A DNA stretch of 64,000 nt from the NCBI GenBank assembly GCA_026390815.1, contig JAPLFH010000033.1, forward strand, positions 62,001-126,000, given 5' to 3'. Under the pieces are notes generated by a model. That model saw nothing but the letters and a program-made list of their open reading frames with translations. It did not search any database and was not told where the DNA came from. The translations under genes and the position numbers were made by a program. This document shows positions 1 through 64,000 of the stretch, piece by piece. Each line of letters begins with the position of its first letter. Within the stretch, counting starts at the first letter, position 1. The DNA comes from Ignavibacteriales bacterium. Its GTDB lineage: Bacteria > Bacteroidota > Ignavibacteria > Ignavibacteriales > SURF-24.

Positions 1-76
1 AGAACGTGGCAATAAAAAATATTGCATTTCGTTTTTTTCAGAAAAACTGAACTCCTTAACTGAACTTTAAACTTTG

Positions 77-3000
77 CTACAACTTCCGCGCAACAACCAC
101 AACGGTTTTCATTGTTTCCAGCACACCGGAGTTTTCATTTAAAGCTTCAAGAAAGATAATATAAATTCCAATCCGTAATGGATTGCCGGAATCGTTCAAA
201 CCATCAAAGATTACAGAACCTTGCGAACCGCTTGCCTGGTTGTTTAATAGTGTTCTTACAAGTCTTCCCTGGCTATCAAAAATTTTTATTCTTACCTGCG
301 CTGTAGTTTGTTTTAAGTTATAGTTGATGATTGTGAAATCTTCAAAACCATCATTATCCGGCGAAAAAGGATTTGGAGAAACAGAAATCTTTTCTTCCAG
401 TTTTTGGTTTTGGGTAAAGATACTATTTTGTTTGCCAGGTGTGGCGCCATCAGTACAAACCGCAGTGCTCCAGTTATTCGCTTCGTTTCCATTTATCAAT
501 GGATTTATTCTTTCCAGCGATTTGTTTGTTGTAACCAAAATATTTTGGTTATTCCATTTGGCAAAATAGTAAACTGAATCAATTGTATTTCCATTTGCAT
601 CCTTTACTAATATAATATCTTCCGTGTTAGTCAAGCCCAGGCTGGATTGGTTGATAACTGAAAAATTAGTTTTAGTCAGCCAGTTGTAATTATTCAGAAT
701 GGATGAATCGGAAGCGAGAATAAAATACTCTCCGCTGGCAATGTTCCGGCTTACATCTGAAACAAGAAAATCATTTGCTTTCCAACCACCCACATTAATT
801 GAATCATTGCTAACGTTTAGGAATTCGATAAACTCAGCATTGTTTGTTGATGGCTCGAACATAATTTCATTTATAACCACACTTTTGCTTTGATAACTCT
901 TAAGATCAATAACGGAATTTGCTTTACCCGGTGTACTGCAATCTTTATTCAAAGAAATCATCCAGTTTGTGCTGTCGTTAGTTGCCTCATTTGTGGATAT
1001 TCTTTCTAACGAAAATCCCTGTTTGTTTCCCCAACTTGATTTGTAATATAAACTATCTATTACCGCTCCACGAAAATCATAAACAATAATTCCATCATCC
1101 GTATTACCAAGCGAACCAAAATTTACTGCTGCAAATTTACCATTGAAACTTTTATGATAATTTTTGAAAGAAGTATCTTTAGCAACAACGAGTATTTCGT
1201 TTGGAATTAGTAATAAATCAGTAGAGCTAATTTTGGGTAGATTTAGAGAAAGACTCAAGTCGCCAACCGTCCAATTTTTCAGATTCAACGTTAAGGGTGA
1301 AACATTAATCATTTCAAACCATTCAGGCTCGCCAATGGCAGGATCATACATCACTTCGTTAATCAGTAGTAAATTTTTTGCGTAGCCGGTTTGTATTGCA
1401 ACAATGCCGGTATTATTTAATGAATCTTCATCTGCAGGAAAAATTATAACTGCTTTAACAAAAAGCTTTGATTGAATATTTTTGATGGAAATATTTGATG
1501 CAAACCACGAAGTATCACCTGGGTTAAGAGATAGATTACTCAGTTCAGTCAAAAAGTTATAATTTGTTGAAGAATCCGAATTGAAGAAAAACTGTATATG
1601 GAAATTTTCTGCTTTGCCGCTTCCATTGTTTGCTGCTTTTACTTTTAGAAATATTTCATCGCCTGCTACAGGAAATACCGGTACCGAAGAAATGCCGGCA
1701 AATGATAGATCAAATTTCTTCTCAGCAATGCTGTTTATTCTTCCGGGAGTACTCAATTCCAAATCTTTCGAAGAGCCCCAATTTGAATGAGTATTGGAAT
1801 TTAACGAACTTGATTTTCTCTCAAGCGAAAATCCATTTAATCCTCCCCAGGATTTGTTGTAAAGAACTGAATCTATCGCTGCATTTCTGCTGTCTCTCAG
1901 AACCACTCCATCTTCATCGTTATTTAGAACTGGTAAAGCCATAACTATTAATTTTGATGGTATATATCTGTGATAAAAATTGATTGACGAATCTTTACTA
2001 ATGATAAGATATTTTTTTGGTGGCAGGTAGATATTCTGTGATGTTATTTTCGATTTTACCGGCGTTGTATAAATATCGGAAATGCTCCAGTCTTTCAGAT
2101 TCACGGAGTCCTGTGAAGCATTATAAAGTTCTACCCATTCCGGTTCACCGCCTTGCGGTGTAAACATAATTTCGTTAACTATTAAAGAAGATGGTAAGTA
2201 ACCCGGTGATATTCTTTTGAAACCGAAATTGTTTGAAGTATCCTGATCGGAATCGAATATTATTTTTACAGCAAATCCTTTTTCCATAATCAGGTTCTGT
2301 TCAATGAAATTAAATTGTATTGTGGATGAATCGTTACCAGATAAGTTAATTTGAGTAGTAGTTTCTAATAGTTTTCCTAGTGTCGAATCAAGCTTGGTAT
2401 CTTCAAACAGCAGGAGATGAAACTGCGCCAACAGTTTTCCAATATTTTTCACTTTTGCAGAAATTTTAATTGAATCACCTTTAACCGGAAACGGTGGATC
2501 AAAGTAAATTTGGGTTAACTCAAGATCATAATCTTTTTTAGTAACTGAGTTGATCAGTCCGGGAGTAGCTTTCAACTTTGTTATTGAGGTTTTCCAGTTA
2601 GAGGAATCGATTGATGCAACCAGATAATTAATTCTTTCAAGCGAATGCCCGTTGCCGCCGCCCCACTTTGATGAATACTCAAGTGAATCGATTGTGCGAT
2701 CCAACGAATCAAGAAGAATAATTTTATCGAAAGTGTTGTTTAATGTTGGGATGTCAGAAATCAATAATCGGAAATTGTTTTTATATATCTGTAAAATAGA
2801 ACTGTCCTTCGCGATTACCATGAATTCATTTGGCGCTATTAAAAGGTTGTGCCTTGCAATTCTTGTTATATCAGTTGCGTCTGCCAATTGATAATTCTTA
2901 AGATCGACATTTTTGGGGCTTTGATTGTAAATCTCTACCCATTCCGGCTCGGGTGAATTTGGCGCATACATAATTTCATTGATAACAATATCATTCCTTA

Positions 3001-6000
3001 CTTCATTAAGTTTTACTCCCTGAAAATCTATGACAGAGATATTGTTAGTAGTATCTTCATCACTTGCAGCATTTAACGCAGCGATGAAAAAGTTTTCCCC
3101 CTCCGAAAAATTTGTTAATTCAAAAGTAAAAGTTAAACTGTCACCGGAAAATATTTCTGCACCTTGAATTGAAGTAATCAATTCATTAGTCTGCATCAGC
3201 GAATCTAAATTTTCGTCCCGGTATATTTTTATTAGAAAAGAATTAAAACTGTTCAACCCAATATTTTTCACTTTAATGCTTAGCCGAACAGAATTGCCAA
3301 GGATTCCAAACTTTGCTGAAGGTTTAAATTCTGTTATTGCCAGATCAAAATTCTTTTTGGTGATTGAATTAGTTGTTCCCGGAGTAGCTTTTTCCGGATT
3401 CTTACTTGTTCCCCAATTCTCTGTAATTGTTGAAGACTGCTCAGTTGAAATTCTTTCTAATGATCTTCCCGCACTTCCACCCCAGGAAGAATGATATTCC
3501 AATGAATCGATTGTACGGTTAAGCGAATCGAGAAGAATGATTTTTTCAGAAGAATTGTTTAGCGAGGGAAAACTGCTGATTAAGAACTTCGAATTGATTT
3601 CATAATAGCCAACAAAAGAACTGTCTTTTGCGATTACAAAATATTCTTTTGGATTCAATGTGATTGAATTCTTAATTACACGCATTGTGTCGGAAGCATC
3701 TGCAATTTTGTAATTTTTCAACTGAATCGATTTTAAACTCCGATTGTAGATTTCTAACCATTCGGGTTCGGGAGAGTTTGGTGCGTACATTATTTCGTTA
3801 ACCACAATATCATTTCGTTCCTCGTTTAACTTTACTCCCGGAAAATTTGTAAACGAAATATTATTTGTAGTATCGTCATCATTTGCAGCAGACAAATTTG
3901 AAATGAAGTAATTCTTTCCTTCAAGAAAGCTGTTCACATCAAAATAGAATGTAAGACTGTCGTTTGGAGAAAGTGGATTGTCTTGAATGATTTTTAATAA
4001 TTCAGATGACTTAATCAGCGAATCGCCATTTTCATTCTTGTAAATTTTAAGCTGAAATGAATTAAAGCTGTTCATACCAATATTCTTAACAACGATTCTG
4101 AGCCGAACTGATTTGCCGAGAATGCCAAAAGATTCAAGCGACTTGAATTCATTAATCGCCAGGTCATAGTTCTTTATGGTAATTGAATTCATTTTTCCGG
4201 GTGTGGCTTTATCCGGGCTTTTGCTAGTTCCCCAATTCTCTTTAACAGTTGAACTTCTTTCTATGGAAATTCTTTCCAATGATCGCCCATATTGCCCGCC
4301 CCACGGTGAAGAATATTCAAGGGAATCGATAGTCCGGTTTAGTGAATCGAGTAAAATAATTTTGTCTGTTGAATTATTGAGCGATGGAAAGCTGTTAATA
4401 ACATACTTGCCGGGGATATCAAAAAAAGCAAAGAGTGAACTATCTTTTGTAATAACAAAATATTTCCCCGGTTGAAGTGGCGTTGAGGTTTTAACAATTT
4501 TTATTGTATCGTTGTCATCCGCAAGCTGATAATTCTTTAATTCAATTGTTTTGTTACTTCGGTTATAAATTTCAATCCATTCTGGTTCTGGTGTTGTTGG
4601 CGCATACATAAACTCGTTTATAACCAAATCGTTTCTAACTTCGTTTAAAACAACACCCACAAAGCTGGTAAAAGAAATATTGTTTTCTCCTTCTTCATCA
4701 TTTGTTGAAATCAATTCAACGATGAAATAATTTTTCCCAATTGAATAATTGGTAATTGTATAAGTTAGAATCAGACTATCACCAGCAGAAACGGTTCCGG
4801 CAAGTAATTCAGCAATAAACTCATTTGCTTGGATTGTTGAATCTGAGTTCAAATCATTATAAATCTTTATAGAAAAATTCTCTGATGAATTAAATCCATA
4901 GTTTTTAATTTTAATTTGTAAAGCAACCGGTTCATTAATTATCCCATAACCATTCTTTGTTTTGAATCCAGTTATACCCAAATCATAATTCTTTTTTGTA
5001 AGCGAATTAATTTTCCCCGGGGTTGCCTTAAATTTGCTATTGGACGTTCCCCAGTTTTCTTGTAATATACTTTCACCTTCGCTTGAAATCCTTTCTAAAG
5101 ATTTGCCCCCTGCATTTCCACCCCATGTTGGTAAATATTCAAGGCTGTCTATGGTTATGCCAGCGGAATCGCGGATGCAAGTAATATCGCCTGTATTATT
5201 AAGAGATGGAAGTTTAGTCAGAATAATTTCCGCGGGAATATTAAAATGGTTTCTTAGCAATGAATCTTTACAAAGAACAGCATATCCGTTTGGTGGAATG
5301 AAATTATCCTGAAGTGTTACATTCGTGTGGGATGAATTATCATAAAACTTCCACTTCTTTAGATTTATTGATGAGGCTGTCCGGTTAAAAAGTTCAATCC
5401 ATTCCGGCTGACCAGTAGATGGAGAGTACATAATTTCATTTATAATCAAATCGTTAAATTTATTTGGTGGTGAATGAAGCACAAATCTTCTAAATCTTAT
5501 ATTGTTTGATGTGTCTTCATCAAGTTGAAAAGATACTTTTGCAATTAGCAGATAATTATTTGCCGGTAAAGCTGGAAGAAGTGTATTGAAAGCAGCGGAA
5601 TCATTTGCCTGTAGATTGCTATGGAATTCCGAATAAATTATATCATCCTCGGTTACAAGAGAATCGAGATTTTTATCGAGAAAGATTTCCATTGTAAAAT
5701 TATTTGCAGATAAGATTCCAATATTTGTGACGGTAACATTAACTTTGATTTCATCTTGAAGGACAGGAGAAGGCGGGAAAATTGATAATGAGCTTACAGA
5801 TAAATCATACGATTTTTGACTTATCGAGTTTTTAAATCCTGGAGTTCCATTTTGCGAAATAGAATTCTTCCAATTGTTTACTGAATTATCACTATTTAAA
5901 ATAATCTTTTCATCAGAATAACCGGTGCCGTTATTTGCTGAGTAAGAATAAACATCAACAGTATCATTAAGTTTATTGAGAAGAAAAATAGTTCTATCTG

Positions 6001-6370
6001 TTGTATTTGCCATACCAGACGAACCGAAGGAGCCATTGTCTATTTTCAAAATTAAAACTGATAGAGGAATTAGGGAATTGTAAACTCCATTTGCAAAATC
6101 ATAATCTCCCTCAAGTATAACCGCATAAGAATTTGGTGGTAAAATTAGATTGGTATCCAAACTAATTATACCATCGGATGAAGATGTGTAATACTTGATT
6201 TTATAACCAGTCAGGTCTACACTTTCACTTGAACTTAAATTATAGATTTCAATAAACTCGTTATTTCCGGTTGGTGCATTAAACATCACCTCGGTAAAAG
6301 TGAGCGTGGAATCATTCCCGCCAAAGCATATTGCGGGAATGAGAAAAAATACCAGGATAATTCTCTTCAC
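77..6370 (-). CDS. Giant secreted lamin-tail-domain repeat protein with C-terminal sorting domain
   Basis: A 2097-residue exported protein with a signal peptide at residues 1-17 (ending AICFG). Eight lamin-tail domains start near residues 22, 305, 577, 854, 1127, 1394, 1667 and 1830; each opens with a variant of VINEIMYAP ... EPEWIEIYNRS. Six of the gaps hold CARDB-like beta-sandwiches beginning KNYDLAI and containing VKNIG. The C-terminus (about 1997-2097) begins VSPNPFSPDNDG and ends in an FlgD-like fold, consistent with T9SS export or surface anchoring. Lamin-tail and CARDB domains are known as extracellular adhesive or scaffold modules; no catalytic domain is visible. The start is GTG, chosen because a strong GAGGGG lies 7 bases upstream. 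The repeat period is about 820 bp, and the central units are very similar to one another. The role as a surface adhesin or scaffold is inferred. Confidence 0.9.
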   Translation of the reverse strand: MKRIILVFFLIPAICFGGNDSTLTFTEVMFNAPTGNNEFIEIYNLSSSESVDLTGYKIKYYTSSSDGIISLDTNLILPPNSYAVILEGDYDFANGVYNSLIPLSVLILKIDNGSFGSSGMANTTDRTIFLLNKLNDTVDVYSYSANNGTGYSDEKIILNSDNSVNNWKNSISQNGTPGFKNSISQKSYDLSVSSLSIFPPSPVLQDEIKVNVTVTNIGILSANNFTMEIFLDKNLDSLVTEDDIIYSEFHSNLQANDSAAFNTLLPALPANNYLLIAKVSFQLDEDTSNNIRFRRFVLHSPPNKFNDLIINEIMYSPSTGQPEWIELFNRTASSINLKKWKFYDNSSHTNVTLQDNFIPPNGYAVLCKDSLLRNHFNIPAEIILTKLPSLNNTGDITCIRDSAGITIDSLEYLPTWGGNAGGKSLERISSEGESILQENWGTSNSKFKATPGKINSLTKKNYDLGITGFKTKNGYGIINEPVALQIKIKNYGFNSSENFSIKIYNDLNSDSTIQANEFIAELLAGTVSAGDSLILTYTITNYSIGKNYFIVELISTNDEEGENNISFTSFVGVVLNEVRNDLVINEFMYAPTTPEPEWIEIYNRSNKTIELKNYQLADDNDTIKIVKTSTPLQPGKYFVITKDSSLFAFFDIPGKYVINSFPSLNNSTDKIILLDSLNRTIDSLEYSSPWGGQYGRSLERISIERSSTVKENWGTSKSPDKATPGKMNSITIKNYDLAINEFKSLESFGILGKSVRLRIVVKNIGMNSFNSFQLKIYKNENGDSLIKSSELLKIIQDNPLSPNDSLTFYFDVNSFLEGKNYFISNLSAANDDDTTNNISFTNFPGVKLNEERNDIVVNEIMYAPNSPEPEWLEIYNRSLKSIQLKNYKIADASDTMRVIKNSITLNPKEYFVIAKDSSFVGYYEINSKFLISSFPSLNNSSEKIILLDSLNRTIDSLEYHSSWGGSAGRSLERISTEQSSTITENWGTSKNPEKATPGTTNSITKKNFDLAITEFKPSAKFGILGNSVRLSIKVKNIGLNSFNSFLIKIYRDENLDSLMQTNELITSIQGAEIFSGDSLTFTFELTNFSEGENFFIAALNAASDEDTTNNISVIDFQGVKLNEVRNDIVINEIMYAPNSPEPEWVEIYNQSPKNVDLKNYQLADATDITRIARHNLLIAPNEFMVIAKDSSILQIYKNNFRLLISDIPTLNNTFDKIILLDSLDRTIDSLEYSSKWGGGNGHSLERINYLVASIDSSNWKTSITKLKATPGLINSVTKKDYDLELTQIYFDPPFPVKGDSIKISAKVKNIGKLLAQFHLLLFEDTKLDSTLGKLLETTTQINLSGNDSSTIQFNFIEQNLIMEKGFAVKIIFDSDQDTSNNFGFKRISPGYLPSSLIVNEIMFTPQGGEPEWVELYNASQDSVNLKDWSISDIYTTPVKSKITSQNIYLPPKKYLIISKDSSINFYHRYIPSKLIVMALPVLNNDEDGVVLRDSRNAAIDSVLYNKSWGGLNGFSLERKSSSLNSNTHSNWGSSKDLELSTPGRINSIAEKKFDLSFAGISSVPVFPVAGDEIFLKVKAANNGSGKAENFHIQFFFNSDSSTNYNFLTELSNLSLNPGDTSWFASNISIKNIQSKLFVKAVIIFPADEDSLNNTGIVAIQTGYAKNLLLINEVMYDPAIGEPEWFEMINVSPLTLNLKNWTVGDLSLSLNLPKISSTDLLLIPNEILVVAKDTSFKNYHKSFNGKFAAVNFGSLGNTDDGIIVYDFRGAVIDSLYYKSSWGNKQGFSLERISTNEATNDSTNWMISLNKDCSTPGKANSVIDLKSYQSKSVVINEIMFEPSTNNAEFIEFLNVSNDSINVGGWKANDFLVSDVSRNIASGEYFILASDSSILNNYNWLTKTNFSVINQSSLGLTNTEDIILVKDANGNTIDSVYYFAKWNNQNILVTTNKSLERINPLINGNEANNWSTAVCTDGATPGKQNSIFTQNQKLEEKISVSPNPFSPDNDGFEDFTIINYNLKQTTAQVRIKIFDSQGRLVRTLLNNQASGSQGSVIFDGLNDSGNPLRIGIYIIFLEALNENSGVLETMKTVVVVARKL

Positions 6371-6377
6371 TTATTTA

Positions 6378-6383
6378 CCCCTC
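6378..6383 (-). promoter_or_regulatory. Shine-Dalgarno supporting a GTG start
   Basis: On the minus strand GAGGGG lies 7 bases before the GTG at 6370. It fixes the start of the lamin-tail protein, whose signal peptide begins right at this codon. The nearby minus-strand ATG overlapping this site is followed by a stop after four codons and cannot be the start. Confidence 0.6.
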
Positions 6384-6519
6384 ATTATTATTACTTAAAG
6401 CAGAAGGATGAATTATCAAAAATTCTATGGCTAATATAAAAAACTAAATTTAAAGAGAAAACAAAACTGTATAGTTATTATTTTTTTGTTTTGCTGGTTC
6501 CGAACAAAAATTTTCTTGG

Positions 6520-6929
6520 ATGTCCGCTGGAATTTATATAGAAAAAGTAAAGTACGTTTTAGAGGATGATGAAATATCTGAGTAGGATACGAATGAATTT
6601 ATAATTCCTGCTGTTGGAATTGGTGCAGCAATTACTTTTTATCTGATGAAAGAAAATGAGTTGTATTGAATGATAATCAAATTACAAGAATTGCAACCGG
6701 CTATTATTCAGCATCATTTTTCTTTTTGATGCGAAAGATTAAAAAAGACAGAAATATAAAACCAAAGAAAAATGAGCCAACTATCAAAAGACTGTTACAG
6801 ATGATTCCACTTAACGCCAAATTTTTATCTCCTGCCGAAACACAGTATATTTATTTATACAATGCTGATAATATTCAAAAAAAATCTATTTGGTGGCTTT
6901 CCACCCGATTGTTAATTTATTGGGGATGA
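6520..6929 (+). pseudogene. Possible decayed membrane-protein gene in a gene-poor stretch
   Basis: The 593 bases between 6371 and 6963 carry no convincing gene. Reading from the ATG at 6520 gives 21 codons, an in-frame TAG at 6583, then further sense codons including a hydrophobic stretch (FIIPAVGIGAAITFYL) up to a TGA at 6667. Another frame continues from 6666 to 6929 with a second hydrophobic stretch (YYSASFFFLM) and a basic segment. Two hydrophobic stretches split by a stop and a frame change look like a broken small membrane protein. I do not recognise the family, and the piece at 6666-6929 could also be a chance reading frame. Confidence 0.25.
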
Positions 6930-6963
6930 AATATGTTAAAAAAAATATTAAAAGAAAAATTTT

Positions 6964-7260
6964 ATGAAACATTTTGTTGTAGAAATCATTTATAAAGTTT
7001 CAATAGATAAAATTGAAAGCACAACCATGGAACACCGAAGTTTTTTAAGAACTGGTTATGATATGAAAAAGATTTTGCTTTCTGGTCCCCAGGTACCACG
7101 CATTGGTGGAATGCTGATAGCCCGTGGTGAATCGATGGAAGAGATTGTGGAATTTTTCAAAGATGACCCTTACCAGAAAAAAGGTTTGGCGGATTATCAC
7201 TTTATTGAATTTCACCCAGCTAATTATCAGGAATTTTTAAAAGATTGGATTGAAATCTGA
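6964..7260 (+). CDS. YciI-like protein
   Basis: A 98-residue cytosolic protein matching the YCII-related (dimeric alpha/beta barrel) family in length and pattern. It has an N-terminal strand (HFVVEIIYKV), a helix with a conserved His (MEHRSFLR), a Gly-rich turn (RIGGMLIARG), and the family signature DDPYQKKGLADYHFIEFHP near residues 67-85. In better-studied members a His/Asp pair lines a pocket of unknown or dehalogenase-like chemistry, and no substrate can be named here. The ATG at 6964 is the only sensible start. The gene stands alone between the decayed region and the SpoIID-like gene, with 186 bases of apparently empty sequence downstream. Confidence 0.75.
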   Translation: MKHFVVEIIYKVSIDKIESTTMEHRSFLRTGYDMKKILLSGPQVPRIGGMLIARGESMEEIVEFFKDDPYQKKGLADYHFIEFHPANYQEFLKDWIEI

Positions 7261-7446
7261 AAATTTCAAATGGTTGTTTTTTAATATGAAAAATGGAAGC
7301 TGAGCTTTGGGATTCCCAATTTTTAATACTTCATCAACAAATTAACTAAAACGCTTGGCTAATACCGGCATTTTACTCTTCAACCTTATTTTCAGATTCT
7401 TTATATTACCATGCAAATTTAAATAAGTTATAAAACGGAATTATTT

Positions 7447-8778
7447 ATGAACGAACCAACAATTAATGTAGGTGTTTTAACAAGAGAAAGAATTGACTTT
7501 GATCTATATGGTGATTTTATGCTTGAAGGATCAGAGAAAATATACAGCGGAAAATTTTCAGCTTATGTAGAAGGAAATTTTATCCGGGTTGAAGGCGAGG
7601 ATGTTAAATTAAGTTTTAAAAAGGAACTTACTTTTCAACCTACAATTTTCAAATCGGAATCATTTCTTCTACGCGATGTTATTATCGGTGTGAAGTTTCA
7701 TTGGGAGCAGAAAGAAAACCAGCGGTTCCTTGGAAATTTGAAATTACTTCGCGTGGGAAATAAAATAACTGTTATTAATATCATCCCCATTGAAGCTTAT
7801 TTAACAAGTGTGGTTTCTTCTGAAATGAGTGCGCGAAGTTCGATCAATTTACTTAAGGCACATTCCATAATTTCCAGAAGCTGGCTGCTTGCCCAATTAG
7901 AAAGAAGCAAAGCAAAAGAAAAATATAAAACAGTATTTATGGATGAAAACGAACTTGTTAAATGGTATGACAGAGAAGATCATATTCATTTTGATGTTTG
8001 TGCAGATGATCATTGCCAGCGTTACCAGGGAATAACAAAAATTTATACTGATGTTGTTAAACAGGCAATTGAAGAAACGCGGGGAATAGTTTTATTTAGT
8101 AATGATAAAGTTTGCGATTCCCGTTATTATAAAAGCTGCGGCGGAATTACAGAAGCATTTGAAAACGTTTGGGAACCGGTTAAATATTCTTACCTTGCTT
8201 CAATTGTTGATTATAAGTTTGAAGTTGAAAATTATAATATCGATTTTTCTGACGAAACGAATGCACGTAAGTGGATAATTTCCAATCCATCTGCATTCTG
8301 CAACACGAAAGATGAGAAAATTCTTGCACAGGTATTGCCAAACTTCGACCAAAAAACCACTGACTTTTACCGCTGGAAAGTTGAATACACACAGCAAGAG
8401 TTATCAGATTTGATTAAAGAGAAAAGTGGAATTGATTTTGGTTTTATTGTCGATCTTATTCCTGTTGAAAGAGGTTATTCTGCCAGATTAATTAAATTGA
8501 AAATAGTTGGGACGAAAAAAACTTTAACTATTGGCAAGGAGTTGGAAATTAGAAGAACTTTATCAAAGTCGCATCTTTACAGCGCTGCCTTTGTAGTTGA
8601 TAAAGAAAATCTTGTTGAAGATATTCCGCAGAAATTTATTCTGAATGGAGCTGGCTGGGGACACGGAGTTGGGCTATGCCAGATTGGTGCGGCGGTTATG
8701 GGACAAATGGGTTATAAGTTTGATGAAATTCTTTTACACTATTTTCCAGGTGCACATATAAAGAAGCTCTATAACTAA
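7447..8778 (+). CDS. SpoIID/LytB-domain protein
   Basis: A 443-residue protein with the SpoIID domain. Its core is IIPIEAYLTSVVSSEMS (about residues 113-130), then a helix with ALKAHS-like and SRSWLL motifs. A Cys-containing segment (YYKSCGGITE) lies near 235, and the C-terminus carries the signature GAGWGHGVGLCQIGA (about 399-413). In endospore formers SpoIID is a lytic transglycosylase acting on denuded glycan, and LytB is an amidase enhancer; homologues in non-sporulating Gram-negatives are probably peptidoglycan factors. No signal peptide or membrane helix is seen at the chosen ATG, which is odd for a wall enzyme. The stop codon overlaps the next start by one base (TAATG), so it is translationally coupled to the glycosyltransferase. 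Confidence 0.85.
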   Translation: MNEPTINVGVLTRERIDFDLYGDFMLEGSEKIYSGKFSAYVEGNFIRVEGEDVKLSFKKELTFQPTIFKSESFLLRDVIIGVKFHWEQKENQRFLGNLKLLRVGNKITVINIIPIEAYLTSVVSSEMSARSSINLLKAHSIISRSWLLAQLERSKAKEKYKTVFMDENELVKWYDREDHIHFDVCADDHCQRYQGITKIYTDVVKQAIEETRGIVLFSNDKVCDSRYYKSCGGITEAFENVWEPVKYSYLASIVDYKFEVENYNIDFSDETNARKWIISNPSAFCNTKDEKILAQVLPNFDQKTTDFYRWKVEYTQQELSDLIKEKSGIDFGFIVDLIPVERGYSARLIKLKIVGTKKTLTIGKELEIRRTLSKSHLYSAAFVVDKENLVEDIPQKFILNGAGWGHGVGLCQIGAAVMGQMGYKFDEILLHYFPGAHIKKLYN

Positions 8779-9902
8779 TGAAGATTCTTTATTCGTGTTT
8801 ATCTAAAAGCTGGGGCGGAATGGAAATGTTTACGCTCCAGGCTGTTGCCCAATTGCTTAAAAGAAATATTGAAACAGAACTGCTCTGCTTTCCCAATTCC
8901 AGAATACATTCCGAAGCCATTACGCTTGGAGTTATTGTTCATACTGTAAAAGCATCCGGGTATTTTCATCCCCTGGAAATAATTAAACTGAAAAAGATTT
9001 TGAAAAAGGGTGCATTTGATTTAATTCATACCCAAGCATCCAAGGATTTGTGGGTGCTTGTTCCAGCATTAAAACTTGCGGCAACTCAAATTCCCCTAGT
9101 AATGACAAAGCAGGTTGGATCGTTCATTGTTAAGAAAGATAAACTTCATCAATGGATTTATAACAGAGTAAATTTAGCGTTGGCTATCAGTCAGATCATC
9201 AAAAAAAATTTGCTTGATACTTGCCCGCTGTCTGACGAAAAAATCCAGCTTTTACATAACGGAGTTGATACAAAGCGATTTGATCCCGCAATGATTGATA
9301 AAGAAAAAGTTAGAAATGAAATCTCAATCGATAAAGAGGAATTGGTAATAGGAATGCTTGCCCGCTTTAGCTGGGGAAAGGGACACGAAGAATTTTTATT
9401 TGCCGCCAAAGAACTTATTCCAAAATACCCCAACTTAAAATTTATGATTGTTGGTGAACCAAGCCGTGGTGAAGTTGAATATGAACAAAAGATAAAAGCG
9501 CTTGCCAGAGAATTTGGAGTTGAAGACAAAGTTGTATTTACGGGGTTCAGAAAAGATACGCCAGAAATTTTAGCATCGATGGACATTTTTGCTTTTCCTT
9601 CACACTCAGAAGCTTTTGGTATTGCTTTGGCGGAAGCAATGGCTATGGGTAAATCCTCTGTCTGTTCAAATTCAGATGGAGTTTTAGATATTGCTGTTGA
9701 TGGTGTTACTTCATATCTTTTTCAAAAACAAAACGGAAAAGATTTAGCAGACAAATTGGAATTGTTAATAAAATCACCCGGTACAAGAACTGAATTTGGT
9801 GAAGCGGCAAGAAGAAGAGCTGTTGAGATGTTTGATATAGAAGCGTTGACTGATAAAGCAGTTAATATTTATAAACGATTGCATAATTACAAAATTTCAT
9901 GA
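8778..9902 (+). CDS. Glycosyltransferase family 4 protein
   Basis: A 374-residue GT-B fold glycosyltransferase. The N-terminal domain starts with a Gly-rich loop (SKSWGGMEMF) after the first strand. The C-terminal nucleotide-sugar domain begins around residue 180 and carries GMLARFSWGKGHEEFL, a VGEP strand, VVFTGFRKDTPEIL, and the family E-x7-E motif in SEAFGIALAEAMAMG (about 279-293). Such enzymes transfer a sugar from a nucleotide donor to a lipid or glycan acceptor at the cytosolic face of the membrane. Donor and acceptor cannot be told from the sequence. Coupling to the SpoIID-like gene suggests a cell-envelope glycan role. The stop codon sits inside a short inverted-repeat region. Confidence 0.88.
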   Translation: MKILYSCLSKSWGGMEMFTLQAVAQLLKRNIETELLCFPNSRIHSEAITLGVIVHTVKASGYFHPLEIIKLKKILKKGAFDLIHTQASKDLWVLVPALKLAATQIPLVMTKQVGSFIVKKDKLHQWIYNRVNLALAISQIIKKNLLDTCPLSDEKIQLLHNGVDTKRFDPAMIDKEKVRNEISIDKEELVIGMLARFSWGKGHEEFLFAAKELIPKYPNLKFMIVGEPSRGEVEYEQKIKALAREFGVEDKVVFTGFRKDTPEILASMDIFAFPSHSEAFGIALAEAMAMGKSSVCSNSDGVLDIAVDGVTSYLFQKQNGKDLADKLELLIKSPGTRTEFGEAARRRAVEMFDIEALTDKAVNIYKRLHNYKIS

Positions 9903-9964
9903 TTACAAAATTAATTTTACCGGATTTGAATCTTGCAATCTTGTTATTATAGAATTTTGTAATT
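9885..9964. repeat. Inverted repeat around the glycosyltransferase stop
   Basis: AATTACAAAATT at 9885-9896 is the exact reverse complement of AATTTTGTAATT at 9953-9964. A further copy, ATTACAAAATT, lies at 9902-9912. The left arm overlaps the last codons of the glycosyltransferase. It may form an AT-rich hairpin that ends transcription or may be part of a small degenerate repeat; there is no clear T-tract. Confidence 0.45.
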
Positions 9965-9998
9965 AAAAAATTATTTTAAGATAAATATTAGACAATAA

Positions 9999-12098
9999 AT
10001 GACTTTTTTAAATCCAGCAGTATTATTTGGTTTGATTGCGACGGCAATTCCGGTGCTTATTCACTTGTTGAATTTACGGAAGCTGAAGAGAATTGATTTT
10101 AGCACTCTTACTTTTCTTAAAGAACTTCAGAAAAATAAGATTAGGAAAATAAAACTGAAACAATGGCTTCTACTTCTTCTGCGGTTTCTGATAATTCTTT
10201 TTCTTGTTGGTGCATTTGCGCGTCCGGCAATAAAGGGTGTTGCAATTGGCGGAACAACTTCATCTGCAAAAACTACCGCAGTGTTTATTCTCGATAATAC
10301 TTTCAGTATGTCTGTTGTGAATGAAAAAGGATCCTACTTTAACCGCGCAAAACAAGTTGTAAAAACGTTGCTCAACCAGCTTCAGGAAGGTGATGAAGTT
10401 GCATTGATTTCGGCTGCTGATATTTCAAAGGAAGAAATTCAACCAACAACCAACTTAAACGATTTCCGAAAACTGATCGATGAAACTGAAATATCTTCAG
10501 TAAGCGGAACGCTCCATAATTCAATTCTGAAAGCAGCAAAGCTTTTTGAGCAATCAAAAAATTTTAACAAAGAGATTTATATTTTATCAGATTATCAGAA
10601 AACAAGATTAACAAATTCCGGCGATGCAATTTCCAATTTGAGCCAGCTTCTTGATGATAAAGTTAAAATGTATCTGTTCGATTTTTCCGGAAAAGAAATA
10701 TTTAATCTTGGTATAGATAACTTTGAAGCTAATAATCAAATCTTTGAAAAAGATAAACCGATTAGCTTTACGGCAACCGTGACTAATTATTCAAAGCAGC
10801 CAGCTAATAATGTTGTTGCTTCATTGTATGTGAACGGTGAAAGAAGTGCACAACAAAGCATTAATCTTGCAGAGGGTGAAAGCGAAAAAATTATATTCGA
10901 GACAGTACTTAAATCTACCGGTTATATTGATGTTATGACTGCGATTGAAGATGATGATGTTCTTCAGGACAATAAGCGATATTTGAACTTGTCTATTCCG
11001 GAAAAAATTTCAGTAATCATTTTTACAGAAACAGAAACAGATTCCAAATTTCTTGAATTGGCGTTAACTGCAGGTGAAGAAAATAAACATCTTATCCTTA
11101 CACGAAAGAATTTTAATCAATTACCATCAGCTAATCTGAATAATTATGATGTGGTTTTGTTTGTCGGGACAAATTTTTTACAGAATTCAGACCGCGCAAT
11201 TAAATATCTTTCAAACGGAGGGAGTGTTTTCTTAATGCCCGGCACCAAAACAAGCTTAAATGATTTTAAAGAAGCATGCTCTAAACTTCAATTACCAGTT
11301 CCAGTTTCCGAAGTTGGTAAAGAAGGATTGCTTCAGTCAGTTGCAGCATTTGATAAAGTTGAATTCGAACATCCGGTATTTGCAAACATCTTTGAAAAGA
11401 AAGCAAAGAAGCAGGTTGAATCGCCGGAGATTTATCATTACTTCAAAATATTTTCGCAGGGTAAAGGGAAAAGTATAATCCTGCTTTCTGATAACTCTTC
11501 ATTTTTTAGTGAATATAAATATGGTAAAGGAAAAATTTTTGTAATGAGTTCTGCGCCAGCGTTAAGCTGGACAAACCTGCCGCTAAAAGGAATCTTTGTC
11601 CCAATGATTTATAAATCGGTTTTTTATCTTTCTTCCAAAGACAACCAAATTACAAGTTATCTTACCGGCGATAATGTAAACATCAGTTTGCAAAACAATA
11701 CTTTCCCTCAGATAAAGATTGTAAAGCCGGATAAGAATGAAGAATTTGTAAATCTGAATAATCAATCGAACCAAAATTATTTATCCTATAACAAAACTGA
11801 AACGGCAGGAAATTACAAGATTTATTCCGGTGAAAAGCTGACAGATAAATTTGCAGTAAATATAAATCCGCTTGAATCTAATACAACAAAACTGACAAGT
11901 GGTGAGATTGACGATTACCTGAAGAAAATAAATTTCAATGGAAAAGTATTAAAATTGGACCCGGATGAAAATTATTCCGTCAGAATACAGCAAGCAAGAT
12001 TCGGTTCGGAATTGTGGAGATTGTTTTTAATAGTAGCGTTTGTTTTAGCTTTGCTTGAAATGCTGATTGCCCGAAGTGCAAAGAAGGATTTAGTTTAA
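9999..12098 (+). CDS. BatA-type VWA membrane protein
   Basis: A 699-residue inner-membrane protein. Residues 1-80 form the BatA (aerotolerance regulator N-terminal) domain: a first helix (LNPAVLFGLIATAIPVLIHL), the LRKLKRIDFSTLTFLKEL motif and a second helix (WLLLLLRFLIILFLVG). A von Willebrand A domain follows from about residue 95, with a MIDAS-like DNTFSMS in which Thr replaces the usual first Ser. The middle has CARDB-like and GATase-like segments, and a last helix near 672-690 precedes a short basic tail. The family is common in Bacteroidota, where related proteins sit in bat operons with MoxR ATPases. No moxR or other bat gene is present here, so this copy stands apart. Confidence 0.85.
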   Translation: MTFLNPAVLFGLIATAIPVLIHLLNLRKLKRIDFSTLTFLKELQKNKIRKIKLKQWLLLLLRFLIILFLVGAFARPAIKGVAIGGTTSSAKTTAVFILDNTFSMSVVNEKGSYFNRAKQVVKTLLNQLQEGDEVALISAADISKEEIQPTTNLNDFRKLIDETEISSVSGTLHNSILKAAKLFEQSKNFNKEIYILSDYQKTRLTNSGDAISNLSQLLDDKVKMYLFDFSGKEIFNLGIDNFEANNQIFEKDKPISFTATVTNYSKQPANNVVASLYVNGERSAQQSINLAEGESEKIIFETVLKSTGYIDVMTAIEDDDVLQDNKRYLNLSIPEKISVIIFTETETDSKFLELALTAGEENKHLILTRKNFNQLPSANLNNYDVVLFVGTNFLQNSDRAIKYLSNGGSVFLMPGTKTSLNDFKEACSKLQLPVPVSEVGKEGLLQSVAAFDKVEFEHPVFANIFEKKAKKQVESPEIYHYFKIFSQGKGKSIILLSDNSSFFSEYKYGKGKIFVMSSAPALSWTNLPLKGIFVPMIYKSVFYLSSKDNQITSYLTGDNVNISLQNNTFPQIKIVKPDKNEEFVNLNNQSNQNYLSYNKTETAGNYKIYSGEKLTDKFAVNINPLESNTTKLTSGEIDDYLKKINFNGKVLKLDPDENYSVRIQQARFGSELWRLFLIVAFVLALLEMLIARSAKKDLV

Positions 12099-12153
12099 TA
12101 TTTTAAAATTATTGTATTAAAACAATTAATTAAAATGTGGGAAAATATTTAAT

Positions 12154-12624
12154 ATGAAATCTAAAATATTGTTAATATCTATCCATTTAGTATTTGTTAT
12201 TTATTTGATTGGTTGTTACACCATTGTCGAGAAGAAATATACTGGACCGCCTGAATATAAATTCGACGGGAAAATTATTGGTGTTTGGCGACAAACAGTC
12301 CACGGATTTGAAAAGGAGACGGATAGTTTATTTAAAGAATGGTCGCAAAAAATTATGTTGCGTACTTACACTAATGGGACATATACAATTACCTCAGAAA
12401 ACAATAGTTTTGCACAAATAGGAGGAAAATATAGAATATTAAAAGATACAATTTTTATCTGGAGTAATAAGTGCATTGAAAAGGTTGGGAAATATCTATA
12501 TTCGGGTAGTAACTGCATTTTAAGTTTAAAAATTATTTGGGATGAATGTGATAGTGAAAGATTATTTAAAGGAATTCCATTATTTGAAGGCGAATGGCAT
12601 AATGCAAGATGCGCTGAATTATAA
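12154..12624 (+). CDS. Small lipoprotein of unknown function
   Basis: A 156-residue protein with a type II signal peptide: a hydrophobic run ending in the lipobox LIGC (Cys about residue 21). The body is predicted mostly beta, with alternating patterns such as IIGVWRQTV, GTYTITSENN and GGKYRILKDTIFIW. The layout resembles lipocalin-like META/DUF beta-barrels that measure residual strand patterns, but I do not recognise a family. Four further Cys residues in the C-terminal half could form disulfides in the periplasm. It sits alone between the BatA-type gene and hflX, with 25 bases to hflX. Confidence 0.7.
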   Translation: MKSKILLISIHLVFVIYLIGCYTIVEKKYTGPPEYKFDGKIIGVWRQTVHGFEKETDSLFKEWSQKIMLRTYTNGTYTITSENNSFAQIGGKYRILKDTIFIWSNKCIEKVGKYLYSGSNCILSLKIIWDECDSERLFKGIPLFEGEWHNARCAEL

Positions 12625-12649
12625 AACTTTTTCAAAATGGAATAATTGA

Positions 12650-13930
12650 ATGTTAGAAACACAACAAAATATAATTGAAAAAGCAATTCTGGTTTCGCTT
12701 AACACGCACACACATTCTCGCGAAGTTGTTGAGGAACATCTTGCTGAATTAGAACTGCTTTCGCACACTGCCGGTGCAGAAACTTTTATGAAGATCATTC
12801 AGGATAAAGACAGAATTGATTCTGCATATTACATTGGCAAAGGAAAGGCGGAGGAAATCGCTCAGCTTGTGGAGATGAATGATATTGCACTCGTAATTTT
12901 CGATGACGATTTAAGCCCTATCCAGGTTAGAAATCTTGAAAAACTTATAAACAAAAAAATTGTTGATAGAAGCGACCTCATTCTTGATATCTTTGCTTCA
13001 CATGCAAAAACGAAAGAAGCTAAAACGCAGGTGGAGTTAGCGCAGCTTCAATATTTGTTAACGCGTTTAACACGTGCATGGACTCACCTTTCCAAACAGT
13101 ATGGTGGAATAGGAACTAAAGGTCCTGGTGAAACGCAAATAGAAACCGACCGAAGGATGATCCGTGAAAGAATTAGTCATCTAAAACAAAAACTTGAAAA
13201 GATAGAAGCACAACGTGTTACAAAAGTAGCTCATCGTAAAGGATTTCTTAAAGCCTCGCTGGTTGGATATACCAATGCCGGCAAATCTACTTTGCTTAAT
13301 CTTCTTACAGATTCCGATGTTCTTGTTGAAGATAAACTTTTTGCAACTCTGGATTCAACCACACGTGCGCTTCCGCTTGATAATAAGCAAACATTACTTC
13401 TTAGCGATACGGTTGGATTTATACGTAAACTACCGCATCATCTTGTAGCTTCATTCAAAAGTACACTTAACGAAGTTCGGGAAGCAGATATTATTCTTCA
13501 TGTGATTGATGTCTCTCATCCGTTCTTCGAAGATCATATTGCGGTTGTTGATCAAACGCTGAAAGAACTTGGTTCCGATAAAAAAACTCAATTGAAAATA
13601 TTCAATAAGGTTGATGCGCTTGAAGATAAAAGTAAAATGGATTACGTGCTTAAAAAATATTCCAATGGTATTTTCATTTCTGCAGCAAGAGGAATAAACA
13701 TTGGTAAGTTGAAAGAGAAATTACAAAAGGTAACTGAAGAAACATTCAAAGAAGAAACGGTTGTACTGGGACTTGATGATTCAAAGATCGTTGCAAAGAT
13801 TCATTCGATGGCTGATGTTATCTCCACTATTTATGATGAGGAAAAAGTTTTAGTTAAATTTCGGTCGAACACTACAATCTCTAACAAAATAAAAAGAATA
13901 ATTGATGAAAAGGCAGACGCTCTCGATTGA
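12650..13930 (+). CDS. hflX: GTPase HflX
   Basis: A 426-residue ribosome-associated GTPase of standard length. The HflX N-terminal domain includes YYIGKGKAEEIA (about 64-75) and the family hallmark GPGETQIETDRR (about 161-172), followed by a coiled-coil linker. The G domain carries G1 GYTNAGKST, G3 DTVGFIRKLPHHLVASFKST and G4 NKVD. HflX binds and splits stalled or hibernating 70S ribosomes during stress. The ATG at 12650 gives the conserved N-terminus. The 3' end overlaps the following lyase by 26 bases in a different frame, which points to co-translation of two functionally unrelated proteins. Confidence 0.95.
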   Translation: MLETQQNIIEKAILVSLNTHTHSREVVEEHLAELELLSHTAGAETFMKIIQDKDRIDSAYYIGKGKAEEIAQLVEMNDIALVIFDDDLSPIQVRNLEKLINKKIVDRSDLILDIFASHAKTKEAKTQVELAQLQYLLTRLTRAWTHLSKQYGGIGTKGPGETQIETDRRMIRERISHLKQKLEKIEAQRVTKVAHRKGFLKASLVGYTNAGKSTLLNLLTDSDVLVEDKLFATLDSTTRALPLDNKQTLLLSDTVGFIRKLPHHLVASFKSTLNEVREADIILHVIDVSHPFFEDHIAVVDQTLKELGSDKKTQLKIFNKVDALEDKSKMDYVLKKYSNGIFISAARGINIGKLKEKLQKVTEETFKEETVVLGLDDSKIVAKIHSMADVISTIYDEEKVLVKFRSNTTISNKIKRIIDEKADALD

Positions 13931-15470
13931 CGGCAATTCACTTACATTAGCAAAGATAGAATTCTTCCTAAATGAAAATCCAACGGTTATTATAACTACC
14001 GCCGCAAAGAAACGAATAAACAAATCCCGAGCATTGGTTGAAAAATGGATACAGGAAAATAAAGTTATATACGGAGTAACCACTGGCTTTGGCGAGTTTG
14101 CTAATGTTAATATCTCCCCAAAGGATTTAGAAAAACTTCAGGAAAATTTAATTTTAAGTCACGCAGTAGGAACAGGCGATTATCTTCCGGCAAAGATTGT
14201 TAAGGTAATGATGCTGCTCCGCGCAAATGCATTAGCAAAAGGTTATTCCGGCATTCGTCTTTCCACAGTTCAACTTTTAATTGATATGATGAATAGCAAT
14301 ATTATTCCGGTTATTCCATCGCAGGGTTCTGTTGGTTCAAGCGGAGATCTGGTTCAGCTTTCTCACCTGGTTTTATCAATGATTGGTAAAGGAAGATGCT
14401 GGATAGTTAAGAGTTTAGAACGTAGAGTGAAGAGTGAAGAAAAAATTTATAAGGCTAAAGTTGCTTTAAGAAAATTTGGTTTGGAGCCGGTAAAACTTGG
14501 TGCAAAAGAAGGATTAGCTTTAATCAATGGAACGCAGATGATGACAGCGTTTGCTTCTTACATTTGTATCCAGGCAAAAAAACTTAACAAACTGGCAGAT
14601 GTCAGTTCGGCTTTATCCATCGAAGCGCTGAGAGGAACCGACAAAGCTTTCGATTTGAAATTGCACAAACTTCGTCCGTATAATGGACAAATTACCACAG
14701 CACAAAATATTTTAGCTTTGATTAAGAATTCCGAAATTAGAAAATCGCATGTAGAAAATGATCCGCGTGTTCAGGATGCATATTCGCTCCGTTGCATTCC
14801 GCAAATTCATGGTGCATCGCGGGATGCGATTGATTATGTTTGCTCGCGTGTTGAAATAGAAATTAATTCAGCTAATGATAATCCATTAATCTTTCCTGGG
14901 ACAGAAGAACACATTGAAGGTGGAAATTTCCACGGGCAGCCGATGGCACTTGCAATGGATTTTATGTGCATCGCTCTTTCTGAATTAGCTAATGTTTCTG
15001 AACGACGGACGGAAAGACTAGTGAACGGTGCACTAAGCGGCTTACCCCGATTCCTTGCAAAGAAAGGAGGACTTAATTCCGGGTTGATGATTGCACAATA
15101 CACAGCAGCAAGTCTGGTTTCTGAAAACAAAGTCCTTGCTCATCCTGCAAGTGTGGATTCAATTCCAACCTCAGCAAATCAGGAAGATCATAATTCAATG
15201 GGATCAATTGCGGCACAGAAATGCTATCGCATAATGAAAAATTTACAATCAGTGTTAGCGATAGAGTTACTAACTGCTGCGCAAGGTGTTGAGTTTCATA
15301 AACCATTGAAATGCGGAGAGGGAACAGAAGCGGCTTATAAAGAAATTAGAAAAGTAGTTGCACCGCTGGAAGAAGACAGAGTTTTATATGATGATGTGCA
15401 GAAAGTGCTGGAATTGGTTAAGAATGGTTCCTTACTGAAAGCAGTTGAAAAGAATGTTTTTGTAAAGTAA
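13905..15470 (+). CDS. Histidine ammonia-lyase-like MIO enzyme with a Ser-Ser-Gly triad
   Basis: A 521-residue member of the aromatic amino-acid lyase family, which removes ammonia using an MIO group formed from an internal tripeptide. Conserved features are YGVTTGFG (catalytic Tyr), LSHAVGTGD (His-type substrate pocket as in HutH), GSVGSSGDL, AYSLRCIPQIHGASRD, SANDNPLIF and NQEDHNSMG. The pocket signature favours histidine. The usual Ala-Ser-Gly triad is Ser-Ser-Gly (codons 14337-14345). Between the GKG and GLEP motifs it is about ten residues longer than typical, because of a short low-complexity insertion. I prefer the ATG at 13905 over the in-frame TTG at 13902. No hutU, hutI or hutG is nearby, so a histidine-degradation operon is not supported. 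Confidence 0.85.
   Translation: MKRQTLSIDGNSLTLAKIEFFLNENPTVIITTAAKKRINKSRALVEKWIQENKVIYGVTTGFGEFANVNISPKDLEKLQENLILSHAVGTGDYLPAKIVKVMMLLRANALAKGYSGIRLSTVQLLIDMMNSNIIPVIPSQGSVGSSGDLVQLSHLVLSMIGKGRCWIVKSLERRVKSEEKIYKAKVALRKFGLEPVKLGAKEGLALINGTQMMTAFASYICIQAKKLNKLADVSSALSIEALRGTDKAFDLKLHKLRPYNGQITTAQNILALIKNSEIRKSHVENDPRVQDAYSLRCIPQIHGASRDAIDYVCSRVEIEINSANDNPLIFPGTEEHIEGGNFHGQPMALAMDFMCIALSELANVSERRTERLVNGALSGLPRFLAKKGGLNSGLMIAQYTAASLVSENKVLAHPASVDSIPTSANQEDHNSMGSIAAQKCYRIMKNLQSVLAIELLTAAQGVEFHKPLKCGEGTEAAYKEIRKVVAPLEEDRVLYDDVQKVLELVKNGSLLKAVEKNVFVK
14405..14440 (+). repeat. In-frame low-complexity insertion in the lyase gene
   Basis: The stretch contains imperfect repeats of GAGTTTAGA, GTAGA and GTGAAGA. 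It encodes a basic segment (SLERRVKSEEK) where homologous lyases have a shorter loop such as GEGEAFYxGxxxP. This resembles the short degenerate repeats found between genes elsewhere in such genomes and suggests an in-frame expansion tolerated in a surface loop. Confidence 0.4.
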
Positions 15471-15815
15471 GCTTTATAATTACCAGCTTTTCATTTTTGG
15501 GATATTTGTTCCAGGAATTACTTCGGGTAATTGTGAATCTCTCAAAACCCCTTCTCTTACTCTTTTAACAAAAGCTACTTTTAAAAAGCAGAGACTACAG
15601 AAACTGTGGCCTTGCGTCCTTGGTCGAAACCAGAGGGGTGTCAAATACACATACAAAACTGCATTATAAGAAAATCAAAATCAATGGCATTCTTGGTTTT
15701 TTGTTGACAATAGTTTTTTGATGTTATAAGTTAACGATTGAAAATAATAGTTCAGAAAATAGTGCCGTTTTTAAGAAGCACAAATCTTTTATTATATAAT
15801 TGTTAGTCTCTTTAT
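15471..15815. other. Gene-free junction upstream of the accessory pair
   Basis: This holds 345 bases without a gene. A weak hairpin (AATTAC ttcgg GTAATT) lies at 15516-15532 after the lyase but lacks a T-tract. Around 15590-15655 the composition is richer in G and C than the rest, with fragmentary reading frames that I could not match to any family. Toward the 3' end TTGACA (about 15702) followed by TATAAG may serve as a promoter for the next gene, but it does not fit the Bacteroidota consensus. No transposase or direct repeats were found. Confidence 0.4.
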
Positions 15816-16808
15816 ATGAGAAATTTATTTTTAGAAACCACTTCAATATTATCCTTCCATCCAAATGCTGATTCATTGAACTATGATTTGAATGAGATTT
15901 CATTAAACCACAAAAACCGATTATTATCACTAATACAAGAGTTAGAAACCTCAAAAAAAGTATATCTTTGCACTCGAGGTGATTCTAAGAAAACATTAGA
16001 GAATCATAATAACTTTATCATTCATGATTTATCGAAAATATTTATCGTTGGGCAGAAATCGCGTTCTGCTATTGATAGGCCAGCAAACAATCACTCTCCC
16101 TATAAAAATGATTCGTCTGATATAATCCAAGAAATTATACAACTTGTTGAACAAGTAAATAAAATATTAAATCTTAAAACTAAAGATTATAATATCAAAG
16201 GTGTAATTCCCAATTCTTTTATAGAAGATCTTCCAAATTTGGGTAATGATCTTTTAGCAAAATGGAAAATATTTTTTATTTCGTTTCTACATAATTACGG
16301 TTCTTGCGAAACCTTTAAAAATTACTCACCATTCATTTCCTTAACATATGGCCGCAACAAATATAAAGTTGCAAGTAAATTTGCCTTAAGTAAATGTAGC
16401 TTTGATAGAGGAATTGTATTTGTATATTCATTGACAAAAAACTGTCACTACTATATAAAGGCAAAAACACTCACAAATAAATTAAAGAAATATGGAGTTC
16501 AATGGTACAAGGATTCCCATAGTGAGATAATGCTGCTAGGAGGAATGTATCCACATTTTTTAATCGGGATTTTTGAAGTATTCAAGGAAGGAAATGCTAA
16601 ATTTATTATTAATCCTTGGTTATATCGCAAAATAATTAATGAGAGAGAGTTTGATTTTTCGAATGGATTAGAGATTAATCAACAAAATTTTCATTCATTT
16701 GCTGAAAAATTGGGCTACTCTAATTTCTTTTTTCATTTTGTAAATGATAATACAGAATATTTTTCTGAATTAAATCAGTATAACCAACGATCCCTATATC
16801 ATTTTTAA
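15816..16808 (+). CDS. Putative ADP-ribosyltransferase/FRG-like protein
   Basis: A 330-residue protein with no signal peptide. I do not recognise it as a named family, but the C-terminal half has the pattern of an ADP-ribosyltransferase-type fold. SPFISLT (171-177) and VASKFA (185-190) match the S-T-S strand and following helix, RGIVFVYSL (198-206) a core strand, and SEIMLLGGMYPHFLIGIFEV (236-255) the strand bearing the catalytic Glu (Glu237). A possible first-strand arginine is in VYLCTRGD (Arg54). FRG domains, which share this fold, also show an xHYGxxT ... ALYFA pattern resembling LHNYGSCETF ... SKFA here. The gene is strikingly AT-rich and precedes a second unknown gene by 63 bases, in a region rich in toxin-like genes. 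A toxin or phage-defence effector is inferred, not shown. Confidence 0.5.
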   Translation: MRNLFLETTSILSFHPNADSLNYDLNEISLNHKNRLLSLIQELETSKKVYLCTRGDSKKTLENHNNFIIHDLSKIFIVGQKSRSAIDRPANNHSPYKNDSSDIIQEIIQLVEQVNKILNLKTKDYNIKGVIPNSFIEDLPNLGNDLLAKWKIFFISFLHNYGSCETFKNYSPFISLTYGRNKYKVASKFALSKCSFDRGIVFVYSLTKNCHYYIKAKTLTNKLKKYGVQWYKDSHSEIMLLGGMYPHFLIGIFEVFKEGNAKFIINPWLYRKIINEREFDFSNGLEINQQNFHSFAEKLGYSNFFFHFVNDNTEYFSELNQYNQRSLYHF

Positions 16809-16871
16809 AAAATTCTAAAGAGTATTATCAGTGGGTATAAGTAATTCAATCATAAAATAGGATCGGTTATT

Positions 16872-17810
16872 ATGGATATAAGAAGACAATATAAACATCT
16901 TAACTATGGGATTAATTTATTACAGATATCAATTGATAAATACGCTAATTCCTTAAAAGAATTTTTAATTGAACAACTAAAAAAAAATGATTTGCCTATC
17001 ATTCAAGGGACTGTAAAAGAGCTAAAATTGTTAAATGATTTTAAATCTAAGCTACAGCATCATTTAGAAATTATAAATAAGTTTTATTGTGAAAGATTAT
17101 TATTAAAAGAAAAAGATAATGCAACGGGTAATAATTCTACCAAGAAAATCCAGAGTAATTTTGTAAATGAAATTCTGTCAAACTTAGAGGAATTTGATAA
17201 TGTAACAACAGTAGAATTAAAGGATTTAGTTCTAAATGAGTCACGTGAAAGATTATCAATAGAAGATTTACAACCTAATTCAAAATTAACAAATTATTTA
17301 AATTGGGAAATTCACTTTTATAAATGTTTGTCAAAACTGGCTGATTTAAAATATGTTGATTATAATGCCCAAGGATTTTGTTGGAATATTACAGATACGG
17401 GAATTAAGTATGTTGGGAATGGTTATAATAATCTTTCTAATGAAGAAAATAATGTTATCACAGAAGAAGAGATTTTAAGGTTTAAACCTATCACATATTC
17501 AGATTCACTGATGTTTGATTTCTTATCTTCATATAGGGATTATATTGTAGAATTTATTGAGTCCTCGGATGAAAATTTTTGTGAGGAAATTAATCATTTT
17601 AATGTTTATTTGGCCAATAAGATATTCTCCATAAGTGATGAAAGAGAAATAGAAGATTTTGATGAAATAAAATTATTTCACTATTACAAAATTCAATCAG
17701 TTGCTCGAATTGAAGAATCGATAGTAATAGTAAATAAAAAATTTGATGTATATAGGTTTATTGAAACAGTAAATCAAGAAAACGAGTATGAATATTATAT
17801 AATTGTTTGA
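16872..17810 (+). CDS. Unknown protein with a winged-helix-like segment
   Basis: A 312-residue cytosolic protein, unrecognised. Residues 1-85 are helical and rich in Lys and Glu. Residues about 113-183 look like a winged helix: two helices, a helix with KCLSKLADLKYVDY, then a wing (GFCWNITDTGIKYVG) of the type seen in Mrr-like and MarR-like DNA-binding domains. The C-terminal third is acidic (SSDENFCEE, SDEREIEDFDE) and ends in a beta-hairpin. It shares strand, AT-rich composition and close spacing with the ART-like gene upstream, so the two were probably acquired together. It could be a regulator or an antitoxin-like or sensor partner. The start is the ATG at 16872, with AGGATCGG a few bases upstream. 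Confidence 0.5.
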   Translation: MDIRRQYKHLNYGINLLQISIDKYANSLKEFLIEQLKKNDLPIIQGTVKELKLLNDFKSKLQHHLEIINKFYCERLLLKEKDNATGNNSTKKIQSNFVNEILSNLEEFDNVTTVELKDLVLNESRERLSIEDLQPNSKLTNYLNWEIHFYKCLSKLADLKYVDYNAQGFCWNITDTGIKYVGNGYNNLSNEENNVITEEEILRFKPITYSDSLMFDFLSSYRDYIVEFIESSDENFCEEINHFNVYLANKIFSISDEREIEDFDEIKLFHYYKIQSVARIEESIVIVNKKFDVYRFIETVNQENEYEYYIIV

Positions 17811-17872
17811 ATACTATTTTTTCGAAATGTAACTTCAATTTACTAGACAAATAATCTTTCTGGAGTCAAAAC

Positions 17873-19396
17873 ATGTCAATCATCCTCACTGGTTCAAATC
17901 TTACAGTTGAAAAGCTTGTTCAAATTGCACGCTACAATGAAAAAGTAGAACTGCATCCTGAAGCATTGGAGAGAATTAAAATTTGCCGTGCAATGCTGGA
18001 AGAAAAAATCCAGGCGCACGAAATAATGTATGGTACAAACACGGGCATCGGAGAATTTTCTGAAGTGGTTTTGAATGATGAACAGGTAAGCCAGTTTCAG
18101 AAATATTTAATTTACAATCACGCCGCAGGAATTGGTGATCCTGCACCAATCGAATATGTTCGTGGAGCAATGGCTGGAAGAATAAATGTTCATGCCCACG
18201 GGAATTCCGGATGTCGTCCTGAGATTACTTTAACTCTCATTGAAATGCTTAACAAAGGAGTAACACCTGTTGTTTGCCAGAAAGGTTCTGTAGGAGCATG
18301 CGGTGATCTTGCTCCAATGTCTCAAATCGCCTTGCTGTTGATGGGCGAGGGAGAAGCATATTATAATGGAGAAAGACTTCCCGGAAAAGTTGCTATGGAG
18401 CTTGCCGGAATTACAATCCCCGGTTTGCAGGCACGCGATGGATTAGCAACAATAAATGGTTCCAATCTTTTAACCGCAATGAGTGCAATACATGTTTATG
18501 ATATCAATCGTTGGCTTAAGCAGGCGGAGATTGCATGTGCGATGACGCTGGAAGCGCTTCAGGCAAATATGAAACCTTATGATGTACGGCTCCATCAATT
18601 GCGAGGTTTTGCCGGTGCAATACGAAGTGCGAACGCAATTTTAAGCTGCGTTAAAGGAAGTGATTTGTTAACCGGAAAGTTGAAACAGAAAGTTCAGGAT
18701 GCTTACTCAATGCGGTCGACTCCGCAGGTAATTGGTGCGGCACACGATACTTTAGCCTTTGCCAAAAAGCAAGTAGAAATTGAATTGAATGGTGTTGGAG
18801 ATAATCCGATCTTCATTCCGGAAGATAGAGTAACTTTAACTGGAGCAAACTTTCAGGGTACACCAGTTTCTCTTCCGATGGATATGGTTGGCGCGGCTGT
18901 TACGATGGTTTCTGTTTTATCGGAACGAAGGCTGAACAGATTACTCAATCCTGCATTAAGTGTTGGCTTACCCGATTTTCTAACTAAAGGAGCGGGAATG
19001 TTTTCAGGATTGATGCTTAGCCAGTACACTGCCGATAGTTTGATAGTTGAACAGAGAATTCTATCAACTCCGGCATGCATTCAATCAATTTCTGCGGCAG
19101 CGGATCAGGAAGATTTTGTTTCTATGGGAATGAACACTGCGATTAAGAATGGACAAATTCTGGATAATGCATATGGAGTTTTAGGAATTGAATTCATCGC
19201 AGCGGCGCAGGCATTGGATTTCCGAAGCTTCAAAAATGGTGAAGGAGTTATCGCGGCAAAACAAGTTGTTAGAAAATATGTTGCTCATCTTGATGAAGAC
19301 AGACCACTTTATCCAGACCATACAAGGATGAAAGAAGTGGTTAAATCCTGTGAAGTTTTGGAAGAAGTAGAAAAAGTTGTAGGGAGACTTGAGTAG
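17873..19396 (+). CDS. Aromatic amino-acid ammonia-lyase-like MIO enzyme with an Ala-Cys-Gly triad
   Basis: A 507-residue paralogue of the lyase at 13905. Conserved family motifs are YGTNTGIGEFS (catalytic Tyr), IYNHAAGIGD, GSVGACGDLAP, DAYSMRSTPQVIGA, GVGDNPIF and DQEDFVSMG. The MIO tripeptide is Ala142-Cys143-Gly144 (18296-18304), with Cys in the position of the usual Ser. In Pseudomonas putida HutH, a Ser143-to-Cys change at the same position is reported to keep activity, so an MIO could still form. The selectivity residues (Asn-His rather than Ser-His; Phe in QEDF) differ from histidine ammonia-lyase. I therefore do not assign a substrate; an aromatic amino acid or an aminomutase reaction is possible. 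GGAG lies 9 bases before the ATG. Confidence 0.85.
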   Translation: MSIILTGSNLTVEKLVQIARYNEKVELHPEALERIKICRAMLEEKIQAHEIMYGTNTGIGEFSEVVLNDEQVSQFQKYLIYNHAAGIGDPAPIEYVRGAMAGRINVHAHGNSGCRPEITLTLIEMLNKGVTPVVCQKGSVGACGDLAPMSQIALLLMGEGEAYYNGERLPGKVAMELAGITIPGLQARDGLATINGSNLLTAMSAIHVYDINRWLKQAEIACAMTLEALQANMKPYDVRLHQLRGFAGAIRSANAILSCVKGSDLLTGKLKQKVQDAYSMRSTPQVIGAAHDTLAFAKKQVEIELNGVGDNPIFIPEDRVTLTGANFQGTPVSLPMDMVGAAVTMVSVLSERRLNRLLNPALSVGLPDFLTKGAGMFSGLMLSQYTADSLIVEQRILSTPACIQSISAAADQEDFVSMGMNTAIKNGQILDNAYGVLGIEFIAAAQALDFRSFKNGEGVIAAKQVVRKYVAHLDEDRPLYPDHTRMKEVVKSCEVLEEVEKVVGRLE

Positions 19397-19407
19397 GTAA
19401 TAGATAA

Positions 19408-19836
19408 TTATTTCTTGAATGGAAATTTGATCATATTAGTTATGTGAGAATCGGCAAATTCAACAAACTTGGTAGAAAGATTAATTGCACGATTATATTC
19501 CTCTTCTGATACAGATTCATATTCACCGGGATAACGAGTTTCAACAGAATATTCGGTCAATTCTTTTATTGCCAATAACTCTTCGGGAAATTTGAAATTT
19601 ATGTTTTCAATAAGCTCTACTAAATGTTGAATGTTGTGGGTTCTTGGAAACTTTATATCAAACAAAATGCATAAAGCCTTTAATGCTTTTTCAACAGCCT
19701 GCTCAGCTTCGAAACATAAGTCTTCATAAAAGATCAAATCCTTATTCGAATTCAATCTTGCTATTGTAACATTACTTTTTGCTCGATTCAACCACTGTAA
19801 TGCTCTTTCATACTTGTTCATATACAACAATGCCAT
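19408..19836 (-). CDS. HEPN-domain protein (putative toxin)
   Basis: A 142-residue all-helical HEPN protein. Typical features are the N-terminal ALQWLNRAKSNVTIA, the helix CFEAEQAVEKALKALCI (41-57), FPRTHNIQHLVEL (63-75) and the late TRYPGEYESVSEEEYNRAI. The charged motif is Arg65-x5-His71, close to the HEPN R-x4-6-H RNase motif, but the Tyr of the HepT R-x4-H-x-Y motif is absent. It overlaps the MNT gene by 29 bases in another frame. An internal ATG at 19821 is an alternative start that would trim five residues. In characterised pairs the HEPN partner is an RNase toxin neutralised by the nucleotidyltransferase. Confidence 0.85.
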   Translation of the reverse strand: MALLYMNKYERALQWLNRAKSNVTIARLNSNKDLIFYEDLCFEAEQAVEKALKALCILFDIKFPRTHNIQHLVELIENINFKFPEELLAIKELTEYSVETRYPGEYESVSEEEYNRAINLSTKFVEFADSHITNMIKFPFKK

Positions 19837-20119
19837 TCATATTAGCTTCAAAATAAATTAAATAAGGATCATTTTTCAATTGTTCATATCTATCATAATC
19901 TACAACCAAAACATCAATTGAAGCGCCAACTTTTATAAAGCTGCTATATATTTTACGTGCGAGCTCGCGCTGTTTTAATACGCCTCTTTTTATTACCAGC
20001 AAATCATAATCACTTTCATCAGTAAACCTGCCAGTGGCTCTTGAACCAAATAAGATTATTTTATTTGGTTCGGCTACCTTTATAATAATGTTCAAAGCTT
20101 TCTTTAAAGATTCACTCAT
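19808..20119 (-). CDS. MNT-type nucleotidyltransferase (putative antitoxin)
   Basis: A 103-residue minimal nucleotidyltransferase. It has the GS-x10-D-x-D signature in GSRATGRFTDESDYDLLV (25-42) and a third acidic residue in ASIDVLVVDYD. In MntA/HepT systems this protein AMPylates the HEPN toxin and blocks it. It is the first gene of a two-gene minus-strand operon, with the HEPN gene overlapping its 3' end. The pair lies convergent to the second lyase, only 11 bases from its stop, and adds to the accessory character of the region. Confidence 0.9.
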   Translation of the reverse strand: MSESLKKALNIIIKVAEPNKIILFGSRATGRFTDESDYDLLVIKRGVLKQRELARKIYSSFIKVGASIDVLVVDYDRYEQLKNDPYLIYFEANMNGIVVYEQV

Positions 20120-20222
20120 ATCATTCTCATTTACAGATAGAAATTAACAAATTTTTGTATGAACTTCTATTAATAAAAATTGTTCGATATAGTTGAATTT
20201 GTAAATATAGAGACCATCATTT

Positions 20223-20438
20223 TTATTTTTTTGAACCATCAACATATTCCAAAATATCTCCCGGCTGACAATCCAGCACTTTACAAATTGATTCAAGTGT
20301 AGAAAAGCGGATTGCTTTTGCTTTACCGGTTTTTAGTATTGATAAATTTGCCATTGAGATTCCAACTTTTTCAGATAATTCTGTTAAAGAAATCTTTCTC
20401 TTTGCCATCATCACATCTAAATTAATTATAATTGCCAT
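20223..20438 (-). CDS. XRE-family helix-turn-helix regulator
   Basis: A 71-residue single-domain DNA-binding protein of the compact YozG-like group. The helix-turn-helix is ISLTELSEKVGISMANLSIL (16-35), followed by FSTLESICKVLDCQPGDILEYV. A purine-rich AGAGGCAAGG precedes the ATG. It is the second gene after the DUF2975 membrane protein, 8 bases downstream, a pairing seen repeatedly in Firmicutes and Bacteroidota. It probably autoregulates the pair; the palindrome at 21440-21468 is a candidate site. Confidence 0.9.
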   Translation of the reverse strand: MAIIINLDVMMAKRKISLTELSEKVGISMANLSILKTGKAKAIRFSTLESICKVLDCQPGDILEYVDGSKK

Positions 20439-20446
20439 CCTTGCCT

Positions 20447-21289
20447 CTATACAGTTAAATCAATTTCTTCTTTTATGGATGAGCCAGACTGAAGAATTGC
20501 TGAGATCAACAAAAGTATAATCCCAATAAATATAAGTTCGTAATGAATATCCTTCCACGAGAGGAAAAAAGAGAAAGGAATATCAGGATATCTTGAGCCA
20601 GAGGAATAATTAATCCACCAGGAAGTAAAAAGTCGAACAAATTCCGCAAGCAATGTATATATAGCAATAAACTTAATTCTAACAGCATTTCCTTTTGTAA
20701 AAACAGAGTTTGTAAAAATTGTTAAAAATATTTTACGGGTGTTAAATATTATTATGAGCGAAAAAAGAACTATAAGAGTTATATAAGCTGATAGGCTAAT
20801 ATAAAAGAAAGGGAAATAACGTATCAAAGCATAATCAACACCTCTGCGTTCATACACTTTTTCTTGTGTATAATGTTCTTTTCTAAATTCCATTATCATC
20901 CATAGTGCTGTTGGGGGATTACCAATGATTGAATCCCAGTTTACTGATTTTGGTGCTGTTAGAGTAATATTATATAATGATTCCTTTGCTTTCCTGTAAA
21001 GAGGGGTAGAAGATTTTTTCAGGGTTTCTTTGAAAAATTCTTTTCCCATATAATAGCTTTCGATATTATATAACCTTCGTACTTCAACATATTTTGTATT
21101 GAACTGATAAGTATGGTCGTTCATCCAGATTGATATAGTCGGAAATTTAATATTCCAATTACTGATAACTGCAATATTAAAAACGAAAACAGTAATTACT
21201 AAAAATATTCCTACCGCCAGTCCCACATACCAAATTGTGTTGATTGTGTGTTTAAGAAAATTAGTTTGAAGATTCTTCTTGAAATTCAT
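20447..21289 (-). CDS. DUF2975-type membrane protein
   Basis: A 280-residue membrane protein. Helices are seen near residues 14-40, 165-190, 205-225 and 250-270, with a large extracytosolic loop between the first two. The C-terminal tail SGSSIKEEIDLTV matches the DUF2975 hallmark G-x-x-LxxExDLTV. Loop residues 60-150 are longer than in most members I know of. Function is unknown; the family is paired with small XRE regulators as here, suggesting membrane-linked signalling. The ATG at 21289 has AGGA upstream on the minus strand. Confidence 0.75.
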   Translation of the reverse strand: MNFKKNLQTNFLKHTINTIWYVGLAVGIFLVITVFVFNIAVISNWNIKFPTISIWMNDHTYQFNTKYVEVRRLYNIESYYMGKEFFKETLKKSSTPLYRKAKESLYNITLTAPKSVNWDSIIGNPPTALWMIMEFRKEHYTQEKVYERRGVDYALIRYFPFFYISLSAYITLIVLFSLIIIFNTRKIFLTIFTNSVFTKGNAVRIKFIAIYTLLAEFVRLFTSWWINYSSGSRYPDIPFSFFLSWKDIHYELIFIGIILLLISAILQSGSSIKEEIDLTV

Positions 21290-21439
21290 ACATAGTCCTG
21301 TTTATTATTTAATGTTTTTCCATTTTACTGGAATGTCAACAGAAAGAATTTTTTAATCAGGATAATTTCTTGAACAAATAAACTGATTTGCTTTATTTGT
21401 ACTATTGGGAAAATATATTATATTTTGCCGATTGTCAAG

Positions 21440-21468
21440 AAATATTTATCGATAAACAATAAATATTT
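21440..21468. promoter_or_regulatory. Palindromes in a divergent intergenic region
   Basis: AAATATTTAT (21440-21449) pairs with ATAAATATTT (21459-21468). Nested within it is the perfect 12-base palindrome TTTATCGATAAA (21445-21456). The site lies between the DUF2975/XRE operon and the methyltransferase, and is the clearest structure in the 306-base gap. It could be an operator for the XRE protein. Being AT-rich, it could also be chance. Confidence 0.3.
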
Positions 21469-21595
21469 ATTTAAATTAGAATCACTTGGTCTTGAACACA
21501 TTATCGAATGATAATTAGTAATTGATGATTCTTTGCTTTTAATAACTGAAGAAGTATTATATTTTTCGTCAGAGTTATTACCAATAGGTTTAGAA

Positions 21596-22543
21596 ATGAA
21601 ATTTGAAGAAGCAGTAAAATATTATTCTTTCATTCTTACAGAAGGATCTGTAGTTGAGCGAATCCGTAGAAGTTTAAACTTTAAACTGGATGAGCATATT
21701 GCTAATTCAGCATTGATCTATAATCCTGGCAGTAAAACTTATCTTGAAATTATTTACCGGCAATATTTAAACATTGGACAGAAACATAATCTTCCAATGA
21801 TAATTCTTACTCCAACCTGGCGGGCTAATAAAGAAAGATTAATTAAAACGGGATTTGCAGGAAGAAATGTAAATCGCGATAATTTTCTTTTCCTTGATGA
21901 GATTAGAAAAAGTTATGGAGAATATGCAGAGAAGGTTTTTATCGGTGGATTGATTGGTTGTAAAGGAGATGCTTATAATCCTGACGAAGCTTTAAGTAGA
22001 GAAGATGCTGAAGAGTTTCATAGTTATCAATTAAGAACTCTGGCAAATGCAGGAGTAGATTTTCTAATTGCATCTACTTTACCAGCCGTTTCAGAAGCTG
22101 AAGGAATTGCTGAGGCGATGAGTAAGACGGGACTACCATACATTTTAAGTTTTATCATAAGAGTGAATAGTAATTTGCTGGATGGTACCCCATTGATTAA
22201 AGTAATAAATAAAATTGATTCCTCTTTCATTCCCGACCCAACTTGTTATATGGTAAATTGTATTCATCCAACAATATTTCAAACAGCAATAGAGAACAAT
22301 CCGCAATTGATAAAAAGAGTTTGGGGCATACAAGCAAACACATCGTGTAAATCTCCGGAAGAACTTGATGGCGCTGGAGAGCTTGATGCTGAGGAGCCGG
22401 AAATCTTTGCAAACGAGTTGTACAATCTTCACAGTAAATTTGGAATTAAAATTCTGGGTGGCTGTTGTGGAACTGATGAAAGACACATCGAACAGCTTGC
22501 TATCAAGTCCTTGCAATTAAGTTTAGATGAAGAAAAATATTAA
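21596..22543 (+). CDS. Homocysteine S-methyltransferase family protein
   Basis: A 315-residue TIM-barrel methyltransferase. Features are a first strand followed by TEGSVVERIRR, ILTPTWRAN, GGLIGCKGDAYNP, and the zinc ligands in CYMVNCIHP and GGCCGTDERHI. Family members transfer methyl groups from S-methylmethionine or a related donor to homocysteine. I place the start at the ATG at 21596 because homologues begin near FEEAVKYYSFILTEG; a TTG at 21533 would add 21 unlikely residues. The strand-1 Gly-rich motif is less canonical than usual (TEGSVVE instead of LDGGxGTxL), so the substrate is not certain. It appears monocistronic, with no cobalamin riboswitch upstream. Confidence 0.85.
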   Translation: MKFEEAVKYYSFILTEGSVVERIRRSLNFKLDEHIANSALIYNPGSKTYLEIIYRQYLNIGQKHNLPMIILTPTWRANKERLIKTGFAGRNVNRDNFLFLDEIRKSYGEYAEKVFIGGLIGCKGDAYNPDEALSREDAEEFHSYQLRTLANAGVDFLIASTLPAVSEAEGIAEAMSKTGLPYILSFIIRVNSNLLDGTPLIKVINKIDSSFIPDPTCYMVNCIHPTIFQTAIENNPQLIKRVWGIQANTSCKSPEELDGAGELDAEEPEIFANELYNLHSKFGIKILGGCCGTDERHIEQLAIKSLQLSLDEEKY

Positions 22544-22616
22544 TCTAATTCCTTATACCAAGAATTTTTTTAAAAGTTAATATTCAATAGTTTATGAATT
22601 TTACCCACAATAATAT

Positions 22617-22624
22617 TAACTTTG
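22617..22624 (+). promoter_or_regulatory. Bacteroidota-type -7 box
   Basis: TAACTTTG matches the TAnnTTTG consensus used by the Bacteroidota primary sigma factor. It lies 37 bases upstream of the ATG of the phosphodiester-glycosidase-like gene, at a sensible distance for a short leader. A clear -33 TTG is not evident. Confidence 0.4.
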
Positions 22625-22661
22625 TATAAAAAAATACAATCATACCGGAAAGGAAACTATA

Positions 22662-25109
22662 ATGAAGGCATTTCTACTACTAATTTTTTTAATCCCTCTT
22701 TTTAATTTAAATGCACAATATCAATTAGATACTCTCTCAAGTTATTATGTTGGTCCGGGAGTAATTTATACTAAAATCCAGGAACCAACTAAACCTTGGT
22801 TAATTTATATAATGGAAGTTGATCTAAAGAATCCATATATAAAAATGGAAACTGCAAAAGCAAAGGATCTTAAATTAGGGGTAGAAATTCCGAGTTCAAT
22901 GGCTAAACGTCAGGATTCCAGTGGACATCGCGTTGTGGGAATTGTAAACGCAGATTTTTTTCTTAGTAATGGTGAACCAGATAATATGCAGGTAGTTAGA
23001 GGTGAATTGATTAGAGACTGGCGCGGCGGGCAATACGGTGTTGTTGGATTTGATACTTCTAATAATTATATGTTAGCCCTGCCCTATTTTCATTCAAAAG
23101 TTATTAAAGATACAAGTGAAATAACTATAAACGATGTAAATGAAGTCAGGGGTTCAAACCAGCTCATAATGTATAATAGTTATTATGGTTCATCTACCGG
23201 TACACAATCATCAGGTACAGAAGCGGTTCTTTCCCCAATTGGTGAGTGGTATGTTAATGATACAATATATTGTATTGTAAAAAGCATTGCTCAAACATCT
23301 GGCAATACACCAATAAATAAAAAACAATTGGTACTTTCTGCAAACGGTACCAGTGCAGATCTTTTAAAAAACAGCGTAAAAGCCGGCGATACAATAGGTG
23401 TTTATATCGAAGTAAGTTCCGGACCAAAAAAAATAAGGGAATTGGTTGGTGGAAGACCAATATTTTTTAAAGACAGCGAACTAATTCAGAGCATTACAAA
23501 CATAAGTGTAGTAATGAACAGGGAACCACGCACAATGATTGGTTTTTCTAAAGATAGCTCCAAGTGTTTTATTTTTGTTGTGGATGGAAGACAAACCACC
23601 AGTGTTGGTGTGGATATTTTTGAAATGGGAAACCTGATGGATCAATTGAATATTTACAATGCAATGAATTTTGATGGCGGCGGTTCTGCTGACATGGTTA
23701 TCAGAGGAAATGTTGTAAATTCCCCTTCAGGCGGAGCTGAAAGGCCAGTTTCGAACGGACTTATGGTAATATCAACCGCACCAAATGATGCTTTAAACTC
23801 GCTTGTTATATTACCTAAAACGACTAAAATATTCCGTGGTAAAGGATACAAATTCTCTGTCATCGGAAATGATCAGTTTTATAATCAGGTTGCTTTAAAT
23901 TCATCCAATATTCAATTTTCTTGTGATAGTAAAATTGGCTCAATTACGTCTGATGGTTTATTTACTTCTGCAAAACATGCTGATACAGGATACGTTTATG
24001 TTCGCTATAATAATCTTGTAGATTCAGCTTCTGTTATCATAAAAGAAATTGAACATTTCTCAATTAGTCCTAAAACAGCAACCGCAGATGCAACAACAAA
24101 ACTTCCATTTAAAGTCAGTGCGTTCGATTCTGAAAATATTTTACAAACCGTTTCTCTTACGGAATTCAATTGGATTTCCAGAAATCCTTCTGTTGGAATA
24201 GTTGATAGTGCAGGAAATTTTTGGGGAAAATCTGAGGGTTCAACTTATGTAGTATCAACATATAACAATTACAGTGATTCAGCACTTATTAAAGTTGCCA
24301 TTGGTACTGGAGCTTTTGTTCTTGATTCCATAGAATCGTTAGCAGGATGGAGTTACTTGCAAGAAAATCTTGATTCTCTATCTATAACATTAGCGACCGA
24401 TGAAAAATCCTTAGGTAATGCATCATTTAAGATTGGTTACAAATTTACTTACAATGCTCAAAATCAAAATATGGTTTATCTTTATAAAAATATTCCGATT
24501 TATGGTGTGCCCGATTCGATCTTTCTTGATGTAAAATCCGATGGACAAAAACATAGGTTGTATTATCAGTTCTCAGATAATAATTCAGAACTTTACCAAG
24601 GTTCGGGGAAAAAATATCTTGATAACAGTCAGTTGTTCGATAAAATTCCAGCGCCGTTTACGGGGATGAAGGCATTACAAAGTGGTTCATCTTTTAACTT
24701 TCCGGTTATTCTAAAAAGAATTGAATTGCAATTATCCGGAAGCAAAGTCGCCGGTCAATCATCTTCAGGCACAATTTATATTGATAATCTCTGGATTAAA
24801 TATCCCGATGCAATTAGTTCAATTGATGAAGAACTCGCTTTACCAAATGATTTTAGCCTGGATCAAAACTACCCAAATCCATTCAATCCAAATACTAAGA
24901 TTGGATTTAGTCTTCCCAAAGATGGTATTGCCACATTAAAAATTTATGATATACTTGGAAGAGAGCTTGCAGAGCTTATAAATAAAGAACTTCCCGCAGG
25001 TCATCATATTTTTACATTTAACGCACATGGAGTACCAAGCGGCATATATTTTTATAAGTTACAATCATCTGGTTATGCGCAGGTTAAAAAAATGTTGCTT
25101 CTTAAATGA
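22662..25109 (+). CDS. Secreted phosphodiester glycosidase-like protein with T9SS sorting domain
   Basis: An 815-residue exported protein. The signal peptide ends NLNAQ (residue 19). Residues about 80-370 match the NAGPA/phosphodiester-glycosidase domain (GIVNADFF, PRTMIGFSKD, NAMNFDGGGSADMV, RPVSNGLMV), which in animals uncaps mannose-6-phosphate and in bacteria cleaves or binds glycosyl phosphodiesters. Residues 380-540 hold two Ig-like (BIG2) repeats and 545-715 a carbohydrate-binding-like sandwich. From about 730 the T9SS type A domain [12 protein letters not shown] ... YDILGRE ... SGIYFYKL ... KKMLLLK follows. It probably acts outside the cell or on its surface. GGAAAGGA precedes the ATG. 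Confidence 0.88.
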   Translation: MKAFLLLIFLIPLFNLNAQYQLDTLSSYYVGPGVIYTKIQEPTKPWLIYIMEVDLKNPYIKMETAKAKDLKLGVEIPSSMAKRQDSSGHRVVGIVNADFFLSNGEPDNMQVVRGELIRDWRGGQYGVVGFDTSNNYMLALPYFHSKVIKDTSEITINDVNEVRGSNQLIMYNSYYGSSTGTQSSGTEAVLSPIGEWYVNDTIYCIVKSIAQTSGNTPINKKQLVLSANGTSADLLKNSVKAGDTIGVYIEVSSGPKKIRELVGGRPIFFKDSELIQSITNISVVMNREPRTMIGFSKDSSKCFIFVVDGRQTTSVGVDIFEMGNLMDQLNIYNAMNFDGGGSADMVIRGNVVNSPSGGAERPVSNGLMVISTAPNDALNSLVILPKTTKIFRGKGYKFSVIGNDQFYNQVALNSSNIQFSCDSKIGSITSDGLFTSAKHADTGYVYVRYNNLVDSASVIIKEIEHFSISPKTATADATTKLPFKVSAFDSENILQTVSLTEFNWISRNPSVGIVDSAGNFWGKSEGSTYVVSTYNNYSDSALIKVAIGTGAFVLDSIESLAGWSYLQENLDSLSITLATDEKSLGNASFKIGYKFTYNAQNQNMVYLYKNIPIYGVPDSIFLDVKSDGQKHRLYYQFSDNNSELYQGSGKKYLDNSQLFDKIPAPFTGMKALQSGSSFNFPVILKRIELQLSGSKVAGQSSSGTIYIDNLWIKYPDAISSIDEELALPNDFSLDQNYPNPFNPNTKIGFSLPKDGIATLKIYDILGRELAELINKELPAGHHIFTFNAHGVPSGIYFYKLQSSGYAQVKKMLLLK

Positions 25110-25487
25110 TAACATTTGTTACAGACTGTATTTAATTTATTTAAAATATTATGCTCTCCTCATAGAATGCTGGATTTTAATTTCTGCAAGAATAAAGAAT
25201 TGATGATACTAAATTAAAACCAGACTTATGTTTTAAAACTATGTGAATGGGATTCGGCTTTATGGTATGCCATCAGTTGAAGTAAAAAATATATTTTTCA
25301 TCTACCACGCGCTCAATCCAATTTGTTATTTGACAAACTGCAAACATCTAAAAACCCGCATAAAAAGATGGCGCGTGATTAAAATCAGAGATTCAAGTTG
25401 ACTTTGATGAAAATATTATGAATATTCACCGTGTAAAATATCTACCGAATTCTCTTCTCCGAAAATAGTAAAAATTATGAGGGTGTT
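25110..25487. other. Intergenic region without a gene
   Basis: No reading frame here looks real. There is an imperfect pair CACGCGC (about 25306) and GCGCGTG (about 25371) separated by about 60 bases, which is unusual in such AT-rich sequence, but no terminator-type T-tract follows. A sensible SD (GAGGGTG) ends the region before the barrel gene at 25488. Confidence 0.4.
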
Positions 25488-26141
25488 ATGAAAACAAGAT
25501 TAATACTTTTTGCTGTCTTCTTAATGTTGATTTCAAATTCAAATTCTTTCTCGCAAAACTATGCAGTTGCATTAAAGGTGAGTAGTATAGGCGTTACCGC
25601 CGAAGGTATTAGATCCTTTGGTGAGAACATAAACGCCCGTGTGGGCGTTTCAATATTCCCATTAAAAATTAATGGCGGTGGTGGAACTACTGAAGATTAT
25701 AAGTATACTGCCAATGTAAATCTTTTTGTTATTTCTGCATTAGCCGATTGGTTTCCATTCAATAATTTTCTAAGAGTAACTGGTGGAATAATGATTAATC
25801 TAAATAAGATTAAAGCAACAGCTACACCTACTAAAACATACGTGGTTGGTGCAGATTATTATACTCCGGAAAAACTAGGAAATTTGGAAGTGAATATTAA
25901 GATGAACAAGGTTGCCCCATATCTGGGAATAGGAATTGGAAATCCTACTGCCCTGGCTTCCGGCTTTGGATTTTCGTTTGAGATCGGGGCATTTTACCAG
26001 GGATCTCCAACTGTAGACCTTGCAGCCTCTGGTTTGCTGGAACCATCGGCGGCACCCGATCAAGAAAAATTAGTTGAGGATAACTTAAGCTGGTTTAAGT
26101 TATATCCCGTTGTTTCACTTGGTATCACTTATAAATTTTAG
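25488..26141 (+). CDS. Outer-membrane beta-barrel-like protein
   Basis: A 217-residue exported protein with a signal peptide ending SNSFSQ (residue 23). The rest alternates hydrophobic and polar residues typical of an eight-stranded barrel (YAVALKVSSIGVTAEGI, LRVTGGIMINL, GFGFSFEIGAFYQG) and ends LGITYKF, the terminal Phe being typical of BAM substrates. No enzymatic motif is present. It is followed after 9 bases by the lipoprotein gene, so the two are surely co-transcribed. The function could be structural or small-solute related; I cannot say which. Confidence 0.7.
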   Translation: MKTRLILFAVFLMLISNSNSFSQNYAVALKVSSIGVTAEGIRSFGENINARVGVSIFPLKINGGGGTTEDYKYTANVNLFVISALADWFPFNNFLRVTGGIMINLNKIKATATPTKTYVVGADYYTPEKLGNLEVNIKMNKVAPYLGIGIGNPTALASGFGFSFEIGAFYQGSPTVDLAASGLLEPSAAPDQEKLVEDNLSWFKLYPVVSLGITYKF

Positions 26142-26150
26142 GGGGTTAAA

Positions 26151-27755
26151 ATGAATACGAAGACAAAAATAATTTATTCGACATTTTTTTTATTTTCATT
26201 TTTATGTGCAATTATTTTATTTAGCTGCGATTTGAAAGATCCAACTGAAGGGTTGCAGGTAAGAGTGAAGAATATTGCACGAACTACAACTGTACGTGTT
26301 GAATTCATCGATTCTAAAACTGGAAAAGTTATTGGTTCTGATGTTCCTTATACCATCAACATTTTGTTTGAAGGTTCGAATAAGACTGATATAATAACCA
26401 CTGTAAACGAACCAATAACAACTTTATCTACAAACGATGGTTTTGTTAATTTTGCAATTAGGGATAATATTTCTCCCAGCCAAAACAATCCCATCGAGGT
26501 TCTCTTAGTTTGTAAGAGTGATAAATACCTTTCAACCAGCCAACGGTTATTGATAGCGAGCCCCGGTACACACGGATTTACAATTACTATGGTCAACCTA
26601 ACACAAAACCAACAGGCAGATGGAATAGACACCAAGGAAGAAAAAAAGGGTACTTCCAGCTCAACAACCGGGACAAATCAAGATATTGTTGTTACCTCCT
26701 CGGATGTTACTTCTGAATCAAAAGCAACCATTAAAATTCCCGCCGGCACTATATTAAAAGATTCTAAAGGAAATGATCTTAATGGTGATGTTACAACTCG
26801 CATAACGTATTTTAATCCTCAATCGGAACAAGCCTTAACATCCTTCCCTGGCGGGTTTGATGTTAATACTGACGGTCAGGGCAGAGGCAGCTTTTCCACC
26901 GCCGGATTTGTGGCTATAGACATTTCAGTAAATGGAAATTCGGTTGAATCATTTAGCGGACAGAATGTTAATATTCAAATTGATGTACCTGCCGGTACAT
27001 ATAATCCGACTACAAAAACATCAGTTAAACCAGGAGATGTAATTCCACTTTATAGTTATGACGAAAGTAATGGACAGTGGAAGTATGATGGAGATTATAT
27101 TGTAAAAGCGCAACCGAACCGCAGCAGTAAGATTGGAATTACAATTGAAAATTTAAAACACCTTTCATATTGGAATTTAGACTGGTTTAGCCAGGGTTAT
27201 TGCCCAACTGGAAAAACCATCCGAATAGATGGTTGTTTTACTTCTGTTTTTGCTGTCGTTTATTATGTAAGTGCGCAGGGAATGGAAAATTGGGCAAAAA
27301 GTGGTTGGATTACTGCAAGCGATCCATATATGACTTTTACATATTCTAATCCGACGATAAAAGGAAGAATTAAAATCTTTGAAACGAGTAATTATCAAAA
27401 TGTTACTCCTTTAGGTGTTCTAAATTTGGATTCCTTCTGCGGATCAGAAACTGTTTCATTTCCAATAGTAACTTCTTCCGGGGATTCTCAAGTTGATGTT
27501 TATGTAAGAGGTATTTGCCCCAACGGTAATGTGTTGGATGAAGGTACACTGGATGTTGAAATATTTAAAAACGGAAGCTGGCAGCTTGCAGGTAGGGTTG
27601 TTGACGGTTATATCAAGCTATGCTTAGTAATTAATCAGGAATATACTTTCCGTGTCTACTATGATGGACAATATTATGAGCAGAAGCATACTGCTCACGG
27701 TTCAAGCGAACATGTTGATATAACTTTAGGGAATGATATAGATCTTTGTAGATAA
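26151..27755 (+). CDS. Surface or periplasmic lipoprotein with beta-sandwich repeats
   Basis: A 534-residue lipoprotein with the lipobox ILFSC (Cys about residue 26) followed by DLKDP; Asp at +2 influences sorting in some bacteria. Residues 30-140 resemble a carboxypeptidase-regulatory-like sandwich. Residues about 185-350 contain ATIKIPAGTILKDSKGN, VTTRITYF and VPAGTYNPTTK, a pattern seen in secreted proteins with FAM171- or CILP-like segments. The C-terminal part has another sandwich with paired Cys. Function is unknown. Strong GGGGG lies before the ATG, and a terminator follows its stop. Confidence 0.7.
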   Translation: MNTKTKIIYSTFFLFSFLCAIILFSCDLKDPTEGLQVRVKNIARTTTVRVEFIDSKTGKVIGSDVPYTINILFEGSNKTDIITTVNEPITTLSTNDGFVNFAIRDNISPSQNNPIEVLLVCKSDKYLSTSQRLLIASPGTHGFTITMVNLTQNQQADGIDTKEEKKGTSSSTTGTNQDIVVTSSDVTSESKATIKIPAGTILKDSKGNDLNGDVTTRITYFNPQSEQALTSFPGGFDVNTDGQGRGSFSTAGFVAIDISVNGNSVESFSGQNVNIQIDVPAGTYNPTTKTSVKPGDVIPLYSYDESNGQWKYDGDYIVKAQPNRSSKIGITIENLKHLSYWNLDWFSQGYCPTGKTIRIDGCFTSVFAVVYYVSAQGMENWAKSGWITASDPYMTFTYSNPTIKGRIKIFETSNYQNVTPLGVLNLDSFCGSETVSFPIVTSSGDSQVDVYVRGICPNGNVLDEGTLDVEIFKNGSWQLAGRVVDGYIKLCLVINQEYTFRVYYDGQYYEQKHTAHGSSEHVDITLGNDIDLCR

Positions 27756-27766
27756 AAACTCTTCTC

Positions 27767-27802
27767 ATTATCCTGGCAGGCATTTATACCTGTCAGGATA
27801 AT
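27767..27802 (+). terminator. Strong hairpin terminator after the lipoprotein
   Basis: ATTATCCTGGCAGG (27767-27780) pairs with CCTGTCAGGATAAT (27789-27802) around an 8-base loop, giving 14 pairs with a single G-T. It starts 12 bases after the stop codon. The downstream bases are AT-rich (CCAAATTTATATT). It ends the barrel/lipoprotein operon. Confidence 0.8.
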
Positions 27803-27947
27803 CCAAATTTATATTCTGCTTATTAATATCCAGCAGCCTGTTTGAATCCGCCCAAAGATTTGGTTATGTTAAATGAGAAATATCATTTAAGTAAATGCTG
27901 CAAATTTTTAAATTATTGACATTATAATTTTTCCAGGAGAAAAGTTT

Positions 27948-28409
27948 ATGAAAAAATTCCGTGAAGGTGCAATTGGTGCTTTGATGGATGAGTATGAAAG
28001 AGCCGCAGTGGATTTGAAAGAACTCGTTGGAAAAAAGTCAGGAGAAGATTTTAAAAAAATTCTGGATCCAAATACAACCGATGAAGACTGCAGATCTATT
28101 CAAACAATAATTGCGCACGTAGTTCGTTCCGGTTATGGGTATGCTAACAGCATAAGAAAAAGCTTTGGATCAGAAATTATAAAACCCGATTATAAAATAG
28201 ATTCAGCTGCAGATGCTATTGACGAATTAAATAAAATGCTTTTATTCAGCGCAGAAACGCTTGAGGGAAAATGGAAGATGGCTGATGATGAAATTATCGG
28301 TACAATTGTTACAACTAACTGGGGAAGCCGACTGGATATTGAAGCAATGCTGGAACACGCAATTGTTCACATTCTGCGGCATAGGCGGCAGATCGAAAAA
28401 CTTACATAA
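27948..28409 (+). CDS. DinB-family protein
   Basis: A 153-residue four-helix-bundle protein of the DinB/YfiT-like metal-binding superfamily. The three ligand histidines are visible: His near residue 53 in TIIAHVVRSGYGYA, and two in LEHAIVHILRHRRQI near 138-146. Members are often thiol-transfer enzymes or of unknown role in stress. CAGGAG lies 8 bases before the ATG. The next gene starts 17 bases after the stop, probably in the same transcript. Confidence 0.85.
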   Translation: MKKFREGAIGALMDEYERAAVDLKELVGKKSGEDFKKILDPNTTDEDCRSIQTIIAHVVRSGYGYANSIRKSFGSEIIKPDYKIDSAADAIDELNKMLLFSAETLEGKWKMADDEIIGTIVTTNWGSRLDIEAMLEHAIVHILRHRRQIEKLT

Positions 28410-28426
28410 TAATCTGCGGAAAACAA

Positions 28427-29137
28427 TTGCTTAAACTTCACTGCTTGCTCCACGTTCCTTTTGAAGGACCCGCATATATTAACGATTGGGTGAAAGAGAA
28501 GAATCATGGAATTTCTTTTACCAAATTTTATATGAATCAAAACCCGCCTAAAATTGATGACTTTGATTGGTTAATAATTATGGGCGGACCGATGAACATT
28601 TACGAGGAAGAAAAATATCCCTGGTTAATTAAAGAAAAAGAATTTATAAAGGAAGCGATTAAAAAAGGTAAGGTGGTAATTGGTATCTGTCTTGGTTCAC
28701 AATTAATAGCTGATGCTTTAGGTTCCAGAGTTTACAAGAATGAAAATAAAGAAATTGGTTGGTTCCCCGTTCAGTTAACTAAATCAGCCAAACATCATCC
28801 TCTCTTCAAGTTCTTACCAAATGAAATTAATGTTTTTCATTGGCATGGCGAAACATTTAATCTACCCAAAGATGCAATCCATCTGGCTGAAAGCAAAGCG
28901 TGTAAAAACCAAATGTTCATTTATAAACAAAGAGTAATCGGAATTCAATTCCATCTTGAAATGACAAAAAAATCAATTGAAGAAATAATTGAAAACTGTC
29001 AGGATGAGCTTCAGCAAAACATTTACGTTCAAACCGCCGAAGAGATTAAAAATCAAATGGATTATTCCAATCAATGCAATAATTTAATGAAAGAGTTACT
29101 GGATAAACTGGAAAATAGTTTAAGCTTTGAAAGCTAA
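28427..29137 (+). CDS. Type 1 glutamine amidotransferase
   Basis: A 236-residue class-I GATase domain protein of the GuaA-like stand-alone group. The nucleophile elbow is GICLGSQLIADALG with Cys88. The oxyanion region is IMGGPMNIYEEEKYPWL, and the His-Glu pair is in GIQFHLE (about 175-181). Such proteins hydrolyse glutamine and pass ammonia to a partner or act on gamma-glutamyl compounds. The start is TTG at 28427, since no ATG lies at the conserved N-terminal LHCLLHVPFEGP. The DinB gene precedes it by 17 bases. Confidence 0.88.
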   Translation: MLKLHCLLHVPFEGPAYINDWVKEKNHGISFTKFYMNQNPPKIDDFDWLIIMGGPMNIYEEEKYPWLIKEKEFIKEAIKKGKVVIGICLGSQLIADALGSRVYKNENKEIGWFPVQLTKSAKHHPLFKFLPNEINVFHWHGETFNLPKDAIHLAESKACKNQMFIYKQRVIGIQFHLEMTKKSIEEIIENCQDELQQNIYVQTAEEIKNQMDYSNQCNNLMKELLDKLENSLSFES

Positions 29138-29224
29138 TTTAATGTATCAATCAAGAAATTATATCGGTGGTTTATCGTTTTAAAATTGCTGCGACTCGAA
29201 ATCTTCGTACGCTCATACCGGGAC

Positions 29225-29962
29225 TCATTCATCTTTTCTTTCCACCAATACAAGAAATTCTTCCCGGGTTGCATCATCATTCCATCTTTGCAAGGGTGCG
29301 GGTTGAAGTATTCCTTTTAAGTCCGGTTGAAGATGTAGAAAAGTGAAAGTCTTGTCTTCTCGTAATTCCGCACTTGAGGTTTCAATAATTGGAATCCAAG
29401 TTCCTGTATTAATAAAACATTTGCCATTCTCCGTAAACTGATCAGGATTATGAGTGTGACCGAAAGTTATAATCCTGTAGTCTGGATTTTCCGAAAATTT
29501 TTTCTTTGCAAACTCAGATAACGAACTTGGTTCATCAAGTTGTAAATAAGCAACGATGCGGGCAAATGCGAACGATAACAATAATGGAATTGCACGGGTA
29601 AGTAAATTTATTCGCTGCCCGCTCAAATAGCTCCACAGATTTTTAGGTGCTTGGTTTGAAGATAGTAAACCGATAATAGCAGGCTCCAAAACATTCCAGA
29701 ATCGTATAATTACAAAAATTACCGGAATCAAAACAGCAAGCGCCAGCCACAAAACTCTTCCAAACATATACCTGTAATATCTTTTAGGAATGATTAAAAA
29801 CAAAAATGGAATATGCTGAAATAGAACACGCAAACCGAGAAAGAACCGCTCTCTGAACAGCAATGGAAGAATATTTACTGTTGGGCGGATGTTATCCAAA
29901 AAGGGAAAAGCAAGTTCAATTCTATTAAGCAAATACCGGCGGTTCTTTGTAATCGTATCCAC
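29225..29962 (-). pseudogene. N-terminally truncated metallophosphoesterase
   Basis: A 245-residue frame beginning at GTG. It carries the C-terminal part of a calcineurin-like phosphoesterase: YRIITFGHTHNPDQF and CFINTGTW, preceded by two membrane-helix-like stretches (LFLIIPKRYYRYMFGRVLWL; ALAVLIPVIFVIIRF) and NRIELAFPFLDNIRP. The N-terminal metal-binding motifs (DxH, GDxxD, GNHD) are missing. Upstream on the minus strand the frame hits two TGA codons, and only 230 bases separate it from the next gene, too little for the lost half. I read it as a remnant of a longer enzyme. A functional membrane protein lacking activity is the alternative. Confidence 0.65.
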
Positions 29963-30201
29963 GAAAATTGAAAAGAGGAATCATCAGAGCCCTCCACTAA
30001 CTAGAGTTGATAAAAATTTCCCTAATCCATTTTCAAAATACGATTTGCCCTCAGATAGGTTGTTAAAACAGTTCTACCTTCTAAGAACATATAGAAATAC
30101 AGCTAACTTTTCAAGAGGATTTTATATTGATTGAAGTTTATATTTTCTTGTGAATAATAAATGTTGTTTTTATTTTGTGTTCAACTTACGGAGAACTTAA
30201 A

Positions 30202-31086
30202 ATGAAATATTCTAAATTGGTTTTAATTGCAATTATTCTTTTCTGTTCGGCTTCGTTTCCGCAAAGCAGTCCAAAAAAATTACTAATAAGATGTGATGAC
30301 ATTGGGATGTGTCATTCCGTTAACATGGCATTAGTTGAAATGATAAAAACAGAAACCCCGTTTTCTGCATCGGTTATGGTTTGTTGCCCATGGTACCAGG
30401 AAGCGGTTGAGATTTTAAAAAATCATCCTGAGGTTTCAGTTGGAATTCATCTAACCTTAAATGCTGAATGGAAAAACTATCGTTGGGGACCAGTTCTTGG
30501 TAAGGAGGCTGTTCCAAGTTTAGTTGATAGCTGCGGATATTTCTTTCCTTCCAGGGCAAAACTGTATGCTAATAATCCTAATGTTGAAGATGTAGAAAAA
30601 GAATTGCGGGCACAAGTTGAACGAGCAATGTACACTGGACTAAAGATAGATTATGTTGATTACCATATGGGAACAGCCGTTGATAAACCAGAATACAGAA
30701 AAATTGTGGAAAAGCTTGCGGCTGAATTTCATTTGGGAATATCCAGATATTTTGGTGAAATTGATACACACAATATGTATGATGCACCAATCGAATTTAA
30801 GGCAGATACTCTTAGTAAGATTTTAAGCAACTTAAAAGATAATCAAACAGGTCTGCTTGTTTGTCATATTGGAGTAGATACCCCAGAGCTACAAGCAATG
30901 ATTGACTTGAACCAATTTGGCTTACCGGAAATGAGCAAGCACCGAAACGCAGAACTAAAATCGCTTACTTCAAAAGCAATTACGCAGCAATTAAAAAAAG
31001 ATAAAATCAATTTGTTAACGTACCGGAGCCTCATTAACCAAATTGGATTTGAAAATATGAAGGCGCCAAAATTGGAAGACGATTAA
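30202..31086 (+). CDS. Exported YdjC/ChbG-like carbohydrate deacetylase
   Basis: A 294-residue protein of the YdjC/ChbG family, which removes N-acetyl groups from sugars such as chitobiose. It has the metal-binding set RCDDIGMCHSVN (Asp pair), GIHLTLN and VDYHMG, plus a late RNAEL segment. Unlike cytosolic ChbG it has a signal peptide (MKYSKLVLIAIILFCSASFPQ), so it acts in the periplasm or outside. I chose the ATG at 30202 because GGAG lies just upstream and the signal peptide starts there; the ATG at 30175 adds nine residues before it. It could assist the glycan locus that follows. Confidence 0.85.
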   Translation: MKYSKLVLIAIILFCSASFPQSSPKKLLIRCDDIGMCHSVNMALVEMIKTETPFSASVMVCCPWYQEAVEILKNHPEVSVGIHLTLNAEWKNYRWGPVLGKEAVPSLVDSCGYFFPSRAKLYANNPNVEDVEKELRAQVERAMYTGLKIDYVDYHMGTAVDKPEYRKIVEKLAAEFHLGISRYFGEIDTHNMYDAPIEFKADTLSKILSNLKDNQTGLLVCHIGVDTPELQAMIDLNQFGLPEMSKHRNAELKSLTSKAITQQLKKDKINLLTYRSLINQIGFENMKAPKLEDD

Positions 31087-31124
31087 TTTCAATGTTAAGG
31101 AATAAATTCAAAAGTACTTTAACG

Positions 31125-31141
31125 AAAAAGTCTTGCTTTTT
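31125..31141 (+). terminator. Weak AT-rich hairpin
   Basis: AAAAAG (31125-31130) pairs with CTTTTT (31136-31141) around TCTTG, followed by ATTTTAATT, about 39 bases after the deacetylase stop. It is short and AT-only apart from one G-C pair, so the call is tentative. Confidence 0.35.
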
Positions 31142-31172
31142 TATTTTAATTAATGTATAATTCAATCGGAAT

Positions 31173-31186
31173 TGTTAACGTTAACA
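31173..31186. promoter_or_regulatory. LacI-type operator palindrome
   Basis: TGTTAACGTTAACA is a perfect 14-base palindrome with a central CG, the typical form for LacI/GalR-family operators. It lies 142 bases upstream of the LamG gene that starts the glycan locus, and after the preceding terminator-like hairpin. A TAACATTTG right at the site resembles the promoter -7 box with one extra base, so a repressor could block transcription. No LacI-family gene is in the window; it would have to be encoded elsewhere. Confidence 0.6.
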
Positions 31187-31327
31187 TTTGGAAAATCAAA
31201 TTAAAAAGTTCTGCTAATTTTGAGATCGTTTTTGTTCCTTGATTCTTTATACTTTTAAGAAAATTCATTAAGAAATCTAACTTGAAGGATAATTCATTTA
31301 ACAAAACAAATTAGGAGGAGAATTAAG

Positions 31328-33493
31328 ATGAGTTCAATTTACAAAAGGACCTTTCCGTTCCTGGTGTTTTTTCTATTACTTGGTTCGCAAAAAATTGTTT
31401 CGCAAGCCCTCGAAGAAGTTGGTGGACCTTACACCAAAGATGCAAATACACTTTTACTCTTGCACTTTGATGATAATTTGAATAATGAATCTGACTTTTC
31501 GGCGAATGGTGTTCTTCATAAAAAGGGAGCCGCCGGTACAAACCAAACTGGCTTTTTTGATAATTCGGACATGTCCTTTTTAGGAAAATGCTTATACCTG
31601 GATAATGATTCCAAATCTGATTCTTCTTATGTAACAGTTGCTGATTCTACTACACTTGCTCTTAAAGGCGATTGGACTATTGAAGGATGGATGAACGTCT
31701 TTACTTTTGGTGACGTTGCCGGGGATTATCGGTGGGTTCCAAGGTTATGTATTAAAACCGGCGACGTAGCTTTCTGGCAGCCGAACTGGTGGGTAGAATT
31801 GTGGGGTGATAACAGATGGTTCCAAACCGGTTTCCACACTGCAGATCAGGCAAATTGGCCTGCGGTTACTTCTGCTCCCAATGTAATGGAACCAGGTAAA
31901 TGGGTTCATCTTACTTTCATTCGTGATAATACAAGAAAAATTCTTATTCAAATGATTCACAATACTAACAGAGAGTTAATTTGGTTTGGTTCTGCTTCAT
32001 ACTATCCAACTTTTAATGGAGCAACTATTCCTAATGATACTCCTATAACCACTCATCAGGCTGTGCATATTGGCTGGGCTGGTGCAGAAGGAATACCAAA
32101 TTCCAGTGTGGATTCCTGGTTACATGGTTTTGTTGATGAGATAAGAATAAGTAATGTTATAAGAAATTTTCCCGTTCCACCAATAATGACTTATCTTTCT
32201 CCTTTACCAAATGTTGATGCTTCTGTAGTATCTTATTCTGTTAAAGCTACAATGTTCCCATTTATTCAAGCAGGATCTATTACTGAAGCCAAACTTAAAT
32301 ATTCTATTGATAAAGGTGTAACCTGGAACGAAGCTTTAATGACTAAAGCCGTTGGTGATACTTTTGTTGGTGCAATTCCCAAACAAGTTCCGGGTTCAAT
32401 TATTCAATATTATTGTACTGCTAAAGATAATAATGGATTAGTAGCACAACTTCCATCATCAGGAAATGCTCCTTTTTCATTCGGTATTTATCAGCCCAAC
32501 TCTAAAATGCTAGACCTGGAATTTGAACAGGGAATATTTCCAATTCTTGATGAAGGTGTTTATAATCAGCAGGTAGTTGTACATGGAAATGTTGGTTTTT
32601 CAACAGATGCTAAAGTTGGTACGTATTCGCTTGATTTCCCGCTAGGACAGGATACTTCATATCTTTCTGTGGATTCACCATTCCTATCTACTAAAGATTT
32701 TGCAATTGATTACTGGTTCAAAGCTGCGGGTGATACAATTCTGCCATATATCAGAATGATTATCAGATCTGCTTCCGGAAATCACGTTGACCAGAATTAT
32801 TATATTAGAACAGAAGAACTTCATGGTATTTCCGCTAGATACATGGTTGATCCTACTGTAACTACAAGAACAAAAAACAACGTTGATTTAGTTATGCCAG
32901 GAGGTACTTTAACTCCAAATAAATGGTTCCATGTACTTTATGAAAGAGATGATACTGCTGCGGTATTTGAATTAAGAAATGAAAATGATCAAACAATTTC
33001 CCGTTTATCAGATCTCAAAACAGCAAAGAATCCACCAAGACCTGGATCTTCACCTTTAAGAATTGGTTGGGCAGGAAATTCCTGGGACACACCACCAACT
33101 AACAGAAACTTTATGGGTAAGATGGATGGTATTAAGTTGTATAATTATGCTGCATTAAATTTACCTCACAATCCGTATACTGCAGTTGAAAATGATAATC
33201 CTGAAAATTTACCGGTTAAATACCAGTTATTCCAAAACTATCCTAATCCATTTAATCCGGAAACTGTAATTAAATTTGCTATTCCAAAATCAGATTTAGT
33301 TAGCCTGGAAGTTTACGATATACTTGGAAAGAAAGTACGTACTTTGGTAAGTGAATTTAAGAGTGCAGGAAAATATGAAATTAGATGGAATGGAAAGAAT
33401 ACTAATGGTGCAAACGTAACCAGCGGTATTTATTTCTATCGGTTAAAAACAGCAGACTATTCTCAAATAATGAAAATGTTATTGCTAAGATAA
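31328..33493 (+). CDS. Secreted LamG-domain protein with T9SS sorting domain
   Basis: A 721-residue exported protein. The signal peptide ends KIVSQ (about residue 25). Two concanavalin-like LamG domains lie near residues 34-275 (LLLLHFDDNLNNES, WTIEGWMNV, GFVDEIRISN) and 395-620 (LDLEFEQG, FAIDYWFKA, GKMDGIKLYN), with a sandwich between (KYSIDKGVTWNEA, YYCTAKDNNG). From 630 the T9SS type A domain [12 protein letters not shown] ... YDILGKK ... SGIYFYRL ... KMLLLR follows. LamG domains bind glycans or proteins; no catalytic site is seen. AGGAGGAG precedes the ATG, one of the strongest SD sites here, so expression is probably high. Confidence 0.88.
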   Translation: MSSIYKRTFPFLVFFLLLGSQKIVSQALEEVGGPYTKDANTLLLLHFDDNLNNESDFSANGVLHKKGAAGTNQTGFFDNSDMSFLGKCLYLDNDSKSDSSYVTVADSTTLALKGDWTIEGWMNVFTFGDVAGDYRWVPRLCIKTGDVAFWQPNWWVELWGDNRWFQTGFHTADQANWPAVTSAPNVMEPGKWVHLTFIRDNTRKILIQMIHNTNRELIWFGSASYYPTFNGATIPNDTPITTHQAVHIGWAGAEGIPNSSVDSWLHGFVDEIRISNVIRNFPVPPIMTYLSPLPNVDASVVSYSVKATMFPFIQAGSITEAKLKYSIDKGVTWNEALMTKAVGDTFVGAIPKQVPGSIIQYYCTAKDNNGLVAQLPSSGNAPFSFGIYQPNSKMLDLEFEQGIFPILDEGVYNQQVVVHGNVGFSTDAKVGTYSLDFPLGQDTSYLSVDSPFLSTKDFAIDYWFKAAGDTILPYIRMIIRSASGNHVDQNYYIRTEELHGISARYMVDPTVTTRTKNNVDLVMPGGTLTPNKWFHVLYERDDTAAVFELRNENDQTISRLSDLKTAKNPPRPGSSPLRIGWAGNSWDTPPTNRNFMGKMDGIKLYNYAALNLPHNPYTAVENDNPENLPVKYQLFQNYPNPFNPETVIKFAIPKSDLVSLEVYDILGKKVRTLVSEFKSAGKYEIRWNGKNTNGANVTSGIYFYRLKTADYSQIMKMLLLR

Positions 33494-33509
33494 TTCCTCT
33501 ATATGAAGA

Positions 33510-33530
33510 ACCGGAAGTAATGCTTCCGGT
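33510..33530 (+). terminator. GC-rich hairpin terminator
   Basis: ACCGGAAG (33510-33517) pairs perfectly with CTTCCGGT (33523-33530) around TAATG, followed by CCTTCCTTTA. It lies 17 bases after the LamG gene, which may thus be a single-gene transcript or be attenuated from the operon downstream. Confidence 0.7.
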
Positions 33531-33595
33531 CCTTCCTTTATATCTATATTTGCAGAATTTCATATATCTATAATTCCGATTTTTAAGGTAATGAA

Positions 33596-34312
33596 ATGTA
33601 TTCTAAGTATAAGCAAAAATTTTTAATCGTTATTTCCTTTCTTGTCGTACTTCAATTTTGTAGCTGTCAAACAGGAGTGGAAAATTCACCTTCACCTGGA
33701 ATTGTGCGAGTTATGCTTCGGGCAAATCCTAACGATACTTATATCATTAATAGAAGCGATACTTTCCACATCTTTAATCCATATTATAAAGAGACTTACT
33801 TTAGACTTAATATTTTTCAGGGCGCAGTTTTTTCCGGGGATAAATTTGCCATTCTTTATAAAAACATAAAAAGTTATAGACAGGAAGATTCAGTATATAA
33901 TTTTGCAGAAACAAATTATACAAAGGAGCAAATGGACACTTTAGTTCAGCATTTATTAACCGGCAAAAGTAGGTTGGCGGATCTGAGTGCTGATTATAAA
34001 GCACATACAATATTTGAATCTTATGTACCACCTGGGCATTATAACAGTCTACGGTTCGGTGTAAATGCATCCAAAGATGTTCGTGAAAGCAGGATGATTT
34101 GTTATAACATATATGGGGTTTCGATTCGTATTCCATTAGAAGTTGCCGATAGCGAGGAACTTTTAAAATATCTGGATGTTGATTTTGATGTTACTGCGGA
34201 TAAGGTTACACAAATTAATGTTGAAATTGATTTATTTAAAACTGTTTACAGGTATCGGGATTCTTACAGGTTGGACAGAAAACTAAGAATACTTAATGTT
34301 GAATATTTTTAG
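33596..34312 (+). CDS. Lipoprotein of DUF4382-like type
   Basis: A 238-residue lipoprotein; the signal ends FCSC (Cys about residue 24). The body is beta-rich, and ESYVPPGHYNSLRFGV (about 143-158) resembles the PPGxYxxLR segment of DUF4382-like outer-membrane lipoproteins. The C-terminal VEIDLFKTV fits the last strand of that fold. No function is known. It opens a tight run of lipoprotein, lipoprotein, TonB receptor, secreted partner and PorV-like protein. The gap to the next gene is 32 bases. Confidence 0.65.
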   Translation: MYSKYKQKFLIVISFLVVLQFCSCQTGVENSPSPGIVRVMLRANPNDTYIINRSDTFHIFNPYYKETYFRLNIFQGAVFSGDKFAILYKNIKSYRQEDSVYNFAETNYTKEQMDTLVQHLLTGKSRLADLSADYKAHTIFESYVPPGHYNSLRFGVNASKDVRESRMICYNIYGVSIRIPLEVADSEELLKYLDVDFDVTADKVTQINVEIDLFKTVYRYRDSYRLDRKLRILNVEYF

Positions 34313-34344
34313 AATCGTGTACTATTGATATTCAGGAACTGCTT

Positions 34345-35808
34345 ATGAAAAAACTTTTTACCGCTTTTTCTTTTATAATATTTATTTTCATTATTGGCTT
34401 TGTATTGAATTCGTGTGAAAGACCGACTGAACCAGCAAGACCAAATCTTCCACCAAATACTACAATGGCAAATATACCTAAAGAAGGTGATACACTTTTT
34501 GCCCTGGTTGATTTATTCTGGGATGGTGAAGATTATGACGGTTTTGTCAATCAATATCAATACAGGTATCTTACAATTGGTGTTACAAGGAACGATACAA
34601 CCGCCCCCGAATGGCAAACTACAAAAGAAACCAGCTTAACAGTTGCTTTTAAGTCTGATGATATTCTTAATTACCAAATTTTTCAAGTGCGCGCTGTAGA
34701 TAATTGGGGAGCAGTTGATCCTACTCCAACCGAAAAAAGATTTTATACTGCCAGGGCTGTTCCGCCAACTACTTCAATTCTTTACCCGCGCAATAATCAA
34801 AATTATTTTGTAGTTACCCAACCAACTGATTGGTGGGAAGGTATTAGATTAGATTTTGTCGGGCACGATCAGGATGGTAAAATTGTAGAGTACGCCTGGA
34901 GTGTTGATGATGGCAGCTTAACCTGGACTCCGGATACAACAGTAATAATAACGCCGGATAAATTTAAAGTACCGTTATCTGGTGAACATACTATCAAAGT
35001 AATTACAAAGGATAATACAAATCTTGTTGATGAAGTTGGTGCCGTAGTTAAGATCAATCTTGTTAATCCAAGTTTTGATAAGAAAGTTCTGGTAATAGAT
35101 GCAACTACAGAAAACAATTTTCCTGCAAGCATAAAAAAACCTACAGATGCACAGGTGGATGATTTTTACAGCCAGGTTTTTCCTGGAAGTGACCAATGGG
35201 ATTTAATTGAAAAAAAGGAGATGCCTCCGCCGGAATTATTGGGGCAGTATAAAGTTGTGGTCTGGCACTCTGATGATATGCCGTTTACAAAACCGCACGT
35301 GATAAAAAATTATACTGAGGAGCTGGAAGATTATTTGAATGTTGGGGGCAAATTAATAATTGGCGGCTGGCGCATTCTTAAATCATTTGCATGGGATGCA
35401 AATTTCCCTGTTGTATTTGAGCAGGGTACATTTGTAAATGAATATCTACATATAGTTTCAGTTGATGAAACACCATTAATCCCCGGTGATATGAACAATT
35501 GCAAAGGTGTTGGAAATTTATATAGCACCATTAAAGTTGATTCAGTAAAATTAGCTGGCTTTCCTTACAATGGAAAACTTTCTAATGTAAACATTATTGA
35601 GCTGCCTGCCGGTTTTACTGATGGAATTTATACATACCAAAATGCAAACAATAGTACACTTTATCGGTACCGCGGTAAAATTGTTGGATTAAGATACTAT
35701 GGAACTGTATTCGACGCTGTTATATTCGGCTTCCCGTTATATGTTATTCAATTGGAAGATGCAAAACAAATGGCTAAAGAAGTATTAACTCAAATGGGTG
35801 TTAACTGA
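34345..35808 (+). CDS. Lipoprotein with FN3-like repeats and a GATase-like domain
   Basis: A 487-residue lipoprotein; lipobox VLNSC (Cys about 24) then ERPTEPARP. Residues 35-140 and 145-245 look like two fibronectin-like sandwiches with DGxVxxYxYR and DGKIVEYAWSVDDG. From about 250 an alpha/beta domain follows (KVLVIDATTENN, YKVVVWHSDDMP, LEDYLNVGGKLIIGGW) resembling class-I GATase or ThuA folds but without a Cys nucleophile. It is likely an outer-membrane partner of the TonB receptor that starts 14 bases downstream. The exact role is unknown; SusD signatures are absent. Confidence 0.65.
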   Translation: MKKLFTAFSFIIFIFIIGFVLNSCERPTEPARPNLPPNTTMANIPKEGDTLFALVDLFWDGEDYDGFVNQYQYRYLTIGVTRNDTTAPEWQTTKETSLTVAFKSDDILNYQIFQVRAVDNWGAVDPTPTEKRFYTARAVPPTTSILYPRNNQNYFVVTQPTDWWEGIRLDFVGHDQDGKIVEYAWSVDDGSLTWTPDTTVIITPDKFKVPLSGEHTIKVITKDNTNLVDEVGAVVKINLVNPSFDKKVLVIDATTENNFPASIKKPTDAQVDDFYSQVFPGSDQWDLIEKKEMPPPELLGQYKVVVWHSDDMPFTKPHVIKNYTEELEDYLNVGGKLIIGGWRILKSFAWDANFPVVFEQGTFVNEYLHIVSVDETPLIPGDMNNCKGVGNLYSTIKVDSVKLAGFPYNGKLSNVNIIELPAGFTDGIYTYQNANNSTLYRYRGKIVGLRYYGTVFDAVIFGFPLYVIQLEDAKQMAKEVLTQMGVN

Positions 35809-35821
35809 GAGGCATTAGCTT

Positions 35822-38593
35822 ATGTTGAATAAATCTTATTTAAAGTTTTTAATTATCCTGCTTACTGTTTTAAGTACAGCTTCATTGATTGGACAGGTAA
35901 GAGGAAAGCTAACTGGTAAAGTAACTGATAAAGATACAAATGAACCACTTGTTGGAGTAAATGTTGTAATAGAAGGAACGTCTTTAGGTGCTGCTACAGA
36001 CATTAACGGAAATTATTTTATCATCGGCATAGCTCCAGGCGAGTATGATGTTAAAGCTTCCTTTATTGGTTACTATACAATTACAACTAAAGATGTTCTG
36101 ATCCGACCAGAATTATCAAGCAAAGTAAATATTCAATTGCCGGCAACTTCTATTGAAGCACCAACAGTAGAAGTTAAAGCTCAAAGAACTCTAGTTCAAA
36201 AAGATATTACTTCAACCAGACGAACTGTAACAAGAGAAACAATTAAAGATGTCCCCGGTTTAGAAACAACCGCAGATGTTTTTAAACTTCAGGGTGGAAC
36301 CGTATTGGGTCAAATTCCACAAACGCTTACTTTGGCAAATGGGCAGCAGCTTCAGGTAAGAGATGAAAGTGTAAAAGATGTTCACGTTCGTGGTGGACGC
36401 GGTGGTGAAATTTTATTTATGGTTGATGGTGTGCCTGTCAACCATCCGATTTATGGCGGAAGGGAAGTGCTGGATATGAATGTTGTTGCCGTTGAGCAGA
36501 TTGAATTGTTAACCGGTGCATTCAGTGCAGAATACGGGCAGGCGCAATCAGGAGTAGTTAATATAACTACACGAAGCGGTGGCGATAAATTTAAAGGCGG
36601 ACTTGAGTATAAGACCGATGAACTTAAAATTTTTGGGACAAATTATAATACACAATATGGAACAGTTTATTTAAGTGGTCCCGAACCATTCACACAGTTG
36701 TTACTGCCGCAGCTTGGTTTAAATATTCCAGGCAAATTGCACTTCTTCATTTCTGCCAATGCTAATTTAACTAATACGCCATATAACAATCACCGTACAA
36801 GAGGTGATATAAAAATCTTTGGTTTGAAAGTTAAAGAACGGCAGGATAATGCTTCAAACATGAATGCTAAATTAAGTTACGATGTAACAAGAGATTTTAG
36901 AATGGCATTCAGCTTTAATGGTTCCTGGAAAGATTGGAGTAATTTTGAATGGGATTGGAAAAATTATCCCGACCACATTACATACAATACAAGAGACAAT
37001 GTAAACACGAATGTTTTAATCAATCATATTCTATCTCCAAAATCTTATTATACGATGAACTTTGGTTACCTTGGTGTCAAGTACAGAAATTCATTAAACG
37101 GAAAATCTCCGGATCAGTTCTGGATCAAAACTCCAGATTCAATTTATACCACAGCAAAACCAGCCTTAGCAGATCCATTAACATACTTTTATGATTCAAC
37201 CGGTTATTCAACTATCTGGCGGGATGATGATACAAAAACATTTACATTCAAAGGTGATTTTACATCGCAGATTCATGCTGAACATTTAATCAAAGCTGGT
37301 TTGGAAGTTCAGTACAATGATATTAGCTATGTTGATATTCAGGATGGTGGTTTGAAATTATCCAACTATGGCGAATATGTTTATAATAATAGACCATATT
37401 CTCCACCACCACCAGGTCCATATAAAGAATTCGGTCAGTACCGCTGGGTGTTTAAAGTTTTCCCACTAATTGGCGGGGCATATATTCAGGAAAAATTTGA
37501 AAAGGAATTCCTCATCCTAAATTTAGGATTAAGAGCCGACTGGTTTTTGCTTGGGAATACTGTTAACCAACAGGATTGGAAAAAGCAATGGAAAGATGCT
37601 ACTGGCTTTGAACCGGATTGGAAAAAATATAAGATCAAATTTAGTCCGCGTTTTGGAATTTCCTTTCCTATACTTGAGCAAACGGTAATCTTTTTTTCCT
37701 ATGGTCACTTTTTTCAGCTTCCCGAATTACAATATTTTTACAGAGATCCATATTCAGGTGGTATTACCGGAAACCCCAAACTTGATTATGAGCAGACCAT
37801 CTTATATGAGTTTGGTTTTACTCACCAACTTTTTGAAGACTGGGCGATTGACATAAAAAGTTATGCAAAGGATATTTCCAACCAGGTTGGAAGTACAGCA
37901 TTAAAAGCTTATAAAGGTGTGCCGGTTTCTTTATTCGATAACGTGGGGTTTGCAAGGGCACGCGGATTAGAGTTTGAAATTACAAAAGGATTTTCTTACT
38001 TCACTGCCGGTAAATTAACTTATACTGTTCAATGGGCTGATGGTTATTCTTCGTCTGCATTTGATGACTATATCCGCTCGCTTAATGATTTTCCAAGTCC
38101 AATTAGAGAACGAAGATTAGGCTGGGATGTAAGACATCAGATCATTCTTCAGGCTTCATTATCATCGCCAGAAAATCAACCAATTAATATATTTGGATTT
38201 CAATTACCAGATGATTGGAATATAACAATCCTTGCAAGTTTTTCTTCAGGTCAACCGTACACACCAGGTACCAATGATCCGGTTGAAGCACAGAAAAAAG
38301 AAAACACTTCCACTGGACCAGTTACTGCAACAACGGATATTAAGTTTAACAAAGGATTCAATATATTCGGAACAAAATTATCTTTAGTCATGGATATTTT
38401 TAATGTATTCGATCAGAATAATACGGTGGTTGGAAGAGGCTTTAACACATGGTCCGGAACCCCATATAAATATGGTGATACAGATTCGCCTACAAGCCAA
38501 TATTTTGATTGGTATAAGATGGTGTACTTAAGGGATCCGATGCAATTTACAACCGGCATTTATGTTAAGTTAGGATTTAGGTGGGACTTTTAG
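35822..38593 (+). CDS. TonB-dependent receptor
   Basis: A 923-residue outer-membrane transporter. The signal peptide ends LIGQ (about residue 23). Residues 28-115 are the carboxypeptidase-regulatory-like domain (LTGKVTDKDTNEPLVGVNV; ATDINGNYFI). The plug follows (about 120-260) with VRGGRGGEILFMVDGVPV, FSAEYGQAQSGVVNI and TRSGGDKFKGG. The beta-barrel runs to the C-terminal FRWDF. It imports a large ligand, probably an oligosaccharide, driven by TonB. It differs from SusC proteins in length and in lacking a SusD neighbour; related ones are common in Ignavibacteria next to PorV-like genes. Confidence 0.92.
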   Translation: MLNKSYLKFLIILLTVLSTASLIGQVRGKLTGKVTDKDTNEPLVGVNVVIEGTSLGAATDINGNYFIIGIAPGEYDVKASFIGYYTITTKDVLIRPELSSKVNIQLPATSIEAPTVEVKAQRTLVQKDITSTRRTVTRETIKDVPGLETTADVFKLQGGTVLGQIPQTLTLANGQQLQVRDESVKDVHVRGGRGGEILFMVDGVPVNHPIYGGREVLDMNVVAVEQIELLTGAFSAEYGQAQSGVVNITTRSGGDKFKGGLEYKTDELKIFGTNYNTQYGTVYLSGPEPFTQLLLPQLGLNIPGKLHFFISANANLTNTPYNNHRTRGDIKIFGLKVKERQDNASNMNAKLSYDVTRDFRMAFSFNGSWKDWSNFEWDWKNYPDHITYNTRDNVNTNVLINHILSPKSYYTMNFGYLGVKYRNSLNGKSPDQFWIKTPDSIYTTAKPALADPLTYFYDSTGYSTIWRDDDTKTFTFKGDFTSQIHAEHLIKAGLEVQYNDISYVDIQDGGLKLSNYGEYVYNNRPYSPPPPGPYKEFGQYRWVFKVFPLIGGAYIQEKFEKEFLILNLGLRADWFLLGNTVNQQDWKKQWKDATGFEPDWKKYKIKFSPRFGISFPILEQTVIFFSYGHFFQLPELQYFYRDPYSGGITGNPKLDYEQTILYEFGFTHQLFEDWAIDIKSYAKDISNQVGSTALKAYKGVPVSLFDNVGFARARGLEFEITKGFSYFTAGKLTYTVQWADGYSSSAFDDYIRSLNDFPSPIRERRLGWDVRHQIILQASLSSPENQPINIFGFQLPDDWNITILASFSSGQPYTPGTNDPVEAQKKENTSTGPVTATTDIKFNKGFNIFGTKLSLVMDIFNVFDQNNTVVGRGFNTWSGTPYKYGDTDSPTSQYFDWYKMVYLRDPMQFTTGIYVKLGFRWDF

Positions 38594-38650
38594 TTTGTCC
38601 AATATTCATTCAAATAAAATTTAGAAGGATAGAATTTTCTGGAAGGTTCA

Positions 38651-40438
38651 ATGATCAAAAATAAAATTCTGATAATTTTTCTGTTAACAGTCGCCGGAAA
38701 TTTATTTGCTCAAACCGCAAGTTTCGATTGGAAACTGCACGATGTTGGTAACGTAAGACAAGTTGTTACAAACCGCGGTGGATTCAATGCTAAAGGTGAC
38801 AATACATTTAGCTTCAGGGGTTTAATAAATTGCGAGCATCCACCCAACAGTGGTGTTGAGCATATGACTAACTCCGGTATTACAATAGGTGGAATATATG
38901 GCGGTGTTAGATCAGTTTCTGTTTCCGATGGGGAATCCGGAAACACACACGAATTTTATCCTACCGATGAACCCTGGGATACTGTTTGGGTTGTTGGCAG
39001 AAGAGATACTGTTGATATTCCTTATTGGAAAAAATATGTCGGCATTTCAGATCAGGATTTTGTTTGCCGGTATAACGATTATGGACCTATCAGTCAGAAA
39101 ATTACAGATCATAGACCATTGTATATAGATGTAATTCAAACTTCCCATGCTTGGGCAACTAAACCACTCGATGAATCGATAGTAGTTGATTGGTATATTA
39201 TACCAACCCAGTACAATTTGGAAGATGTTTATGTCGGAGTCTATTTAAATGGTAATGTTGGTTACGTTTTTAATGGTACAGACTATGCCCTGGATGACCA
39301 ATCATTCTGGAGTTCCAAAGACACAATACAATTTGCAGAAGATGTACCTGGAGGTGTTGATGGAAATAATAGCATGCTGGGAGAAAAATTTTTCTGTCCG
39401 CGGAATAAAAGTAATAGTTTAACGCTTACTTATATCTGGTGGAATGGAGGTAAAGCTTCCCCGCCTGCGTTGGATAATGATAAATATATTCAAATGGGTT
39501 CCGGCGAACAGATGGAAGACCAGGCAAGCACCGGAGATGGTACTAAATCCCAGCTTTCATTTGGACCATATGAAAGTGTAAAAGTTGGCGATACACTTCA
39601 TGTAACTATGGCAATAATTTTAGGTTGGACAGAAAATGAGATTAGCGGTAAAGCACAATTCCTGGAAAAGATAAGACCACGGTACAGAGTTCCTTCGCCA
39701 CCACCAAGTCCAAAAGTAAGAGTAGTGGCAAGCGATCAAAAAATAACTTTGAATTGGGAAGCGCAACCCGGGGATGTTAATCCTGAAGAGTTTCTTGATC
39801 CCGATAGATCTGACGGAATTAAGAAATCTTTTGAAGGGTATAAGGTTTACAAAAGTACTGAGAGTAAAAATGGTCCCTGGACTTTGCTTGGTCAGTACGA
39901 TCTCACAAACAATTATGGACAGAATACTGGTTTGGTTAGAGAATTTACTGACGAAGGATTATTAAATAATATTGAATATTACTATGCTGTTACTGCATAT
40001 ACAATTCCTGATACTAAAAGTGGTTTTCCTGAACTTGAATCTGGCAAAACAGTAAGCAGTTTAACAGTTGTTCCCGGAACACCGCCGCCACCTACAGTTG
40101 GAAAAGTTGCAGTTGTTCCTAATCCTTATCGAGGTGATGTTGCATATAATACTTACAGTCCTCCGTGGGAAAAGCCAGGCGGTTCAAGAAAAGAATGGAT
40201 GGAGCAGGATAGAAGAATTCAATTTATTAATCTCCCGGACAGATGCGAGATAAAAGTTTATACAATCGCCGGCGATCTTGTTACAACCATTCGGCATGAA
40301 AGCATAACAAGAGGTTATGAAGATTGGAATATAACTTCATCTGTTGGTCAGGCAATTTCAAGTGGAATTTATTTGTACACAGTTCAAGATTTAAATAACG
40401 GAAAAGTTCAGGTAGATAAATTTGTAATTCTTAAATAA
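38651..40438 (+). CDS. Secreted FN3 protein with variant C-terminal sorting domain
   Basis: A 595-residue exported protein; signal ends NLFAQ (about residue 21). The N-terminal 350 residues form an unrecognised beta-rich domain (FSFRGLINCEHPPNSG; WVVGRRDTVDIPYWKKYVG). A fibronectin III domain follows around 355-480 (KITLNWEAQPGD ... EGYKVYKS). The end starts VVPNPYRGD and closes VDKFVILK, a variant of the FlgD-like/T9SS domain with PNPYRGD in place of NYPNPFNP. It is placed between the TonB receptor and the PorV-like gene, as in comparable loci in the phylum, and may be the transported or displayed partner. Confidence 0.8.
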   Translation: MIKNKILIIFLLTVAGNLFAQTASFDWKLHDVGNVRQVVTNRGGFNAKGDNTFSFRGLINCEHPPNSGVEHMTNSGITIGGIYGGVRSVSVSDGESGNTHEFYPTDEPWDTVWVVGRRDTVDIPYWKKYVGISDQDFVCRYNDYGPISQKITDHRPLYIDVIQTSHAWATKPLDESIVVDWYIIPTQYNLEDVYVGVYLNGNVGYVFNGTDYALDDQSFWSSKDTIQFAEDVPGGVDGNNSMLGEKFFCPRNKSNSLTLTYIWWNGGKASPPALDNDKYIQMGSGEQMEDQASTGDGTKSQLSFGPYESVKVGDTLHVTMAIILGWTENEISGKAQFLEKIRPRYRVPSPPPSPKVRVVASDQKITLNWEAQPGDVNPEEFLDPDRSDGIKKSFEGYKVYKSTESKNGPWTLLGQYDLTNNYGQNTGLVREFTDEGLLNNIEYYYAVTAYTIPDTKSGFPELESGKTVSSLTVVPGTPPPPTVGKVAVVPNPYRGDVAYNTYSPPWEKPGGSRKEWMEQDRRIQFINLPDRCEIKVYTIAGDLVTTIRHESITRGYEDWNITSSVGQAISSGIYLYTVQDLNNGKVQVDKFVILK

Positions 40439-40452
40439 AAAATTTTATTGAA

Positions 40453-40491
40453 AATCTCCAATCTTGTGATAAATATTTCAAGATGGAGATT
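40453..40491 (+). terminator. Hairpin between operon genes
   Basis: AATCTCCAATCTTG (40453-40466) pairs with CAAGATGGAGATT (40479-40491), with one bulge and a 12-base loop. It lies between the variant-sorting-domain gene and the PorV-like gene and could lower expression of the latter or just be an attenuator. No T-tract follows directly. Confidence 0.45.
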
Positions 40492-40523
40492 GGATTTAAT
40501 CCAAGAAAACCAGGATTGAATTT

Positions 40524-41447
40524 ATGTTTAAAAAATTTCTTACAGTATTTATTCTTTTAACAGCAGTGGTTTTTGCACAGTATGAAAGGCCCGGTAGCAC
40601 GGATGGACAGTTCCTGAAGATTGGAGTTAGTCCCCGTGGTACCGCTCTGGGCGATGCTTACATTGCTGTTGTTGATGGCGCCGAAGGTACGCATTATAAT
40701 TCCGCTTCTTTAGCATGGCTGCAAGGAACAGACATCGTTTTTAATCATAATGTCTGGTTTGCAGGAATCAACCACGACTTTGCCGCTATTGCGCATAACT
40801 TTGGAGATTACGGTACTTTCGGACTTTCTGTAATTGGTTTATACACAGATGAAATGCTTGTTCGAACCCCACTTCAACCCAATGGAACCGGAGAAACTTT
40901 TTATGCCGGTAATTATAAGCTTGGATTAACATATTCGCGTTATTTTACTGATAGAGTAACTGTTGGTGCAACTTTTAATTATGTCAATCTTTCTTTGTAC
41001 AAAGGATTTTCAGCAAGCGCCATCGCTATTGATATTGCAACGATGTATGTATCTGAGTGGCGCGGATTTAAATTTGCGATGCAGATTTCTAATTTTGGTT
41101 CGAATGTAAAATTTGTGAATGAATCTTATCCGCTTCCAACCAATTTTACATTTGGAGCTGCAATAAATGCAATAGAATTAGATCAGCAAACTTTTTTGGT
41201 TAGCTTTGCCGCCACAAAACCAAATGATGGTTCACCTCAGGCTCAGTTAGGTGGTGAGTGGAATTTTTTCAATACTTTTTTTGCACGCGGCGGTTTGCAT
41301 TTGAATCATGAGATTGCAAAGTATTCCTTTGGTGCTGGTTTTAAAATTAACATTAGTGATATTGATGTAAAAGCAGATTATTCATACAGCGATTTTAGTC
41401 TTTTAGGAGTGGCGCATAGATTCGGAATTGGATTTTCAATTAAATAG
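40524..41447 (+). CDS. PorV/PorQ-family outer-membrane protein
   Basis: A 307-residue beta-barrel with signal peptide (ends VVFAQ, residue 19). The family signature FLKIGVSPRGTALGDAYIAV (about 30-49) is followed by THYNSASLAWLQG, and repeated amphipathic strands run to the C-terminal IGFSIK. PorV shuttles T9SS cargo to the attachment complex at the outer membrane, and PorQ-like members may do the same for other substrates. Its place beside several cargo genes supports that role. It is the last gene before a clear terminator. Confidence 0.88.
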   Translation: MFKKFLTVFILLTAVVFAQYERPGSTDGQFLKIGVSPRGTALGDAYIAVVDGAEGTHYNSASLAWLQGTDIVFNHNVWFAGINHDFAAIAHNFGDYGTFGLSVIGLYTDEMLVRTPLQPNGTGETFYAGNYKLGLTYSRYFTDRVTVGATFNYVNLSLYKGFSASAIAIDIATMYVSEWRGFKFAMQISNFGSNVKFVNESYPLPTNFTFGAAINAIELDQQTFLVSFAATKPNDGSPQAQLGGEWNFFNTFFARGGLHLNHEIAKYSFGAGFKINISDIDVKADYSYSDFSLLGVAHRFGIGFSIK

Positions 41448-41489
41448 TCAATCTGTTTTCTTTTTCAGATTCAATAAAAAATTTATCTT

Positions 41490-41511
41490 GCCCCACTCGT
41501 AAAAGTGGGGC
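41490..41511 (+). terminator. GC-rich hairpin terminator
   Basis: GCCCCACT (41490-41497) pairs with AGTGGGGC (41504-41511) around CGTAAA, followed by TTGCTTTAAG. Eight perfect pairs, 42 bases after the PorV-like stop, close the lipoprotein/TonB/PorV operon. Confidence 0.8.
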
Positions 41512-41579
41512 TTGCTTTAAGAAGGGAAATATTTTTCAAACACTCTAAAGATTTTTAGTGTGAATAATAAAGGTTTAAA

Positions 41580-43991
41580 ATGTGCGGCAAATACAAATCA
41601 TTTTTTATTATTGCATTCTTCATGATTCTTTTTACAGTCACGCTTTCTGCTCAGGGAAGGGACTCGATATATCATCGAACTTTTATTTATCATTCGGATA
41701 AATCAATTTGCGATCATAAACTGCCGGATGTTTCTTTTACTTTATTTTTAGATCGTACAGAAAAAAACATTCTTATAGAAAGCTCTCCAAGGTGGGACCC
41801 GAATGGAAGTTCGAATATTCAGTCAGGTTCATTCGGGATTGAATTAGCGAATTTTCGTAACCCGAATATTTATGTTGGTGATAGTGTGTTTTTCCGGTTC
41901 AATTGTGCTTCTAAAAAAGAACAAGGTTTTCTCGCAACTAAGCTGCCATCAATTCCCTGGGTATTCTCTCAATCAATTACAATGAATAAAGTTACTCTTC
42001 CTCCAAAACCACAAAATATAATTTTGACTAAAGATTCTATTTCTGGATTCAGAACAATCACCTGGAGTGTCATTCAGCAATCAAACTATAAAATTTACAG
42101 AAGAGATCTTGATGATCTTTCGCCCTTTGGACAACAGCGTAAAATGTATTTCTTACTTTCCAATACAGCAGCCGGCTACTTCGTGGATTCAACTTCGGGA
42201 TTGAATAAACGTTATGGATATATTCTATTTCCTGTTTCTGAACTGGGCATTGTTGGAATGCATTCCGATGAAGTAAATGAAGAACCTGTTATAGGTTTGG
42301 GTGATGATCTGACAATACGGTACATTCAGCGCCAATCTGTAATCAGTTGGATATGGAATGCCGAAGATCCAAAACGGCAGGGTTGGCCCTCCGCCGGACA
42401 AAAAATTTTCTGGCAGGCAAATGTAAAAAATTGGTTTAACAAATCGCTAACTAATATAAATTATAAATGGTTTTTAGATGACATTGTGGCTGACAGTGGA
42501 ACTGTAAGTATAAATGCCGGCGATACTGCGAATGTTAGTCTTCCCTGGAATTGGACTTTTGAACGGCATGAATTAAAGTTTGTTATTGATACAGACAATA
42601 AATTTTTTGAAGAGGAAGAACAGAATAATGATTTAACAGTTTACACAGACGCAATTACTGTTGGTTTATATGTCGAACAAGGCGTTTATAATTACTTCAA
42701 ACAGTACCAAAAAGAATTAGGTGTTCATTCAAACAGTTGGGAGGATTGGGCACAGCGGCATATTAAACGCTGGAATCAAATGCTGGCAAATGCTAAATAT
42801 CCGGAAAGTCCGGACGGAGTATTAGATAGAATCCGTTTGGATAAAATTACTGTTGTTCCGGATGGTGCTTTACCTTTAGCCGGAGGATTACCAACAAACA
42901 ATCCAAATTTAAATGACCGCACAGTGGATTTGCAATGGGGATTTCCAGCAACAGGTATTCCTCCGCAAAGTAATTTTTATTCTAATCATACTAACGCAGG
43001 CGATAATAATCCATTTTATTTTGAAGGTTCTCTTTTTCATGAACTTGGACACGCACGATATTTAATTGATCTCTATGGATTTAATGTTCACGATAATGGC
43101 AGCGGAAACACTGTTGCAATCAAAGAGAAAGGAAAATTAATTGTTGGTACTCCCTATATGCCCTTAAGCGGGGATGCTGTTCATTACACACAATTTTTAG
43201 GATTGATGAATGGACAATATACCTACATAGATCGATATAGCGCTCCGGCGCTAAACTTAATTGCCGGGCATCGTGCTGTTCAGGGTAACTGTAACTCGCC
43301 GGGCAATATTGGAATTTTTATGAATGACCTTCCATCAGAAAATATTTTAACACTTAAAGATGACAGCGGAAATTTACTCCGGAATGCTAACTTAAAAATT
43401 TACCAGGCAACTGGACAAACCGGAGTGTGGTACGGAAAATATTTTGATAACCTTCCCGATTTGAGTTTTATAACTGATTCACTTGGAAGAGTAGATGTCG
43501 GCAGATGTCCGTTTTCTAAAAACGGTAACATTACACACGATTATGGAATTTCAAATTGCGTTTTAATTTTGCGTGTTGAATATGAAGGAAAGATTGGTTA
43601 TACGTTTTTAGAATCGACTTACTTCAATCTTGAATATTGGAAAGGAAATACTGAAACAGCAAACTATGATGTCAAAGTTAATCTGGTAACAGCGACAGGT
43701 GTTGAAGAAAATCAGATAATTGAAAATTTTATTTTCGATCTTGAACAGAATTATCCAAATCCGTTCAATCCACAGACAGTTATTAAATGGCAATTGCCGG
43801 TTGGAAGTTATACAACACTTAAAGTTTATGATCTTCTTGGAAGAGAAGTAGCCGAATTAGTAAATGATTTTAAACCAGCAGGAAAATATCAAATTGAATT
43901 TGATGCTTCTGCGCTACCGAGCGGAATATATTTATACACATTAACCGCAGGAAGTTTTTCTGAATCGAAAAAAATGATCATTCTAAAATAA
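41580..43991 (+). CDS. Secreted zinc metalloprotease-like protein with T9SS sorting domain
   Basis: An 803-residue exported protein; signal ends TLSAQ (about residue 24). A fibronectin-like part lies near 140-235, and a CARDB-like sandwich near 270-385 (EEEEQNNDLTVY). A catalytic-like domain follows with SLFHELGHARYLIDLYGFN (His487, Glu488, His491), a zinc HExxH motif. The third ligand is not obvious; a downstream His such as NVHD or VHYTQ could serve. The C-terminus from about 720 is a T9SS type A domain ([12 protein letters not shown] ... KMIILK). It could be a peptidase helping to open a glycoprotein substrate, and it begins the long plus-strand run after the terminator. Confidence 0.8.
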   Translation: MCGKYKSFFIIAFFMILFTVTLSAQGRDSIYHRTFIYHSDKSICDHKLPDVSFTLFLDRTEKNILIESSPRWDPNGSSNIQSGSFGIELANFRNPNIYVGDSVFFRFNCASKKEQGFLATKLPSIPWVFSQSITMNKVTLPPKPQNIILTKDSISGFRTITWSVIQQSNYKIYRRDLDDLSPFGQQRKMYFLLSNTAAGYFVDSTSGLNKRYGYILFPVSELGIVGMHSDEVNEEPVIGLGDDLTIRYIQRQSVISWIWNAEDPKRQGWPSAGQKIFWQANVKNWFNKSLTNINYKWFLDDIVADSGTVSINAGDTANVSLPWNWTFERHELKFVIDTDNKFFEEEEQNNDLTVYTDAITVGLYVEQGVYNYFKQYQKELGVHSNSWEDWAQRHIKRWNQMLANAKYPESPDGVLDRIRLDKITVVPDGALPLAGGLPTNNPNLNDRTVDLQWGFPATGIPPQSNFYSNHTNAGDNNPFYFEGSLFHELGHARYLIDLYGFNVHDNGSGNTVAIKEKGKLIVGTPYMPLSGDAVHYTQFLGLMNGQYTYIDRYSAPALNLIAGHRAVQGNCNSPGNIGIFMNDLPSENILTLKDDSGNLLRNANLKIYQATGQTGVWYGKYFDNLPDLSFITDSLGRVDVGRCPFSKNGNITHDYGISNCVLILRVEYEGKIGYTFLESTYFNLEYWKGNTETANYDVKVNLVTATGVEENQIIENFIFDLEQNYPNPFNPQTVIKWQLPVGSYTTLKVYDLLGREVAELVNDFKPAGKYQIEFDASALPSGIYLYTLTAGSFSESKKMIILK

Positions 43992-44047
43992 ATTTTAATC
44001 TGGATTATAAATGGATCGCTTCCATAATTAAATATTTTGAGGTTTAG

Positions 44048-46006
44048 ATGAAATTGAAAATAATGTTTTGCTTTATCGTTTTATTTGTTGTACAAACGGC
44101 TGCTCAAACCCAGCTTGATAATTTATTTTCAATCTCGCGTCTTTCGTATTTGAAGAACAGCAGGATGATTCAAATATCCAGCTATGATACATCAGGTGGT
44201 AACAACGATTTCCTTCCTATCAAAAAAGGAAAATCGGCAACACTTGCAAATATAAAAGGACCCGGAGTAATTGCTCAAATGTGGGTTACAATTTCTTCAC
44301 GTGATCCTTATTTTCTGCGAAGGATATTGCTTCGGATGTATTGGGATGGCGAAAATAATCCTTCCGTGGAAGCACCAATCGGCGATTTTTTTGGAACAGG
44401 TTTTCAATACAAACAATATATTTCTCAGTTTGTTGGAATGACAAGCGGTGGATATTATTGTTACTTCCCAATGCCGTTCAATAAATCGGCGCGGATAGAA
44501 ATTGTGAATGAAACCGGGCAAGACATCATTTCATTTTATTATCATATTGATTATCAGAAACTTGAAAAAAGCTTGGAGAAAGATGTTGCTTACTTTCATT
44601 CCTGGTGGCACCGCGATGCAAAAACAAATCCAAAAGAAAATTATTTAATACTCGATGCTGAAGGGAATGGGCATTTTGTTGGAGTAAATATGAGCATGCA
44701 AGGGTATGATGGAAATCTATGGTTTCTTGAAGGTGATGAAATGGTTTATGTAGATGGCGAAAAATTTCCATCTATTTACGGAACTGGAACAGAAGATTAT
44801 TTTAACGGCGGTTGGTATTTTAACAAAGGAGAATTTTCAGCACCTTACCACGGAGTGATAGTAAAAGATGATTCACTTTCCCGCATTGCTGTTTACCGCT
44901 TTCATTTAGGTGATGTAATTCCGTTTAAAAAATCGCTTCGCTTTACAATTGAACATGGACACGCAAATGAGGAAACCGTTGATTACAGCAGTACGGCATA
45001 TTGGTATCAAAAGGAACCGCATAAACAATTTCCTGCAATGCTTGCTGCTAATTTAAGAATTCCGTTAAGAATGATAATTCCAAACAAAGCGCTGGAAATG
45101 GATTCTCTTCAAATATCCGGAACGCAATTAAAAAGTAAGATTGAAGATATGTCAATCTATGGTGCTGACTGGAAAGGAAATCATCAGTTAAAAGTTGAAG
45201 GAAAAAATCCCGGAGATGATTTTGCTCTCGATATTCCATCAGTCTTGGAAGACAAGTACAACATTGATATTTATTTTACCAAGGGACCAGATTATGGAAA
45301 TGCTGAAATTTTTTATGATGATGAAAAGCTGGCTGAAATAAATGGATTCAATAAAGAAGTATTTCCCGGTGGAAAAATTTCACTTAAAGAATTGAAATCT
45401 GTTAATGGAAAAATTCCTTTGAAATTTGTAATCGCGGGAAAAGATGATAAATCTATCGGCTACGCAGTTGGACTTGATGCCTACGTAACAGAACCAAACC
45501 GTAAATTTATTCCTGAGTGGTATATGATCGGTCCTTTTCCAAATCCAAATGATGAGAAGAACAACCGGCTTGGGCTTGACAATCAGTATCCTCCGGAAAA
45601 AGAAATCGAACTGGAAAAAAGTTATAAAGGAGTAAACGACAAAGAAGTTGGCTGGACTTTAGGTGAAACTCCAAAAGAAGGAAGAATGGATCTTTATAAA
45701 TATGATCCTTATGAACACGTTGTTGTTTATGCCTTAACTTACATTTACTCGGATGTTGAAAAAACAGTTCCTCTTCTTCTTGGTTCAGATGACGGCATAA
45801 AGGTACTACTCAACGATAAAGAACTTTATCGCGTGCTGGCAATTCGTTTGTCCGAACCTGATAAAGATAAAGTGCAACTCAATCTTAAAAAAGGCTGGAA
45901 TAAACTTTTGCTTAAGATTGAGAACAACTTAGGCGGATATTCTTTTTATGCACGGATATTGGATTTGGATAAATCTTTAATCATCAGCCCGAAACAAGAA
46001 AATTAA
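44048..46006 (+). CDS. GH172-type (DUF2961) glycoside hydrolase
   Basis: A 652-residue exported enzyme; signal ends QTAAQ (about residue 20). The DUF2961 core shows LANIKGPGVIAQMW, FFGTGFQYKQYISQF, and the hallmark YGTGTEDYFNGGWYF (about 250-264), whose acidic residue is the likely catalytic one, then FSAPYHG and FTIEHGHANE. GH172 members include difructose-anhydride enzymes and exo-alpha-D-arabinofuranosidases. The remaining 250 residues form two sandwiches, the last PA14-like (LLLGSDDGIKVLLNDKELY). No T9SS domain is present, so it may stay in the periplasm. Its stop overlaps the start of the next gene by one base. Confidence 0.88.
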   Translation: MKLKIMFCFIVLFVVQTAAQTQLDNLFSISRLSYLKNSRMIQISSYDTSGGNNDFLPIKKGKSATLANIKGPGVIAQMWVTISSRDPYFLRRILLRMYWDGENNPSVEAPIGDFFGTGFQYKQYISQFVGMTSGGYYCYFPMPFNKSARIEIVNETGQDIISFYYHIDYQKLEKSLEKDVAYFHSWWHRDAKTNPKENYLILDAEGNGHFVGVNMSMQGYDGNLWFLEGDEMVYVDGEKFPSIYGTGTEDYFNGGWYFNKGEFSAPYHGVIVKDDSLSRIAVYRFHLGDVIPFKKSLRFTIEHGHANEETVDYSSTAYWYQKEPHKQFPAMLAANLRIPLRMIIPNKALEMDSLQISGTQLKSKIEDMSIYGADWKGNHQLKVEGKNPGDDFALDIPSVLEDKYNIDIYFTKGPDYGNAEIFYDDEKLAEINGFNKEVFPGGKISLKELKSVNGKIPLKFVIAGKDDKSIGYAVGLDAYVTEPNRKFIPEWYMIGPFPNPNDEKNNRLGLDNQYPPEKEIELEKSYKGVNDKEVGWTLGETPKEGRMDLYKYDPYEHVVVYALTYIYSDVEKTVPLLLGSDDGIKVLLNDKELYRVLAIRLSEPDKDKVQLNLKKGWNKLLLKIENNLGGYSFYARILDLDKSLIISPKQEN

Positions 46007-49000
46007 TGTTGCAAAAATTAATAATATTTTTGATTTACTTTTGTTCCAACGGGTTTCCGCAGGGCATAGTTATAAACGAACTGATGCCATCAAACATTTC
46101 TTATATGAAGGATGAAGATGGAGATTTTTGTGACTGGATTGAGTTATACAATGCAAGCGGCGAATCAAAAAGTTTAGCGGGTTGTTTTTTAAGCGATGAT
46201 TTTTCTAACCTGAAAAAATGGAGCCTGCCTGCGATTTCATTATTCCCAAAGCAATTTAAAGTTATTTATGCCTCAGGAAAAGATAAACGAACATTCTTCC
46301 ATTATGAAACTGTTGCTGATTGGGGAGATGAATGGAAATACTTCGTTGGTAAAACCAATCCACCAACTAATTGGGCGTCATTCGATTTCAGTGATTCGGA
46401 TTGGTTATCAGGTTCAAGTGGATTTGGTTATGGCGATGGTGATGATTCAACAAACATTGGGAGTACAAATATTTTTCAACCATCACCAGTATCATGTTTC
46501 ATTCGGAAAGAATTTAATGTTGAAGATGTTACCAAAATAACAAAAGCATTTTTACACATTGATTATAATGATGGCTTTGTGGCGTACCTAAATGATAAAG
46601 AAATTGCACGAAGCAATTTGGGAGTGACTGGAATCCACCCTTCGTATAATGAATTTGCTGAGCAGCAGCACGATGCTCTGATGTTCAGAGGATTGCAGCC
46701 GGAAGAATTTATTATTAATCAAATTCAGCCATATCTTCACGATGGAAAAAATGTCATTGCGATTGAAGTGCACAATGAGTCGTTGTATTCTACTAACTTA
46801 AGTCTGATTCCTTTTTTTACTTTAGAGATGACAGAATCTCCGCTTGCATCGTTGGGGCAATCAGGATTTTTAACATTTCCGGATTATACATTTCATACAA
46901 ACTTTAAACTGAAATCCGGTGGAGAATCACTTTATCTTTCAAATTCGATTGGAGAGATAATTGATTCGGTTCAATTTTCAAATGTACCCGATAATGTTTC
47001 CCTCGGTAGAAAACCGTATGGTGGTGAAGGCTGGTTGTTTTTTAATGAACCTACTCCCGGCTCCGAAAACAGTACACCTGGTTTAGAATTAAACAATGGC
47101 GAAGTTAATTATTCGATGATGAGCGGAAGCTATTTAAGCAGTTTTAATCTTGTTCTTACATCAACAAATCCTGGGCAAAAAATTTATTACACACTGGATG
47201 GTAGTGAACCGAATGATAAATCCAATCTTTATCAGAATCCAATTACAGTTGATAGTGTAACCATTGTGAGAGCAAGTACAATTGATGATGGATTGCTGCC
47301 GGGGAAAATTTCCACGCAAACATATTTCGTGAATAAGAATTTTGAATTACCTGTTATCTCGTTTGTAACTGATCCTGAAAATTTATGGAGTGAGCAGAAG
47401 GGAATTTATATTCTTGGTCCGAATGCAGATATGAGCGATTATCCTTATTGGGGAGCAAACTTCTGGCAGGATTGGGAGAGACCGGTTAACATTGAATACT
47501 TTGATAAAAGCGGTATTTCAAAATTTCATTTTGATGGTACTACAAAAATTTATGGATCGTGGAGCCGGCTTTATCCGGAAAAATCATTTGCCATTTATAC
47601 GGGTAAAGAAACAATCAATTATCAGATCTTTCCGGATAAAAAAATTACTGATTTCCATAATATTGTTTTAAGAAATGCCGGGCAGGATTGGGGAAGAATG
47701 TTTTACCGCGATGCAATGATTCATTCACTTGCAAAAGATATTGGACTTGATATGATGGCATATCAACCGGCTTATACATTTATTAATGGAAAGTTTTGGG
47801 GAATCTATAACATCCGGGAAAAAATTAATGAATGGTATATCGCCTCCAATCACAACATCGATCAGAATAATATGGATATGATTGAACGCGATACAACAAT
47901 TTTGTCCGGTGATGCGGTTGACTATAATTCAATGATAAATTTCCTCTTTACAAATGATATTTCAATTCCAACAAATTATGAGATTCTGAAAACTCAAATG
48001 GATGTTCGGAATTATATGGATTATATGATTCTTGAATGTTTCATTGCAAATTCTGATTGGCCATGGAACAATGTAAAAATCTGGAGGCAAAAGAATCCGC
48101 ACACAAAATGGAAATGGATTTTATTTGATACGGACTATGGATTTAATGGCGGGCATCTTGGTCCCGATGCTGATATGTTTGCAGAACCCCGCGCTCAACA
48201 AAATCATACAACATTTTTATTCTTCAAGCTGCTGGAAAATCCGGAATATAAAAAAGAATTTATAAACCGAACCGCAGATTTGCTCAATACTATTCTTTCA
48301 ACAGATTATACTAAACAACGGATTAATGAATTCAAGTTGAAGATAGAACCTGCGATGCCGAAACATATTGAGCGCTGGAAAAATACTTTTAATGAAGTAT
48401 GGTGGCTCGGTAAGTCGATTGACACGATGCAGGAATGGTATGATAATATTCAGGTTGCAAATAATTTTGCAAATAACCGGCAGGATTTTTTGCGCCAGCA
48501 ATATGTAAATGAGTTTATCTTAAAAAGTGGAGTTGGGATAATTAATTTAGAGATTAATAATTCAACTGAAGGAAGAATCAAGATTAACAGTTTGGAAATA
48601 TCGGAATTCCCCTGGAGTGGGAAATATTTTATTGACAATCCAATTACTTTAACTGCTATTCCAAATACTGGCTACCGATTTGTTAAATGGGAAGGATTGG
48701 ATGGAAACAATGGCGAATCAGTTTCAATTCATTTTACTCATGATCAGAAGATTAAAGCAATTTTTGAAATGAACATAAATTTCTCAAGCTCAGTTGTAAT
48801 AAATGAAATCAATTACAACTCCGCCGCCAATTTTGATACTAAAGATTGGGTCGAGATTTATAATAACACAGATTCGACAATCGTTTTAAACGGCTGGAAA
48901 TTTAAAGACTCAAATGATGAGCACGTTTTTGAATTACCTTCAAACTCATTGTTGCAAAGTAAAAACTTTTTAGTTATGTGTGAGGATACAACAGCATTTA

Positions 49001-49599
49001 AAAATTATTTTCCCGGAGTCCGAAACAGCTGCGGTAATTTTAATTTTGGTCTGAGCAGTCAGGGCGAACTTCTCCGTGTGCTTAATTGTAATGATGTTTT
49101 AATTGATTCACTAACGTATAATCCCAAATTAAGCTGGCTTACTGAAGCTGATGGAAGTGGGAAAACTATTTCATTAAAAAATCCGAACCTACAAAATTCT
49201 GATCTACAAAACTGGGCAGTTTCAATTGGGACTGGGACGCCTGGAAAAATTAATGATGTATACGCGTCGACTAAAGAAAGTGATGTGAGAGGTAATCTAC
49301 CATTGGAGTTTGCGTTATTTCAAAATTATCCCAATCCTTTTAATCCGGAAACTATTATCAATTATCAATTACCTTTTAGCAGTTGGGTAAAACTAAAAAT
49401 ATTTGATGTGCTGGGGAATGAAGTGACAACTTTGGTTGATGAGGATAAACCTGTCGGTGTTTACACTTATCAATTTCTAATCTCAAATTCTGGTAAGCAG
49501 AATCAATTATCAAGCGGTGTATATTTCTATTTACTAGAAGCAAGACAAACAAACGGCAGCACTTTCAGAAGTGTAAAAAAGATGGTGGTTTTAAAATGA
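46006..49599 (+). CDS. Secreted CotH-kinase/lamin-tail protein with T9SS sorting domain
   Basis: A 1197-residue exported multi-domain protein; the signal ends GFPQG. In order: lamin-tail domain ([18 protein letters not shown], about 20-115), a galactose-binding-like sandwich (about 120-285), a lamin-tail-like piece, a chitobiase-C-like segment ([12 protein letters not shown], about 390-400), and the CotH kinase domain (about 447-840) with [40 protein letters not shown] and [13 protein letters not shown]. An InlB-like repeat ([11 protein letters not shown]), a second lamin-tail domain (about 925-1060) and a T9SS domain ending KKMVVLK follow. CotH is a protein kinase of spore coats; its role in T9SS organisms is unknown. 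Confidence 0.9.
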
Positions 49600-50654
49600 T
49601 TATGACCGATCTAAAGAATAACCTGGCTAACTTTCCGCATAGAAGGTTGAATATATTGACGGGTGAGTGGACTCTTGTTTCCCCGCATCGTGTAAAACGC
49701 CCATGGCAGGGAAAAGTTGAAACGGCTGCCATTGAAGATAAACCGAAGTATAATCCAGACTGCTATTTATGTCCGGGGAATGAAAGAGCTGGAGGAAAAA
49801 GAAATCCTGTTTATGACAATACATTTGTATTTGATAATGATTTCAGTGCACTTCTGCCGGAACAGCCGGAGTTTAAATTAAATCAAAACAATTTGCTATT
49901 AGCCGAAAGTGAAAAAGGAATGTGCAAGGTGATCTGCTTTTCCCCCCGCCATGATTTAACTCTTGCCGAAATGGATGTAAAAGAAATTGTAAATGTTATT
50001 GAAGTATGGACAAGTGAATATGAGATTCTTGGTTCCGAAGAATTCATTAATTACGTACAGGTATTTGAAAACAAAGGCGAGATTATGGGATGCAGTAACC
50101 CGCATCCACACGGACAAATATGGGCGCAGCAAACAATACCGGTAGAGCCAGCTAAAGAAATTATTCAAATGAAAAAATATTTTAATGAAAAGAAAACGTG
50201 CCTATTGTGCGATTATTTGAAAATTGAAATTGAAGAAAAAGAAAGAATTGTTTATGGGAATGATGATTTTATTGTCCTTGTTCCGTTCTGGGCAGTTTGG
50301 CCTTTTGAAACAATGATTCTTTCCAAACGGCATCTCGGCAGTTTAAGAGATATGAATCCGCAGGAAAAGAATTCGTTTGCTGATGCAATTTCCAAAATAA
50401 CAATTAAGTATGATAACCTTTTTAATGTTTCATTTCCTTATTCCTCTGGTATTCATCAAAAGCCAACAGATGGAAAGAGATATGAGGAACTTCATTTTCA
50501 TATGCACTTCTATCCGCCATTATTACGATCGGCTGCAATAAAAAAATTTATGGTTGGATATGAGATGATGGCAAATCCGCAGAGAGATATTACTGCTGAG
50601 TTAAGTGCAACAAAGCTAAGAGAACTTTCGGTTGTTAATTATAAAATACGTTGA
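49596..50654 (+). CDS. galT: Galactose-1-phosphate uridylyltransferase
   Basis: A 352-residue cytosolic enzyme of standard length that exchanges UMP between UDP-glucose and galactose-1-phosphate in the Leloir pathway. Motifs are [19 protein letters not shown], zinc ligands in [19 protein letters not shown], and the active-site [12 protein letters not shown] with the uridylylated His, then [13 protein letters not shown]. Its ATG overlaps the CotH gene stop (ATGA), so it is co-translated with secreted-enzyme genes. galK and galE are not seen. Its presence is a good hint that the locus' glycan releases galactose. Confidence 0.95.
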
Positions 50655-50671
50655 AATTAAGGAGTAGAAAA

Positions 50672-52723
50672 ATGAATAAAGTAAATTTAATTCCGAACCT
50701 GACAAATAAAATTGTGCTGATCTTTATTTTCTTGTCTTCAATAATTTATTCGCAGATTTTAGTTTCTGAAAAGATTGATCTTCAATCTGGAATAAATGAA
50801 CAGAAGATTCAAGTTGAAATATTGCCATCCACTTTAGCTCCTAATGTTAATAATCTTTTTGATGGTCAAAATTTTTCTTTCGTCGGTGGCTCTGTGGATA
50901 GTATTACAGTAACAGTAAGCTTTGATGAAGCAATAAAAATTTCTGAGTGCAAAACATTTTTTGTCCTGTATGCCGGTCAGTATTCACTCGAAGCGGCATC
51001 CACCGATGATGATTTTAACAGCAGGACAGGAACATACCAGCAAATTCTTAATAATAAAAATTATGTTGCAAGTAAATTAGATTCTGTTGAAATAAATCTG
51101 GACATTGTTAAAGTTCTCCGTTTGACAGCAAAGAATCCTCAAACAAAAACAACTTATATCGGCGAATGGTCTCTCTACTATAACAACAAAATTGTTTCGT
51201 TGATTATTCTTCCATATCCGCCAAGACTTTTACCAAATACCAGTATAAAATTAAAAGCTGAAATGCTGGACGAAAAAGGTAAAACTTATCCGTACACTCT
51301 AAATGAAAATATCTCCTGGACTTCATCCAATCCAACTATTGCATCATTTAATGATGATAATTCAATCCTAACCGGCAAGCAGCTTGGTAATACTACAATT
51401 ACTGCGCAAACTGCGTCTGGTATTTTAAAAGGAACAGCAACTGCAACAGTGGAAAATGATTTTGTTTCTGAAAAAGCTGCGACCAGAATTGTAAAAGTAG
51501 CAGTAGTATACCAGGATCCAATGGTAGGAATTGGTGAAAAATTCCATAACCGTTATGGATGGCAGGATCCCAAATTTTATGTCCAGGAGTTAGTTAAAGC
51601 TTTTAAAACTGCAAGCGATGGTGTGATTCAATTTGAACTTACCGAAGTGCATGATGACCAAGTGCTATTTTCAAAACTTGATACAACTTATTTGACTGTT
51701 GGGCAAGTGGTTACTTACCTTGATGAACCAGGCTGGGCAACGATCCGTAACCTGGCTGAAAAAGAAAACAGAATAAAATTTGATTATAAAGGTATGCTCA
51801 AGTATTACGATTTTTACAATAAGCGCCAGCAGGGACTTATTGATGAAGTTTGGGTTTATGCCTGGCCTTTTGGCGGAATGTATGAATCGCAGTTGGTTGG
51901 TGTTAATGCTTTCTGGTGGAACTCGCCGCCAATTTCTGATGTGCCTGCAGAGTTTACTAAATTAATTTCTGTTATGGGATTAAATTACGAACGCGGTGTT
52001 GCAGAAGCGATGGAAAGCTTTGGACACAGAATGGAAAGCGCTTTGTGGCATACCTTCGGAAGATGGGATGGGAATAATCCTAATCCAAACAACTGGGAAA
52101 TCTTTACTACAATTGATAAGAATAAACCAGGTATGGCTCAGGTTGGTAACATTCACTTTCCGCATAATGGAATGAGCGATTACGATTTTAGTAACTCTAG
52201 AATGGCTGCTTCGTATGCGGACAACTGGAAAAGATTTCCCTGGCTGTTAGATGAGAAGCGGACTTTTAATTGCAGCGATTGGGGATGCTCTCATCTTGGA
52301 TATATGAAATGGTGGTATAACCATCTTCCAAGATACCAGGGAATAACAGATGGAATCCTTAATAACTGGTGGCTTTACTGGGCAGACTACGAAGGAGCAG
52401 TTGATCTGGCAAAGGAAACTCCGGTTGTAAAAGTTGAGGATGATTTCAAAGGACAACCACAAGGATTTAAATTAGAACAGAATTTTCCAAATCCTTTTAA
52501 CCCCAATACTACAATACATTTTCAAATTCCAACTTCAGGATTTATCAACCTTAAAATTTATGACACGCTTGGGAGAGAAGTAAAGACATTGTTAAATAAG
52601 GAAGCGTCCGCCGGATCTTACTCAGTAAATTTTAATGCTGCCAAACTTGCAAGTGGAGTTTATTTCTATAAGCTGCAAGCTGGTGCATTCAGCCAAACCA
52701 AAAAATTAATATTGATGAAATAA
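50672..52723 (+). CDS. Secreted unknown-family protein with BIG2 and T9SS domains
   Basis: A 683-residue exported protein, with the start at the ATG at 50672, 7 bases after AAGGAG; an upstream in-frame TTG at 50651 is less likely. After the signal peptide (ends IIYSQ) come a sandwich, a BIG2-like domain near 190-270 (NENISWTSSNPTIASFNDDN), then a core of about 320 residues that I do not recognise. The core holds IDEVWVYAWPFGGMYES, LNYERGVAEAMESFGHRMES (about 437-456), HFPHNGMSDYDFSNSRMA and YMKWWYNHLPR. The C-terminus is a T9SS type A domain (KLILMK). The core is shared with the next gene, so this is a two-gene family in tandem. Conserved His, Glu and Arg could be catalytic. Confidence 0.75.
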   Translation: MNKVNLIPNLTNKIVLIFIFLSSIIYSQILVSEKIDLQSGINEQKIQVEILPSTLAPNVNNLFDGQNFSFVGGSVDSITVTVSFDEAIKISECKTFFVLYAGQYSLEAASTDDDFNSRTGTYQQILNNKNYVASKLDSVEINLDIVKVLRLTAKNPQTKTTYIGEWSLYYNNKIVSLIILPYPPRLLPNTSIKLKAEMLDEKGKTYPYTLNENISWTSSNPTIASFNDDNSILTGKQLGNTTITAQTASGILKGTATATVENDFVSEKAATRIVKVAVVYQDPMVGIGEKFHNRYGWQDPKFYVQELVKAFKTASDGVIQFELTEVHDDQVLFSKLDTTYLTVGQVVTYLDEPGWATIRNLAEKENRIKFDYKGMLKYYDFYNKRQQGLIDEVWVYAWPFGGMYESQLVGVNAFWWNSPPISDVPAEFTKLISVMGLNYERGVAEAMESFGHRMESALWHTFGRWDGNNPNPNNWEIFTTIDKNKPGMAQVGNIHFPHNGMSDYDFSNSRMAASYADNWKRFPWLLDEKRTFNCSDWGCSHLGYMKWWYNHLPRYQGITDGILNNWWLYWADYEGAVDLAKETPVVKVEDDFKGQPQGFKLEQNFPNPFNPNTTIHFQIPTSGFINLKIYDTLGREVKTLLNKEASAGSYSVNFNAAKLASGVYFYKLQAGAFSQTKKLILMK

Positions 52724-52740
52724 TCTGGCGGAAAATATTT

Positions 52741-53757
52741 ATGATAAAACATCTTATCAACATTTCAATTGTTTTAGTAATTATATCCTTGTGGGGAAGT
52801 AACGATATTCTTTCAGGAGAAAATGGAAAAGGATTAACCATCAGAGTTCTTGTTCTGAATTTTGATCCGTTGATTCCACAAAAAGAAAATCAACCGCTTC
52901 ACTTAATCTGTAAGTGGAATGATCCACATAAACTTTCAGATGGCTATATCGAAGACGTAAAGCAATCGAGCGGCGGTTACATCAATTATAAAATCGTTGA
53001 GTGGCAGGATGTTGATGCTTTCCCAGTTAAAGCGGATGGATTCAAATATAATCCGGAAATGTATATGGCATGCTTCGAGAAAAAAGATAAATGGCATGAT
53101 CCAGATGGAGTTGATTATGAAAAACTGGTTGTTGATTACGGAGTTGTAGATAAAATAGATGGTGATCAAATTGATGAGTTGTGGATTTTTGGTGCTCCTT
53201 ACTTTGGTTACTGGGAATCTGCAATGGCTGGTCCGGGTGCTTTCTATATTAACGGCGGAGTGTACGACAGTGTAAAATCTAAAAAGCCATTTGTAATTAT
53301 GGGATTTAATTACGAACGCGGAGTAGCAGAAATGCTTCACGATCTATCTCATCGGACTGAATCAACAATGACGCGAATTTACGGCGGATGGGAAATTGAC
53401 AAACTTACCACAACCTGGGCTCGCTTTGCCGCAAATGCTTTTCAGTCAAATGGAGTTGCAGCAGTTGGAACATGCCACTATCCGCCAAATGGAGAAAAGG
53501 ATTACGATTATAAAAATCCGAGAATTGTAGAAAGCAGTGCTGATGACTGGTTGAACTTTCCCAAGTTGACAGGTGAAAAAAAGAAAGTATCCTGCGAAAC
53601 CTGGAGAGGACCAGATTACCACCGTAACTATATGAAATGGTGGTTTGCCCGTTTACCAAAAGCTGAAGGATTAAACGAAGATGGTAAGTTGAATAACTGG
53701 TGGGAATATGTTTTCAATTTTAATTCATATACAGAAACGGGAAAATTAATAAAGTAA
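52741..53757 (+). CDS. Unknown-family protein, tandem paralogue without sorting domain
   Basis: A 338-residue exported protein; an N-terminal hydrophobic helix could be a signal peptide. It shares the unrecognised core of its upstream neighbour: IDELWIFGAPYFGYWES, FNYERGVAEMLHDLSHRTES (about 189-208), CHYPPNGEKDYDYKNPR, SSADDWLNFP, YMKWWFARLPKAEGL and LNNWWEYVF. It lacks the BIG2 and T9SS domains, so the minimal unit is about 300 residues. A tandem duplication, followed by loss or gain of the flanking domains, is likely. It may stay periplasmic while the paralogue is displayed. The gap upstream is 17 bases. Confidence 0.72.
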   Translation: MIKHLINISIVLVIISLWGSNDILSGENGKGLTIRVLVLNFDPLIPQKENQPLHLICKWNDPHKLSDGYIEDVKQSSGGYINYKIVEWQDVDAFPVKADGFKYNPEMYMACFEKKDKWHDPDGVDYEKLVVDYGVVDKIDGDQIDELWIFGAPYFGYWESAMAGPGAFYINGGVYDSVKSKKPFVIMGFNYERGVAEMLHDLSHRTESTMTRIYGGWEIDKLTTTWARFAANAFQSNGVAAVGTCHYPPNGEKDYDYKNPRIVESSADDWLNFPKLTGEKKKVSCETWRGPDYHRNYMKWWFARLPKAEGLNEDGKLNNWWEYVFNFNSYTETGKLIK

Positions 53758-53760
53758 CTA

Positions 53761-53810
53761 AGCATCAGAAGATGGTTGATGGGGGAGGTTTGATGGATGA
53801 TGGAATAAAT
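53761..53810. repeat. Degenerate GATG-rich repeat
   Basis: The stretch after the paralogue's stop is built of imperfect units such as GATGG, TTGATGG and GATGATGG. It resembles the short purine-biased repeats seen between genes in related genomes and has no stem or coding potential. Confidence 0.4.
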
Positions 53811-53856
53811 GTAGAAAATTATTAATTGGATAACCAAAACTAATGGAGAAGTTTTA

Positions 53857-56619
53857 ATGAAGAAATTTTACTTTGTAGTTTTTCTTTTAATCGTTTTATC
53901 AAACATAAATTTTGCACAATCAATCCAGACAGTAAATTTATCTACAGGAAACGGATTAGAGGTTGCCTCTTATTTAATTGATGGAAAAACAATTTCTCTT
54001 AAACAGCCGCTTCCTCTTTTTTCATTCGAGCTAAACGACACACTTATAAATTCATCTTCTGCAAATGTAAATATTGTGGGAAAGGAAGTTCATTTCACTT
54101 TTCCACAGGGTGTAAAAGGAATTTTGATTCCCGAAGAAAAATTTTCACCTGGATGGAAAGCGCATCTTGTTCTTACTAATGGTAGAAAAGAAATAGTAAA
54201 AATCTCCAATCTCGTTCCTCTTGGTCAATCTCGGGAAAGAATTTATATCGCATCTTCAGAGCCTTGGAATTTAGCAAGCAGCAAACTCTTTCGTCCTGGT
54301 TTAGGTCCGGTTGGAATTGTTCTGCCGGATAATGCATGGCATCTTGGTTTCTGTGCCGCTGAAGTAGATTCTCAAAAATCAATTTGCGCAATTGCCAGAA
54401 GAACTAACAGTAAAGATGCTGAAGTAAGGCGTTATTCCACAAAACTAAATCATGGTGGAATCGTTGAGTATGATATTTATGCAGATCAATATTTTGGCGA
54501 CTGGCATAATGGTTTAAAGATGATGTTCCAGGAAAGATATCTTTACGATTTAGAAAAATTTGACAACAAACTTTTTGAGCGTGATGATTTGAAGTGGATC
54601 CGTAGTTCGTACGTTATTGCGCTTCAAGCAGGTTGGGATCACGAGTATTATGAAAAAGATGATAGCAAATATAAATTTCAAGATTACCTTGCCGAAGGGC
54701 AAAAATTATTTGGTGGCTGGGATGTTTTTGCAATCTGGCCTACGTGGCCAACTTTAGGGCTCGATCAACGCAACCAATGGGATCTTTATGCTGATTTACC
54801 CGGAGGACTTAACAAGATGAAAGAGCTTTCGGGTTTAGCGAAGAAAATTGGGACGAAGTTTTTTATCTCTTTTAACCCATGGGATAAATCAACACGCCAG
54901 GAAAATTTTTATACCGGAATGGCGCGACTGATAAGAGCAACAGATGCGGAAGGAGTTGTACTTGATACATACGGAAGTTCAAGCGATACTCTTCAGATGG
55001 CTGCAGATGGAGTGAAACCCGGTGTAATAATGTACAGCGAAGGAATGGCTGTTCCTAAAGACATGCCCGGTATTGTTGCTGGTCGTGTGCACGATGCTAT
55101 CTTTTTACCTCCGCCAGTAAATATGAATAAATTCATTAAACCGGATTTTGCAATCTTCCGTGTCTGCCAGTTAAGAGAAGGAAGGATTCATCGTGAAATT
55201 GCAATCTCGTTCTTTAACGGTTATGGTGTAGAAATGAATACATTTGGACCGGGGAGACCAGATTGGAAAGAAGAAGAATATTTGTACCTGGGAAGGACAA
55301 CAAAAATTTTACGAGAAAACACTTCTGCATTCAACAGCAAAAACTGGCTACCGCTTATTACAACATTAAAAGATAGTATTTGGGTTAACAGCTGGCCCAG
55401 TGATAATAAAACTATTTACACAATATTTAGTCTGAAGCCGGAAGGGTATGATGGACCGCTGTTCGAAACGAGTTTATCCTCTAACAATCATTTTGTTGAT
55501 TTATACCATCATGTTGAATTAAAAATTGATACGATCAAAGGAAAATATTATTTGCCGGTTAATGTGCAGGCATTCGATAAATCTGCACTTGGAACCCGAA
55601 TGGAGGGCAATGTTGATTGCATAGCTCAATTCCCAAAGTTGCTTCAGGTAAAATTAAAACGTGATTCACTTTTCATCTGGGCGAACACTGGTAAAAAAAT
55701 ATTGGTTTGGGCTGGAATACCTTCGTATCAGAACACACCGAAAGAATTTTCTATTGGTTCTTATCAATTAAAGCTTAGAGATTTGTTTGGAAGATATGAA
55801 GGTAAGTTTGTTATTCAGTTGTTTGATGAAAAAGAAATTCTTGATGAAGGAGTTGTAGAAATTATTCCTGGTACACCAAGATTGGTTAGTAAAGTTGATC
55901 GGACAATCCCCACAAATAAAATTCCTTCCGGAATGATTGAAATATCGGCAGGGGAATTCAATTTTAAAGTTGATGCGAATGATTCGTTCGTTCCTTATCC
56001 TGATTTTACTAAGCCGGAAAAAGTATTCATCAAAAAGTTTTTTATGGATAAATATCCGGTTACCAACAAATTGTTTTATGAATTTGTAAGCGATTCTAAA
56101 TATAAACCGGCAGATACTAATAATTATTTAAAGCACTGGAAAAATGGTTTGTACTTGAAAGAAGAGGAAAATTATCCCGTCGTTAATATAAGCTTAAGTG
56201 ATGCTAAAGCATACACAAAGTGGGCAGGAAAAAGATTACCAACAGAAATAGAATGGCAGTATGCAGCACAAGGAAGCGATGAAAGAAAATGGCCATGGGG
56301 GAAAGATTTTGATTCAACTAAATGCAATAATGCATTGGGCAATCCTACAAATGTTGATTCATTCCCGAATGGAAAAAGTCCGTTTGGAGTAATGGATTTG
56401 GTGGGTAATGTATGGCAGTTGACAAATGATGTTTATGATAACGATTCAGAATACTTTGCAATCATTCGTGGTGGAAGTTATTACAAACCAACATCAAGCT
56501 GGTGGTATGTAAATGGCGGACCTCAGCAAGTTAATCATAGCCAGATGCTGTTGATGGTTTCTGATGGCTTTGAACGCAATGCCACTGTTGGTTTCCGGTG
56601 TGTAAAAGATATTGAATAA
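53857..56619 (+). CDS. Secreted alpha-galactosidase-like barrel fused to an FGE-like domain
   Basis: A 920-residue exported protein; signal ends INFAQS. The N-terminal 230 residues form a beta-sandwich. Residues about 245-520 resemble a (beta/alpha)8 barrel of the GH27/31/36 superfamily, with SYVIALQAGWDHEYY, WDVFAIWPTWPTLG, TKFFISFNPWD, AEGVVLDTYG (a likely catalytic Asp) and VIMYSEGM. A sandwich follows. From about 690 there is a formylglycine-generating-enzyme-like domain: PSGMIEISAGEF, MDKYPVTNKLFYEFV, RLPTEIEWQYAAQG, GVMDLVGNVWQLTND, RGGSYY and TVGFRCVK. Near the end it lacks the two Cys that make an FGE catalytic, so it probably binds sugar or protein. Such a fusion is unusual. Confidence 0.75.
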   Translation: MKKFYFVVFLLIVLSNINFAQSIQTVNLSTGNGLEVASYLIDGKTISLKQPLPLFSFELNDTLINSSSANVNIVGKEVHFTFPQGVKGILIPEEKFSPGWKAHLVLTNGRKEIVKISNLVPLGQSRERIYIASSEPWNLASSKLFRPGLGPVGIVLPDNAWHLGFCAAEVDSQKSICAIARRTNSKDAEVRRYSTKLNHGGIVEYDIYADQYFGDWHNGLKMMFQERYLYDLEKFDNKLFERDDLKWIRSSYVIALQAGWDHEYYEKDDSKYKFQDYLAEGQKLFGGWDVFAIWPTWPTLGLDQRNQWDLYADLPGGLNKMKELSGLAKKIGTKFFISFNPWDKSTRQENFYTGMARLIRATDAEGVVLDTYGSSSDTLQMAADGVKPGVIMYSEGMAVPKDMPGIVAGRVHDAIFLPPPVNMNKFIKPDFAIFRVCQLREGRIHREIAISFFNGYGVEMNTFGPGRPDWKEEEYLYLGRTTKILRENTSAFNSKNWLPLITTLKDSIWVNSWPSDNKTIYTIFSLKPEGYDGPLFETSLSSNNHFVDLYHHVELKIDTIKGKYYLPVNVQAFDKSALGTRMEGNVDCIAQFPKLLQVKLKRDSLFIWANTGKKILVWAGIPSYQNTPKEFSIGSYQLKLRDLFGRYEGKFVIQLFDEKEILDEGVVEIIPGTPRLVSKVDRTIPTNKIPSGMIEISAGEFNFKVDANDSFVPYPDFTKPEKVFIKKFFMDKYPVTNKLFYEFVSDSKYKPADTNNYLKHWKNGLYLKEEENYPVVNISLSDAKAYTKWAGKRLPTEIEWQYAAQGSDERKWPWGKDFDSTKCNNALGNPTNVDSFPNGKSPFGVMDLVGNVWQLTNDVYDNDSEYFAIIRGGSYYKPTSSWWYVNGGPQQVNHSQMLLMVSDGFERNATVGFRCVKDIE

Positions 56620-56699
56620 GAATTTAGAACTTTAGCAATGAAAATTTTACTGCTAGGCATAAGCGAAAAAAAATATTTTTAATTTATTTTAGGTATAGT

Positions 56700-59600
56700 A
56701 TGAGACTAACCATTCATATAGAAATCATTTTTCTACTAATCTTTCTTGTTTTAACCGCAGCAGCGCAAACTAAAATTGTTCGAACAGCATTCCTTTCCGT
56801 TCAGGAAGAGAAATTATTGACCCCGGAATTAAAAGCTGCCTATGACTTCTTAAAAAGCAATAAGGAATTCCAAACAAAGCTTATTACTTTCACTCAGCTA
56901 AAAAATAATCCATCTCTGCTTAAAAATTTGGATGTTGTGTGGTATCATAAGTCAGATACTCTGGGATTTTCCAAAGATGAAACAGATGCTAAAGTAATCG
57001 AATCATTGAAAAACTATATTACCAATGGTGGAAATCTTTTTCTAACGATGGAAGCATTCAATTATGTTGTTAATATGAACCTGGAAACTGAAATTCCAAA
57101 AGTAAAATATGTTGAATCAAAAGATGAAGGATATGGAAGGAAGCTCGGGCTGCATTCTTTCCGCAACCATCCAATCTTTGATAAAATGTTTGGTGGTGCC
57201 TATATCTGGAATGCCTACGAGGATAACAGATGCAGGCAGATAGGATATTTTGATGATGTCATTCCAAACGGAAAAGTGGTCGCAGTTGATTGGGCATATA
57301 TAACTTTATTTGAAAATTCAAAATTAATTTTAGAATATGAACAAGGGAAAGGAAAAATTATAGCTGTTGGTGCATATACTTATTTTGCCCCAAGGAATTT
57401 TAACAGACCGCTTCTTGAATTGTTCACAAAAAATTCTATTAACTATCTTGCAGGAAAACTGGATGGTGATAGAAAGTTTTATTGGAGCTATAAACCACAA
57501 GAGTTAGTTCTGTTTACTAATCCGCAATCTGCAATCACCATTCCACAATCCAAAGTGTGGGACAGAAATTTAGAATCGATGAAGCTTACTTCTCTTTATG
57601 GTTCGGAAAATTTTTACGATGTAGCCGGACAGCGAATGGTGATAATGGGAAAAGAGAAAGGCGGGATTGATGAGATTTGGGCGCATCCTTTTATGGCATT
57701 ACGCGATTACGAAGTCGGTATTCAATTTTCTTATCGCGATACAGTTTACTGGCTTGGCGATCAACGCCCTTTCATCGAAGTAAAGCCGGAATCATTCACC
57801 CGCACCTATAATTATCGCCGAGCATTTCTTAAGGAAGTTGTAATTGCAGATCCGGAAAAGCCGGTTGGTGTTGTTCACTATGAATATCGTGGATTGTTTC
57901 CGGCAAAGCTCATAATCAAATTTAAAAGCAATATGCGTTATATGTGGCCTTACTCAGAAAGAGCACTTGGATCTATTTATTATAATTTCGATTCAGCTTT
58001 AAATGCTTATACGCTTAAAGATGGAAGCGGGGATTTTAATGTAATAGTTGGTTCTAATAAAATTCCTCTTACAAAATTGGAAGGAAAGTTCGACAGCTTT
58101 GCAAAGAAAGATTCAGTGTTTACCGGTAAAGAAACAAAGAAATTTCAATTTGCTGCTATTCAACAGTTTAGTTTGAAAGAAAATGATAATATGGATATAG
58201 TTATAGTGGCAACTGATCAGGGAAAAGAAGAAGCATTAACTACATACAAAGATGCAATCCAAAACCCGGAAACGGTTTATCAGCAAATCACCAAATACAC
58301 GCGTGGAATTCTAAAAGACAAACTAACTATAACTTCTCCTGATAAAGATTTTAATGAAGGTTACCGCTGGGCTATGATTGGAACCGATAGATTTTTTGTT
58401 CATACGCCGGGAGTCGGGAAATCGATGGTAGCAGGTTATTCTACAACCGCAACTGGTTGGGACGGAAATCAAACTGTTAGCGGTCGTCCTGGGTATGCGT
58501 GGTATTTTGGCAGGGATGGGCAATGGAGCGGTTACGCACTTTTGGATTACGGTGATTTTGCAAAAGTAAAAGATCTTTTAGAATTCTTTCAAAAGTATCA
58601 GGACCTAACTGGTAAAATCTTTCATGAGTTAACAACAAGCGGTGTAGTTCACTACGATGCAGCCGATGCAACTCCGCTTTATATTATTCTTGCTGGAAAA
58701 TATTTGCGCCACTCCGGTGATGTTGAATTCATTAGAAAATCCTGGGACAATATTAAGAAAGCAGTTGATTACTGCTTTTCAACTGATACCGATGGTGATC
58801 ATTTAATTGAGAATACAAATATTGGTCATGGGTGGGTGGAAGGTGGAAAACTATACGGAACGCACACAACTTTATATCTTGCTGGAAGCTGGGCGGCAGC
58901 GTTAAGAGAAGCCAGTAATATGGCGAACAAATTAGGTCTCGATAAAGAAAGCAAATTCTATTCTGATGAATCTTCTTTAGTTACAAATATTATCAACAAA
59001 GATTTCTGGAATGAGAAGCGCAGCTTTTACTACGATGGAAAATTTAAGGACGGAACTTATCTTGATGAACCAACCGTTCAGGTTTCTGTTCCAATTTATT
59101 TTAATACAATTGAAAAGAACCGGATACCTTCTATGTTAGATGAATTTGCGAGCAACAATTTTTCTCCTGATTGGGGTGTAAGAATAGTTAGTGAGAAAAG
59201 TCCACTCTTCAAACCGTATGGTTATCATTATGGGAGTGTTTGGCCCTTGTTTACAGGCTGGGCTTCTCTGGCTGAATACAAAAATGGAAAATACGATCAA
59301 GGGTTTTTCCATGTTATGGCAAATTTAAATGTATATAAAAACTGGGCGCTTGGATTTGTTGAAGAAGTTATAAATGGTGCAGAGTATAAACCATCGGGGG
59401 TATGTAGGCATCAATGCTGGTCCGAGACGATGGTGCTTCAACCATTGCTGGAAGGAATGCTCGGACTGGAACCATCTGCACTGGAAAACAAAATAAAACT
59501 TGCCCCGCACTTTCCTGCGGATTGGGATTTTGCTGAAGTTGAAAATGCAAGATCAGGTTCGCAAAATCTTTCTTTCAAAATGAAAAGAGAAATGGACAAA

Positions 59601-60095
59601 ACCATTTATACGTTCGAGCATTCAGGCAACAAACCGCTTGAAGTTGAGTTTAATCCTTCATTTCCACTCAAGACAAATTTTGAGAAATTATTCATCGATG
59701 GGAAACAGGTTGAATTAAAAATAGCAAATGAACAGCAGGCAGTTATAATCAATTCTTCTTTTACTATTGATAAAAAAGCAGTTGTTGAAGTTTATCATAA
59801 GGGAGGTATTGCTGTTATTCCTGTAGTTACAAATCCAATTCCAGGAGATAGCTCACGAGGATTCAGAATTATCTCTTCCAAAATAGATGGAAACGATTTT
59901 GTTGTTAGCGTAGAAGGAAAGAATGGTAATCAGGAAGTGATGCAGGTTTATTGCCCGGCGAAAAATATACAAAGTGTGGAGAATGGTGAGATTGCAGGAG
60001 AAGAAAATGGAATTTATAAGATAAGGATTAACTTTGTTCATCCATCAGGAAAGTATGTAAATAAAGAAATAAAAATAATAACTAATCCGCATTGA
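56700..60095 (+). CDS. Secreted GDE-type glycosidase with ThuA/GATase-like N-terminus
   Basis: A 1131-residue exported protein; signal ends TAAAQ (about residue 22). Residues 25-260 are an alpha/beta domain of GATase/ThuA type (LDVVWYHKSD, LKNYITNGGNLFLTMEAF, GKGKIIAVGAYTYF) without a Cys nucleophile. Sandwich domains follow to about 520. Residues about 520-960 form an (alpha/alpha)6 barrel resembling the glycogen-debranching C-terminal domain: AWYFGRDGQWSGYALLDYGD, GKIFHELTTSGVVHYDAADA, IGHGWVEGGKLYGT, VWPLFTGWASLAEY and CWSETMVLQP. It ends in a sandwich without a T9SS domain. The linkage cut cannot be told; oligosaccharide trimming in the periplasm is likely. Confidence 0.82.
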   Translation: MRLTIHIEIIFLLIFLVLTAAAQTKIVRTAFLSVQEEKLLTPELKAAYDFLKSNKEFQTKLITFTQLKNNPSLLKNLDVVWYHKSDTLGFSKDETDAKVIESLKNYITNGGNLFLTMEAFNYVVNMNLETEIPKVKYVESKDEGYGRKLGLHSFRNHPIFDKMFGGAYIWNAYEDNRCRQIGYFDDVIPNGKVVAVDWAYITLFENSKLILEYEQGKGKIIAVGAYTYFAPRNFNRPLLELFTKNSINYLAGKLDGDRKFYWSYKPQELVLFTNPQSAITIPQSKVWDRNLESMKLTSLYGSENFYDVAGQRMVIMGKEKGGIDEIWAHPFMALRDYEVGIQFSYRDTVYWLGDQRPFIEVKPESFTRTYNYRRAFLKEVVIADPEKPVGVVHYEYRGLFPAKLIIKFKSNMRYMWPYSERALGSIYYNFDSALNAYTLKDGSGDFNVIVGSNKIPLTKLEGKFDSFAKKDSVFTGKETKKFQFAAIQQFSLKENDNMDIVIVATDQGKEEALTTYKDAIQNPETVYQQITKYTRGILKDKLTITSPDKDFNEGYRWAMIGTDRFFVHTPGVGKSMVAGYSTTATGWDGNQTVSGRPGYAWYFGRDGQWSGYALLDYGDFAKVKDLLEFFQKYQDLTGKIFHELTTSGVVHYDAADATPLYIILAGKYLRHSGDVEFIRKSWDNIKKAVDYCFSTDTDGDHLIENTNIGHGWVEGGKLYGTHTTLYLAGSWAAALREASNMANKLGLDKESKFYSDESSLVTNIINKDFWNEKRSFYYDGKFKDGTYLDEPTVQVSVPIYFNTIEKNRIPSMLDEFASNNFSPDWGVRIVSEKSPLFKPYGYHYGSVWPLFTGWASLAEYKNGKYDQGFFHVMANLNVYKNWALGFVEEVINGAEYKPSGVCRHQCWSETMVLQPLLEGMLGLEPSALENKIKLAPHFPADWDFAEVENARSGSQNLSFKMKREMDKTIYTFEHSGNKPLEVEFNPSFPLKTNFEKLFIDGKQVELKIANEQQAVIINSSFTIDKKAVVEVYHKGGIAVIPVVTNPIPGDSSRGFRIISSKIDGNDFVVSVEGKNGNQEVMQVYCPAKNIQSVENGEIAGEENGIYKIRINFVHPSGKYVNKEIKIITNPH

Positions 60096-60102
60096 TCAGT
60101 TT

Positions 60103-60175
60103 GATCAGCGCCATCCGCGTTCTATATAAAAAACAATAGAACACGGATAACGCAGATGATACGGATTTGCGCCGA
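60103..60175. repeat. Intergenic palindromic ACGGAT-type repeat
   Basis: The arm at 60103-60125 and the arm at 60136-60158 form an imperfect hairpin with 18 of 23 positions paired. The core unit is ATAGAACACGGATAACGC, and a further degenerate copy (ACGGATTTGCGCCGAT) follows. Repeats of this ACGGATnnCGCnGAT kind occur between genes in many environmental bacteria. It sits between two glycosidase genes and is much more GC-rich than its surroundings. Confidence 0.65.
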
Positions 60176-60206
60176 TAAGACACCGGAAATATTTTAAGGT
60201 ATTAAA

Positions 60207-62291
60207 ATGAAAAACCTTCTTGCTTTTTTAATTCTTTTAACTGTATCAACTTTTTCACAATATTTATCTGATCTGAACGCGACAAAAGTTGATCCGCTTT
60301 ATACAACTTATGCGGCACCGCTAAGTCGGGCTGAGTTTATCGTCGATCAGGGTTTTCAATTCATCTGGTACGATCAGGAACGAGGAATTGAATATCAAAC
60401 AGATCAAGCTGGCAATATGGGAATAGCTTTTAAGTGTAACGGAGTACTTCATCAAAAATTGCAGCAATATTACAAGCAGCCAACCATAACCGCAAATTAT
60501 AGCGATTTGGTAAAATATTATTATTATCCCTTTCAGAACATCCGTGTTGATGTTCTCTTTCAGGTTTATAATTCAAGGATTGCAATTCAGGATTTGAAGA
60601 TAACAAACGAAGGAATAAGCGATGCCGCGTTTTCAGTCTACCCATATATCAATCATACTAATGGAAAATATTCTGATGTAAACCTTACAAATGAAAATGA
60701 TGGTTTTACTTTCCATCACCGCGAAACCCCAGATGGTTGGATGAAAGAACACAACATACCCTTTCAGGAAGATCTGCTGAATGTATTTATAATTAATAGT
60801 TCGATTGATGCATCCGGAGTGTACAATCAATTTGATGCAAGGAAGAAAGACAATGATAGCTTGTTTGTAAATGATCTGAAGTTGGAATCTTTAAGTAATC
60901 TTGCATCAGACGGGATCATTAAAGTTCTTGCCTTACAAAAAAATTATCTTATGAAACCGAATGAATCGATAAATGTAAAAATCATAAAAGGAGTGGTTGA
61001 AGGAAATAAAGAAGCAAATGAACTTTTAACTCAATCCAGAAATCTGATGAAGGAAGATTTAAATAAATACTTGTTGGAAGATGAAAAAACTTATAGCGCA
61101 ATTCCTAAAATCAAATTTGATAAAAAAGATTTTGAGATGATGTATTGGAATGCTTTCTCACTAATCAGGCAATGCATGCTTCCACCCGAAGGAAAAAGTT
61201 CATACAATTATTATGTTTTCTCCCGCGAACCACAATGGGGCTGGGGGCATGGCGGGCAAGTCTTTCATGAAAGCCTTGTGATGTTGGCGTATGCTTTTAT
61301 GGATCCAGTTGGTGCGATGAACTCCCAGCGTGTATATATGGAACGTCAGTCGGACGATGGTTACATCAATTACAGAACCGGACCATATTTGGATGAGCAG
61401 ATAACAACGAACGGACAAAATACTTCATCGGCTCCATGGTTCAACTGGCAAAACTGGGAAATATATAAAGTTACTAAAGATAAAAAGTTTTTAAAGGATG
61501 CCTACAAGTCGGGTAAGAAATTTTATAATTATTATGTGAGCAACCGCGATTCCGATAAAGATGGTTTATGCGAATGGGGTGCTCATGCAGTTCTTGAATC
61601 TGTTCGCGATGCGTTTGTTGCAGTTTGGGATGAAGTTGCCGATCCTTCTAACTTTGAAGGCGTTGATGTTAACTCGATGTTGGTAAACGAAGCAAAAGCT
61701 CTTTCTGAAATGGCAAAAGAATTAGGAGAAGATAATGAGTCCAAAGTATGGCTGGACGATGCAAACAAGAGAGCTGACCTGATTAACAAATTTATGTGGG
61801 ACAAGGAAACAGGATTTTATTACAACATTGATAAAAAGAATCATAGCTTCACATTTAAAAATCAAAATGATCTTAAGAGAAAAGAAATTATTGGATTCTT
61901 ACCAATGTGGGCGGGCATTGCTACAAAAGAACAAGCAGTCGAACTAATGAAACATATGAAAAATCCTGCCGAGTTCTGGCGGAATTACGGCGTTCCAACT
62001 TTAGCGGCAAACGATAGCTACTACAATCCGATTGGCTATTGGAATGGACCTATTTGGGTTCCGTGGCAGTATTTAATATTCCGTGGATTGATGAATTTTA
62101 ATTACACTACCGATGCAAAAGAATTGGTAAATAAAGTACTTGATAATGTTGGCTGGCAGTTAAAAACCAATCATTGGTTCTGGGAATTTTACAGTGCCGA
62201 TGATTATCAGGCAGGATGGAATAAGACTTATATCTGGACAGGAATAATTTCAAGAATGCTAATTGATCTTGACAAAATGAATAATAAATGA
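60207..62291 (+). CDS. GH63/MGH1-like (alpha/alpha)6 glycosidase
   Basis: A 694-residue exported enzyme; signal ends STFSQ (about residue 17). A beta-sandwich N-terminal domain runs to about 290, and an (alpha/alpha)6 barrel covers about 305-690. Typical of the GH63-like MGH1 domain are EPQWGWGHGGQVFHES, DDGYINYRTGPYLDE, APWFNWQNWEIY, DSDKDGLCEWGAHAV, SYYNPIGYWNGPIWVPW and FWEFYSADDY. Enzymes of this group remove alpha-linked sugars such as glucose or mannosyl-glycerate; substrate here unassigned. The start (ATG 60207) follows TAAGG. It lies 25 bases from the GH3 gene. Confidence 0.85.
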   Translation: MKNLLAFLILLTVSTFSQYLSDLNATKVDPLYTTYAAPLSRAEFIVDQGFQFIWYDQERGIEYQTDQAGNMGIAFKCNGVLHQKLQQYYKQPTITANYSDLVKYYYYPFQNIRVDVLFQVYNSRIAIQDLKITNEGISDAAFSVYPYINHTNGKYSDVNLTNENDGFTFHHRETPDGWMKEHNIPFQEDLLNVFIINSSIDASGVYNQFDARKKDNDSLFVNDLKLESLSNLASDGIIKVLALQKNYLMKPNESINVKIIKGVVEGNKEANELLTQSRNLMKEDLNKYLLEDEKTYSAIPKIKFDKKDFEMMYWNAFSLIRQCMLPPEGKSSYNYYVFSREPQWGWGHGGQVFHESLVMLAYAFMDPVGAMNSQRVYMERQSDDGYINYRTGPYLDEQITTNGQNTSSAPWFNWQNWEIYKVTKDKKFLKDAYKSGKKFYNYYVSNRDSDKDGLCEWGAHAVLESVRDAFVAVWDEVADPSNFEGVDVNSMLVNEAKALSEMAKELGEDNESKVWLDDANKRADLINKFMWDKETGFYYNIDKKNHSFTFKNQNDLKRKEIIGFLPMWAGIATKEQAVELMKHMKNPAEFWRNYGVPTLAANDSYYNPIGYWNGPIWVPWQYLIFRGLMNFNYTTDAKELVNKVLDNVGWQLKTNHWFWEFYSADDYQAGWNKTYIWTGIISRMLIDLDKMNNK

Positions 62292-62316
62292 GCAATGCAA
62301 AATTATGGAGAAAAAA

Positions 62317-64000
62317 ATGAAAGTATTAAAAATCTTTTTATTCCTGCTAATTATTTCAATCGGGCAAGTTTCCGCACAGCAGGAATCACCTCCATTTAAA
62401 AATCCAAATCTTTCTATTGAAGAAAGAGTAAATGATCTTGTTGCCAGGATGACACTTGAGGAAAAAATTTCTCAAATGATTTACACTGCACCGGCTATCG
62501 ATCGGCTTGGTATACCAGCATACAATTGGTGGAATGAAGCTCTTCACGGGGTTGCGCGTAACGGGCTGGCAACGGTTTTCCCGCAAGCTATCGGATTAGC
62601 TGCAATGTGGGATACTGATTTAATGAGCAAAGTTGCAAACGTAATTTCAGATGAAGGACGTGCTAAGTATAATGATGCAGTAAGTAAAAACAAAAGAGGT
62701 ATTTACCAGGGAATAACATTCTGGTCTCCTAATATTAATATTTTCAGAGATCCGCGCTGGGGAAGAGGAATGGAAACTTATGGAGAAGATCCTTTCCTCA
62801 CCGGCCAACTGGGACTTCAATTTGTAAAAGGTATGCAAGGTTCAGATCCAAAATATTTAAAAGTAGAATCTACTCCAAAACACTTTGCAGTTCACAGTGG
62901 ACCGGAACCGGACAGACATACTTTTGATGCACGTGTAAGCGATTACGATTTGCGGGAAACTTATCTTCCGCATTTTAAAAAACTAATTCAGGATGGAAAA
63001 GCAAATTCTGTTATGTGTGCTTATAATCGTTTCCGTGGGGAAGCTTGCTGCGGAAGCAACCAGCTTCTTAAAAGTATTCTCCGCGATGAGTGGGGATTCA
63101 AAGGTTATGTTGTTTCTGATTGCTGGGCTGTGTCTGATATTTATAATTCACATAAGTTGGTCAAAACTCCGGAGGAGGCATCATCGCTTGCTGTTAGAGC
63201 TGGGACTGATCTTGAATGCGGTGACGCTTACCCAAGTTTAGTAAATGCGTATCAGCAAGGATTAATTAAAGAGGATGAAATTACTACTGCAGTAAAAAGA
63301 TTATTTTCTATTCGATTTAAACTCGGGATGTTTGATCCGCCGGAAATGGTTCCTTATTCAAAGCTGGATTTAAGAAATGTCGATACTAAAGAAAATCAGA
63401 AAATCGCACTTGATGCTGCACGAAAGTCAATCGTTCTTTTAAAGAATTACAAAAATATTTTACCACTTGATAAAAAAATTAAAACCGTTGCTGTTATTGG
63501 ACCAAATGCAGATGATGCTGAAGTGCTCCTTGGTAATTACAATGGCTTTCCTTCAAATCCAGTTACTCCGCTTACTGGAATTCTGCAAAAATTATTTAAC
63601 ACAAAAGTAATTTACGAACGCGGTTGCGATGTTGCAGAAAATCTCCCGTCATTTGAAGTAATTCCTAATTCAGCATTGTTTACTACAAAAGCAGAGGAAA
63701 GAGAAAATGGACTGAAAGCAGAATACTTTGATAACCGCGAGTTTAAAGGAAAACCATCTTTTAAACAAATAGATTATTGTATCGATTTTAAATGGTGGAC
63801 TGGAGCTCCTGACCCAAAGTTTGATCCTGATAATTTTGGAATTAGATGGAACGGGATAATTGTTCCTCCACGAACAGGGAAGTATGCTATTGGTGGTTAT
63901 GGTCTAAATGGATTTAGAATTTATTTTGAAGATTCATTGTTGATTAGTTTTGAGGGAACTCACCATCCGGTTAAATCTTATAAGTGGATCGATCTTGTTG
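62317..64000 (+). CDS. GH3 beta-glycosidase with PA14 domain, cut by window end
   Basis: The first 561 codons of an exported glycoside hydrolase family 3 enzyme, open at the window end. The signal peptide ends QVSAQ. Motifs in order are ARMTLEEKISQM, AYNWWNEALHGVARNG, TFWSPNINIFRDPRWGRGME, TYGEDPFLTG, ESTPKHFAVHSGPEPDR, VMCAYNRFRGEACCGS, GYVVSDCWAV (nucleophile Asp), and VAVIGPNADD beginning the second domain. Next a PA14 domain opens (NGLKAEYFDNREFKGKP). SDCWAV and the inserted PA14 resemble bacterial beta-xylosidases or beta-glucosidases. I placed the start at the ATG at 62317, just after GGAG; an ATG at 62305 lies in frame upstream. Sugar specificity is unknown. Confidence 0.9.
   Translation, partial: MKVLKIFLFLLIISIGQVSAQQESPPFKNPNLSIEERVNDLVARMTLEEKISQMIYTAPAIDRLGIPAYNWWNEALHGVARNGLATVFPQAIGLAAMWDTDLMSKVANVISDEGRAKYNDAVSKNKRGIYQGITFWSPNINIFRDPRWGRGMETYGEDPFLTGQLGLQFVKGMQGSDPKYLKVESTPKHFAVHSGPEPDRHTFDARVSDYDLRETYLPHFKKLIQDGKANSVMCAYNRFRGEACCGSNQLLKSILRDEWGFKGYVVSDCWAVSDIYNSHKLVKTPEEASSLAVRAGTDLECGDAYPSLVNAYQQGLIKEDEITTAVKRLFSIRFKLGMFDPPEMVPYSKLDLRNVDTKENQKIALDAARKSIVLLKNYKNILPLDKKIKTVAVIGPNADDAEVLLGNYNGFPSNPVTPLTGILQKLFNTKVIYERGCDVAENLPSFEVIPNSALFTTKAEERENGLKAEYFDNREFKGKPSFKQIDYCIDFKWWTGAPDPKFDPDNFGIRWNGIIVPPRTGKYAIGGYGLNGFRIYFEDSLLISFEGTHHPVKSYKWIDLV

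Follow-up and report, generated by a model that had tools for sequence, protein, structure and literature searches.

Our results indicate that two adjacent genes of an Ignavibacteriales bacterium, lying in the 64,000-nucleotide stretch of DNA analysed here (the window), encode divergent members of a protein family that we file as new and unnamed. The family is kept outside every zincin peptidase family because the HExxH motif was looked for and is absent. The best explanation of the two proteins, P1 and P2, to which we give somewhat less than even weight, is that they are metal-dependent, probably catalytic proteins directed at glycans or glycoconjugates and built on a divergent zincin-like scaffold. 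This explanation reads a metal, catalysis and a substrate from the observed family, structural model, residue conservation, domain architecture and locus. Although several phyla share the family, its structure is modelled with confidence and its polar site is invariant, it is nameless in Pfam, NCBIfam and the PDB. Should this site prove to be a true metal centre lacking the Glu of HExxH, it would represent either new chemistry on one of the most thoroughly studied protease scaffolds or a widely kept pseudo-enzyme, and P2, which has about 310 residues once the signal peptide is removed, is one small protein that suffices to test enzyme against pseudo-enzyme.

The features of the window discussed below are the following:

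44048..46006, + strand: DUF2961 (GH172-type) protein (PF11175, 1.4e-88), present in five of nine family loci
49596..50654, + strand: galT, galactose-1-phosphate uridylyltransferase, the genome's sole copy, directly upstream of P1
50651..52723, + strand: P1, 690 residues from a TTG start or 683 from the ATG at 50672; signal peptide, CBM32-like domain, BIG2 domain, predicted zincin-like core and T9SS tail
50759..51211, + strand: P1 N-terminal beta-sandwich, CBM32/discoidin-like (residues ~30-180 from the ATG; AlphaFold2 model and Foldseek)
51224..51451 (approximate bounds), + strand: P1 BIG2 domain (Pfam Big_2, PHROG Ig-domain, Foldseek)
51485..52417, + strand: P1 predicted zincin-like core (residues ~272-582; secondary-structure order as in P2; alignment A3)
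52013..52036, + strand: P1 helix motif E-S-F-G-H-R-M-E, counterpart of P2 residues 200-207
52484..52720, + strand: P1 T9SS type A sorting domain (TIGR04183, E 1.1e-12; PF18962, 3.5e-11)
52741..53757, + strand: P2, 338 residues, signal peptide and bare predicted zincin-like core (AlphaFold2 pLDDT 92, pTM 0.88)
53338..53361, + strand: P2 helix motif H200-D-L-S-H204-R-T-E207, in the place of the zincin HExxH
53476..53505, + strand: P2 H246-Y-P-P-N250-G-E-K-D-Y255, with invariant His, Asn and Tyr; candidate third metal ligand
53857..56619, + strand: 920-residue protein with a C-terminal FGE-sulfatase domain, conserved neighbour
56700..60095, + strand: (alpha/alpha)6 glycoside hydrolase-like protein (GDE_C/GH116-like), conserved neighbour
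60207..62291, + strand: MGH1/GH63-like glycoside hydrolase (PF22422, 1.5e-39), conserved neighbour

Architecture and descent of P1 and P2

The initial annotation had described tandem paralogues of an unrecognised secreted family that share three motifs. Both reading frames are there (50651/50672-52723 and 52741-53757, both on the + strand), and so are the motifs, namely NYERGVAEAMESFGHRMES in P1 and NYERGVAEMLHDLSHRTES in P2, PHNGMSDYDFSNSR and PPNGEKDYDYKNPR, and YMKWWYNHLP and YMKWWFARLP, respectively. The kinship is real: with P2 as the query, P1 was retrieved from the same genome with an E value of 6e-42 and 33% identity over residues 21-330, far past chance, and the core common to the two proteins comprises about 310 residues. 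This core does fall in no recognised family, given that neither single members nor a 38-member alignment matched Pfam (2025), NCBIfam (2026), PHROGs or PDB sequences. Moreover, the core of no member matched a curated CAZyme or glycoside hydrolase family in Pfam or NCBIfam.

The BIG2 and T9SS domains attributed to P1 were found as well, with different strength. The BIG2 domain scored 17.3 bits against a Pfam Big_2 cut-off of 22.8, a weak, sub-threshold match; the same region matched Ig domains in PHROG and Big_2 structures in Foldseek, and Big_2 is above the cut-off in a relative of P1 (L056). The C-terminal tail reached 47.8 bits against a TIGR04183 cut-off of 23, which identifies P1 as T9SS type A cargo. 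Models of the BIG2/Ig type and of the T9SS tail are the only convincing sequence matches of P1. The AlphaFold2 model (mean pLDDT 79.5) places ahead of the BIG2, core and T9SS domains an N-terminal beta-sandwich that goes beyond the initial annotation. Foldseek superposes this domain on the CBM32 structure 4a42 (TMt 0.74-0.75, rmsd 2.7-2.8), in agreement with a discoidin-type beta-sandwich, and further matches include sandwich-bearing chains of galactose oxidase and the CBM32 of NanJ. The likeness lies below Pfam sequence detection, as a Pfam search with the domain returned no CBM32 or F5/8 type C profile. ZmpB (7jfs), an M60 zincin with CBM32 domains, was also among the Foldseek matches of P1, with no true superposition.

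In a full-length alignment of nine P1-type proteins, all possess the N-terminal domain, the BIG2 region, the core and the T9SS tail. The tail is absent from P2 and from a third type of copy. This third, divergent copy lies in the same genome, 8 kb beyond the window (L103:5448-9023, equivalent to G000:C33 131448-135023), and encodes 1192 residues, in which the core is C-terminal to an (alpha/alpha)6 glycoside hydrolase-like protein. Hydrolase and core of this third copy are encoded by two separate genes in the related genome G001.

A tree of 66 cores, built with the helix-motif segment masked, puts P1 in a 12-member clade confined to the phylum of the window, P2 in a separate deep clade with Armatimonadota and Planctomycetes, and the third type in a third deep clade. 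The closest relatives of P1 and P2 are their counterparts in a SURF_24 Ignavibacteriales MAG (66% and 74%), and there too the two genes lie side by side. The conserved adjacency and the separate deep clades argue that the tandem pair is old, and the tree rules out a recent tandem duplication. Thus 'tandem paralogues' describes the position of the two genes but not their origin as duplicates. Likewise, the suggestion that one copy had gained or kept the BIG2 and T9SS domains is better put in terms of descent: P1 comes from an old clade in which all members have this architecture, and P2 from a different one.

A conserved galactose/arabinose locus

The stop codon of galT overlaps the TTG start of P1, so that the two genes probably form one operon. 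A conserved gene set surrounds the family in the window and in five related genomes (G001, G010, G023, G028 and G140), each of which has most of its members: DUF2961 (GH172), GH127, MGH1/GH63-like and GDE_C-like hydrolases, GalT, GalK, a LacI regulator (identified by eye) and an SSS symporter. In five of the six galT-bearing genomes the single galT lies less than 18 kb from a family gene, at 0.8 kb in G000, 2.8 kb in G010, 0.6 kb in G028, 2.8 kb in G140 and 17.5 kb in G023. In addition, most MGH1-like genes of G000, G001, G010, G023 and G140 fall in the family region. These genomes are related, and the shared set therefore represents one conserved locus and no independent events. In Ignavibacteriota and their relatives, the family marks a conserved locus for galactose/arabinose scavenging. 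With regard to the GH172 member, D-arabinan is a substrate of GH172 enzymes from gut Bacteroidetes (PMC10115798), and difructose dianhydride of GH172 in Bifidobacterium (PMC8605356).

The 920-residue protein at 53857-56619 is secreted, and the ~690 residues at its N-terminus resemble, by eye, a GH36-like TIM barrel, although Pfam gives no convincing match. No Pfam family was assigned to three other reading frames of the galactose/arabinose locus (34345-35808, 38651-40438 and 40524-41447), of which the second and third have counterparts in the related loci (families F10 and F4).

Predicted fold, polar site and possible function

The AlphaFold2 model of P2, built with 38 homologues, is confident (mean pLDDT 92, pTM 0.88). 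Its secondary structure (beta 32-41, alpha 62-76, beta 81-91, 146-151, 160-163 and 184-190, alpha 194-214) gives the order beta1-alphaA-beta2-beta3-beta4-beta5-alphaB plus inserted helices, which is that of the zincin N-terminal subdomain; the agreement with a five-stranded sheet, helices A and B and a metal-helix after the last strand is one in the order of elements only. The helix 194-214, which follows the fifth strand, bears the conserved motif with H200 and H204. Among the best 50 Foldseek matches in the PDB, all are zincins wherever the description identifies the match, and those named include TACE and other ADAMs, snake-venom metalloproteinases and the M6 immune inhibitor A2 (InhA2). 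Another match, 6o38 (CpaA chaperone complex), is one that we take to be a metalloprotease.

Structure prediction and a profile-profile search had both been proposed with the initial annotation as ways to place the core. The former gave zincin matches, all of them weak: the best E value is 1.5e-3, the probability at most 0.99, the TM score at most 0.42 (0.22-0.42 for most) and the rmsd mostly about 7 Å. The latter gave nothing significant, whether HHalign compared the family with reprolysins (A5; probability 0.3) or with M6 (A6; probability 0.5 over 20 columns), both sets being drawn from related genomes, and a Pfam search found no peptidase M6 match in the family. The best reprolysin alignment puts HDLSHR on HEMGHQ, which is not counted as evidence. 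Searches of a viral structure library returned low-scoring, mixed matches, of which just some are metalloproteases, and no counterpart was identified for the C-terminal ~120 residues of the core. Overall, the P2 core is quite probably zincin-like, short of a proven zincin. This judgement is supported by the confident model, by the zincin-only named matches and by the position of H200 and H204 in the expected helix.

Compared with metzincins and other zincins (adamalysin/ADAM, TACE, M6 InhA), its best structural matches, the P2 core is alike in the order of strands and helices and in a pair of ligand-type residues, spaced by four positions, on the helix that follows strand five. It is unlike them in the absence of the HExxH Glu and in having Glu instead of Gly three residues past the second His, and the family shows no sequence or profile similarity to them. 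In place of HExxH there is [H/E]200-[D/N/S/A/G]201-x-x-H204-[R/Q]-x-E207, plus an invariant downstream His (H246). None of the 66 sequences has HExxH, since position 201, where zinc proteases have their general base, is never Glu, and the reprolysin-type motif HExxHxxGxxH/D is likewise absent, position 207 being Glu instead of Gly. Position 200 is Glu in 43 of the 66 sequences and His in the other 23, with nothing else, and six or more changes between the two states fall on the tree, for which this segment had been masked. It is among just three two-state columns of the alignment, the other two being Ser/Ala and Ala/Pro. A change from His to Glu requires two base changes via Gln or Asp, and both intermediates are absent at this position, from which we infer that His and Glu are both selected as metal ligands. 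The behaviour of position 200 thus suggests, at the level of sequence, a metal ligand.

H204, E207, H246, E159, E146, N250 and Y255 are invariant in the alignments collected by homology. The 66-sequence set was gathered with a motif, which conditions the invariance of R193, H204, E207, H246 and N250 there but leaves position 200 unconditioned; the claims for the conditioned residues rest on the homology-collected alignments A1, A3 and A9. When phage copies are included, E159, H204 and E207 are still invariant, and E146, H246, N250 and Y255 nearly so. The initial annotation had taken strictly conserved His, Glu, Arg and Asp as the mark of an active site and not of a scaffold. Strict conservation is indeed seen for His, Glu, Asn and Tyr in several phyla, and to a large extent in phage copies, a pattern that resembles a functional site more than a scaffold. 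A clean site of the four residues named is not supported, since in the third sub-family R205 is replaced by Gln and D254 varies.

In the best explanation, a divalent metal would be bound by residues 200 and 204 together with a third ligand, either H246 or E207. The base would have to be another invariant acid (E159, E146 or E207), since the catalytic Glu of HExxH is gone. The loss of that Glu also means that the reaction is probably other than ordinary peptide-bond hydrolysis. P1 would leave the cell through the T9SS and be directed to its target by the CBM32-like domain, and P2 would be secreted as a bare unit. Both may help to degrade an extracellular galactose/arabinose-rich glycan or glycoprotein, and the galactose set free would be used via the neighbouring galT, galK and symporter genes. 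The glycan-directed part is supported by the CBM32-like domain, the CAZyme and galactose neighbours and the third copy fused behind a glycoside hydrolase; the weak Foldseek scores, the non-significant HHalign results, the absence of the HExxH Glu and the Chloroflexota copies described below, which have neither signal peptide nor CAZyme neighbours, count against the explanation as a whole. M60-like mucinases (PF13402; BT4244, ZmpB) are comparable in mode of action only, as secreted zincins behind CBM32 in glycan-foraging bacteria (PMC3267712, PMC13003899). They differ from the family, which has neither a PF13402 match nor HEXXHX(8,28)E. M60 identity had been considered for the CBM32 architecture, and was rejected on the lack of this motif and of any PF13402 match in 59 related genomes.

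The competing explanations overlap with one another and with the main one. As the catalytic Glu is missing throughout, these proteins may lack catalytic activity, and it is conceivable, if rather unlikely, that they are pseudo-proteases in which a zincin scaffold serves as a glycan- or protein-binding module (adhesin or capture), the conserved residues forming a structural metal site or a pocket. The absence of the HExxH Glu from the whole set fits this, the partner domains (CBM32, BIG2, discoidin-type) point to binding, and the core is rich in conserved Trp; moreover, vertebrate M60-like proteins are reported to have degraded zincin motifs that suggest lost activity (PMC3267712). However, the polar site is kept across phyla, single-copy and phage forms included, and a constraint to His or Glu alone at one position would be unusual for a purely structural site.

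We consider it improbable that the core is no zincin at all, its fold being new, its active site unrelated and its Foldseek matches the reflection of a generic alpha/beta sheet and helix. The low TM scores and high rmsd, the HHalign results, the mixed viral matches and the C-terminal part without counterpart all favour such a fold, but every named match in the PDB top 50 is from zincin families and the conserved H/E-x3-H sits in the expected helix. Slightly more improbable is an atypical metallopeptidase or glycopeptidase that retains peptide-bond cleavage (of O-glycosylated proteins, for example) by means of another general base, where CBM32-bearing M60 mucinases use a normal HExxH. The zincin-like fold seen by Foldseek and the combination of CBM32 and zincin, as in ZmpB/M60 (7jfs, the match of P1 mentioned above; PMC3267712, PMC13003899), would be in line with it. 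Against it, the zincin catalytic Glu (PMC3267712) is replaced by D/N/S/A/G in this family, and searches by sequence and by profile linked the family to no group of peptidases.

A bolder version of the metal-dependent, glycan-directed explanation, possible though doubtful, is that the family is a new metalloenzyme class of several phyla and phages, with a zincin scaffold and, in place of HExxH, a His/Glu-interchangeable [H/E]xxxHxxE + H site, acting on glycans or glycoconjugates and not as a classical protease.

Distribution across phyla and phages

The family ranges over Ignavibacteriota/Bacteroidota, Armatimonadota, Planctomycetes, Chloroflexota and phage contigs. A search of genome contigs with P2 yielded 45 further homologues, mostly from Chloroflexota, the others from Armatimonadota, Planctomycetes, a Pleurocapsa MAG and an Ignavibacteriales MAG. 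Of 296 whole genomes searched from the phylum of the window, 7 have the family, usually with one to three copies and at most eight; of 201 from Chloroflexota, to which the Anaerolineaceae genome G328 belongs, 33 have it, nearly all of them in single copy.

The Chloroflexota copies have no signal peptide, and their neighbours are housekeeping genes (DNA ligase, FtsH-type protease, sigma factors), with no CAZyme context. The expectation that homologues always sit in CAZyme loci is therefore rejected for the family and stands for the window's own lineage, just as 'secreted' is right for P1 and P2, which have signal peptides, and wrong for these copies. Their substrate must accordingly be a different or an intracellular one, which excludes an extracellular glycan as the common substrate of all members. 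Several of them (L010-L046) have a short amphipathic start and a Pro-rich linker, e.g. MSQSGSFLQSLLEMLSRLLGSRPAPPPP, which is possibly a membrane or particle targeting tail. In Armatimonadota, one copy has a discoidin-like stretch ahead of the core, read by eye and without a Pfam score, and the copies adjoin Kelch and F5/8-type C proteins.

Ten contigs in IMG/VR encode the family, with one copy adjoining a terminase gene and one near a tail protein gene; searches of plasmids and annotated phage records gave no matches. In the phage contig reading frame L122:2641-4617, two partial cores stand in reversed order, a C-terminal part first and the N-terminal part of a different core after it, for which circular permutation, recombination and an assembly artefact are all candidates. 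Another phage copy (L123:2680-3882), beside the gene of the terminase large subunit, consists of two reading frames and has possibly decayed. Finally, two Armatimonadota proteins (L133:14823-16097 and L136:2295-3593) that have no Pfam match resemble the C-terminal third of the core only, and are possibly a further divergent branch of the family.
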